From: Candidatus Fiminaster equi
Lineage (GTDB): Bacteria > Bacillota_I > Bacilli_A > RFN20 > CAG-826
Length of the DNA stretch: 37,438 bases
Direction: 5' to 3'
Assembly: GCA_018064745.1 (NCBI GenBank)
Contig: JAGHUR010000035.1
Location: forward strand, 1 to 37,438
Of the stretch, positions 1 through 37,438 are shown one piece after another (positions within the stretch are counted from its first letter, which is position 1; the number at the start of each line of letters is the position of its first letter). The position numbers and the translations under genes are program-made. The notes beneath the pieces were generated by a model, which was given only the letters and a program-made list of their open reading frames with translations, was not told where the DNA came from and searched no databases.

Positions 1-69
1 ATATCGCTAAAATATTTGCTAAATAATTACATTTTTTACTGAAAATTTTCAATTTTGTTTCATAAAATT

Positions 70-99
70 AGATACACCTTGTGTATCTTTTTATTTTTG
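70..99 (+). terminator. Rho-independent terminator of an upstream unit
   Basis: An 8-bp perfect stem (70-77 with 81-88, arms AGATACAC/GTGTATCT, loop CTT) is followed by a T-rich run. It would end a plus-strand transcript from outside the window. I see no coding sequence in bases 1-69. Confidence 0.75.
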
Positions 100-123
100 T
101 AACTGGTTTCATTTTAAAAAACG

Positions 124-152
124 TTGTTTTTTCCACGCGTATTATGTAATAT
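124..152 (+). promoter_or_regulatory. Promoter of the 204 lipoprotein gene with CGYRYAT box
   Basis: A -35 TTGTTT (124-129), a 17-base spacer and a -10 TAATAT (147-152). The spacer holds CGCGTAT (136-142), and ATATGCG at 151-157 is its near-inverted partner. The same box occurs in four other promoters here. The ribosome site AAGGAGG (186-192) lies 11 bases before the ATG. Confidence 0.6.
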
Positions 153-203
153 ATGCGAAATTTACTTCTTGTAAATTAACATTGGAAGGAGGATTTTATT
201 CGT

Positions 204-3200
204 ATGAAAAAATCTAAACTCATTGCAACCGCGATGCTTGCGAGCACATTAGTACTAGCTGGTTGCGATAACGGAAAGAAAGAGTGTAACCACGTTGACG
301 AAAAAGCCCCATGGCATATTTGCGATCTTTGTGGTGAAAAATGTTCCGAACACTCATTTGGTGAATGGAGTCAAAAATCTCCTGCAGACTTCGAACACAA
401 GAAAGTCGAACACAGAGTTTGTTCAATTTGTGGTGAAGAAGAAACAAGAGAAGTTGGCGAAGTTGTACCACATCATTATTCAGACGTCTGGTCACACGAT
501 GACAACAAACACTGGCATGCTTGCACAGATGAAGGCTATGAAAATTTAAAGAAAGATGAAGCCGCTCACTCATTTGGTGAATGGAGTCAAAAATCTCCAG
601 CCGACTTTGAACACAAAGAAGTTCAACACAGATTCTGTTCTGCTTGTGACTACGAAGAAACTAAAGAAGTTGGCGAAGTTGTACCACATCATTATTCAGA
701 TGAATGGTCACACGACGAAAACAAACACTGGCATGCTTGCACAGATGAAGACTATGAAGATTTAAAGAAAGATGAAGCCGCTCACTTTGATGAAAACAAT
801 GATCATAAGTGTGATGACTGTGAATATTTAATGTCTGAACACAAATTCTCAGAAGATTGGTCAAATGATGAAACAAACCATTGGCACGATTGTGAATTTG
901 AAGGCTGTGATGAAGTTTCTGGACTTGCAGAACACACTGATGACAACAAAGATCATAAGTGTGATGACTGTGAATATTTAATGTCTGAACACAAATTCTC
1001 AGAAGATTGGTCATTTGATGCAACAAATCACTGGCACGATTGTGAATTTGAAGGCTGTGATGAAGTCGAAGACTTCGAAGCACACATTTTCAATTCTTGG
1101 ACAGTTAAGACTGCACCAACTTATGAAGCAAGTGGTGTTGAAGCTAGACAATGTAAGATTTGTGGTCATGAGGAAACTAGAGACATTCCACAATTAACAC
1201 ATACTTTTAGTAAAACATTGTTCCAAGGCGAAGATACACACTATTACAAATGCTTAGATGCTGGATTCGATAGCTTAAAGAAAGATGAAGAAGCTCATTC
1301 ATTTGGCGAATGGAAAGTTACTAAAGAAGCTACTTTTGAAGAAGCAGGACTTAAAGAAAGAGTTTGTTCAGCTTGTGGTAAAGTAGAAACAGAAACAATT
1401 TCAAAACTTGAACATAAGTTTAGCGAAGTTTACTCAGCTGATGAATACTCACACTGGCATGCTTGCACCGATGAAGGTTATGAAACTTTAACAACTCCAA
1501 AACAATCACACGTTGATATTGATGGAAATGATATTTGCGATGATTGTGAAAAACCATTAAATCCTGGAGAAGTTACTGGTGTTTCTTTAAGTTCCACAAG
1601 AAGAATTATTGGAAAACAAGAAACAATTATTGTTAAGGCTAATATTACAAAAACTGGATTTTGTGATGGTACACTTGTTTGGACTTTACTTGATAAGAGT
1701 GGAAATCCAATTTCTGGAAATCAAGATACTTGGGCAAAATTAACAGTTATTGATAATGAAACTGCTATGTATGAATGTATTTCAACATCAACAAATACTA
1801 ATGATTTTGCCAATAGATTTGTTAAAGTTGAATTAGCAAGTGACGATTTAGTTACTGATCAAGTGAAAATTATTAGTAGAATTGCACCAGATTCAAGAAC
1901 TAGTGTTTTGAAGTCATTCATGACATCGGTTGATTTTGATTTACCATATAACTGGGCATTTAGACCAACTACCGCTTCAGGTTTCTATACTGAAGGTAAT
2001 AAGTGTGATGCAAGCACAAAAACATCATATTCTGGTACCCCAGATGGTACAAATAAAGAAGTTATTAGTGCATATGATGAATATTTATTAGGTTTTAGAA
2101 ATTTATCACAATACACTGAAAGTGTTGGTACAGAATATGATGATGAAGTAATCTTTACTAAATCTGGTACTAATTATGATTTTGAATTCCATCTTTACAC
2201 AGATGGCGAATGGACATATATTGTTTGTTATAAATTTGATAAACCAGTTAAACCAATTCCAGAATACAATGAATTCCCAATGGACATTGCTATGAAGAAT
2301 GTTGCTGGTCAAATTGCATGTGATATTATTGCTCCAACAGATGTTGATATTTATCAAGTTCCAGAGGGTAGTACCACAATTACAGCATTTGGTGATGCAA
2401 GTAATTACATTGCACAATTAGATGAAGCTGGTTACGTTAAGAAAGTTCAATCTTCAAAAACAACTGCACTTTCTCCTGACGGAACATTACAAGTTGTCAT
2501 AAATGACAAAGGTTCATACTACACAATGGATTTCAGTGCAATGTCAATTCCAAGCGGAACAGATTGGACTGCGAAAGATAAAGAAATGATGTCTACATAT
2601 CTCGGCGAAGTTTTACCTTATGTAAACTACAATTTCGGTGCCTGGTATGATTATTATGACTATGGAGGATATATTTATACATCTTCATCAAGAGTTGGTG
2701 CTCAAGAAGCAGCCAAAGCTGTCTTTGATGCAGAGCCATCATTCGAAGCCTCAGTTGATGGAAGCACATTTGTTTATACAAAATCATTCTCTAAATATGT
2801 AAATATGGTTGTCCAACTCATTTCTGGTGGTCAAATTCATGCATTTGTTGAAAATGCTAGATTATCAACTTGGGAAGCTTCTGATATAGCAGCAGCTGTT
2901 GGCAGCGATGCAAAAGAAGAAGTACCAGTCTTCCAAGAAGAAGGTGCTAAATTTGCCTATGAATTTGGAGAAAATACTGCAACTGTATTTGTGTATACAG
3001 AAAGTTCAGCAGTTTCAATGTTGGATTATAAAGACGTCCTTGCTTTAGCAGGATTTACTTCAAACGATGACACAACATTTAAATCACCAACTGATACATT
3101 AACAATTACAGTTACCAAAGTTGCTAATAAGCAATTTAAGATTGTTGCAAATGGTCATTTACCAGAAGGACAATATAGAGAATTACCAGTTGGCTTAATT

Positions 3201-3773
3201 GCAAAACAACTTAACAATGACGCCGGTTTAGCAGATCTTGCACTTCCAGAAGGAGACTTATTCTTCTATGAAGCAAATGACAGATATCAATGTGATGTTA
3301 CTGTCCTTGAAGGTGGTTCAATGTCAAATTATATCAATGCTCTAGAAGAAAAAGGATTCGCTCTTAAAGATGATGCTTACGAAAAAGAAGGCAACAATAT
3401 TAGTGTTGTTTTATCAGCAGGTGAAGGCGATGTTTATTCAGCACACCTTTCTCTCATTGAAGAACCTCCTCAAAAGGAATGGTCTCAAGATGAACTCAAC
3501 TTTATTTCCGAAAATATGTCTTATAACGACTTCACTTCGACAACTATTCCTTGTCCATCAACATCAAGCAGTACATCTGCTAGTTATTCTTCTTGGACAA
3601 TAACAGTCAATGATGGAAACATTGATGAGTTTGCCGGTCAATTAGAAAATGCTGGCTTTACTGTTGCATATGACAGTTATTGGGAAAGATACAAAATTTC
3701 TGAAGGTAGTTCTTGCTACATGTATTTAACACCAAGCACTGGAACAACATTTGTTATTAGTTGGCAGTATTAA
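204..3773 (+). CDS. Large lipoprotein with His/Cys-rich repeats, an Ig-like region and a repeated C-terminal domain
   Basis: The N-terminus is a lipoprotein signal with lipobox LAGC (lipidated Cys21), so the protein should be anchored outside the membrane. Residues about 28-450 are repeats rich in His, Cys, Trp and acidic residues: CxxC pairs alternate with a WSxDxxxHWHxC motif. Residues about 457-560 look like an Ig-like beta domain. The remainder to residue 1189 contains several similar units of about 100 residues, the last starting at an EWSQDEL motif. CxxC and HWHxC spacing suggests metal (zinc) binding, but this is inference. The next gene is a shorter paralogue with one copy of the His/Cys unit and more copies of the C-terminal unit. 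The start is set by AAGGAGG 11 bases upstream. I do not recognise a characterised family; it could be a metal scavenger or an adhesin. Confidence 0.85.
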   Translation: MKKSKLIATAMLASTLVLAGCDNGKKECNHVDEKAPWHICDLCGEKCSEHSFGEWSQKSPADFEHKKVEHRVCSICGEEETREVGEVVPHHYSDVWSHDDNKHWHACTDEGYENLKKDEAAHSFGEWSQKSPADFEHKEVQHRFCSACDYEETKEVGEVVPHHYSDEWSHDENKHWHACTDEDYEDLKKDEAAHFDENNDHKCDDCEYLMSEHKFSEDWSNDETNHWHDCEFEGCDEVSGLAEHTDDNKDHKCDDCEYLMSEHKFSEDWSFDATNHWHDCEFEGCDEVEDFEAHIFNSWTVKTAPTYEASGVEARQCKICGHEETRDIPQLTHTFSKTLFQGEDTHYYKCLDAGFDSLKKDEEAHSFGEWKVTKEATFEEAGLKERVCSACGKVETETISKLEHKFSEVYSADEYSHWHACTDEGYETLTTPKQSHVDIDGNDICDDCEKPLNPGEVTGVSLSSTRRIIGKQETIIVKANITKTGFCDGTLVWTLLDKSGNPISGNQDTWAKLTVIDNETAMYECISTSTNTNDFANRFVKVELASDDLVTDQVKIISRIAPDSRTSVLKSFMTSVDFDLPYNWAFRPTTASGFYTEGNKCDASTKTSYSGTPDGTNKEVISAYDEYLLGFRNLSQYTESVGTEYDDEVIFTKSGTNYDFEFHLYTDGEWTYIVCYKFDKPVKPIPEYNEFPMDIAMKNVAGQIACDIIAPTDVDIYQVPEGSTTITAFGDASNYIAQLDEAGYVKKVQSSKTTALSPDGTLQVVINDKGSYYTMDFSAMSIPSGTDWTAKDKEMMSTYLGEVLPYVNYNFGAWYDYYDYGGYIYTSSSRVGAQEAAKAVFDAEPSFEASVDGSTFVYTKSFSKYVNMVVQLISGGQIHAFVENARLSTWEASDIAAAVGSDAKEEVPVFQEEGAKFAYEFGENTATVFVYTESSAVSMLDYKDVLALAGFTSNDDTTFKSPTDTLTITVTKVANKQFKIVANGHLPEGQYRELPVGLIAKQLNNDAGLADLALPEGDLFFYEANDRYQCDVTVLEGGSMSNYINALEEKGFALKDDAYEKEGNNISVVLSAGEGDVYSAHLSLIEEPPQKEWSQDELNFISENMSYNDFTSTTIPCPSTSSSTSASYSSWTITVNDGNIDEFAGQLENAGFTVAYDSYWERYKISEGSSCYMYLTPSTGTTFVISWQY
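351..782 (+). repeat. Tandem repeat, two 216-base units inside the lipoprotein gene
   Basis: Units 351-566 and 567-782 are adjacent, in frame (72 codons each) and closely similar. Both begin CACTCATTTGGTGAATGGAG. A diverged partial copy starts near 1297. In-frame units of this identity can expand or contract by recombination without breaking the protein. Confidence 0.85.
801..1100 (+). repeat. Tandem repeat, two 150-base units inside the lipoprotein gene
   Basis: Units 801-950 and 951-1100 are offset by exactly 150 bases (50 codons). The first 63 bases of each (801-863 and 951-1013) are identical; the rest differs at scattered positions. Each encodes an HKCDDCEYLMSEHKF block followed by an HWHDCEFEGC block. 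Confidence 0.85.
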
Positions 3774-3783
3774 AATTAATCAT

Positions 3784-3817
3784 AAAAACGTGAACTCGAA
3801 AGGGTCCGCGTTTTTTT
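3784..3817 (+). terminator. Rho-independent terminator after the 204 gene
   Basis: A 14-base stem with one mismatch and some G-T pairs (3784-3797 with 3802-3815) is closed by a GAAA tetraloop and ends in seven T. It starts 10 bases after the stop codon. Confidence 0.85.
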
Positions 3818-3842
3818 ATTTATTTTGATGACTTTGTCAAAC

Positions 3843-3871
3843 TTGTAAATAAACGCACATAATGATAAAAT
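3843..3871 (+). promoter_or_regulatory. Promoter of the 3882 lipoprotein gene, leaderless type, with CGYRYAT box
   Basis: TTGTAA (3843-3848), a 17-base spacer and TAAAAT (3866-3871). The -10 ends 10 bases before the ATG, so the mRNA would start at or just before the start codon. No Shine-Dalgarno sequence is present. CGCACAT (3854-3860) lies in the spacer. Confidence 0.6.
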
Positions 3872-3881
3872 ATCACACGTT

Positions 3882-6455
3882 ATGAAAAAGCATTTAGGAT
3901 TACTTATTTCATTATTAGCAATTTCATTGCTTAGTGGTTGTGGTGCCGAGCATCAGCACACTTTTTCTGATGCTTGGAGTCATGATGATTATAAGCACTG
4001 GCACGCTGCTACATGTGAACACACTGATTTAAGAGATTCTGAAGGTGAACATAAAGACCAAAACAAAAATGGTCTTTGTGATGTTTGTAATGCTGGAATA
4101 GTTATTGGATGGTCTGAAGAAGAACTTAATGTTCTCAAGAATCATCTTTATGATTTCAAGCTTTTGTTCATTGAAAATAATAAAGTTTCTTATGACATAT
4201 CTACTGATAGCGTTATTTTAGAAAATGAATTAATTGATTTAGAAACATTCAATGGTTATGTTAACAGTTACGTTTCTCTTGGTTTTACCAAGGAAAATGG
4301 ACCACGTGAAAATACATACATTCTCATTAAGGATGTTGAAACAGAGCAAGGCACAAGAACAATTCGCATTGATATTTTTCTTAACCAATCAAAAATGACA
4401 GGAGTTTGTTATGATCCTTACATTTATGAATGGCCTGCAGAATTAATTGAATATTTCTTAGATGAGTATTTCTATTTAGACCCAGGAATCAGTGTTCCGA
4501 AGGTAGATGCAAGTAGATACTATGTTGATACTGGCTATATTGGAAAGAAAGAAAGTCTCATTGTTTGTTCTAAAACAAAAACTAACATTGAAGAATCATA
4601 TAAACAAAAACTCATTGAACAAGGTTTAAGTATTTCTGACACCAGAGATGAAGATGGTTATTTTGTTGGTGTTGACGACAAACAAATTATTAAGTTTTTG
4701 TTTAAATATAACGAAAATACTGGGGTTTTCACGATTGAATTTGCAGAAAACGAGAATAGTTGGCCATCATTTGCAATTGATGAAATAATTAAAAAATTAC
4801 TTCCAGAAAGTGATACAAAAATCCCTGCAGTAATTGGTGCAGATTCTTATGAACTTATTGAATCTTCATTTGATTATTATGGTTATTATTCTGTTCTTTG
4901 TGAATCAAGTAAAGATTTAACAGCATCTTATGAAGAAGCGTTAGAAGATGCTAATTACACAATTTATAACGACCAAAAGAATCTAGCATTCAACTATGTT
5001 GCAATTTCTGAAAATAACGATTTATTACTTCAATATGTTTATATGGTAGTGGAATCACAAATTGGTGGTCCAGACTATAAACATTTTGATGTTTTGTTTG
5101 AACCTTTCTATCCACATAGTGATGCTGCAATTGCTAATGGACTTCAAAGAATCAACAAAGGTACAGAAACTGTTTTACCAGCATATCCTGGCTTAGGAGA
5201 GAAAATTGGTTTCTCTGACACAAATAAATACATGACTATTGAAATTCAATCATGTAATCGTGATTCATTAGAAACATATCTTGAAATACTTGATGCTACT
5301 TGGTCAGTTAAAGCATTAGAACCACAAGTTTATAGTTATGAAGCAATTTCTCCAGATAGAGATATTAGACTTGAGTCTTCATATCAAAATGGAAGAATTA
5401 TTTTGACATTAAGTGCATACGAAGACCCATATTCAGAATGGCCAGTTGAGGGCATTAAAGAAATTTGTAATACATTAGGCCTTGAGGGAACAGTTCCTGA
5501 ATTTGAAGGAGCCTTTGGCTTTGATTATTTAAACGACGATTATCGTCATGATGTTGTTTGCATTGTCAAACCTCGTATGGAACCAGAATTACTTAACGCT
5601 TACATTAATAAGCTTGAAGGCTTAGGTTATAAGTATCTCACCATAGGTGATTCTTCCTATTATATTGAACTTGGCACCAATCTTGGAATTCATGCATACT
5701 TTGAAAGAGTTGGCAGTGGTTATATCTTCATCGAACTTATGGAAGGTGATGGCCACGAATATAGCATTGATGCTAGAAACGAATTCATTTATTGGAAGGA
5801 TTCCTACAACGTTAAATCTAATGTTGAAATTCCGGGAATTGATTTAGATGAAAGTGTTGGAGATGTTGTAATCAGTAAAGACGCTGGTGAATCACACGAA
5901 GGTTATTATACACTCAACATTAATGTTGAAATAACTGATGGTGAAGTTAGTGATGCAATCAAAGAAGTAACAGATCTCTTCAAAGAAGATGGCTGGATAC
6001 TCTCAGATAACGATAATAATTATCACAAACACATCTTATGGATGAATGCATTTGAAGATAATGGAAACTTATCAATTGTCTTCTGCGCACCAATTCTCGA
6101 AAACAACCTTGAGAATTTAATTAAAGCATTTATCTTTGATGAAGGTTTCTTGGAATTTATCAATGTTCCTGACACTATTCCTGTAGAAGATGAATACGAT
6201 TTACAAGTCAGTGAATATGACGTTGACTATTGTAAGATGACTGCCACAATGGAATTTGATGATCATGCGAAAGCAAGTGGTGCAAAAGCAGTTGTAAAAC
6301 AAGCATTCCTTGATTGTGGCTGGGTTACTGTGATTAATAAAGACGGCACTGAATCATTAGTGGATGACAAAGTATGGTCAATGTTTAAGTTAGATTTATT
6401 ACTTGATGATGATTCTGATAAAATCACAGTTAAGATGTCTAGTACACTCTTCTAA
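3882..6455 (+). CDS. Lipoprotein paralogous to the preceding one, with tandem repeat domains
   Basis: Lipobox LLSGC predicts lipidation at Cys20. Directly after it is one His/Cys unit (HTFSDAWSHDDYKHWHAATC, then CDVC near residue 68), homologous by eye to the repeats of the upstream gene. The rest of the 857 residues is built from repeated units of about 110-150 residues. Each has a W-P/S-x-E start, an aromatic-rich middle, and a helix ending in L-x-x-x-G-(F/Y/W) as in KLEGLGYKYL. The same unit closes the upstream protein, so the pair arose by duplication with different expansion of the two repeat types. It has its own promoter and terminator. No enzyme motif is visible; the function is unknown, probably a surface binding protein. 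Confidence 0.85.
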   Translation: MKKHLGLLISLLAISLLSGCGAEHQHTFSDAWSHDDYKHWHAATCEHTDLRDSEGEHKDQNKNGLCDVCNAGIVIGWSEEELNVLKNHLYDFKLLFIENNKVSYDISTDSVILENELIDLETFNGYVNSYVSLGFTKENGPRENTYILIKDVETEQGTRTIRIDIFLNQSKMTGVCYDPYIYEWPAELIEYFLDEYFYLDPGISVPKVDASRYYVDTGYIGKKESLIVCSKTKTNIEESYKQKLIEQGLSISDTRDEDGYFVGVDDKQIIKFLFKYNENTGVFTIEFAENENSWPSFAIDEIIKKLLPESDTKIPAVIGADSYELIESSFDYYGYYSVLCESSKDLTASYEEALEDANYTIYNDQKNLAFNYVAISENNDLLLQYVYMVVESQIGGPDYKHFDVLFEPFYPHSDAAIANGLQRINKGTETVLPAYPGLGEKIGFSDTNKYMTIEIQSCNRDSLETYLEILDATWSVKALEPQVYSYEAISPDRDIRLESSYQNGRIILTLSAYEDPYSEWPVEGIKEICNTLGLEGTVPEFEGAFGFDYLNDDYRHDVVCIVKPRMEPELLNAYINKLEGLGYKYLTIGDSSYYIELGTNLGIHAYFERVGSGYIFIELMEGDGHEYSIDARNEFIYWKDSYNVKSNVEIPGIDLDESVGDVVISKDAGESHEGYYTLNINVEITDGEVSDAIKEVTDLFKEDGWILSDNDNNYHKHILWMNAFEDNGNLSIVFCAPILENNLENLIKAFIFDEGFLEFINVPDTIPVEDEYDLQVSEYDVDYCKMTATMEFDDHAKASGAKAVVKQAFLDCGWVTVINKDGTESLVDDKVWSMFKLDLLLDDDSDKITVKMSSTLF

Positions 6456-6468
6456 TTAACTTAAAATT

Positions 6469-6505
6469 AAAAGCGCGGGATTAACTGCAATTCCCGCGCT
6501 TTTTT
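6469..6505. terminator. Bidirectional terminator between convergent genes
   Basis: Stem GCGCGGGA (6473-6480) pairs with TCCCGCGC (6492-6499), with flanking A and T runs on both sides (AAAA 6469-6472, TTTTTT 6500-6505). It can serve the plus-strand lipoprotein and the minus-strand phosphatase, whose stop is at 6530. Confidence 0.85.
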
Positions 6506-6529
6506 GTTGAAATCTATGTGTTTTCTCGG

Positions 6530-8995
6530 TTATTTCTTATAACCATCGAATCTGAATGCGACCATTGTAATGTCATCAAATTGAGCTGCGCCATCAGCGA
6601 ATTTAACGCATTCATCATAGACATATTCACAAAGTTCTTTACAAGAAGCAAACTCTTTAGCGTTAAGAATATTTTGAAGTCTTTCTTCACCAAGTTGTTC
6701 ACCTGTTGTGTTAACACCTTCGGTAACGCCATCAGTGTAAAGATAGACGACATCGCCAATTTCGAGTTTAAGTTTATTGATGCCATAAGGCATTCCATCC
6801 ATAGCTGCAAGGACTAAATTGACTGGTGCTCTTAAATATTCGAATTTGCCATTTTTGTGTTTAATGAGTGGTGGATTGTGTCCGCCATTAGCAAATGTTA
6901 ATTCACCATTAGTTAAGTCAACGCTTGCAGACCAAGCAGTAACAAACATGCCAGCTTCGTTACCTTCACAAAGTGTATCATTACCTTTGCTAAAGGCTTC
7001 ATTAATTGGCATATTAGTTTGAGCAAGTGATTTAAGAATACTCTTAGCACGCATCATAAACAATGCAGCTGGAATTCCTTTTCCAGAAACGTCAGCAATA
7101 GTGAAGTGGAAGTGTTCTTGATTTGAGAAGTAGAAATCGTAGAAGTCTCCACCAACTTCTTTAGCAGCGTGCATAGATGCGTAGATATCGAATTCTTTAC
7201 GATCCGGGAATGCAGGGAATGTTGATGGAAGAACTGCTGTTTGAATGGCTTTAGCCATTGCAAGTTCTTCATCAATACGTTTATTTGCTGCATCAATGTA
7301 ACCTTTTAAGGCATCGACTGTTTCGTTAATATCTTTAGACAAGACTTTGAATTCGGTAATGTTTCCGCCTTCAACAATTGTGTCTAATTTACCTGCTGTA
7401 ATCTTAGCAAGTGATTCGTTTGTCATTTCAATACGATCAATAACTAGTTTCTTTACAAGAACGTAAATTGTAACGAAGAACAAACCAAAGACGATAACTT
7501 CAAGGAATGTATTAATGAATACAGAAATATTACGGCTCAGGTCAGCTTCTGATGTTGGAATAAGAGAAATAGTGAAGTGAGCATCTTCGAATATGTATTG
7601 TGCGTAATAAGTAGTACCATTCATTTGAACAGTGAATGTGCTGAGATTTTTGTTTTTATAAATGCCTTCCTGCAAAGCAGAGAAGTCTTCAGGTAATTTA
7701 AAATCGATGCCTTTAGAAATAAGTCTATAGTTATCGTTTAGGACAAGTAATGAACCTGAGTTTCCAATCTTTTTATATAAAGCAATATTTTCAAGTAATC
7801 TAGCAACTCCAGCCTTATCATAACCACATTGGATAAAACCTTGTTCTTCAACTCCGTCTTTATCAAAAGTAAATCTAATTCCGACATATTTTCTTTGTTC
7901 GCCAATAGTTTCATCGGCAGGAGTTCTGAAGTTTTGTACATAAGTTTCAGGACCACCAGGTTGCAATAAACATGTAAATTCAATTGATTGTTCGTTATCA
8001 TAGAAGTTAAATGTGCCTTCATCGTATTTTGGTTCACTAGAGTGCCAAATATAACCGTCGTGGTCAACAACGTTGATTTCAACTAATCCTTCATTGTTAC
8101 AGATATCAGTTAAACCACTTTGTGTAATCTTATGAGGATAATTTGTGAGGGAATCACGAATTTTGCTCATAGATTGAACAGTTTTGTTTGCAACTTCGTT
8201 GGCTGTTTCAGTAATAGCATATTTTAAGTCGTTATCTCTTTGTTTGGTGGACATATTGCTATCAAACAAAAAAACAAAAGTTGACGAAAGTATGAATGCA
8301 ATAAAAGTCAAGGTTGATAAGGTGTATGTAAATCTACTAGTTAAAGATTTCAAATCAGGCTTTTTAAAAAATATTTTTCCACGTTCAAGAACGCCTTTAA
8401 TGAGTAAAGCAAGCAGCACTGCAACAGAGTTTGCAATTAGCATTGGTGCAGTACAAGTAGCGATAACTTCATAAGCTTTTTGATATTCGTTGGCTTTTAT
8501 AACGAAAACCATTAATAAATGGAAGACTTCAATTATTAAACCAGTAAAGAAACCAGAAAAAACTCCAGGTCTTTTATTTTCAAACGCAAAGTGTCTAATA
8601 AGCGCCGAGAATACACCTGCTAAAAATGTAGAGATTGAACAAGCAATAACTGTAAAACCAAAGTTAGTTGGATCAACAATTCCAACAATCATTCTTTCAA
8701 GGCCGCCAATCGTGCCTGCGATAATACCTGCTGGTGAGCCAAAGATTAAACCACCAATAATAACGGCAGCATCTCTAGCGTTTGCTGGGTAGGAGTGATC
8801 AAATCCAACGTTATATTGAATTGCCCAGTGAGTTCCAACGATTGCAAGACCACCAAAAACAACACCAAAAATGACTTGTTTTGGCCAATAAGGTATCTTT
8901 TTAAATTTTGTTAATTTTTCCAAATAATGGAAAATGACTGTTGCTAGAACAGGTAATAAAGCAGCAGCTGTTAATTTAAGTACTGATAACCACAT
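6530..8995 (-). CDS. SpoIIE/RsbU-type PP2C serine phosphatase with 5TMR-LYT membrane sensor
   Basis: The 821-residue protein begins with a 5TMR-LYT-like membrane domain (residues about 1-205, with NARDAAVIIGGLIFG near 72). Next are a transmembrane helix at 225-245, an extracytoplasmic Cache-like sensor at about 246-485, a second helix at about 492-515 and a HAMP-like linker. A PP2C domain of the SpoIIE class spans about 600-818. Metal and catalytic motifs are present: GGDFYDF (615-621), DVSGKG (635-640), YTDG (753-756) and DDIT (807-810), so it should be active. Family members dephosphorylate anti-sigma-factor antagonists, but no RsbV/RsbW-like partner is encoded nearby. The gene is monocistronic, divergent from the ABC exporter, and has a leaderless promoter. 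Confidence 0.92.
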   Translation of the reverse strand: MWLSVLKLTAAALLPVLATVIFHYLEKLTKFKKIPYWPKQVIFGVVFGGLAIVGTHWAIQYNVGFDHSYPANARDAAVIIGGLIFGSPAGIIAGTIGGLERMIVGIVDPTNFGFTVIACSISTFLAGVFSALIRHFAFENKRPGVFSGFFTGLIIEVFHLLMVFVIKANEYQKAYEVIATCTAPMLIANSVAVLLALLIKGVLERGKIFFKKPDLKSLTSRFTYTLSTLTFIAFILSSTFVFLFDSNMSTKQRDNDLKYAITETANEVANKTVQSMSKIRDSLTNYPHKITQSGLTDICNNEGLVEINVVDHDGYIWHSSEPKYDEGTFNFYDNEQSIEFTCLLQPGGPETYVQNFRTPADETIGEQRKYVGIRFTFDKDGVEEQGFIQCGYDKAGVARLLENIALYKKIGNSGSLLVLNDNYRLISKGIDFKLPEDFSALQEGIYKNKNLSTFTVQMNGTTYYAQYIFEDAHFTISLIPTSEADLSRNISVFINTFLEVIVFGLFFVTIYVLVKKLVIDRIEMTNESLAKITAGKLDTIVEGGNITEFKVLSKDINETVDALKGYIDAANKRIDEELAMAKAIQTAVLPSTFPAFPDRKEFDIYASMHAAKEVGGDFYDFYFSNQEHFHFTIADVSGKGIPAALFMMRAKSILKSLAQTNMPINEAFSKGNDTLCEGNEAGMFVTAWSASVDLTNGELTFANGGHNPPLIKHKNGKFEYLRAPVNLVLAAMDGMPYGINKLKLEIGDVVYLYTDGVTEGVNTTGEQLGEERLQNILNAKEFASCKELCEYVYDECVKFADGAAQFDDITMVAFRFDGYKK

Positions 8996-9006
8996 AGTTG
9001 CATAAA

Positions 9007-9035
9007 ATTATATGCAAATTGAGATTTGCTTACAA
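9007..9035 (-). promoter_or_regulatory. Promoter of the phosphatase gene with a palindrome in its spacer
   Basis: On the minus strand, TTGTAA (9035-9030), 17 bases, TATAAT (9012-9007). The spacer is almost wholly a perfect inverted repeat GCAAAT-N4-ATTTGC (9014-9029), an operator-like arrangement. The -10 is 11 bases from the ATG (first base 8995), so the transcript is nearly leaderless, and there is no Shine-Dalgarno. Confidence 0.7.
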
Positions 9036-9065
9036 TAATAAAATTATTATTAGGAAAATTAGCAC

Positions 9066-9094
9066 TTACTTTTTCTTATTAAAGAAACTATAAT
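9066..9094 (+). promoter_or_regulatory. Promoter of the ABC exporter gene, leaderless type
   Basis: TATAAT (9089-9094) ends only eight bases before the ATG at 9103, with a weak -35 TTACTT (9066-9071) at 17-base spacing. No Shine-Dalgarno is present. Confidence 0.55.
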
Positions 9095-9102
9095 ACTTTG
9101 GT

Positions 9103-10842
9103 ATGTTTAAAAAGTTTCTCTCGTATTACAAACCATACAAAGCATTGTTTATTTTAGACATGATAGCATCATTTATCATTGCTATCATTGGTATGGGTTA
9201 TCCAATCATTACTCAGTTCATGCTTTCTGATTGGGTTCCAAACAAAAATCTAACAATGGTTATCGTTGGCGGTTGTTCGCTTGTTGGAATCTACGTTGTA
9301 AGAGCACTTTTACGTTTCTTTGTCCAATACTATGGACACGTTATGGGTGTTAAGATGCAAGCTGATATGAGAAGAGAACTCTTCGAAAAACTTCAAAAAC
9401 TCCCATATTCTTACTACGATAATCACGAAACTGGTACAGTTCTTTCAAATATGACAAATGATCTCTTTGAGATTTCTGAGCTTGCTCACCATGGACCAGA
9501 AAATATTTTAATTGCTGGATTCACCATTATTGGCGGCATCGCATACCTTCTTTGGATTAACTGGATTTTAGGATTAATTTTACTTGGTGTTGTCCCAATT
9601 TTGTTCTTTGTAACTTTCTACTTTAGAATGCAATTTAGAGATTCGATGAGAAAGACAAGAGTCGCTACTGCTAAGATCAATGTTAGACTCGAAAATTCAA
9701 TCTCAGGAATCAAAGTTACCAAGGCATTTACCAATGACAAATTAGAACACGAAAAGTTCGAAAAATGCAACCAAGAATACACTGATGTTAGAACTCAAGT
9801 TTTTGGTTCCATGGGACGTTATTTTTCAATTTCTCAGTTTATAACTGACTTCTTCAATGTTGTCATCATTTTAGTAGGTGGTTTATTACTCTATTTTGGA
9901 ATCAATCAATTTGCTGTTGCAGAATACTCAACATTCATTGTTTCAGTCTCACTTTTCATCTCTCCAATTAACCAAGTAATCATGTTCATGGAGCAACTCG
10001 AAAGTGGTTCATCCGGCTTTGAAAGATTTGTCAAAGTTTTAGAGGAAGAAGAGGAAACAAAATATAACGGAACAAAGGTTCTTGATCATGTTGATGGAGA
10101 ACTCGAATTTAGACACGTTAATTTTGCATACAATAAGAGTGGCGAAGTTCTTGATGATGTTAATTTTAAATTAGAAAAAGGAAAAACACTTGCACTTGTA
10201 GGCCCATCAGGTGGTGGTAAAACATCTATTTGTCACCTCATTCCAAGATTCTATTTCTTAGATGAAAATGGTGGTTCCATCTTTTTAGATGGTGTTGACA
10301 CTTCTGAATACACTTTAGATTCACTTAGACAAAACATTGGTATTGTTCAACAAGATGTATTCTTATTTGGCGGAACAATAAAAGACAATGTTTTGTATGG
10401 TAAACCAGACGCGACTAATGAAGAACTTGTTGAAGCTGCACGTAATGCTAACTTGTTAGAATTCATCAATTCTCTTCCAGATGGATGGGATACAAATATT
10501 GGTGAAAGAGGTGCAAAACTCTCAGGTGGTCAAAAGCAAAGAATCTCTATTGCAAGAATCTTCCTTAAGAATCCTCCATTACTTATTCTTGATGAAGCAA
10601 CATCCGCACTTGATAACGCCACTGAATACTTAATTCAAGACGCACTTAATGTTCTAGCCAAAGGCAGAACATGTATCATTGTCGCTCATAGATTATCAAC
10701 AATTAAGAATGCTGATACAATTGCTGTTGTAGAAGCAGGAAAGATTGTTGAAATGGGAACGCATAAAGACCTTCTTAAAAATAAAGGGCCTTACTCAGTT
10801 CTCTATGAATTGCAGTTCAAATTATCAGACGAAAAAAGATAA
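9103..10842 (+). CDS. ABC exporter half-transporter (MsbA/LmrA-type)
   Basis: A 579-residue fusion of a six-helix transmembrane domain (residues about 1-315) and an ATPase domain (about 330-575), the usual length for a homodimeric or heterodimeric half-exporter. Visible motifs are Walker A GPSGGGKTS (about 367-375), signature LSGGQKQR, Walker B LLILDEATSALD and H-loop VAHRLST. The catalytic Glu is present, so this should be a hydrolysing subunit. Family members export lipids, drugs or peptides; the substrate cannot be told from sequence, and no second half-transporter is adjacent. The gene is single, with its own promoter and a terminator shared with the convergent histone-like gene. Confidence 0.93.
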   Translation: MFKKFLSYYKPYKALFILDMIASFIIAIIGMGYPIITQFMLSDWVPNKNLTMVIVGGCSLVGIYVVRALLRFFVQYYGHVMGVKMQADMRRELFEKLQKLPYSYYDNHETGTVLSNMTNDLFEISELAHHGPENILIAGFTIIGGIAYLLWINWILGLILLGVVPILFFVTFYFRMQFRDSMRKTRVATAKINVRLENSISGIKVTKAFTNDKLEHEKFEKCNQEYTDVRTQVFGSMGRYFSISQFITDFFNVVIILVGGLLLYFGINQFAVAEYSTFIVSVSLFISPINQVIMFMEQLESGSSGFERFVKVLEEEEETKYNGTKVLDHVDGELEFRHVNFAYNKSGEVLDDVNFKLEKGKTLALVGPSGGGKTSICHLIPRFYFLDENGGSIFLDGVDTSEYTLDSLRQNIGIVQQDVFLFGGTIKDNVLYGKPDATNEELVEAARNANLLEFINSLPDGWDTNIGERGAKLSGGQKQRISIARIFLKNPPLLILDEATSALDNATEYLIQDALNVLAKGRTCIIVAHRLSTIKNADTIAVVEAGKIVEMGTHKDLLKNKGPYSVLYELQFKLSDEKR

Positions 10843-10845
10843 ACA

Positions 10846-10876
10846 AAAAAGCTCAGGTCAACCCTGAGCTTTCTTT
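10846..10876. terminator. Bidirectional terminator
   Basis: Stem GCTCAGG (10851-10857) with CCTGAGC (10863-10869), extended by AAA/TTT, five-base loop, and A/T tracts on both sides. It serves the ABC exporter and the minus-strand small gene ending at 10889. Confidence 0.85.
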
Positions 10877-10888
10877 GTTATTAATAAA

Positions 10889-11077
10889 TTAATACTTGTG
10901 AGATCTTTCTTCAACTTCTTCGTTGATTTCGGCTCTTCTTTCTTTAGCAAGTTTCATTAAATCAGAAAGTGCTTTTCTGGTTCTAACTGCTCCTGCTTTG
11001 AAGCCTTTTTCTTCGAATCTTTCGTTTTCTTCCATGTAAAGTTCAAAAGCTTCGACAATCTTATCATGTGTACTCAT
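10889..11077 (-). CDS. Small histone H1-like (Hc1-type) basic/acidic helical protein
   Basis: A 62-residue, highly charged, wholly helical-looking protein. Its core, GFKAGAVRTRKALSDLMKLA, followed by KERRAEI, resembles the small Hc1-like histone H1 family seen in several bacterial phyla. A conserved KAxxxRxRKAL pattern in a helix is typical there and suggests DNA binding or nucleoid association. Assignment is from pattern memory only. The ribosome site (AAGGAAAGGA, minus strand) supports the start. It lies 72 bases downstream of the EAL gene on the same strand and may be partly cotranscribed. Unlike eukaryotic H1 it has no Lys-rich tail. Confidence 0.65.
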   Translation of the reverse strand: MSTHDKIVEAFELYMEENERFEEKGFKAGAVRTRKALSDLMKLAKERRAEINEEVEERSHKY

Positions 11078-11149
11078 AGTTTTAATTTTCCTTTCCTTGT
11101 GGGGTTGTTAATACAATACATTAATTTTATGTATTTGGAAATAATTTTT

Positions 11150-13090
11150 TTACTTGTGTTCTTCTAAGAACGCAAGGTATTCTTCTTCAGTAAGACAGTT
11201 TGCAAAGTAATAACCTTGAATAAATTCAAAATCAAGTTTCTTTGCGAATTCATATTGTTCTTTAGTTTCAACACCTTCAATAACAATAGGGTAGTCCAAT
11301 GACTTAAATAAGTTACGCATTGATTCGACAAAGAGTCTTGCTTTTTTGTTGTCTTCAAGAAGAGTTTTATCAAGTTTAATCATATTAAATGGTTGATTTA
11401 GGAGTTGATTAACATTTGAATAACCTGTTCCAAAATCATCAATTGCAAACTTAACGCCTTCTTTTCTAAGTATATTCATAAATTCTGAAATGTGTTCAGA
11501 GTGTTTAACTGTTGCAGTTTCAGTAATTTCAAAACAAATCTTTGATGGATCCACTTTCGATTTTCTAATAATATCAACGAATTTCTTGGCAGGGTTTGTA
11601 AAGAATTCAGCACCCGAGACATTGATTTCCATCATTTTAATTTCTGGATGCTTGTTCATAAATGAACACACTGTGCGTGTAACGTATTCATCAAGCAAGT
11701 TAGCAAGACCAGCTTTTTCTGCAAGTGGAACAAACTCTGCAGGAGGAATGTTTCCAAATTCTTCGCAATTGAAACGAAGCAAAGCTTCAGCGTTATCAAA
11801 TTTGCCTGTTTTGTTATTTAGAATTGGTTGATATCTCATTGAGAAACCAGAGCAATCACCATTTAATTTTTCAGTTAAGATTTTTTGAATTTTTAATTCA
11901 CGCGCAATCTTTTCAACGTGTGATGAATCAACGTAGAGAAGTTCATCTTTCTTGCTATTCATTGTTTCTGCTAACAAGTTAGCATAGTTCAAAAATTGGT
12001 TACAAGTTTCATTCTTACCATTATCTGTGAATTCAACAAGTTTGCAAGAAAGTTTAACTTCGACATTTTTGATTTCCCATGTTTTTTCAAATCTGTGCAT
12101 GATTGCACCAATAGCATTTTCTGCATCACTTTTCGTTTTGAAAAGAAGAACAAATTTGGAAGAGAAAACTCGGAAAGCATAAATGTTCTTTTGAAGTGAA
12201 TTGAAGAAGCTTCCAATTTCACCATAAAGTTCGTTACCGGTAACGATACCGAGTGTCTCGTTAATTTCTTCAATTCCTTTAACATCGATTGATACGATGA
12301 AGTTTTCTCTTGATTCTTTAGTGGTCTTTTCAAGGTAAAGCATTAAGGCATTGAAGTTAAAAACACCAGTAATTTTATCAACTAAGTCATCTGGGTTAGA
12401 GATGTTATCTTCGATAAAGTAAAGGGCAATTGCAATAGTTATACCAGTAAGAAGTATTGTTGGATATGCAATTTGGATTCCAATACCAATTAAGATAGCT
12501 GCAATTGAAATGTAAATAGCAACAAGTTGTCTTTTCTCAAGTTCTTTGTATTTGATACCTGCAAATACTGCAATGAGTAAGAAATAGAAAATAGCAGTGC
12601 CATAATAACATAGGAATAATGGACCGTGCGTATACATGAGATTTCCTTGAGCATTATTTGCAATGTAGCAAACCCAATGTGTCGCTGGATCAATAAAAAT
12701 TAGGAAAGTAAATATAATTCCAGGGATTAAGAATAAATATAAATATTTATTTCGGTAGTATTTTGGACCAAGGATTGTAAGTAAATATACAAACATTAAG
12801 CATGGAAGTGCAACTTGAAGTATATAGAATGCACGATTGAATAATTCATTAACCCAAATCGGGCATTGGTACATATATGTTTCAACAAGAACAGAACCGG
12901 TGATGTCAACAGAAATATCTACAATAGCAACAATAATGGCAGAGATGAAAATCTTGGTAAGAATGGTTGGGAATCTTTTGTGATAAAAATACTTAACTAA
13001 AAGTATGAATAAAAATAGTAAAGCTCCAATCTCAAAAAAATAGTTATAACCAGGAACATTCCATCTGTCCACTAAGTTTGCTAGTGTCAT
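11150..13090 (-). CDS. Membrane c-di-GMP phosphodiesterase: 7TM-like, degenerate GGDEF, intact EAL
   Basis: The ATG at 13090 is preferred to an in-frame GTG nine bases upstream, because that GTG belongs to the ribosome site AGAGGTG. This gives 646 residues. The N-terminal 225 residues carry about seven hydrophobic helices. A GGDEF-like fold follows, but the signature is replaced by VFSSKF (308-313), so it should not synthesise c-di-GMP; it might still bind GTP as a regulator. The EAL domain (about 400-645) has the key residues: EALLR (435-439), NVSG Asn490, FEITET, DDFGTG (551-556), Lys572, EGVE and QGYYF, so hydrolysis of c-di-GMP is expected. No diguanylate cyclase is encoded nearby. The gene is divergent from the 13251 gene. 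Confidence 0.92.
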   Translation of the reverse strand: MTLANLVDRWNVPGYNYFFEIGALLFLFILLVKYFYHKRFPTILTKIFISAIIVAIVDISVDITGSVLVETYMYQCPIWVNELFNRAFYILQVALPCLMFVYLLTILGPKYYRNKYLYLFLIPGIIFTFLIFIDPATHWVCYIANNAQGNLMYTHGPLFLCYYGTAIFYFLLIAVFAGIKYKELEKRQLVAIYISIAAILIGIGIQIAYPTILLTGITIAIALYFIEDNISNPDDLVDKITGVFNFNALMLYLEKTTKESRENFIVSIDVKGIEEINETLGIVTGNELYGEIGSFFNSLQKNIYAFRVFSSKFVLLFKTKSDAENAIGAIMHRFEKTWEIKNVEVKLSCKLVEFTDNGKNETCNQFLNYANLLAETMNSKKDELLYVDSSHVEKIARELKIQKILTEKLNGDCSGFSMRYQPILNNKTGKFDNAEALLRFNCEEFGNIPPAEFVPLAEKAGLANLLDEYVTRTVCSFMNKHPEIKMMEINVSGAEFFTNPAKKFVDIIRKSKVDPSKICFEITETATVKHSEHISEFMNILRKEGVKFAIDDFGTGYSNVNQLLNQPFNMIKLDKTLLEDNKKARLFVESMRNLFKSLDYPIVIEGVETKEQYEFAKKLDFEFIQGYYFANCLTEEEYLAFLEEHK

Positions 13091-13149
13091 AATAAGCACC
13101 TCTAGTTACTTCAATTTTAGATTAAAATAACAGTTTAATAAACAGAAAC

Positions 13150-13170
13150 AAAAACCCTTATAAATAAGGG
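13150..13170 (-). other. Terminator-like hairpin in the leader of the EAL gene
   Basis: Perfect inverted repeat CCCTTAT-AA-ATAAGGG (13155-13170). Read on the minus strand it is followed by TTTTT (13154-13150), like an intrinsic terminator. It lies about 60 bases upstream of the EAL start codon and no minus-strand gene ends there. It could be a leader attenuator or an operator for the divergent pair. Confidence 0.5.
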
Positions 13171-13217
13171 AATTTTGATTTTTCTATAATTTTTATTTTA
13201 TTTTAAATAATAAAAGG

Positions 13218-13223
13218 TATAAT
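13218..13223 (+). promoter_or_regulatory. -10 element of the 13251 gene
   Basis: TATAAT 28 bases before the ATG. No convincing -35 is visible at 16-18 bases (only an A/T-rich stretch). The ribosome site AAAAAGGAGA follows it. Confidence 0.5.
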
Positions 13224-13250
13224 AATTACGTTAAGAAAAAGGAGAATACT

Positions 13251-13961
13251 ATGAAGAAATCATTTTTAAAGAAATTGATGATTGCTTTAACAGCATTTAC
13301 TGGTGTCTTTGTTATGGCTTCTTGTCAATCTGGAAGCAAAAGCGATGCAAAAATTCCAACTCAAGAATCATCTGTAAAAATTGTTGAGCAAACAATTGAT
13401 GGAAAATTAGAAAAATTCGCAGACGTTGTTTTATGTATTGATAACAATACAATTTACAATATTGACCAAGCAAGTTTTTCCTACATTGTCCATTTTAATG
13501 ATGGAAAAGAAGAAGTTGTTGAAAATGAATTAACAGCAAAAGGCGAAACAATCGTTAGACATGGTGTCAGAGGTTATCTTGGTTATCGCTTAAGACTTAC
13601 CGATACAGAATACGCAGCTGCTGAAAAAGTTACTATTACAAAAGTTGAAGTAGTTGGTTTTAGATCTCTATGGGAAACTTACATGCCAGCATTTATTGCT
13701 GCTATCGTTCTTGGTTCATTATCAATCTTATTCTTTGCATTTGAACTATTTGGAAGAAAACATAGCAAAGAAGAACTTAAAGAGATGTTTAAAGAACATA
13801 TGGCGTCAGAGTTCACAATTCTAGCTTTAGTTCTTGTCATTTGTTTAATCCCACTTATCTTCTCAAGCTGGGTTACAACTGTAGTTTTACTTGGAACATT
13901 TGTGGTATCAATTCTTGTCAATGGCTTATTAACATTGCTCAAGATGACAACTGCAAAATAA
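13251..13961 (+). CDS. Predicted lipoprotein with two C-terminal transmembrane segments
   Basis: A signal peptide ending in lipobox VMASC (Cys25) is followed by an extracytoplasmic domain of about 115 residues with beta character. Two hydrophobic helices follow (about 143-168 and 184-230, the latter possibly a pair), separated by a charged KEELKEMFKEHM cytoplasmic loop. A lipid-anchored N-terminus combined with a C-terminal membrane domain is uncommon. No catalytic motif or known family is recognised. AAGGAG supports the start, and a terminator lies 23 bases after the stop, so the gene is monocistronic. Confidence 0.8.
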   Translation: MKKSFLKKLMIALTAFTGVFVMASCQSGSKSDAKIPTQESSVKIVEQTIDGKLEKFADVVLCIDNNTIYNIDQASFSYIVHFNDGKEEVVENELTAKGETIVRHGVRGYLGYRLRLTDTEYAAAEKVTITKVEVVGFRSLWETYMPAFIAAIVLGSLSILFFAFELFGRKHSKEELKEMFKEHMASEFTILALVLVICLIPLIFSSWVTTVVLLGTFVVSILVNGLLTLLKMTTAK

Positions 13962-13983
13962 TTGAATAAAAATCTAACAGATT

Positions 13984-14009
13984 AAGAACCCCATAGGGTT
14001 CTTTTCTTT
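13984..14009 (+). terminator. Rho-independent terminator after the 13251 gene
   Basis: Stem AAGAACCC (13984-13991) with GGGTTCTT (13996-14003), loop CATA, then a T-rich tail. Confidence 0.85.
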
Positions 14010-14047
14010 AATGTAAAAATTTGAAAAAATTTACATTTTGTTACATA

Positions 14048-14077
14048 TTGTAAGCGCTTGCGTACATGTTGTATAAT
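14048..14077 (+). promoter_or_regulatory. Promoter of the SipW/starch-binding operon with CGYRYAT box
   Basis: TTGTAA (14048-14053), 18-base spacer, TATAAT (14072-14077). The spacer contains CGTACAT (14061-14067). Transcription should start near 14084, giving a leader of about 48 bases. That leader has a small hairpin (TGGCG 14095-14099 with CGCCA 14109-14113) just before the ribosome site. Confidence 0.65.
14049..14062 (+). promoter_or_regulatory. Predicted cre (CcpA) operator
   Basis: TGTAAGCGCTTGCG matches the Gram-positive cre consensus TGWAARCGYTWNCW at all positions but the last. It overlaps the -35, where CcpA binding usually represses. The operon encodes starch-binding proteins, a natural target for carbon catabolite control. 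Confidence 0.75.
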
Positions 14078-14131
14078 TTATGCGCTTATACATCTGGCGT
14101 GACGATGGCGCCAAGAAAGGAAAACATAAGT

Positions 14132-14710
14132 ATGAAAACAACCAAGGTGTTACTTTTATCGCTTGGTATGGCTTTATGTGTTGGTGGCGGAATTGGAGCC
14201 GCTGTCGCAATCACACGTCAAGCAGCTGGAAACACAGGTTCTTCAGCTTTTGACAAAGCCGTCAATCTTTATTGGGTAGAAGGAAGCTCATCTATTGAAT
14301 TAGGTGATATGGAAACATTATCCGTTAATGTCCCACAATACAGATATTTAACAGTTTCTCCAAAATCATCCGCAAGCGTTAGCGGAAATGTTGAATTAGG
14401 TTTCACATTAGCAGAAGCCACAATTGCAGAAAAAACTGCAGTATTAAAAGGCTTAACAGTTTCTGTTTATAAAACAGCATTTTTAGCAACAGATGCAACA
14501 GTTGCAAGTTTAATTGATGGCAAAACACCAGAACCAGTGTTAAATGCAACAACAAAAACTGGCACAACTTCATTTGCTGCAAAAGCTGATAGTGCAGACG
14601 CAGTTGCATATTATGCAATTCAAGTTGTTTATGATGGTTCACAAATTGGTGCAACAGAGCAACTTGCTGCAACATTAACAATTGCACAATCATTTGTTAT
14701 ACCAGCTTAA
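14132..14710 (+). CDS. Secreted protein with SipW-type signal peptide (TasA/camelysin-like context)
   Basis: The start is the ATG at 14132, preceded by AAGAAAGGAAAA. An upstream in-frame ATG at 14066 lies before the -10 element and cannot be in the mRNA. The 192-residue product has a Lys-containing N-terminus and a long hydrophobic segment ending GGGIGAAVAITRQ, as in substrates of SipW signal peptidases. The rest is Ala/Thr/Ser-rich and looks all-beta (for example LTVSVYKTAFLA, VAYYAIQVVYDG). There are no Cys residues after the signal. It is the first gene of a four-gene operon with a SipW-type peptidase, which suggests a matrix or fibre-like secreted subunit. The homology itself is not proven by motif. 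Confidence 0.78.
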   Translation: MKTTKVLLLSLGMALCVGGGIGAAVAITRQAAGNTGSSAFDKAVNLYWVEGSSSIELGDMETLSVNVPQYRYLTVSPKSSASVSGNVELGFTLAEATIAEKTAVLKGLTVSVYKTAFLATDATVASLIDGKTPEPVLNATTKTGTTSFAAKADSADAVAYYAIQVVYDGSQIGATEQLAATLTIAQSFVIPA

Positions 14711-14728
14711 TAATGGGAGGAAATAATT

Positions 14729-15625
14729 ATGAAAAAGAATAAAATTATTGGTCTCTCAGTTGCCATCCTTGGTACAGCAGTTTCAGTTGGCACCGCAGCA
14801 GCTTTATATGTCAAGAAAGCAGAAGATGCTCACTTTGGCATTGGTGCAAAATGGTCAGGACTTGATGGCACAGTTACATACAAAATTAATGATGCAACAT
14901 CAGGAACAGTTCAACCAGAATACAGAAAAGCCGAAGGCGCTGATGTTGGCGAAGGTCTTGGTGGAGAATTTACACAAGTTCACTATTCATTCCCATTAGG
15001 TGCATCATTTAGTGCAGACGTTCCAGCACAAAACTTTGTTGTTGGTAACTTCAAAGTTGAATTATCAAATATTCACACAGCTCTTCAAAATAAAGCAAAA
15101 ATTTGGGTTTGTGTAAATGGTTATACAGAAAATTCATGGGGTGCAGCAAATTATGCAACATGCTTTATGAATGCAGATGAAGCTCTTACAGCAGCAACAT
15201 ATTCTGTGAATCATGATATTGCAGTTTCTGTAAGCAAAGCACAAACAGTTGATGTTTATGTTAAATTAAATGAAGCAATTACTGATTTACTTTCTGGTGA
15301 TCACCCACTTGCTGAAGCAAAACCATTTGATATTTCAGTTTCATGGGGCGCTCCAACAAACTTCGAATTTGCTCACGTAGTTGGTAATGCAACAATGTGG
15401 CAAGAAGATGATGTCTACGCTATGGTTCCAAACATCAATAAAGCAAATAGTGAAGGCTTTGAATGGATCTTCAACAATCTTCCAGGAACAATGGGCAATG
15501 CAAAAGCCAAAAAAGGCGAAACATGGTCAGCAGATCCTGATGCAAAACTTGATGAATCAAAGACATATGATGTTTATTGGTCTGGTAGCACAACAGCCGC
15601 AGCATCATTCGTTGAACAAAAATAA
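14729..15625 (+). CDS. Secreted protein with SipW-type signal and possible C-terminal carbohydrate-binding domain
   Basis: A 298-residue product starting 18 bases after the previous stop behind GGGAGGAAA. The signal segment GLSVAILGTAVSVGTAAALY is followed by EDAHFGIGA. This resembles the ADNASFNIGA that follows the signal in the 16625 protein, so the two probably share an export and maturation signal. Residues about 35-215 look like a beta sandwich. The last 80 residues (AHVVGNATMW, GEWS-like aromatics, TYDVYWSG) have the rhythm of SusE/X25-type starch-binding modules, but this is a weak resemblance. The next element is a strong hairpin before the peptidase gene. Confidence 0.75.
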   Translation: MKKNKIIGLSVAILGTAVSVGTAAALYVKKAEDAHFGIGAKWSGLDGTVTYKINDATSGTVQPEYRKAEGADVGEGLGGEFTQVHYSFPLGASFSADVPAQNFVVGNFKVELSNIHTALQNKAKIWVCVNGYTENSWGAANYATCFMNADEALTAATYSVNHDIAVSVSKAQTVDVYVKLNEAITDLLSGDHPLAEAKPFDISVSWGAPTNFEFAHVVGNATMWQEDDVYAMVPNINKANSEGFEWIFNNLPGTMGNAKAKKGETWSADPDAKLDESKTYDVYWSGSTTAAASFVEQK

Positions 15626-15647
15626 ATTCATACTTTAATTATATTAA

Positions 15648-15673
15648 CCCTCTGCCCTTAAATGGGCAGGGGG
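15648..15673 (+). other. Intercistronic hairpin overlapping the sipW ribosome site
   Basis: A 10-bp GC-rich stem (15648-15657 with 15664-15673, one G-T pair, six-base loop) has only TTT after it, so it should terminate poorly. Its 3' arm contains AGGGGG (15668-15673), the only ribosome site for the ATG at 15684. It could hold peptidase translation below that of the secreted proteins upstream. Confidence 0.7.
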
Positions 15674-15683
15674 CTTTACCGTT

Positions 15684-16625
15684 ATGGAAGAAGAAAAGAA
15701 AACTGAACAAGCAGAACAATCAAAAGATACTTCAAAAAAGAAGAAAATTTTGAAATATGTTTTGAATGGCGTTATTTGGGGAGTAATCCTTGGATTTTTA
15801 ATTTACTCAGGATTAAAAGTAATTGATGTAAAATCCGGTTATAAATTACTTCCAAATCACTCTGCAGTTATCGTTTCAGACTCAATGAGTTATGTAAATG
15901 AAGCTAACTATTCTTATCTTGATAAGGATAACACAAAACCTATTAAGAAAAATGATGTTATTCATACATCAAATTTCAAAGATTTTGGTGATGTAAAAGT
16001 TTATGAAGATGTTGCTATTTATTTAGCAAAGGACGGAACATTAATTTGTCACCGTGTAATTGATAAATATGAAGACAATGGAATTAAGTACATCGTCACA
16101 AGAGGCGACGCAAACAATTCAACAGATGCTCCAGTTAATTTTGAATTAGTAAGAGGTAGAGTTACTTCTGTAACAGGTGGTGGTGGAGCTGTATTGTTCT
16201 TCCAATCCCCATATTTTGTTCTTGCATTATGTGGAACAGGCTTCTTTATCCTTTTAGGATATTTAATCTTTAACTTAAAAACAGAAAAGAAAGCCGCAGG
16301 CGTTGAAGGTGAATTAGCTGTTGTTGAAGAAAAACCTATTGAAGAACCAAAAGAAGAACCAGTAGCTGTAAAAAAACCTGTCGAAGAAAAACAAGCCGAG
16401 GAACCTGTTGCAGAGCCAACACCTGAAGAACCAGAACCTGTTGAAGAAAAACCAGTAGAACAACCAAAGGTTGAAGATACCCCTGAACCTGCTAAAAAGA
16501 ATGGTAGATTCATTCCAAAAGGCGGAGGTCAAAAACGTATTAATTGGCCACCAAAGAACACAAGATGGACAAAAGAAAATAATCCAACTGCAAATAAAAA
16601 GCGTGCCGAAGGAGGAGATAAATAA
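15684..16625 (+). CDS. sipW: SipW/ER-type signal peptidase I (S26B) with long Pro/Glu-rich tail
   Basis: A short charged N-terminus and a transmembrane helix (about 24-46) precede the catalytic region. That region has SDSM with nucleophile Ser67, ICHRVI with His123 in place of the bacterial Lys, and the RGDANN acidic box (Asp142). The Ser/His pair is the mark of the SipW, archaeal and ER class. A second transmembrane helix is at about 175-197. About 115 further residues follow: a Pro/Glu/Lys repeat region (about 213-270) and a basic end. Plain SipW proteins of about 190 residues lack this tail. The stop codon shares its last base with the next ATG (translational coupling). It should mature the products of 14132, 14729 and 16625. 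Confidence 0.88.
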   Translation: MEEEKKTEQAEQSKDTSKKKKILKYVLNGVIWGVILGFLIYSGLKVIDVKSGYKLLPNHSAVIVSDSMSYVNEANYSYLDKDNTKPIKKNDVIHTSNFKDFGDVKVYEDVAIYLAKDGTLICHRVIDKYEDNGIKYIVTRGDANNSTDAPVNFELVRGRVTSVTGGGGAVLFFQSPYFVLALCGTGFFILLGYLIFNLKTEKKAAGVEGELAVVEEKPIEEPKEEPVAVKKPVEEKQAEEPVAEPTPEEPEPVEEKPVEQPKVEDTPEPAKKNGRFIPKGGGQKRINWPPKNTRWTKENNPTANKKRAEGGDK

Positions 16626-17644
16626 TGAAAAATAAAAAGTTATTTGTTTCTATTTCAACTGCATTAGTATTTGGTTCAGTATTTGCAGCTTCATTTGGAA
16701 TTGCTCACGCATTACAGATTAAATCAGCTGATAATGCATCATTTAACATTGGTGCAGCGCCTGCTGAAGTAAAAACTAAAGTCTATTATCAATCAAGTTT
16801 CTTTTTCGGCGGTGAAGGAACTGTTTATGCATACGCTTGGGATAGCAGTGATGATTCACATAAGAATGCTGCATGGCCAGGCGAAGCAATGACAGCAGAA
16901 GATTACAAGCATGGTCTTTATTCATACGAAGTATCGGATAAATATGACACAATTATTTTCCATGCAAATGCTGGAGAAAGTGATCCAACAAAAACATCTA
17001 ATTTAACTATTGATAGAACTAATGTTTATTATTCCCAACATAACAATGTTTGGAAATCAAAACTCGAGGATTGTACATTCGCTTATTATTTAATTGGTAG
17101 CTTTAATAGCTGGGGTGAAAATAAGTACGAAAATGGTTTACTTAAGAATTTTGCAGGTGGAAATACTGCCGAATATATGAAAGTCGACTATCAATTCAAA
17201 AAAGATGATGAATTTAAAGTAGTTGATGAAGGCAAGGAAAATTGGTACGGAACAGGAAAATCTGAAGCTGGCGGAAATTATCTTGTTCATATGAACAATA
17301 GTGGAAACGCTACAGCATTTGTTTACTTTAATCCAACCACAACAAATTTATATGCTGGTACAAATTTCTATTATAATGCTAATGGAACTTCTTACGGATA
17401 CAAATTCTGGTGCCATCATTGGTATGATGCTACTGGTGCCGGCACATCATGGCCTGGAAAAGAAATGACTAGAGATGGTGGTAGCGGTTCATATTGGTAT
17501 TACGCAATGGTAGATGTTTCTTGTGATAGTATTATATTCAATAACCAAGGCGATGGTGGAAGCGGCAATTTAAAGACTGCTGATCTTAAAAACATTGATG
17601 CTGCAAAACCATATTACGATGGTGGTTGGAAAGCATCTAAATAA
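16625..17644 (+). CDS. Secreted starch-binding protein: CBM26-like, SusE/CBM48-like, CBM26-like
   Basis: A 339-residue product with an N-terminal signal (hydrophobic to about residue 29, then ADNASFNIGA). Residues about 50-145 form a CBM26-like starch-binding module (TVYAYAWD, AWPGEAMT, YDTIIFHANAG, NLTIDRTNVYY). Residues about 152-242 resemble a SusE/CBM48-type module (YYLIGSFNSWG, DEFKVVDEG). Residues about 245-335 are a second CBM26-like module (YKFWCHHWYD, SWPGKEMTRDG, DSIIFNNQGDGG). There is no catalytic domain, so it should bind starch or glycogen rather than cut it. It is the last gene of the cre-controlled operon and overlaps sipW by one base behind a GGAGG site. No LPXTG or transmembrane anchor is visible. 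Confidence 0.87.
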   Translation: MKNKKLFVSISTALVFGSVFAASFGIAHALQIKSADNASFNIGAAPAEVKTKVYYQSSFFFGGEGTVYAYAWDSSDDSHKNAAWPGEAMTAEDYKHGLYSYEVSDKYDTIIFHANAGESDPTKTSNLTIDRTNVYYSQHNNVWKSKLEDCTFAYYLIGSFNSWGENKYENGLLKNFAGGNTAEYMKVDYQFKKDDEFKVVDEGKENWYGTGKSEAGGNYLVHMNNSGNATAFVYFNPTTTNLYAGTNFYYNANGTSYGYKFWCHHWYDATGAGTSWPGKEMTRDGGSGSYWYYAMVDVSCDSIIFNNQGDGGSGNLKTADLKNIDAAKPYYDGGWKASK

Positions 17645-17650
17645 AAAAAT

Positions 17651-17672
17651 AAGGAACTTTTGATTCCTTTTT
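17651..17672. terminator. Bidirectional terminator
   Basis: Stem AAGGAA (17651-17656) with TTCCTT (17664-17669), flanked by a T run to the right and an A run to the left. It lies between the convergent starch-binding and phosphopantetheinyl transferase genes. Confidence 0.65.
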
Positions 17673-18246
17673 AAATTCTTGTTTTCTTAATTTTAATTTT
17701 TAGTGTTAAACACGAAACACCGATTTTGTAGTTATCAATTGTAAATGTCTTCCCGTCTTCTATATGAGCATTCTTGAATGGAGTTTCATCCATTTTAAAT
17801 TTTGCTTCCTTTGTTACCCAAAGGGAATAGAATAAGTCTTTTTTATCAGATGAATCTTGGAATAACTTCTCATCTTCTTCATTAAAGACAAGTTTTCTTG
17901 TATCAAGATTTACTTCCCTCATTTCTTGGATATCAACTCCAACAGGCTTCTTTGAAATTGCAGCCGCGACATAATCACCTGAATGGGAAATTGAGAAGTG
18001 AATTTTCTTGCCTTCAATAATTGGTTTGCCATTGTCTAAATATTTGAAATCGTAGTAGTGATATCTAATAAAATGTCTGTTCAAAATTTTCTTTAAAAGT
18101 AAGTATGATCCAACAGACAATTTCTTGTCTTTTTCATTCTTAAAATTTGCTATTCTTGCTAGCTTAGATTCTGGCAAATATTTGAGCTTTTTGGCTAGGT
18201 TAAGTTTGCCAACTTTTGCGTAGTAAATCTTAGTAATATTTCGCAT
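17671..18246 (-). CDS. 4'-phosphopantetheinyl transferase (Sfp-type)
   Basis: At 191 residues it fits the pseudodimeric Sfp superfamily. Motifs are FSISHSGDYVAAAIS (residues 84-98), PVGVDIQ (101-107, the Mg-binding Asp being 105; the usual GVDIE ends in Gln here) and LWVTKEAKFKM (142-152, W..KEA). It would transfer phosphopantetheine from CoA to an acyl or peptidyl carrier protein. No carrier-protein, polyketide or peptide synthetase gene lies nearby, so it may serve fatty-acid ACP. TATAAT-like sequences on the minus strand at 18261-18256 and 18295-18290 could be the -10. The nearer one would make it leaderless. Confidence 0.88.
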   Translation of the reverse strand: MRNITKIYYAKVGKLNLAKKLKYLPESKLARIANFKNEKDKKLSVGSYLLLKKILNRHFIRYHYYDFKYLDNGKPIIEGKKIHFSISHSGDYVAAAISKKPVGVDIQEMREVNLDTRKLVFNEEDEKLFQDSSDKKDLFYSLWVTKEAKFKMDETPFKNAHIEDGKTFTIDNYKIGVSCLTLKIKIKKTRI

Positions 18247-18392
18247 GCTTCTTTTATTATAAAATAAGGAATAAAACTTTTCTATTCTAATTATATGTAT
18301 TTGCGTGTAAACTATTGATTGAAGACAAAATAAAGTTGATTAAAAATTAACATTAATTGTCTTAAAAAAGAACTGAGGTTAAACAGTAAGAT

Positions 18393-18626
18393 ATGTGCTT
18401 TTTCCGCAAAAATCGCCCGCAAATCCCAAATATTCCAACAAAATTCAAGGTTGGAGATTTTGTCGATTTTTGGCATCGAGATGACGTATATTTTGGTTTA
18501 GTTTCAAATATAAGTTTTGACAGTGATAGTAACATCTTTTATGATATTGATATTGCAGGCCAATGTCCTACAACATTCAGCAAAATAGCTGAGGAAAAAG
18601 TAATCCGAATTCATAAGGAAAATTGA
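18393..18626 (+). CDS. Small hypothetical protein, SH3-like fold possible
   Basis: A 77-residue protein starting MCFFRKN, with a FKVGDFVDFW segment and alternating hydrophobic strands, like small SH3/KOW-type beta barrels. No family is recognised. GAGGT lies about 13 bases before the ATG, a weak site. It is the only complete gene here that ends in TGA, one base before the next ATG, so it is translationally coupled to 18628. It could be a cytosolic partner of that membrane protein. Confidence 0.6.
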   Translation: MCFFRKNRPQIPNIPTKFKVGDFVDFWHRDDVYFGLVSNISFDSDSNIFYDIDIAGQCPTTFSKIAEEKVIRIHKEN

Positions 18627-18627
18627 G

Positions 18628-19047
18628 ATGAAAAGTAAATTCAGAAAAGATCTAAAATATTACTTAATTGCAGCAGCTATAACACTAGCTATTGGAATAG
18701 GTTTTTTCTGTCTATTTTTCTTTGTAAGAGGAAAGACAGTTGGATATGGAATTCTTAACTGGCAAGACTCTTTAATGATTGTTGGAATTATCCTTTTATG
18801 TTGCGGTTGTCTTATGGCAGTTGCTCGTGAAGGTTTCTTTGATATTTTTGCGTATGGCTTTAAGCAATTAGGCAATTCTCTATTTTCAAAAAGCGCTCAT
18901 GCATATAATGATTATCCAGGTTATAGAGAAGACAAAAAAACCAAGCGCGCTTCATCGCCTAAAATATTTGTATCTGTATTAATTGTTGCAGCAGTGGTTT
19001 TACTTGTTGCCTTATCTTTGTATATTGCTGCGAAATCGTTTTCATAA
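18628..19047 (+). CDS. Small membrane protein, DUF3899-like
   Basis: A 139-residue protein with three hydrophobic helices (about 11-33, 47-66 and 113-136). The DSLMIVGIILL segment and AREGFFDIFAYGFKQL match my recollection of the DUF3899 family of Bacillota membrane proteins, whose function is unknown. It starts two bases after the preceding stop. No clear terminator follows; the next promoter begins 20 bases downstream. Confidence 0.7.
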   Translation: MKSKFRKDLKYYLIAAAITLAIGIGFFCLFFFVRGKTVGYGILNWQDSLMIVGIILLCCGCLMAVAREGFFDIFAYGFKQLGNSLFSKSAHAYNDYPGYREDKKTKRASSPKIFVSVLIVAAVVLLVALSLYIAAKSFS

Positions 19048-19067
19048 CTAAAAAAATAATATTTTTG

Positions 19068-19100
19068 TTGACAAACACTCGCATATGCCTATAATATGCG
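19068..19100 (+). promoter_or_regulatory. Consensus promoter of the 19134 lipoprotein with inverted repeat over the -10
   Basis: Perfect TTGACA (19068-19073), 16-base spacer, perfect TATAAT (19090-19095). A perfect 7-bp inverted repeat CGCATAT (19080-19086)/ATATGCG (19094-19100) straddles the -10. Its left arm is the CGYRYAT box shared with four other promoters. Confidence 0.85.
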
Positions 19101-19133
19101 TAATATTTTTTATGCGAAAGGAGGAACTGAAGT

Positions 19134-20975
19134 ATGAAAAATAGAATTATGGGCATACTTGCTCTAGCATCATGCGTGGTGCTCTCAGGCTGTGGCGACA
19201 AGGAAGAAGCCAAAATCGTTATTAGCGAATTGCCAACTAATTTAGTTGAAGGTAATCAAATTGATCTTAAAGATTACATTACTGTTTCTGGTGGAACAGG
19301 TGGTTACTCAATTAACTTCGATGATGATTCATTCGCAAAAATCACACAAGAAAGCGAAACTTTAATCACTTTAAATGAAATGGGAAATGTCTCGTTTACT
19401 GTTGATTATTCTGGAAAAACTCAAGAAGGAACTTTAGTTGTTGGTTCCAAAATGTTAAATGATTTTGTCAGCAATGTTGAAAATGTTGGTTATGATTATC
19501 ATAATTTATATTTTGAATATGATGATGACATGAACGAGATTGGTTTACACTGGGAAAACTATGGTGAAAAACTATACATCGATAAGTACATGGATTTTGA
19601 AAGCGAAGAGTATGATTACATTGGTGGTTATGCTAAAGCTGGAGATGGAATAATTTATTCCTTTAATGAAATTCATGATGGAGATGAAGTTGATTTTGAC
19701 TTTACTTTAACAGGAAATGAACCTCTTGAAATGTCTGAATATTCAATGCAATTGAATACTATATTCCCAACATCAGGTTATACTGTTAAAAAAGAGGTAA
19801 ACGAGGAAACTGGTGAATCATATAGCTATTTAAGATTGGATGAAAACGAAAATGGCGATGTTAAAAGAGTTTTTGAAAACTTTTTTGGCTTAAATACCAA
19901 AGCTATTGAACAATATGGTTACGAAATTTCCGGTCTTGAAATTGTAGAAGACGCTCTCGTATTTGATGAAGAACTTTCATTAAATGTTTATGTCGTTTAT
20001 GGCATGGGAAATGTTGAAGGAGAAGAAGGACTACTTTGGGATGGCTTTTTATCATTTGATAAAGATGTCTTCATTAAGGGTAATATTCAAAAATATGTTG
20101 ATGATGAAGAAATTCCAGAAAGCAAATACACTCTTAATATCGATGCAATTGAAGAAGCAGTTCAAAAACACAACTATCAAATCGATTACACTTACAACTG
20201 GTACAATGCTACAGTAAGTTCTGATGGAACTAAATTAATTCGTGGTGATGCACTTAACAGAAACCCATATGTTGATCCAGCAGAAATGGAAGAATCCGGA
20301 CATTATCTCTATGAATTCTTTAACGCATTTGGTGGTTTCTCTGCATATGTTCAATCAGATAAAATCTTTGTCGATGTTCCTAATGGAACAAAGTATGGAT
20401 TAATTGAGCAATCTAATGTTGCTTGGGATTATGCATACAAAACTGATAAATACGTTGCTACAGAAAATTTAGGACGTGGAATGTTCTCAAGACAAGTTAA
20501 TGAAAAAATGTATAACTTTGAATTCTTATCAGGTATTGGATTAGGTGACGAAGAAATTAGCGTTTATGACGGAATGTTCATTAACACCAAGGAAAAAGTT
20601 TCTGAAAATGAATACAAGTACACTTTATCTGGATTAACTGCTGAATCATTGTTTACAGCATTATTTATTGAATCCATCTTTGATGGTGAATATGATCCAG
20701 AAGATGATATTAGAAGCCACTATAACACAATTGATGTTGTAGCAATCCTAATGTATGAATATGAAATTAATCAAATTCTCGATGTTGAAATTACTGAAAA
20801 GTACAACGGTAGTGAATTAACTGAATTAATTTTCGATTTTGCTTTCATTTACTACATTGAACCAGAAACACCTTATGATGATTACAAATACGTTGAATAC
20901 GTCATGTCTGCAAATGTCAAATTTGGTCAATGTGATATGCCTGAATTTGATGTTGAATTTCCAGCAGCTGAATAA
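19134..20975 (+). CDS. Large predicted lipoprotein of unknown function
   Basis: Lipobox VLSGC gives lipidated Cys20, behind a strong AAAGGAGG site. Residues about 28-105 look like an Ig-like domain (TNLVEGNQIDLKDYITVSGG, then GNVSFTVDYSG and GTLVVG). The remaining 500 residues are rich in Asp, Glu and Tyr with long beta segments and no recognisable catalytic motif. It is acidic overall and has no transmembrane anchor. It is monocistronic and has the strongest promoter of the window, so it may be an abundant surface protein. Confidence 0.8.
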   Translation: MKNRIMGILALASCVVLSGCGDKEEAKIVISELPTNLVEGNQIDLKDYITVSGGTGGYSINFDDDSFAKITQESETLITLNEMGNVSFTVDYSGKTQEGTLVVGSKMLNDFVSNVENVGYDYHNLYFEYDDDMNEIGLHWENYGEKLYIDKYMDFESEEYDYIGGYAKAGDGIIYSFNEIHDGDEVDFDFTLTGNEPLEMSEYSMQLNTIFPTSGYTVKKEVNEETGESYSYLRLDENENGDVKRVFENFFGLNTKAIEQYGYEISGLEIVEDALVFDEELSLNVYVVYGMGNVEGEEGLLWDGFLSFDKDVFIKGNIQKYVDDEEIPESKYTLNIDAIEEAVQKHNYQIDYTYNWYNATVSSDGTKLIRGDALNRNPYVDPAEMEESGHYLYEFFNAFGGFSAYVQSDKIFVDVPNGTKYGLIEQSNVAWDYAYKTDKYVATENLGRGMFSRQVNEKMYNFEFLSGIGLGDEEISVYDGMFINTKEKVSENEYKYTLSGLTAESLFTALFIESIFDGEYDPEDDIRSHYNTIDVVAILMYEYEINQILDVEITEKYNGSELTELIFDFAFIYYIEPETPYDDYKYVEYVMSANVKFGQCDMPEFDVEFPAAE

Positions 20976-20980
20976 TTAAG

Positions 20981-21000
20981 TATATTTGTGAACAAATATA
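20981..21000. repeat. Perfect palindrome after the 19134 gene
   Basis: TATATTTGT (20981-20989) and ACAAATATA (20992-21000) form 9-bp perfect arms around GA. It lies five bases after the stop and directly against the terminator stem. It could be a DNA operator or an extra 3' hairpin. Confidence 0.6.
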
Positions 21001-21027
21001 AGAGCACTTGCAAAAGTGCTCTTTTTT
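21001..21027 (+). terminator. Rho-independent terminator after the 19134 gene
   Basis: Perfect 9-bp stem AGAGCACTT (21001-21009) with AAGTGCTCT (21014-21022), GCAA tetraloop and six T. Confidence 0.92.
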
Positions 21028-21071
21028 GTTGGATAATACATCAACTTTTCAAAGAAAAATAAAACTATTAT

Positions 21072-21100
21072 TTGCATTCCTACGTACATGAGTGTATAAT
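21072..21100 (+). promoter_or_regulatory. Promoter of the protease-OppA operon with CGYRYAT box
   Basis: TTGCAT (21072-21077), 17 bases, TATAAT (21095-21100). CGTACATG (21083-21090) is identical to the eight bases at 14061-14068 in the SipW operon promoter. AAGGAGGAG lies before the ATG. Confidence 0.7.
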
Positions 21101-21148
21101 AACAAAGATTTTTCAATAGAAAAATAACTCAAAAAGGAGGAGAAAGAT

Positions 21149-24100
21149 ATGCTAAAAGTTGGATTACTCTGCGGTGTAATTGCAGCCATGTCAGCAACTG
21201 GTATTAAAGCTAGTCTCGATTCAAGAGTTGAATCAAAGCCTTGCGATGCTAGATTCATTGTTGAACTCAAAAATGATATCGAGAACTTAGATGCTGATGA
21301 AGCAATCAAACAACAAGACTCTGTCTTCAAACAAATCAAAAGACAGGTCAATTCAAATGTTGTCAAAGATCGTAACTTCACAATCCTTAATAACGCATTT
21401 GTTATCAAGGGAAATAAAAGTGATAAAGAAGCTATCTTAAATATTCCAGGTGTTAAAGAGGTCACAGAAGATGGCCAACACATTGTAAAACACACTGAAC
21501 GTTCAAAAGGATTCTCAATCTCAGTGAATTCTAAAGGTGGTGGAGGTTCATCGATTGATCTTACCCAAAACGCTTCAGCTATTACAATGAAGAAACCTGA
21601 TAATACAAATGATGGCGAAGGTTCATTAATTGCGGTCTTAGATAACGAATTCTATTTAAAAGGACTTGATGAGGAATACAATGCTACTAAAAAGGCGACT
21701 GAACCATTATCACCTTATAATCACGTAACATTTACTGATTTAGATCCATCAGTCCATACTCGTATTTTTAACTTTAGTGAAATGAAAACTAGAGCTAAAG
21801 CTACACATGCTTATAGCAAACTCAAAAATGGTGCAGAAGCAGGTGAAGAAGGTTCTTTATATTTTAATAGAAAGGTTCCATTCTACTTCGACTATGCTGG
21901 TGATTCTTACACAGGCTCAAGAAGCGGCGCTACTGAAGACTTCGATGTTGAATCCAAGATTGATTTACACGGTTCACACGTTGCATCTATTGCAGCAGGA
22001 AATGACCCAGATTACAAAGGCATTGCTCCAAAAGCACAACTTGCATTGATGAAAGTCTTCACAGACGTTCACTCAACTCCAGCAAGTGATGCTACAGGAA
22101 ATGGTAAATATGGTTCATTCTCTGAAATCGGATTCCTTACAGCTCTTGAAGATGCTATCTTACTCAAGGTTGATGCTATTAACGTTTCAATCGGTAGTGA
22201 CTTATCAGACTTCGAACAAGGTTCAATTTCACAAAGAACATTAGATAAACTTGCTAAAAAGGGTATCCTAAGTGCTATTTCCGCAGGAAATGGTGGTAAA
22301 TCATCTTACGCATTTACAGGTGGATATGCTAACTGGACAAGAGAAATGGTTGAAACAGGCGTCATGGGTTCGTTTGCTAATAACGCATCCACAATGACAA
22401 TCGCTTCTGGCCAACCAGAATGGACATTCTATGAGAACTCATTAAAAATTGGTGATCAAGTCGTTCCTTACGAAGACCAAATCGTCAATCGTGAAGGAGA
22501 AGCTGAAGATTATCCTAATAACGAACATAGAATGGCTCAGCTTGTTACAGGAAGCCTTGATCCAGATGTAATTCCTACACCAGAGCAACAATTAATTGAT
22601 GTTGATTATGTCTATGTTAAAGGATTTGGTGAAACTAAAGACTATAAGAACAAGGATGTAAATAATAAGGTTGTCATCGTTAATCGTGGCAAAACTTCGT
22701 TCGAAGAAAAATATACTGCCGCTGATGATGCAGGAGCAGCCGCTCTTCTTATCATTAACAATGACCCAACAGAAAACGACTTTACATTTAGATGTGACTT
22801 CGGTTCAGCAAAGGGTTCAATTTCTAAACCAGTCGCACTTGTCTTATTCAAAGATAAACCATTCTTTGAGGCAAATCCTGAAGGCAAATTCCAAATTAAG
22901 AAAAACACTTCAAGTGAGAACAAACTTAAATACACTGTAAGTGACTTCTCTACTGATGGTGCAACATATGATCTTGATTTAAAACCAGAAATTACTACAC
23001 CAGGTTCAAATATTAAAGGTGCCGTCTGGCCACAAAATAAGGAAGAAAAGAAAGTAGAAAATAGATTTAAATCCTACGAATACTTCAATGGTACTTCAAT
23101 GGCTGCACCAAACTATGAAGGTGCAATGGCAGTTCTTGTCTCAAAGCTTTCCAAAGGAATGGTTGCAGATGATGACATGACACCAGCTGAAGAAAAACAA
23201 CTTCAAGCCTTCAAAGACACCATTAATATGAGAATGATGTCAACAGCAGTTCCAATGCATGACTACGAGAAGAATCAAGAAGACAACAAAAACTCTGTTA
23301 CTTCTCCACGTATGCAAGGTGCTGGTATGGTTGACCTCGGTGCTGCATATAACACTGAAACTTATATCAAAGGTTCTGATGTAAATAATCCAGGAGAAAA
23401 ATTAAATACTTCAAAGATTTTACTCAGAAACGGAGATAAGATTGCTAATGGCAATATTAAACTTGACTTTACAGTTGTTAATGAATCTAACTCAGTTAAA
23501 TCATTTGCAATTAAATACAACGTCATGAGACCAGCAAAGGCTTTATCTAATAAAGTACTTACTGATGACTATGCAACCCCAATTGAAGTAAGCGATGTTA
23601 GAAGCTTCACAGGTTGGGAATTCTATGCTCCTGAAGAAGGCAAAGTTGTTGTTGCAGATGGTAAAGCAAACTACAAAGATGTCTTCAAAGTTTCAAAAGA
23701 TATTGAATATTACAAAACTAGAGAAGCATATGAAGCCGAAATACCAGATGGTGTTATTCCAGAAGGTTTGTATTACTGTGCAGATCAGAATCCTCAAGAA
23801 GGACAAAAGGTTAATTGGCAAATTTGCCCAGACTATGTATATCAATCTGTAAAAGATGTTGAAATTGCAGTGGTTAATGGTCCAACAATTAATGTTCCTG
23901 CTAAAGGTTCATTAGATGTTTCATTGGATGAATTTGCAATTCCAGAAGCAGAAAAGAGCAAAATTGAAGCTTTATATGAAGCTGGTACCTACATCGAAGG
24001 TTATGTCTCATTAACTGCTCAAGGCGAATATCCAGACTTATCTGTCCCATATATGGGATTCTACTCATTAAGTGATAGACATTCAGATTATGATTATTCA

Positions 24101-25312
24101 ACTGCTCCAGTTGTAGAACCATTTGAATTTGAAAAAGATCCATTAAAGATCTATGGTTCTGACCTTATCAACGATGTTTCTAAATCACTTCTTGGTAAAG
24201 ATAACGTTGAATTCGGTTCACTTATGATGGCAGGTTATGCAAAGAATCCAAGAAATATTAATACTGAAGATGTTCTTACAAATGATTCATCATTTAAAAA
24301 ACTTCCAGGATTCTACCCAGTTGGCACAGCTCCAACTGAGAATGCTTCCATTAATAAGTACACTGAAGATCCAAGTAATGATATTTACATTGGTAACCCA
24401 CTTAAATCAAATACACTTGTTATTCAACAGTTTGTTAATAGATCTGTATTAGATAACTACTACACAATTGTTAATAAAGAAACAGGCGAAGAAGTTTACC
24501 GTAATGCATTAACAGATATGTTATTCGGTACAACAATGGGTAAACCAACACTTTATAAATCACACGTTGACGCTGATTATCTTGGTGCAGGATATGTTGC
24601 TCATAGAGCATATTCAATCGCTACACTATATGATCCAGAAACAAAAGTTCCATTCCCATCAGGCGAATATGAACTTAAGTTCAATTATCAACTTGCAGCA
24701 ACTGGTACATGGGTAAGCAAAGCTTACACACTTCACATTGATGCAGAAAGCCCAGTTGTTGAATCACTTCTTGACTTCAAAGAAGACGGTGTCGATAAAG
24801 TTCGTATTGTATTTAAGGATACACGTTGCGCATACGCACTCGTTGGTTCTAACAAAGTAGAAGTTAAGTACGATGAAAAACAAAAGATTTATTATGCTGA
24901 TGTAGATAAAGAAATTATCGATTCATCAATTAATAAAAATGCAACCGAATACTCCAATTCTAGACTCATTATTAGAGCTTATGACTATGCACGTGGAGAA
25001 ACAGTTGCAATCGTCCACTTTAGTGGTGATGATTATTCTCACTTCACCATAGCTCAAGGACAAGGTTTCTCAACAAATTCAGATTTCACCTATGAAAACG
25101 GAGTCTTAAAGATCTTCGATTACAGCAGTGGATCAAAAGTTGAAGTAACTAACACAAACGGATTTGCATTCATTACTGGTGAGCCAGTTAAAAAAGCAGA
25201 TCTTGCATTAATCCTTGGCTTATCCATTGGAGGCGGTGTGCTTGCCCTCGGTGGTATTGGTGTTGGAATATACTTCTTATTAAAGAAGAAAAAAATAATT
25301 GGAGGTAAATAA
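21149..25312 (+). CDS. Membrane-anchored subtilase with PA domain (lactocepin/C5a-peptidase-like)
   Basis: A 1387-residue exported serine protease of family S8. It has a signal peptide (about 1-21) and an I9-type propeptide (about 34-113). Catalytic residues are Asp165 in IAVLDNEF, His274 in DLHGSHVASIAAG, oxyanion Asn381 in SAGNGG, and Ser650 in FNGTSMAAP. A protease-associated (PA) domain is inserted between Asn and Ser at about 484-590 (GAAALLIINND). Fn3-like and other beta domains fill about 730-1330. A C-terminal transmembrane helix (about 1357-1381, GLSIGGGVLALGGIGVGIYF) and a Lys-rich stop anchor it to the cell instead of LPXTG. The Asp motif, DNEF rather than DTG/DSG, is divergent. 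The stop is directly before the oppA-like start, pointing to casein-type feeding on peptides. Confidence 0.93.
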   Translation: MLKVGLLCGVIAAMSATGIKASLDSRVESKPCDARFIVELKNDIENLDADEAIKQQDSVFKQIKRQVNSNVVKDRNFTILNNAFVIKGNKSDKEAILNIPGVKEVTEDGQHIVKHTERSKGFSISVNSKGGGGSSIDLTQNASAITMKKPDNTNDGEGSLIAVLDNEFYLKGLDEEYNATKKATEPLSPYNHVTFTDLDPSVHTRIFNFSEMKTRAKATHAYSKLKNGAEAGEEGSLYFNRKVPFYFDYAGDSYTGSRSGATEDFDVESKIDLHGSHVASIAAGNDPDYKGIAPKAQLALMKVFTDVHSTPASDATGNGKYGSFSEIGFLTALEDAILLKVDAINVSIGSDLSDFEQGSISQRTLDKLAKKGILSAISAGNGGKSSYAFTGGYANWTREMVETGVMGSFANNASTMTIASGQPEWTFYENSLKIGDQVVPYEDQIVNREGEAEDYPNNEHRMAQLVTGSLDPDVIPTPEQQLIDVDYVYVKGFGETKDYKNKDVNNKVVIVNRGKTSFEEKYTAADDAGAAALLIINNDPTENDFTFRCDFGSAKGSISKPVALVLFKDKPFFEANPEGKFQIKKNTSSENKLKYTVSDFSTDGATYDLDLKPEITTPGSNIKGAVWPQNKEEKKVENRFKSYEYFNGTSMAAPNYEGAMAVLVSKLSKGMVADDDMTPAEEKQLQAFKDTINMRMMSTAVPMHDYEKNQEDNKNSVTSPRMQGAGMVDLGAAYNTETYIKGSDVNNPGEKLNTSKILLRNGDKIANGNIKLDFTVVNESNSVKSFAIKYNVMRPAKALSNKVLTDDYATPIEVSDVRSFTGWEFYAPEEGKVVVADGKANYKDVFKVSKDIEYYKTREAYEAEIPDGVIPEGLYYCADQNPQEGQKVNWQICPDYVYQSVKDVEIAVVNGPTINVPAKGSLDVSLDEFAIPEAEKSKIEALYEAGTYIEGYVSLTAQGEYPDLSVPYMGFYSLSDRHSDYDYSTAPVVEPFEFEKDPLKIYGSDLINDVSKSLLGKDNVEFGSLMMAGYAKNPRNINTEDVLTNDSSFKKLPGFYPVGTAPTENASINKYTEDPSNDIYIGNPLKSNTLVIQQFVNRSVLDNYYTIVNKETGEEVYRNALTDMLFGTTMGKPTLYKSHVDADYLGAGYVAHRAYSIATLYDPETKVPFPSGEYELKFNYQLAATGTWVSKAYTLHIDAESPVVESLLDFKEDGVDKVRIVFKDTRCAYALVGSNKVEVKYDEKQKIYYADVDKEIIDSSINKNATEYSNSRLIIRAYDYARGETVAIVHFSGDDYSHFTIAQGQGFSTNSDFTYENGVLKIFDYSSGSKVEVTNTNGFAFITGEPVKKADLALILGLSIGGGVLALGGIGVGIYFLLKKKKIIGGK

Positions 25313-25313
25313 A

Positions 25314-28300
25314 ATGAAAAAAGGAAAATTACTTGTAACCTCAATTGCATTTGCTCTTGCGGGAGTTGGTGCAGTATCATGTCTTAGCGGATGCGGAAAA
25401 GATGATGGACCAGAAACAAAAATTAGTTTCTCATTCTCTATCGGACTTAAATCTGGAAAAAGTGAATTCCGTGTAAACGACACTGATCAAATCGTTGTCT
25501 ATGATAATGGTGTTGATACAGCAGGTCGTAGTTACAAATATTATTCATCAAAACCAGAAGCAGCAGTTGTTGATGAAAACACTGGTGCAGTTAGCTTTAA
25601 AAAAGTCGAAAAAGATATTCTATTCTTTGTTAAAGAAGCAAAAGTATCTAATCCAGCTCAAACAGTTAGACCAGTTAGCGTTATTACAAATGAAGTTAGT
25701 GACGCAAATGGTGGTTTTAACTTCGCAAGCTCTTCAGGTAAAGAAGCTATTGAAAAAAGAACAGAAATCCTTGGCAAACTTGAAAAGTACGTCATGGATT
25801 CACACTTAACTGGTATTACACTTTTCGACAATGGTGGATTAGTCAGATATTCTGATCGTGTAAATCTTCCTACTGGCGGAAAATATGTTACTGGTTATGG
25901 CTTTGGTCTTCTTACCGAAGGTACTCTTGATCCAAATAAACCATTAACTGGTGATGATGGAAAGAAAAACCCAGATTATTTACATAGCTCAATTGCTCAA
26001 GACTCACTTAAGATTAACCAATACACAGCTACTGGTTCTCAAGTTAGTGATTTAGCAGGCTATATCACTTCCTCATATTGGGGAGCAAGACTTAAAGGAA
26101 CAGACGGATATGAATGGTATCCATCTCTTGCTGCTGACAAAGTCAAACAACCAAAGCGTGATGCCGAAGGCAAACTTATGTATGACACTGATGGCAAAAC
26201 ACTTTTGTTTGAAGATACAGCAGACGACTTCCTTGAGCCAATCCACTTAGAAGATGACAATAAACTTGGTATGTATAAAAAGTGGAGAATTTATGTTAAG
26301 ACAGACAATGACGTTAATCATTCTGTACTTAAATTCCACCAAAAACTTGTTGATGGTAAAAATATTGTTTCTGGTCCATACGATAATGAACCAGTAACAA
26401 TTGAAGACTATGTCTTCCCATACAAGATGTTATTTACAGGTTCAAATGCCCTTATTCGTGGTACTGAAATGGCTAACGATACATCTTATGGTATTAAAGG
26501 CGCCGCAAGATATTTCTCTGATACACAATCAGAACTTTCTGAAGATGCAATTAATACAAAATGGAATACATACTATGGCGGTAAACTCGGTCTTAAAGGC
26601 GGTACAGATGATGTTAATGGTTCATATCTTGATATTGAATTAATCAATGCTATTGACCCATTCACAGCAATGTATACATTATCCTCAAGCTTAGTTTCTC
26701 CTTTAAAGGAGAGTATGTTTATGGGTGCAAACGCTATTGTTCCAAATAACTTTAAGAAATCAGCTACAGCTTATGGTACATTCAATAACGAACCAGAACC
26801 AGCAAATAGCAAGATTCTTAAATACACACTTTCATGTGGTCCATTTGTTTTAACAAAATGGGATAAGAACCAACAAATCGTTTTCGCTCGTAATGATGAC
26901 TGGTTTGAATACAAAAATCCAGTTTCAGGACAACTTACTGGTAGATATAACATTCCTGGTATTAACTACCGTGTTTACGATGTTTCTCAAAACCCAGAAA
27001 AAACTTGGGATCAATTCGAATTAAGCAACCTTGACTCAGTTGGTGTTCCAACCAAGAAAGTTGCAGAATGGAGAGGAAAACCAGGTATTTATGAAACTGA
27101 GGGTGATTCAACATTTAAATTAAATGTTAACTCATGTACTCAAGAACAATGGGATGCATTCAATACAAAAGAATGGCATAACCAACCAGGTTCATGGGAT
27201 GTTAAACCATGGATGTCAAATTCTAACTTCCTTGATGGTTTATTCTACTCAATTGACAGAAAACAATTCGCTGAAAAACGTGGTGTTAAACCATCAATTA
27301 ACTACTTCTCTGATTCATATATGTCAGATCCTCAAAACGTCCTTGGACAAGGTGGCTCATATAATGCTACTGAAGCACACAAGGAAGCTGTTAAAGGATA
27401 TGAAACAATTGATGAAAATGGTAATTCAGACTATGGTTACGATTTTGACAAAGCATTATCATGCTTTAGAAATGCTGTTAAAGAGTTATCTGATCAAAAT
27501 AAGATTGCTTTAGGCACAAAAGAAAATCCAACTGAAATCCATATTCATATTAGATGGATGTATCAAACCGACGAAAAAGAATACGGCGAAGATATTAAGT
27601 ACTACTTCGAAAAAGCATTTAACGATGATGCCGTTTGTGGTGGAAAAGTTAAACTTGTTGTTGATCAAGAAGCAGTTACTAACTGGGAAGACGTTTATAA
27701 CGTTTGGATGATGAAAGGTAAATTCGACCTTGGTTTCGGTGCTATTTCCGGTAACTCATTCAACCCACTTAACTTTATGGAAGTCTTAAAGAGTGATAAC
27801 TCTTCAAGCTTCACTCTTAACTGGGGTGCATCTACAAGTCAAATCGATCCAGTTCATCCAATTGTATATGATGATGGAACAGGCGCTAAAGAATGGTCAT
27901 ACGATGGACTTTGGGAAGTTGCAGACCATGGTGGAATTTTAAACAAAGGTGTTAAAGTCGACCCAGTTAAATCTTGTAAACTTGGTGATACAACTAGAGG
28001 TGGAGTTGGCATTGCTGACTACTATAATGGTGATTTTGATTTAGAAATTCCAATTTCATTTACTACATTCTCAAGTGAAGTTGACAACGTTGAATTTGAT
28101 GTCAACAGAGTCGATGCTTATTGTTATGGTAAAGGTAACGTAACTCTTGGCGAAAAATCTGAAAGCACACTTGTTTATGATAAAGCTAACAAAGTTATCA
28201 AAATTCACGTTTCACCTGAAGTTGCTAAGGATGTTAATGACCAAATTATTGCTGGTCAACACTTTACTCCACAACAGCAAGAAGAAGATCCAGCAAAATA

Positions 28301-28412
28301 CAAAAATGTATTTACTGATGCATACTATACAAGATATTATGATTTTGAAGTTTACTTCTCAATCATAATTGGTGAAACAGCAACCGAAAACTTTGTAACA
28401 GTAAAATTATAA
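25314..28412 (+). CDS. oppA: Peptide-binding lipoprotein of an ABC importer (OppA/SBP_bac_5-like) with extra N-terminal domain
   Basis: The start is the ATG at 25314 behind GGAGG (25301-25305) inside the end of the protease gene; an earlier TTG is not needed. Lipobox CLSGC gives Cys27. A Big/Ig-like domain (about 36-125) precedes the solute-binding fold. Typical family segments are YTLSCGPFVLTKWDKNQ, WFEYKNP, SNFLDGLFYSIDRKQFAEKR, and a later FDLGFGAISGNSFNPLNFME. At 1032 residues it is about twice the usual OppA length. The function would be capture of oligopeptides for the oppBCDF permease encoded 1.4 kb downstream. It shares an operon with the protease and the next lipoprotein. Confidence 0.87.
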   Translation: MKKGKLLVTSIAFALAGVGAVSCLSGCGKDDGPETKISFSFSIGLKSGKSEFRVNDTDQIVVYDNGVDTAGRSYKYYSSKPEAAVVDENTGAVSFKKVEKDILFFVKEAKVSNPAQTVRPVSVITNEVSDANGGFNFASSSGKEAIEKRTEILGKLEKYVMDSHLTGITLFDNGGLVRYSDRVNLPTGGKYVTGYGFGLLTEGTLDPNKPLTGDDGKKNPDYLHSSIAQDSLKINQYTATGSQVSDLAGYITSSYWGARLKGTDGYEWYPSLAADKVKQPKRDAEGKLMYDTDGKTLLFEDTADDFLEPIHLEDDNKLGMYKKWRIYVKTDNDVNHSVLKFHQKLVDGKNIVSGPYDNEPVTIEDYVFPYKMLFTGSNALIRGTEMANDTSYGIKGAARYFSDTQSELSEDAINTKWNTYYGGKLGLKGGTDDVNGSYLDIELINAIDPFTAMYTLSSSLVSPLKESMFMGANAIVPNNFKKSATAYGTFNNEPEPANSKILKYTLSCGPFVLTKWDKNQQIVFARNDDWFEYKNPVSGQLTGRYNIPGINYRVYDVSQNPEKTWDQFELSNLDSVGVPTKKVAEWRGKPGIYETEGDSTFKLNVNSCTQEQWDAFNTKEWHNQPGSWDVKPWMSNSNFLDGLFYSIDRKQFAEKRGVKPSINYFSDSYMSDPQNVLGQGGSYNATEAHKEAVKGYETIDENGNSDYGYDFDKALSCFRNAVKELSDQNKIALGTKENPTEIHIHIRWMYQTDEKEYGEDIKYYFEKAFNDDAVCGGKVKLVVDQEAVTNWEDVYNVWMMKGKFDLGFGAISGNSFNPLNFMEVLKSDNSSSFTLNWGASTSQIDPVHPIVYDDGTGAKEWSYDGLWEVADHGGILNKGVKVDPVKSCKLGDTTRGGVGIADYYNGDFDLEIPISFTTFSSEVDNVEFDVNRVDAYCYGKGNVTLGEKSESTLVYDKANKVIKIHVSPEVAKDVNDQIIAGQHFTPQQQEEDPAKYKNVFTDAYYTRYYDFEVYFSIIIGETATENFVTVKL

Positions 28413-28429
28413 TTTTGGAGGGCAATGTT

Positions 28430-29623
28430 ATGAAAAATAATATATTTAAAATTGTAACAGCTGCTCTTGGTGTTTTTTGCCTTGCCTCTTGTGGCGAAAA
28501 TGTTTCAAAAACTGATATTAAGCCTTTCGAAGGCACTGGATATCAAGAAAGAGATTTCTTTGGAATTAAACAATTAAATAGAAGTTTATTTGTTGGACAA
28601 CCAGAATTAATCGTTCTCGATTCAATGCCACAAAATTTCCTTTCAAAGGTTAAATTCGAATCTCTTAATAATCAAATAGTCGAAGTCTCTGCTACTGGAT
28701 TAATGAATCCAGTTAGCGAGGGCTCAACTAAGATTTTGGTAAAAGATGATCAAAATAATCTTCTTGGTAAACTCAATATTTTGGTTGTTAAAGATGACGA
28801 AACAAATACTAGAAACGCATTACAAAACATTAAAGATTTATATAAGAATGGCTATGTCGAGCCTACAAAAGTTCATAAAATGGAATATTCTTATGAAGAA
28901 TATTATAGAGATGGTGTAATTGATCATGGCTATACTTCATTTGATGAAACCTATTATGACAAGACAAACGCTATTTTCTATCTCGGCGGAGACGATGTCA
29001 TGAGATATACCCGTGGCGGTGCAAGAGAAGCTGCAACTGGTCATTGGCATTTCCAAGTGCTTGGTAGAAAAACAAGAATGGTTCACATTACTGAAAATGC
29101 AAAGAACTACTATGATTTCAACTCTTCAGCATATGGAACTGAAAAATATAAGGCAATCGAGGACATTCTCAATTTATTCTTCGTCTCAGGTTCAAAAATT
29201 ATCAATGATATGCTTGAAGAATATTCAGGCAAAGATGATTTCTTAAACTTCTGTGATTTTTATAAAACTGATCCAAATCTAAACATCTATGCAGATAATG
29301 ATAATAACATTAGTGCAAACATTGTTTATAAAGATGAACCAGGTGTAGTTGATACAAAAGACGAACTTCAATATCTTGATATGTATGAAGGTACAGAGTA
29401 CATCGAAAATGATAACATTTCATTTATTTACAATAGTAATAAATGCACCGGTTATGATATTGATGCAACTTATGACTATCAATATGATGGAAGTAATTGG
29501 CAAAGAGATTTCCATAGATCAATGGAATTTGATGAAGATTTTGAACCAGAAATGTTTGATTATGAAGACAAGGAAATGCAAGAACTCGGTTTCCGTTTAG
29601 TTGATCAAATGTACGATTTATAA
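28430..29623 (+). CDS. Predicted lipoprotein with an Ig-like domain
   Basis: The ATG at 28430 follows GGAGGG (28417-28422). The lipobox is CLASC (Cys21). Residues about 40-130 resemble a Big2-like Ig domain (RSLFVGQPELIVLDS, VEVSATGLMNPVSEGSTKIL). The rest, to 397 residues, is rich in Asp, Tyr and Asn with no known motif. It is the third gene of the protease-oppA operon, 17 bases after oppA, so a role in peptide capture or protease docking is plausible but unproven. Its tandem position between the binding protein and permease operons suggests it is an accessory of the transporter. Confidence 0.8.
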   Translation: MKNNIFKIVTAALGVFCLASCGENVSKTDIKPFEGTGYQERDFFGIKQLNRSLFVGQPELIVLDSMPQNFLSKVKFESLNNQIVEVSATGLMNPVSEGSTKILVKDDQNNLLGKLNILVVKDDETNTRNALQNIKDLYKNGYVEPTKVHKMEYSYEEYYRDGVIDHGYTSFDETYYDKTNAIFYLGGDDVMRYTRGGAREAATGHWHFQVLGRKTRMVHITENAKNYYDFNSSAYGTEKYKAIEDILNLFFVSGSKIINDMLEEYSGKDDFLNFCDFYKTDPNLNIYADNDNNISANIVYKDEPGVVDTKDELQYLDMYEGTEYIENDNISFIYNSNKCTGYDIDATYDYQYDGSNWQRDFHRSMEFDEDFEPEMFDYEDKEMQELGFRLVDQMYDL

Positions 29624-29640
29624 TTCAAAAACATTTTCTA

Positions 29641-29676
29641 AAAAGGTGGCTTTCGAAAGTTGGCCATCTTTTTTTA
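29641..29676 (+). terminator. Rho-independent terminator after the protease-oppA operon
   Basis: Stem 29641-29650 with 29663-29672 (one G-T pair), self-complementary loop TTTCGAAA, and a T run. Confidence 0.8.
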
Positions 29677-29689
29677 ATTAAATTTAAGG

Positions 29690-29718
29690 TTGATATGAGA
29701 AATCTATTTTTATATAAT
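29690..29718 (+). promoter_or_regulatory. Promoter of the oppBCDF operon
   Basis: TTGATA (29690-29695), exact 17-base spacer, TATAAT (29713-29718). It lacks the CGYRYAT box. The leader of about 45 bases contains CGTTT-TGCG-AAACG (29726-29739) and AAAAC-CGGG-GTTTT (29745-29758), two small hairpins. No Shine-Dalgarno precedes the ATG at 29771. Confidence 0.8.
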
Positions 29719-29770
29719 ATAAAAGCGTTTTGCGAAACGTAAAGAAAACCGGGGTTTTTAAAAAGTCTAA

Positions 29771-30817
29771 ATGTTAAAGTACTCTATTAAGAGAATTATA
29801 TTAGCTTTAGTGACAGCGTTCATTATTTTAACGCTTACTTTTTTCCTTGTTAAATCACTTCCACCTAGAGGTGTTGTTTCACCAGACGTAAACGTTCGTT
29901 ATGCTTTCTATGTCGACCAAATGGAATTAGGTTACGTAGTAGATATGCCAAATCCGGTTGAAGGTTGGACATTGCTTGAGCATTTCCACTTCGATGTAGA
30001 CCATAGTGACCATTATTTCTACACAAAGCCAATTTTAGAGCAATATGGTGCATGGCTTGGTAACATTGTTACAAAATGGGACTGGGGCAGATCAACAGTT
30101 ATTGAACCAAACTCATCTGCTATTAATATTATTTTCTCAAGACTTCCAGTTTCATTCTCAGTTAATATTATTTCCGTTGTTATTTCAGTTCCTTTAGGAA
30201 TTTTATTTGGTATTATCGCAGGACTTAAGAAAAATACATGGCTTGACCACTTTATTTCAACTTTAGTCATGATTTTTATTTCTATTCCATCCTTCGTTAT
30301 TATCATTTTCTTAGTTTATTTACTCGGTATCAAAGCCGGTTTACCAACGATATGGCCGACAAACGATGCAGCGGCGGGCACGAAAGCGCTGGGTTATATA
30401 ATTCCAGTTCTATCTTTGTCGTTTGGCTCTGTTTGCGGTTACACACGTTTCGTTCGTGCTGAACTTTGTGAGGTTATGTCCTCAGAATACCTTTTACTTG
30501 CTCGTACAAAAGGTTTAACAAAGAACCAAGCAATTACAAGACACGCTTTAAGAAATGCCTTTGTTCCAATTCTTCCATCAATCTTGGCTGAATTCATTGG
30601 TGTCTTCTCAGGAAGTATGATTCTTGAATCAATTTACGATATTCCAGGCATTGGTAATATTTATATTAGAGCTCTTAATCAATCAAACCCAGACTACAAC
30701 GTCTTAATGGTTGATATGGCTGTTTTTACAACGGTCGGATTGCTCGCTGGTATTATCCTTGACCTTTCATATGGATTTATTGATCCTCGTATTAGAATGG
30801 GAGAAAAGAATAGTTAA
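29771..30817 (+). CDS. oppB: Oligopeptide ABC transporter permease OppB/DppB
   Basis: A 348-residue BPD_transp_1 permease with a first helix at about 8-28, an extracytoplasmic loop of about 100 residues, then five helices. The ATPase-docking EAA loop is at ARTKGLTKNQAITRHALRNA. The C-terminal GxxxLxSIYDIPGIG-type segment (ESIYDIPGIGNIYIRAL) is the OppB/DppB signature. It forms the membrane pore with OppC. It is first in an operon with tight spacing to oppC (2 bases). No Shine-Dalgarno is visible, unlike the rest of the operon. Confidence 0.93.
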   Translation: MLKYSIKRIILALVTAFIILTLTFFLVKSLPPRGVVSPDVNVRYAFYVDQMELGYVVDMPNPVEGWTLLEHFHFDVDHSDHYFYTKPILEQYGAWLGNIVTKWDWGRSTVIEPNSSAINIIFSRLPVSFSVNIISVVISVPLGILFGIIAGLKKNTWLDHFISTLVMIFISIPSFVIIIFLVYLLGIKAGLPTIWPTNDAAAGTKALGYIIPVLSLSFGSVCGYTRFVRAELCEVMSSEYLLLARTKGLTKNQAITRHALRNAFVPILPSILAEFIGVFSGSMILESIYDIPGIGNIYIRALNQSNPDYNVLMVDMAVFTTVGLLAGIILDLSYGFIDPRIRMGEKNS

Positions 30818-30819
30818 TT

Positions 30820-32934
30820 ATGGCTAAAGAAAAAGATGAATTTAAATTAACTAATTTGCCTCCTGAGGTGAATGATCCAGAAATCACCAAGGACGATTTT
30901 AAGCTTGTACAGGTTGATGCTAAGATCCATGATCAAAAGTTCCAAACAAAGCCAACAACTTTCATTAAGGACTGCTTCAAGAGATTCTGTAAGAATAAAT
31001 CAAGCGTTGTCGCTGCATTTATCCTTGGTATTTTACTTGTTTTATCAATTCTTGTTCCAGCAGTTGGTAAAACTAGTGAAGTTCACGAAACAGATGGTTC
31101 ACATCCAACTAACTATTATCTTGAACCAAAACTTTTCCCAGCAGGAACAGGGTTCTGGGATGGAACAAAAAGAATGGTTGATATTCCTCTTAATCCTGAA
31201 ACAGGTTATCCATCAGAAACTTACATTAGAAGCGCCATTATTTCAGATATTGAAAAAGGCGAAGAACAATATACAAAAACTGCAACTACCTTTGGTAAGG
31301 ATGGTTATGTACAATTAAGTTACTTCCAAACTTTCCCAGTTCCAGAAGTTGATGATGACGGAAATGTTATTAAAAATGGTTATGTTGCAATGAGCGCCGC
31401 AACTCAAATAACAAAATTTAACTTTACTGATTCATTTAAAATCACAAATTTTGATGTATTTGATTTAGCGAAACTTCAAGCTGCAGAAACTAAAGAAGAA
31501 GGCAAGAAATTCCCAGATGGCTATACTCCTGGCAAAGCTGCCTTAGCTCTTAAGTTTGATAAAGGCGGCGAATCATACGAAATTGAGCTCACTGAGTACA
31601 AGAGTGTATTTAATATTGGAACAAGTGAAGAAGCAATTGATGTTTCTAGCGAATTTGCTTCCTTCTATGAAGAACACGCAGTAGAGAAGAGCTGGTCAGA
31701 TAAGAAAGTTGAAAATCCATCTCTTGAAATTAGACTTAAAAACGAAAATACTAAGGATTCCAGCAGAAATACTTGTATTTTAGTTAAATCTATCAAGATT
31801 GAATCAACTGGTGAGACTTCAGAATTATTTAATTCATTGTCATTTGATAATGGTTCCATTTGCTTAAATCGTACCGCAAAAACTGGCGGTGTTTGGGCAT
31901 GCAAGAATGATATTCTCCATTCTCGTATGGGGGCATACCTTTCAAAAGCTATTCTTTGCTCATTCACATACGATACATATGAAGCCGCTTTAGGTACAGA
32001 TAATGTCGATGTTCCAATTTCAGATATCGATAAATGGGTTGATGCAGGTTATCTAGAATACGATTCAGGTATTCTTCCAGGTGGTGTTAAAATTCCATCA
32101 GCATTTAAGTGTGTTATTTTAGATCCAGCAAAATGCCCACTTAAAGAAGCATTTACTCAAGATGATTTGGTGTATAACACCGATACAGGTCGTGTAATAA
32201 AAGTTCATGCTAAAGTTATGAAATACAAGACCTTATTTGGTCTTGAATCAATGCCAACATTTATCATGGGAACTGATCAAACAGGTAGAGATATGTTCAT
32301 TTATGTCTTTGAAGGACTTAGAACATCCCTTTTACTTGGCATTGCAACAACAGTCATTTGTTTCTTATTTGGTTTACTTTGGGGCTCTGTCTCAGGTTAC
32401 TTTGGTGGAAACGTCGACTTAGTCATGGAGCGATTTACAGATATATTATCTGGTGTTCCATGGATTGTTGTTATGACCTTAACAATTATTCACTTAGGAA
32501 GTAACTTCTTAACATTCGCATTAGCTTTGTGTCTTACAGGTTGGATTGGCACGGCCGCAACTACGAGAACACAGTTCTATAGATTTAGAGGTAGGGAATA
32601 CGTTCTCGCATCTCGTACACTTGGCGCATCTCATGGTAGACTTATCGCCAAACACATTTTACCAAATGCTATGGGTACAATTATTACTTCAGCAGTTTTA
32701 ATGGTTCCATCAGTTATCTTTAGCGAAGCTACAATCTCATATTTAGGCTTAGGCTTTAAGAACTTAGCATCTTTAGGTGTTATTCTTGCAGATAACCAAA
32801 TTGAGCTTACAAACCACCCATACTTATTAATATTCCCATCAGTAATCATCGCATTACTTATGATTTCATTTAACTTATTTGGTAATGGCTTAAGAGACGC
32901 TGTTAACCCAAGTTTGAAAGGAGAAGGTGAATAA
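30820..32934 (+). CDS. oppC: Oligopeptide ABC transporter permease OppC with a ~395-residue ectodomain
   Basis: The N-terminal cytoplasmic part (about 1-62) and the first helix (about 63-83) are followed by about 395 residues of non-membrane sequence (85-480). In ordinary OppC/DppC of about 300 residues only some 30-50 residues lie there. The canonical permease core then follows: GTDQTGRDMF (484-493), helices, and the EAA loop at SRTLGASHGRLIAKHILPNA. The ending, GLGFKNLASLGVIL to GNGLRDAVNPSLKGEGE, is typical. The insertion must face outside the cell. I see no known fold in it; it is rich in Lys, Asp, Glu and beta-like segments. It could bind OppA or peptide. Confidence 0.9.
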   Translation: MAKEKDEFKLTNLPPEVNDPEITKDDFKLVQVDAKIHDQKFQTKPTTFIKDCFKRFCKNKSSVVAAFILGILLVLSILVPAVGKTSEVHETDGSHPTNYYLEPKLFPAGTGFWDGTKRMVDIPLNPETGYPSETYIRSAIISDIEKGEEQYTKTATTFGKDGYVQLSYFQTFPVPEVDDDGNVIKNGYVAMSAATQITKFNFTDSFKITNFDVFDLAKLQAAETKEEGKKFPDGYTPGKAALALKFDKGGESYEIELTEYKSVFNIGTSEEAIDVSSEFASFYEEHAVEKSWSDKKVENPSLEIRLKNENTKDSSRNTCILVKSIKIESTGETSELFNSLSFDNGSICLNRTAKTGGVWACKNDILHSRMGAYLSKAILCSFTYDTYEAALGTDNVDVPISDIDKWVDAGYLEYDSGILPGGVKIPSAFKCVILDPAKCPLKEAFTQDDLVYNTDTGRVIKVHAKVMKYKTLFGLESMPTFIMGTDQTGRDMFIYVFEGLRTSLLLGIATTVICFLFGLLWGSVSGYFGGNVDLVMERFTDILSGVPWIVVMTLTIIHLGSNFLTFALALCLTGWIGTAATTRTQFYRFRGREYVLASRTLGASHGRLIAKHILPNAMGTIITSAVLMVPSVIFSEATISYLGLGFKNLASLGVILADNQIELTNHPYLLIFPSVIIALLMISFNLFGNGLRDAVNPSLKGEGE

Positions 32935-32935
32935 T

Positions 32936-34699
32936 ATGGAAAACGAAAATAGACAACCATTATTATCCGTAAAAGATTTACGCATCAACTTCTCAACAGA
33001 CCACGGTTACGTCCAAGCTGTTAGAGGTGTTTCCTTTGACTTATACAAGGGTGAAACCCTTTGTATTGTCGGCGAATCAGGTTCAGGTAAATCAGTTACC
33101 AATAAAGCTATCATGGGTATTTTAGCTGCCAATGGTAGAATCGTTGAAGGTTCTATCATGTATGAAGGCGAAGATTTAACCAAGGTTTCTGAAGATGAAT
33201 TCCATAGAATTCGTGGTCATAAGATTGGCATGATTTTCCAAGATCCACTTTCTTCACTTAACCCAATCATGAGAATTGGTAAACAAATTACCGAAGCTAT
33301 GCTTATTAACGCATCACGTACTAAGAAAATGTACAATGACTTAGTCGTTGATGAACTTGTTCAATATAAGAACGCTAAGACAGAACTTAAAACTGGTTTG
33401 GCAAAATATAAAGAAAATATTAAGTTCTTAAAATCTGAGAAGAAAAAACAAATTGCTCAAGCTAAGAATAAAGCCTCCAATGAAATTGAAGGTCGTAAAT
33501 ATAGCTTGAAACGTGAACTTGGTGCAGAAAAATTCGCAATCAATGATGAATACAACACAAAGATTGAAGCTGTAAAAGGAAATGCAAAAGAAATTGCAAG
33601 ACTTGAAGAAGAAAGAAAGAATGCACTTGCTAAAGTAATTGACGAAAACAATACAAAAGTTAATGAAGCTTTAGCAGATAAAGCAGATCTCAAAGCTGAC
33701 GCAAATGCTAAGGCTATTGAACTTACCAAAAAGTTTGATGATGAAATTGCATCTTTGAAACTTGAATCTAAAAAAGCTATTGCAGAACTCAAGGCAAAAT
33801 ATAAACCAATCATCAAGGATTCTAAGGCTAAGTTTAAAGCAAAATCTAAGGTTGCAAAGGTTGAAGTTAGAAAGTTCAAAAAGGACTTAAAATCTAAATA
33901 TCACCAGGAAATCAAGGGTATTTTTGCTAAATTTAAAGAAAATAAAGCCAAACTTTCAACTAAATTCAGACACTTGAAAGTCGAATATAAAGAAGCTCAT
34001 AGCCGTTATGTTTCATCTTTAAGAATTACTAAGGCTGAAGCAAAAGCAAAAGCTTTAAAGATTATGAAAGAAGTTGGTATTTCAGAACCAGAGAAACGTT
34101 TCAGACAATATCCATTTGAATTCTCAGGTGGTATGAGGCAACGTATTGTTATTGCTATCGCATTAACAGCAGACCCAGACATCTTAATCTGTGATGAACC
34201 AACAACTGCTCTTGATGTTACAATTCAAGCTCAAATTCTTGAACTTATTAATAATTTAAAGAAAGAAAGACAACTTTCATGTATTTTCATTACTCACGAC
34301 TTAGGCGTTGTTGCTAACATGGCCGATAGAGTCGCAGTTATGTATGCAGGTAAGATTGTTGAATATGGAACAGAAGAAGATATCTTCTACGATCCAAAAC
34401 ACCCATACACTTGGGCTCTTCTTTCCTCAATTCCAGATGTTGACTCAAATGAAAAACTTGAGGCAATTCCAGGAACCCCACCAAATATGATTTATCCACC
34501 AGTAGGTGATGCCTTTGCTTTAAGAAGCAAATACGCTATGGCAATTGACTTTAAGAAAGAACCTCCTTTCTTCAAAGTTAGTGACACTCACTATGCTGCA
34601 ACTTGGTTACTTGATCCAAGAGCACCAAAAGTTGAAATGCCAAAGATTGTTAAAGCTCGTATTGAAAACTCCTTAAAAAATAAGAAAGGAGGAAAATAA
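32936..34699 (+). CDS. oppD: Oligopeptide ABC transporter ATPase OppD with ~240-residue coiled-coil insertion
   Basis: The ATG at 32936 follows the oppC stop by one base behind AAGGAGAAGG; an upstream GTG is part of that site. Of 587 residues, the ATPase parts are Walker A GESGSGKS (46-53), Q-loop FQDP (101-104), signature FSGGMRQR (396-403), Walker B ILICDEP (416-422) and H-loop His454. Between Q-loop and signature, residues about 127-367 are a Lys/Glu/Ala-rich coiled coil absent from the usual ~330-residue OppD. The C-terminal oligopeptide domain is recognisable ([17 protein letters not shown]), but the Cys residues of the usual GCxFxxRC motif are replaced (GDAFALRS). ATP hydrolysis should be intact. 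Confidence 0.93.
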
Positions 34700-34701
34700 T
34701 C

Positions 34702-36201
34702 ATGGCTAGAAAAGTTACTTATAGACAAGAACTCGTCGATAATAATATCGAACTTTCTGTTAGACACTTAAAGCAATTCTTTAAGTTTGGTCATGGCGCC
34801 TCCTCTTCAAAAACTAAAGCTGTTCATGACATTTCCTTTGATATTAAAAAAGGTGAATGTTTTGGTCTTGTTGGTGAATCCGGTTGTGGTAAAACCACAA
34901 CAGGACGTTCCCTAATTCGTCTTTATCATATAACTTCAGGTTCTGTTTACTTTGAAGGACACAGAATTAGCGCAGGTAAGAGATGGAACGAAAAAGAAAT
35001 TAAATGGACTAAATATCGTGCAAAACAAAAAGTTCTCGAACTTAAAAGAGAAGAAAAACAAGATATTTACTATTCTCAAATTCCAGAAGACTGCAAAAAC
35101 AAAATCCTTAAAGAAATTGAAAACTACACAAAACTTAAATCTGATTTATCTTTTGCTAAATCCGTATATTTAAAGAAACTTCTTGATAATGAAGAAATAG
35201 AAGATATTTTTGAAAAAGAAGCTGCTGATAAGAAAGCAAAACAAGAATACAAAATTGAAAAGAAAAATATTGGATTAACAGTAAAAGCTTCAAAGAAGAT
35301 TATTGATTTCTTGAGAAAAGATGCTCTTAACAAAGAAAACAAGTCAAGAGTTGACCAAGCTCAAGCTGAACAAGATGCTAAAGACATTAGAGCAAAATAT
35401 AAAGCTGAGATTGATGAAATTATTGCTAACCGTAAGAAAGTTGTTAAAGAGCAAAAAGAAATTATCAAGCAAATCAACTTTGATAACAAACATGTCGATA
35501 AGAAACTCATGAGCAAGATGCAAATGATTTTCCAAGACCCAGTTGATTCTCTTGATCCAAGAATGACAGTTGAAGACATCATTCAAGAAGGCTTACATAT
35601 TCAAGGCCAACACAACAAGTTTGCTAATAGTAAAAAGGTTGCAGAAGTCCTTGAAAAAGTCGGCTTAATTCCAGAATATGCTTCACGTTATCCACATGAA
35701 TTCTCAGGCGGACAAAGACAAAGAATTGGTATTGCTCGTGCACTCGTTATGAATCCAAGCTTCTTAATTTGTGATGAACCAATTTCTGCTCTTGACGTTT
35801 CTATTCGTGCTCAAATTATTAACCTTCTTAATGACTTAAAAGAAGAAATGGGCTTAACAATTATGTTTATCGCTCACGACTTATCAGTCGTTAAGTATTT
35901 CTGTGATAGAATTGCTGTTATGTATTTTGGTGAGATGGTTGAGCTTGCCACAAGTGAAGAATTATTCAAACATCCTTTACACCCATATTCACAAGCTTTA
36001 CTCTCCGCAATTCCTAAACCAGATCCACTTACCGAAAAATCTCGTAAAAGAATTGTGTATAATCCAAGAACAGCTCACGATTATTCAAAAGAAAAACCAA
36101 CTCTTCAAGAAATTGTTCCAGGACACTTTATCCTTGCAAATTCTGAAGAAATGGAAAAATATCGCGCTCAAATTAAAGAACTCGATAAGAAAGCAAAATA
36201 A
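34702..36201 (+). CDS. oppF: Oligopeptide ABC transporter ATPase OppF with ~175-residue coiled-coil insertion
   Basis: A 499-residue partner of OppD behind GGAGGAAAA. Walker A is GESGCGKT (58-65). A charged helical stretch (about 93-268, rich in Lys/Glu) then separates Walker A from the Q-loop FQDP (277-280), a different place from the OppD insertion. The signature FSGGQRQR (334-341), Walker B FLICDEP (354-360) and H-loop His392 are intact. The C-terminal region (about 440-499) lacks the Cys-containing GCxFxxRC motif. It is the last gene of the operon, followed by a terminator. Confidence 0.93.
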
Positions 36202-36206
36202 GAATT

Positions 36207-36228
36207 ATGCACCTTTAGGTGCATTTTT
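36207..36228 (+). terminator. Rho-independent terminator after oppF
   Basis: Stem ATGCACC (36207-36213) with GGTGCAT (36218-36224), loop TTTA, then TTTT. The next gene's ATG is only 18 bases downstream, so some read-through is likely. Confidence 0.8.
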
Positions 36229-36245
36229 CTTTGAAAGGAAGAAAT

Positions 36246-37438
36246 ATGATTCAAACTCCGTTTTATAGAATCTATCAATTTATACTTAGAATTGCCGCTA
36301 ATTTTTTAGGCATTCATGAGCCTTATACAATTAAAGATGTTGGCATTCTTTTTTATGTTCCTGAAACTCTTATCAAATATGGATATAAGCATCCGTTAAT
36401 TGTAACTGATAAAGGTCTATATTCTCTTGGGATGCATGAAGAATTAGTAAAGTTCATTAAAGAAAAAGGACTTGATTATTCTCTTTATTTTGATGTGGTT
36501 GCTAATCCAACAATTAAAAATGTTAATGATGGCTTAAAAATATATAAAGAAGAAGGATGTGACTCAATTGTCGCCCTTGGTGGTGGTAGCGCAATGGATT
36601 GCGCAAAAGTCATTGGCGCTTTAGCTGTAAATCCAAAGAAAAAAGTTGAGGATTTAAAGGGACTTTTGCATGTTCATCATAAGATTCCATTCTTTATTGC
36701 AATTCCAACAACTGCTGGAACAGGTAGTGAAACTACCTTGGCTGCAGTTATTGTAAACGAAGAAACACATCATAAGTATGCAATCAATGATCCGCATTTA
36801 ATTCCAAATTATGCTGTATTTGATCCTAAGTTACTTTTAAATTTACCAGGAAAAGTTACATCTACAACTGGCATGGATGCCTTAACTCACGCAGTCGAAG
36901 CTTACATTGGCCGTTCAAATACAAGAAAAACAAAAAGATGCGCTAAAGAAGCTGTTAAACTTATTTATGACCATCTTTATGAATCATATAAAGACCCACA
37001 CGACTATTTAGAAAGAATTGCTATGCAGGAAGCAGCATTTAAAGCTGGTATTGCCTTCACAAGAGCATACGTTGGCTATGTTCACGCAATAGCCCATTCT
37101 TTGGGCGGAAAATATAATGTTCCACATGGTCTTGCAAATGCAATAATTTTGCCATATGTTCTTGAATCTTTTGGAAAAAAAGCATACCGAAAATTAGCTC
37201 AACTTTCTGATGTTGTTTCACTGTGTGAAAAAACTGCATCAAAGGAAGAAAAAGCCAAAGCATTTATTGCTTGGATTCGTGAATTAAATAAGAAGATGGA
37301 AATTCCAGAAAAATTCGATATTTCTTATGATGAAAATGCGGTGGACGAAATGGCTAAAAATGCCTTTAAAGAAGGCAATCCGCTTTATCCAGTGCCAAGA
37401 GAATTTTCAATGAAAGACTTTAAAGATATCTATAGAAA
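36246..37438 (+). CDS. Iron-containing alcohol dehydrogenase, partial at the window end
   Basis: An open frame from the ATG at 36246 (ribosome site AAGGAAG) to the last base, 397 codons with no stop. It belongs to the Fe-ADH superfamily: nucleotide-binding ALGGGSAMDCAK (about residues 110-121), IPTTAGTGSET, a metal-site Asp in the DPKL segment, and metal-site histidines in GMDALTHAVEAY, YVHAIAHSLGG and VPHGLANAIILP. It would reduce an aldehyde or ketone with NAD(P)H. The substrate cannot be inferred, and fermentative butanol/ethanol dehydrogenases are near relatives. The length suggests it is nearly complete. Confidence 0.92.
   Translation, partial: MIQTPFYRIYQFILRIAANFLGIHEPYTIKDVGILFYVPETLIKYGYKHPLIVTDKGLYSLGMHEELVKFIKEKGLDYSLYFDVVANPTIKNVNDGLKIYKEEGCDSIVALGGGSAMDCAKVIGALAVNPKKKVEDLKGLLHVHHKIPFFIAIPTTAGTGSETTLAAVIVNEETHHKYAINDPHLIPNYAVFDPKLLLNLPGKVTSTTGMDALTHAVEAYIGRSNTRKTKRCAKEAVKLIYDHLYESYKDPHDYLERIAMQEAAFKAGIAFTRAYVGYVHAIAHSLGGKYNVPHGLANAIILPYVLESFGKKAYRKLAQLSDVVSLCEKTASKEEKAKAFIAWIRELNKKMEIPEKFDISYDENAVDEMAKNAFKEGNPLYPVPREFSMKDFKDIYR

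Follow-up and report, generated by a model that had tools for sequence, protein, structure and literature searches.

A SipW-type signal peptidase operon with predicted starch-binding cargo in gut Bacilli

A conserved four-gene set, often located in starch-digestion clusters of gut Bacilli, suggests an undescribed coat or fibre that holds starch. It was found in a 37,438-nucleotide stretch of Candidatus Fiminaster equi DNA (the window). Export of predicted starch-binding surface proteins by a SipW-type peptidase is well supported at the sequence level, and TasA-like fibre assembly, judged from structural models, is plausible but unproven. The export reading is supported by gene order in 9 genera, starch-enzyme neighbours, CBM26 fusions and a separate Lep-type peptidase. 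The best explanation, which we consider rather probable, is a dedicated SipW export unit with starch-binding cargo and beta-sandwich subunits linked by donor strands into a filament or layer.

SipW systems have been described for the matrix fibres of biofilms, and gut bacteria are known to capture starch at their surface with Sus complexes and amylosomes. No paper combining SipW with CBM26 was found in the literature searched. If the reading is true, there would be a third means of holding starch, a coat or fibre of starch-binding proteins exported by SipW, and an export route for matrix fibres would have been turned to nutrient capture. The bearers are uncultured rumen and gut Bacilli, the feeding strategy of which is poorly known.

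The gene set and its signal peptidase

The locus consists of four open, co-directional reading frames, with order and strand as first described (Table 1). The set was confirmed: the first two genes encode predicted secreted proteins, the third a signal peptidase of the SipW/ER type and the fourth a CBM26-(SusE/F-like)-CBM26 protein; reading frames, order, strand and Pfam all agree with the original prediction of a SipW peptidase encoded between two secreted proteins and an enzyme-free CBM26 protein. The frame of substrate 1 is open from 14066, and the chosen start has a ribosome-binding site and sits 3' of the -10 box (14072-14077). The sipW stop overlaps the start codon of substrate 3 (TAATG). 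A search for a mobile origin detected no relatives among the plasmids or viral contigs searched.

Table 1. Features of the operon region (14132-17644 for the four genes), in operon order
Feature	Position	Strand	Description
Promoter and cre-like operator	14048-14077	+	sigma-70-like TTGTAA-18-TATAAT; LacI-family-type operator TGTAAGCGCTTGCG at 14049-14062
Substrate 1	14132-14710	+	192 aa; signal peptide and predicted beta jelly-roll; candidate fibre subunit
Substrate 2	14729-15625	+	298 aa; signal peptide, Tyr at P2', beta domain, Trp-rich C-terminal domain
GC-rich hairpin	15648-15673	+	in the substrate 2-sipW gap; candidate leaky terminator or element that stabilises the RNA
SipW/ER-type signal peptidase	15684-16625	+	313 aa; Ser67, His123, Asp142/Asp148; long acidic C-terminal tail
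Substrate 3	16625-17644	+	339 aa; signal peptide, CBM26, SusE/F-like domain (marginal in this copy), CBM26

The 15684 product matched two models, TIGR02228 (E 1.2e-8) and, for SipW, NF046067 (8.5e-6), both under the curated cut-offs. NF046067 and TIGR02228 matched all 11 of the 11 aligned SipW homologues, with best values of 1.3e-14 and 7.1e-14, respectively, and comparison of the SipW family profile with the PDB returned SEC11C and SEC11A as the top matches. S67-M68, H123-R124, G141-D142, N144 and D148 are invariant in the 11 homologues, which gives a Ser-His pair and GD(x)N..D rather than Ser-Lys, and the catalytic residues are complete in the window copy.

The 15684 product was the sole SipW-type match in its genome, and a separate Lep-type S26 peptidase is encoded on another contig (C43). 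Because the genome also encodes this ordinary Lep-type enzyme, SipW looks dedicated; as the sole signal peptidase of the window genome it is ruled out. It is very improbable that SipW instead serves as a general-purpose signal peptidase in a reduced genome, its operon position having no special meaning. Three genomes (G033, G118 and G262) without a Lep-type PF10502 match would fit such a role, but a Lep-type peptidase was found in the window genome, where the search largely refutes the idea, and in 11 of 14 others searched. Five genomes of the same genus without a SipW match (E 1e-6) still have a Lep-type peptidase, and the close linkage of sipW to substrate 3, with overlapping genes, also argues against a general role.

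Starch-binding modules and neighbouring starch genes

Pfam placed CBM26 (PF16738) twice in the 16625 product (E 7.3e-15; 55.3 bits against a cut-off of 28.1) and detected no enzyme domain in it. SusF_SusE (PF16411) matched two of the six substrate 3 family members (best 6e-8), with the window copy unmatched, and SusF (4fe9) was the sole PDB match of the family profile, at a weak E of 0.053. The SusE/F-like middle domain has some sequence support at the family level and is marginal for the window copy; from the CBM26-SusE/CBM48-CBM26 architecture originally proposed, both CBM26 modules stood. No other part of the operon varies as much as substrate 3, in which Pfam recognised CBM26 in 2 of 10 members. 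Pfam found no cohesin or dockerin domain in any of the four proteins, and no cell-anchoring motif was identified in a non-systematic look at sortase motifs. The variability and the lack of an identified anchoring motif were counted against the best explanation.

The substrate 2 family occurs in 18 genomes, which represent 9 genera and two families within a single order of gut Bacilli. Its gene adjoins sipW in 17 of the 18; in G262 an adjacent sipW was not confirmed by motif search. A class-wide sample gave a single match outside the two families, which was weak and partial. GH13 genes lay within 10 kb of the operon in 9 of the 18 genomes against 2.4 expected (p ~2e-4) and, by genus, in 6 of 9 (p ~3e-4), and SipW-CBM26 pairs lay within 10 kb in 8 of the 29 genomes having both against 1.1 expected (p 6e-6), p values that assume uniform placement and come from related genomes that are not independent. 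One pair, in G173, involves a 140-aa protein that is probably no true SipW, and the count is 7 without it. The gene-neighbourhood search proposed with the original prediction, for SipW next to CBM26, was thereby answered with pairs above chance.

GlgB, phosphorylase (GlgP) and GH13 were confirmed by Pfam among the operon neighbours, and MalQ and MalEFGK-type genes were recognised from translated sequence near several operons. A substrate-1-like N-terminal region is fused to CBM26 beside sipW in three genera, including that of the window, and CBM20 occurs in one other SipW neighbour. In the other 9 operon genomes no GH13 gene comes within 10 kb, partly because contigs are short. In the window starch genes are absent nearby, and GH13 is found on contigs C9 and C36. 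Both absences were entered against the best explanation.

The locus might be an ordinary SipW/TasA-type matrix operon, in which the CBMs bind the alpha-glucan of the cell or its neighbours, or a matrix polysaccharide, and the starch neighbours are incidental. Several members of the order do pair SipW with TasA-like proteins without a recognised CBM, and half of the operon genomes lack a GH13 close by. However, starch genes are closer than chance in those six genera, and SipW neighbours carry three types of alpha-glucan module (CBM26, CBM20 and SusE/F-like), and we regard this alternative as improbable.

Folds and N-termini of substrates 1 and 2

Homologues of substrate 1 are present in 11 other operons. 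Its AlphaFold model (pLDDT 75) is a predicted jelly-roll, and Foldseek matched it to TasA (5of1) with a probability of 0.99 and a TM-score (TMq) of 0.44, but with an E of 0.014 and at rank 39; jelly-rolls are a common fold. The substrate 2 model (pLDDT 72) has a low-confidence N-terminus, a beta domain (~64-207) and a C-terminal domain (~208-296), and a fold search with the full two-domain model gave mixed jelly-roll matches, none with E <0.001 and with TasA absent from the top 50. The structure prediction against TasA that had been proposed as a check gave a weak match for the 14132 product and none for the 14729 product. Comparison of both substrates with TasA by hhalign gave a probability <1%, and Pfam detected no TasA/camelysin family match for the cargo; TasA homology at the sequence level was rejected for substrates 1 and 2 on these two results. 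The structural match of substrate 1 to TasA was counted for the best explanation, and its weakness and the lack of homology were counted against it.

In the C-terminal domain of substrate 2, W18, W40 and W78 are invariant. This domain had no match in a PDB search, reached E 0.012 against CBM53, in 2 of 10 members, and showed weak similarity (8.5%) to the SusE-like domain of the CBM26 fusions; starch binding by this domain is therefore a candidate function suggested by the conserved Trp residues.

The original prediction had noted a shared xFxIGA motif just after the signal. F.IGA is indeed present at residues 36-40 of the 14729 product and 40-44 of the 16625 product, and was found three times in the window reading frames against 0.2 expected; the remaining copy lies in a membrane protein that is unrelated. 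Relatives do not keep the strict IGA and have a looser form, [F/V/I]x[I/F]G. The donor strand of TasA spans residues 28-38, with F29, I32 and F39 (PMC9674648), and in a by-eye comparison ALQIKS..SFNIG is its positional counterpart.

These N-termini bear on whether the cargo polymerises. SipW could export separate starch-binding adhesins that form no polymer, a Gram-positive analogue of SusD/E/F-type capture, which would accord with the starch modules and starch-gene context, the absence of TasA homology in sequence and the weak fold match. We consider this unlikely, since the cargo N-termini look like the TasA donor strand, a substrate 1 domain fused to CBM26 would need a different role, and the described SipW cargo TasA, TapA and BsaA form or start filaments, as far as the available text of the reports goes (PMC9674648, PMC10151520, PMC7395162). 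In the originally proposed non-catalytic starch-adhesion layer or fibre exported through SipW, cargo with predicted starch-binding modules was supported by context and fusions, and the fibre or layer found no TasA sequence link. A TasA-like donor-strand filament assembled through SipW, carrying CBM26, CBM20 and SusE/F-like modules, encoded in or near Gram-positive starch loci and serving uncultured gut Bacilli as a starch-granule adhesion organelle, is put forward tentatively.

Proposed assembly, related systems and expression

In the dedicated export unit that we favour, SipW would cut the signal peptides of the three co-encoded cargo proteins, as gene linkage suggests. Substrate 1, and probably substrate 2, would be beta-sandwich subunits, and the freed hydrophobic N-termini, followed by [F/V/I]x[I/F]G in a TasA-like pattern, may act as donor strands joining them into a filament or layer. 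The main starch-gripping subunit would be substrate 3, which has the CBM26 pair and the SusE/F-like domain, and a further binding site is probably supplied by the Trp-rich C-terminal domain of substrate 2. The cell would hold starch or glycogen at its surface, to be consumed through a maltodextrin importer, amylases and pullulanases whose genes lie nearby or elsewhere.

Bacillus subtilis tapA-sipW-tasA and B. cereus sipW-calY likewise dedicate an ER-type signal peptidase to a few co-encoded secreted cargo proteins. Shared with tapA-sipW-tasA are a hydrophobic N-terminus past the predicted cut, the predicted jelly-roll of substrate 1 and a coding overlap between sipW and cargo, which involves tapA in B. 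subtilis (PMC10151520) and substrate 3 here. Unlike in that operon, the cargo here lacks detectable TasA homology, has starch modules, lies in starch loci and is encoded in a different order around sipW. Clostridium perfringens sipW-bsaABCRSD also exports a polymerising protein in a SipW-dependent manner; in the available text of that report, BsaA forms a pellicle biofilm with no mention of carbohydrate modules, which the cargo here has, and the locus includes two-component regulator genes with no counterpart in the four-gene set (PMC7395162). The Ruminococcus bromii amylosome (Sas20, Sca5 and Doc22) similarly provides a gut Firmicute with non-catalytic surface starch binders containing CBM26 and SusE/F-like X25 (PMC9112005), but it uses cohesin-dockerin and sortase anchoring, whereas the four proteins here are linked to SipW. 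Bacteroides SusE/SusF have a probably related starch-binding beta-sandwich domain (PF16411, 4fe9) and a non-catalytic capture role; they are Gram-negative outer-membrane proteins, whereas in these Bacilli the domain belongs to SipW-linked cargo and is flanked by CBM26 on both sides.

The operator overlaps the likely promoter, and a genome scan allowing up to 2 mismatches gave one further cre-like site only, which carries 2 mismatches. In 4 of 12 operons, cre-like sites with at most 1 mismatch precede the first gene (p ~2e-6), and such an operator may couple expression to sugar status. The hairpin has a z of -5.0 in the window and is comparable to the predicted terminator that splits the C. perfringens polycistron (PMC7395162). 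Of 8 operons examined, 7 have strong hairpins in the gap between substrate 2 and sipW, with stems that are unrelated in sequence. Such a hairpin would keep the structural subunits in excess over the peptidase and substrate 3.

Gene content and peptidase type of the operon

Four co-directional genes were found at 14132-17644 of the window (see table), in the order claimed by the original prediction: two secreted proteins, a peptidase and a CBM26 protein, in which no enzyme domain was detected. The three putative SipW cargos are referred to here as substrates 1, 2 and 3. A Pfam search of substrates 1 and 2 found no domain. For substrate 3, a CBM26-SusE/CBM48-CBM26 architecture had been proposed; both CBM26 modules were recovered, and the SusE-like part is supported at the level of the family, as SusF_SusE was matched by 2 of the 6 members of the middle-domain family (best 6e-8) and a PDB search with the profile of this domain returned SusF as its sole match, a weak one (E 0.053).

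Genes of the SipW operon in the window
Feature	Position	Length	Remarks
Substrate 1	14132-14710	192 aa	signal peptide by inspection
Substrate 2	14729-15625	298 aa	signal peptide by inspection
ER-type signal peptidase (sipW)	15684-16625		third gene
Substrate 3	16625-17644		fourth gene; signal peptide and two CBM26 modules (Pfam)

The peptidase matched both TIGR02228 and the SipW model NF046067, with scores under the curated cut-offs, and the two models were matched by 11 of 11 aligned peptidase relatives. Ser67, His123, Asp142 and Asp148 were invariant, and the PDB matches of the peptidase profile were SEC11C and SEC11A. In the window genome, which is 80% complete, this copy is the only SipW-type match, and the one Lep-type S26 peptidase is encoded on another contig. 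SipW probably processes the cargos encoded with it.

Conserved linkage and starch-gene context

Profile searches with substrate 2 gave a substantial match in 18 genomes, representing nine genera and two families of one order, and sipW adjoins substrate 2 in 17 of them, the adjacency being confirmed in all but G262. Among 395 class-wide genomes, the only match outside the two families was weak and partial (G272, E 6e-7). Those relatives that carry a name are "Bacilli bacterium" MAGs, with horse faeces, goat reticulum, yak omasum and roe deer omasum as their sources. The gene set is patchy within the window's genus: genomes G000 and G001 carry it, G019 has a diverged version, and in G011 substrate 3 and the tail of sipW lie at a contig end, adjoining the same phosphopantetheinyl transferase gene. 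Gene order differs slightly, with substrate 3 upstream of sipW in G159 and G162. In G033 (locus L039:6902-7801), substrate 2 has an in-frame stop (TGA) at position 68, reflecting an assembly error, a pseudogene or recoding.

Among the genes that flank the operon in relatives, Pfam identified GlgB, glycogen phosphorylase and GH13 lipoproteins or pullulanases, and MalQ and MalEFGK-type genes were recognised from translated sequence. Of the 18 genomes, 9 have PF00128 at most 10 kb from the operon (~2.4 expected, p ~2e-4); counted by genus, 6 of 9 do (1.2 expected, p ~3e-4). SipW and CBM26 were within 10 kb of each other in 8 of the 29 genomes with both, among the CBM26 matches listed (1.1 expected, p 6e-6; one of the eight pairs, in G173, is doubtful). 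These p values are approximate, since uniform placement and independence of genomes were assumed. No starch enzyme adjoins the operon in the window; the GH13 genes of this genome sit on contigs C9 and C36.

In G019, G065, G199 and G200, the N-terminal part of a sipW neighbour is homologous to substrate 1 (hhalign 96%, E 1e-9), the aligned part including the signal peptide. Pfam detected CBM26 in these neighbours in the first three genomes, and in G200 a CBM26 match lies inside the corresponding gene. A second sipW neighbour in G019 (L166:8919-10268) has a C-terminal CBM20 (E 3.9e-6) and adjoins genes for MalQ, phosphorylase and branching enzyme. These fusions tie the substrate 1 domain directly to starch modules. 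The cargo proteins are likely to bind starch, and we regard a SipW-exported starch-binding surface system as very probable. Our literature search, which covered few subscription journals, found no paper on SipW together with CBM26 and, among the papers listed, none describing an operon that links SipW with starch or TasA with starch-binding; this is not proof of novelty.

Comparison of the cargo proteins with TasA

TasA, the Bacillus subtilis matrix fibre protein, was compared with the cargo models. Substrate 1 was modelled as a beta jelly-roll (pLDDT 75), and Foldseek matched it to TasA (5of1) with probability 0.99 and the highest query TM within the top 50 matches (0.44), but with an E of 0.014 and at rank 39. 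No sequence similarity was found by hhalign with a TasA sequence verified against the PDB, and a fold search with the moderate substrate 2 model (pLDDT 72) gave no TasA match. The modelled folds are therefore supportive of TasA likeness but not decisive; of the two proteins, only substrate 1 gave a TasA match.

In TasA fibres, residues 28-38 form the donor strand, and F29, I32 and F39 contact neighbouring subunits (PMC9674648). The N-terminus of cleaved TasA is AFNDIKSKDATFASG, and the corresponding stretches are ALQIKSADNASFNIG in substrate 3 and ALYVKKAEDAHFGIG in substrate 2; by eye the spacing of their hydrophobic residues is similar. An xFxIGA motif after the signal had been proposed; it is present in the window, but relatives do not keep strict F.IGA, so that the proposed motif is one local variant of a more relaxed pattern. 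TasA has Phe at P2', where substrate 2 has Tyr; an aromatic residue at this position impedes Lep-type cleavage (PMC10269814). The cargo may assemble into fibres, although we put the chances that the system forms a fibre or layer at slightly below even; the combined explanation, a SipW-exported starch-binding surface system forming a fibre or layer, is moderately probable.

Operon layout, other SipW operons and neighbouring genes

The stop of sipW and the start of substrate 3 share TAATG in the window, and the two genes overlap in five of the seven operons arranged in this order, with short gaps in L118 and L038. The gap separating substrate 2 from sipW holds a stable hairpin in seven of the eight operons inspected (z -5.0 in the window), the stems being unrelated. 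This suggests that substrates 1 and 2 are made in excess of SipW and substrate 3. It is comparable to the terminator that a Clostridium perfringens study reports downstream of bsaA (PMC7395162). A cre-like site overlaps the predicted promoter in the window, and such sites occur upstream of 4 of 12 operons (p ~2e-6); the operon is presumably regulated.

A separate SipW system is common in the order (L042, L044, L046 and L047, in G034, G056, G055 and G046, with a related layout at L043 in G038). It comprises TasA-like proteins, a SipW of ~290-350 aa, an ABC transporter and, mostly, a large membrane protein, with no recognised CBMs. In the window's genus, G001 and G004 have another type of SipW, whose cargo shows "AAWQFNSN" and "ASWQFNKSD" (L040:8475-10703 and L041:7057-9270), and starch enzymes were not evident within the stretch seen.

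At window positions 19134-36201, genes for a lipoprotein of 613 aa and a subtilisin-like secreted protein of 1387 aa precede a cluster for an oligopeptide ABC transporter (SBP_bac_5, two permeases and two ATPases); in G011 (L155), the lipoprotein and the protease are likewise encoded close to the last gene of the operon. Window positions 6530-8995 encode a phosphatase of the SpoIIE type that carries a 5TM-LYT sensor domain, in what is a small gut Bacilli genome.

Follow-up and report, generated by a model that had tools for sequence, protein, structure and literature searches.

A two-layered extracellular domain in the OppC permease of Candidatus Fiminaster equi, a candidate docking scaffold for a lipid-anchored OppA

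In the usual picture of a peptide importer, the external loops are small and all work outside the cell falls to the binding protein. The OppC permease encoded on a 37,438-nucleotide contig of Candidatus Fiminaster equi (assembly GCA_018064745.1, contig JAGHUR010000035.1; this whole stretch is referred to here as the window) raises the question of what role a large external domain of the permease itself could have. The gene (30820..32934; forward strand, as are all operon features given below) encodes a protein of 704 aa, identified using Pfam and a structural model. Helix 1 was placed at residues 60-83 by the model (30997..31068), with its hydropathy peak at residues 63-81, while the permease domain begins with the motif GTDQTGRD at residue 484 and continues to the end of the protein (residues 484-704, 32269..32931; Pfam, and Foldseek to 8z21_B). 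The insert between them was found to consist of 400 residues (84-483), in agreement with the approximately 395 residues reported between helix 1 and the GTDxxGRD segment in the initial annotation. By the topology of OppC, the segment from helix 1 to the permease domain is extracytoplasmic, the side on which the binding protein docks.

Matches above the Pfam gathering score were obtained for OppC_N at residues 47-82 and BPD_transp_1 at residues 518-700, with no Pfam family identified between them. When 32 related inserts were scanned singly against Pfam (E up to 1), no family was found in more than one member, and a profile of the insert gave no match among solved chains. A known permease domain as the identity of the insert was thus ruled out by Pfam for this insert and the 32 related ones, and its description as a large additional domain stood. 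The best NCBIfam model for the protein was Opp3C (NF045475) at 268 bits, below the curated cut-off of 450, so that it is not classed as an equivalog of that model. Its assignment as the permease of an OppC-type peptide importer is based on the presence of BPD_transp_1 with OppC_N and on its being encoded with OppB, OppD, OppF and an SBP_bac_5 protein.

Terminator-like hairpins were identified by pattern scan at both ends of this gene set, upstream of the operon (21000..21023) and after oppF (36207..36224), with sixteen such hairpins found in the window versus 8.4 expected in shuffled sequences. Promoter-like sites before the subtilase gene (21071..21100; 10 of 12) and before oppB (29690..29718; 11 of 12, a consensus match only) provide a weak basis for assigning promoters, as such sites were no commoner than in shuffles. 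The operon begins with a cell-surface subtilase (21149..25312) possessing S8 and PA domains (Pfam), an N-terminal signal, all three catalytic motifs (AVLD, HGSH and GTSMAAP), a C-terminal membrane helix at residues 1352-1370 and an Fn3-like match just under the Pfam cut-off, a domain set that we take to resemble that of lactocepin-like proteases. An OppA-like lipoprotein of 1032 aa (25314..28412; Pfam and alignment) starts 1 nt past the subtilase stop, and is followed by an accessory lipoprotein of 397 aa (28430..29623) that carries a Big_2 Ig-like domain at approximately 28643-28753 (Pfam, E 1.8e-5). OppB (29771..30817; Pfam and NCBIfam) is a permease of 348 aa with no large extracellular domain by hydropathy. 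Downstream of OppC lie the ATPases OppD (590 aa, 32927..34699) and OppF (499 aa, 34702..36201), identified with Pfam, each with a charged insert and with MMSYN1_0167 and MMSYN1_0168, respectively, as best NCBIfam models.

Elsewhere in the window, two large lipoproteins with no Pfam match (204-3773 and 3882-6455) were found to have in common a motif resembling SDxWSxDDxxHWHxC. Positions 6530-8995 encode a fusion of a 5TMR-LYT sensor with a SpoIIE phosphatase, in a genome assembly of approximately 0.9 Mb. In the region 13251-17644, a membrane protein resembling signal peptidase (15684-16625) is accompanied by small secreted proteins whose leaders are alike, a gene set similar in appearance to one of the SipW/TasA type.

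The gene order in relatives was found to be subtilase, an OppA of approximately 1000 aa, accessory lipoprotein(s), OppB, OppC, OppD and OppF. The locus table comprised 64 loci besides the window, with the near copies L056 and L062, the partial loci L083 and L089, L086 (X in its translation), L095, L104 and L108 omitted. Among loci L043-L091, of which 44 are tabulated, 37 have sequence upstream of OppA, and in 36 of these an S8 gene immediately precedes OppA, the exception being L090; the same arrangement was identified in L114, but was absent from all 15 loci of L096-L113 that have a complete OppA. Between OppA and OppB, a further ORF (300 aa or longer) was present in all 38 loci of L043-L082, L088 and L091 in which OppA is visible, and absent from L084, L085, L087, L090 and every locus of L096-L114 with a visible OppA. 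A second ORF, larger than the accessory lipoprotein (560-987 aa) and with a lipoprotein-like leader, was observed between that lipoprotein and OppB in L045, L050, L052, L053, L057, L059, L072 and L074.

A single copy of OppC was identified in the genome of Candidatus Fiminaster equi. Within the genus, a match to OppC at E <= 0.001 was found in 23 of the 24 genomes (this one included); reading of the match rows by eye gave 13 genomes with the long form (some counted from split matches or contig ends), five with a form of 531-577 aa, five with ordinary-length permeases only and one with no match. Across the order, the insert alone produced matches, many of them partial, in 114 of 245 genomes and 19 of 54 genera. 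At the level of the class, insert profile A4 matched 44 of 395 genomes and 15 of 192 genera, several of these matches being weak or short, in the families labelled f1, f12, f19, f23, f25 and f27. The matches with named records come from uncultured Bacilli, 'Erysipelotrichaceae', 'Bacillales' and one Acholeplasmataceae MAG, and rumen or gut was the sampling source of many. For three of 52 loci (L092-L094), which belong to other phyla, the match was restricted to the start of the permease. Occurrence in genus, order and class rules out a gene fusion, a misassembly or a feature unique to this assembly; the long-OppC domain is real, widespread in its clade and modular. A literature search returned no description of an OppC of this kind, though one may still be published.

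The modular nature of the domain was revealed by alignment of short and long OppCs. The difference is clear-cut: the short forms L100 and L101 retain the equivalents of approximately residues 84-148 and 378-483 of the OppC of the window and are devoid of residues 149-377, and the extracellular domain can thus be divided into a core and a nested module of approximately 229 aa. The N-terminal part of the core (residues 84-148, 31069..31263, PKLF..GTGFWDGT) and its C-terminal part (residues 378-483, 31951..32268, FTYDTYEA..KCPL..MPTFIM) flank the module (residues ~149-377, 31264..31950), with the core motifs being PKLF..GTGFWDGT, FxYDxYEA, KCP and YKYxGYxxMP. Two further short forms were identified, L102, which is 95% identical to L101 and lies on a contig without OppA, and L115 (452 aa). 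Short OppCs range from 443 to 452 aa and long ones from 630 to 690 aa within one family, natural pairs that allow asking what such domains do.

Among 43 OppCs, mean pairwise identity was 0.79 for the permease domain, 0.51 for the N-terminal and 0.35 for the C-terminal part of the core, and 0.30 for the module, making the last the fastest-evolving part of the protein. In a permease-domain tree of 65 rows, the short forms fell inside a supported set together with long forms (98/95), and the character 'long' required three changes, for which reason loss of the module appears likelier from these sequences than its late gain, with the midpoint root being uncertain and long branches flagged. A third type of OppC (500-556 aa; L096, L097, L098, L099, L103 and L105), with a different external domain, formed one supported group in this tree and occurs in the genus of the window as well. 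An OppC-type permease domain was also observed within an open frame of 1259 aa (G609:C88:10999-11682).

In a fold search with the whole of OppC (mean pLDDT 82), matches to the permease domain dominated, and the insert was therefore modelled by itself with AlphaFold2 (mean pLDDT 90, pTM 0.81). Foldseek gave no match to the PDB under E 0.001 for this model, the best being 8e-3 with a low probability. The best VIA-align neighbour was the carbohydrate-binding module (CBM) of PbXyn10C (Z 7.5, 152 aligned of 159 residues, rmsd 4.8), followed by the beta domain of a secreted metallopeptidase (4yu6, Z 7.3), a GH12 cellulase (6.6) and a sialidase lectin domain (6.5), with CBM22 and CBM29 also listed. 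These matches lay mostly over model residues 54-241, corresponding to the nested module, and barely covered the core. The nested module is therefore predicted to be a beta-sandwich whose nearest structural neighbours are carbohydrate-binding modules and lectin-like domains, and is named here a beta-sandwich of CBM-like arrangement rather than a CBM, since Z values under 8 may, according to the tool, mean a mere common arrangement. The initial description of the insert as a domain of unknown fold accordingly needs revision for the module, within that limit, while the core was scarcely covered by the search.

The OppA of the window was also found to be oversized, as had been pointed out from its sequence, with approximately twice the normal length. 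It consists of an Ig-like front region (approximately 25383-25718), an SBP_bac_5 domain (26382-27803) and a C-terminal beta region. Big_2 was not detected in the front region of this OppA on its own; it matched the N-termini of OppA in 10 of 19 relatives (best E 1.8e-9), which supports an Ig-like front. The length of the OppC domain was correlated with that of OppA (Spearman 0.78, 54 loci, uncorrected for kinship). Distance matrices were compared for small samples of 33 and then 30 loci picked for complete genes, with r values given without a permutation test. Over the 30 loci, the module followed the OppA binding domain (r 0.76) and the lipoprotein (0.77) after removal of the OppC transmembrane domain, OppB, OppD and OppF, the values being 0.55 and 0.60 when the fast-evolving protease was also removed, while the correlation of the module with the protease fell to 0.04 once OppA was removed. 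This co-divergence can reflect a shared history of fast-evolving genes.

The cell envelope also bears on how OppA would be positioned. The penicillin-binding transpeptidase family PF00905 was absent from the genome of Candidatus Fiminaster equi (80% complete) and from 141 of 146 genomes of its family, the control search being positive in 10 of 14 known genomes; of the five family genomes that keep it, four belong to one genus. Judged by this one protein family, the clade is probably wall-less, and a wall enclosing OppA is improbable in a family nearly all of whose members are without the transpeptidase. The host group is one of tiny, probably wall-less gut bacteria.

We give about even chances to the OppC domain being an extracellular docking scaffold for the lipid-anchored OppA, and maybe also for the accessory lipoprotein. 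Such a scaffold would act in the manner of the extracellular domains of AmiC or of MalF P2, but in the other Opp subunit and with a different composition. In such an importer, the membrane-anchored subtilase would cut proteins outside the cell, the oversized OppA would capture the resulting peptides and OppB-OppC with OppD-OppF would import them. The conserved core of the OppC domain would cap the permease beside the pore, and the nested beta-sandwich would project outward and keep OppA, perhaps together with the accessory lipoprotein, in place or oriented above the channel. Docking is favoured because the domain lies on the side of the binding protein, because OppA is enlarged in parallel and because the module diverges in step with the OppA binding domain and with the lipoprotein, and less so with the protease. 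The external scaffold proposed in the initial annotation is therefore consistent with the predicted extracytoplasmic domain, the enlarged OppA and the precedent of AmiC, the contact with OppA itself being inferred. A further proposal, improbable in our estimation, is that the subtilase and the Ig-bearing OppA and lipoprotein assemble on the OppC platform as one digest-and-import complex on the wall-less cell; if so, peptides would be handed by the protease to the binding protein and on to the channel with none lost to competitors.

Several observations argue against docking. The OppA tether, measured from the lipobox Cys to a conserved OppA motif, showed a weak trend with domain length (Spearman 0.53; 36 of 55 loci with both marks, the Cys being placed by a loose pattern and in some cases miscalled). 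Short OppCs were paired with spacers of 39-43 residues (three of three measured), but the long-domain loci L112, L113 and L122 have spacers of 37-55 residues, so that tether length does not follow the presence of the module strictly. Long domains are also present in loci without protease or lipoprotein (L090 and L106-L113). Moreover, the predicted beta-sandwich resembles sugar-binding domains, a likeness that docking would not need and that could instead point to the module binding glycans or glycoproteins (mucin, plant or microbial), as a CBM in function, and keeping the substrate or the cell near food. The structural neighbours described above and a number of conserved aromatics, among them W359 (38 of 43 OppCs), are in keeping with glycan binding; we nonetheless consider it unlikely, given a best Z below the confidence line, the finding of no CBM family in the 32 inserts with Pfam (E up to 1) and the possibility that most of the conserved aromatics serve core packing.

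Another function would be to cover the pore as a lid or filter, gating peptides or selecting them by size, for which no specific contact with OppA would be required. The domain is spliced in beside the pore-lining permease domain and part of it, the core, is conserved, but the module evolves fastest and can be wholly absent, unlike a gate, which makes this function improbable. A highly divergent surface module in an apparently wall-less clade could also act mainly as an exposed shield that diversifies under pressure from phages, protists or the host, with no role in transport. This is improbable, as several families conserve length and frame positions while the sequence between them varies. 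Docking, the reading preferred here, would make the domain a variant of a known theme, an importer permease with an external docking domain, with the same even odds applying, and would connect the build of the importer with wall loss and with proteolysis at the cell surface in gut bacteria about which little is known.

Comparison with known systems revealed both shared and differing features. The permease domain is homologous to that of OppC/DppC of E. coli and M. tuberculosis (8z21, 8j5q, 8wd9 and 8z1v), which have only a short segment from helix 1 to the GTD motif; the alignment with E. coli OppC (8z21_B, 302 aa) begins at residue 83 of that protein, indicating that the corresponding gap there is small. 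Among the Mollicutes Opp models of NCBIfam (MMSYN1_0165 to 0168), OppD and OppF of the window with their charged inserts score best, under the cut-off, while the OppC model MMSYN1_0166 has a length of 307 versus 704 aa for OppC of the window. CBM22 and CBM29 (4mgq, 4xuo, 1gwm) share a beta-sandwich arrangement with the nested module, at a Z of at most 7.5; unlike them, the module has no sequence match to these families and sits inside a permease. P2 of the maltose importer subunit MalF is inserted at another place, in a sugar permease. It has been described to move around MalE (PMC8134467). By such description, E. coli MalF P2 and the OppC domain are both folded extracytoplasmic domains, next to the binding protein, in the permease of a type I importer. 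AmiC of pneumococcus is the larger of the Ami pair and its OppB-type subunit; in the window, by contrast, OppB is ordinary and OppC bears the domain, which is thus not of the AmiC type. According to PMC11192437, residues 31-278 of this 498-aa permease form the domains ECD1 and ECD2, which are proposed on the basis of an AlphaFold-Multimer prediction to clamp the oligopeptide-binding lipoprotein. The two systems, both with Opp-type permeases from Gram-positive lineages, share, by description rather than by sequence, a large extracellular part of the permease; they differ in that OppC of the window carries approximately 400 residues in two layers, with genes for an S8 protease and a lipoprotein alongside. 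This comparison points to separate origins of external docking platforms in subunits of the OppB type (AmiC) and of the OppC type.
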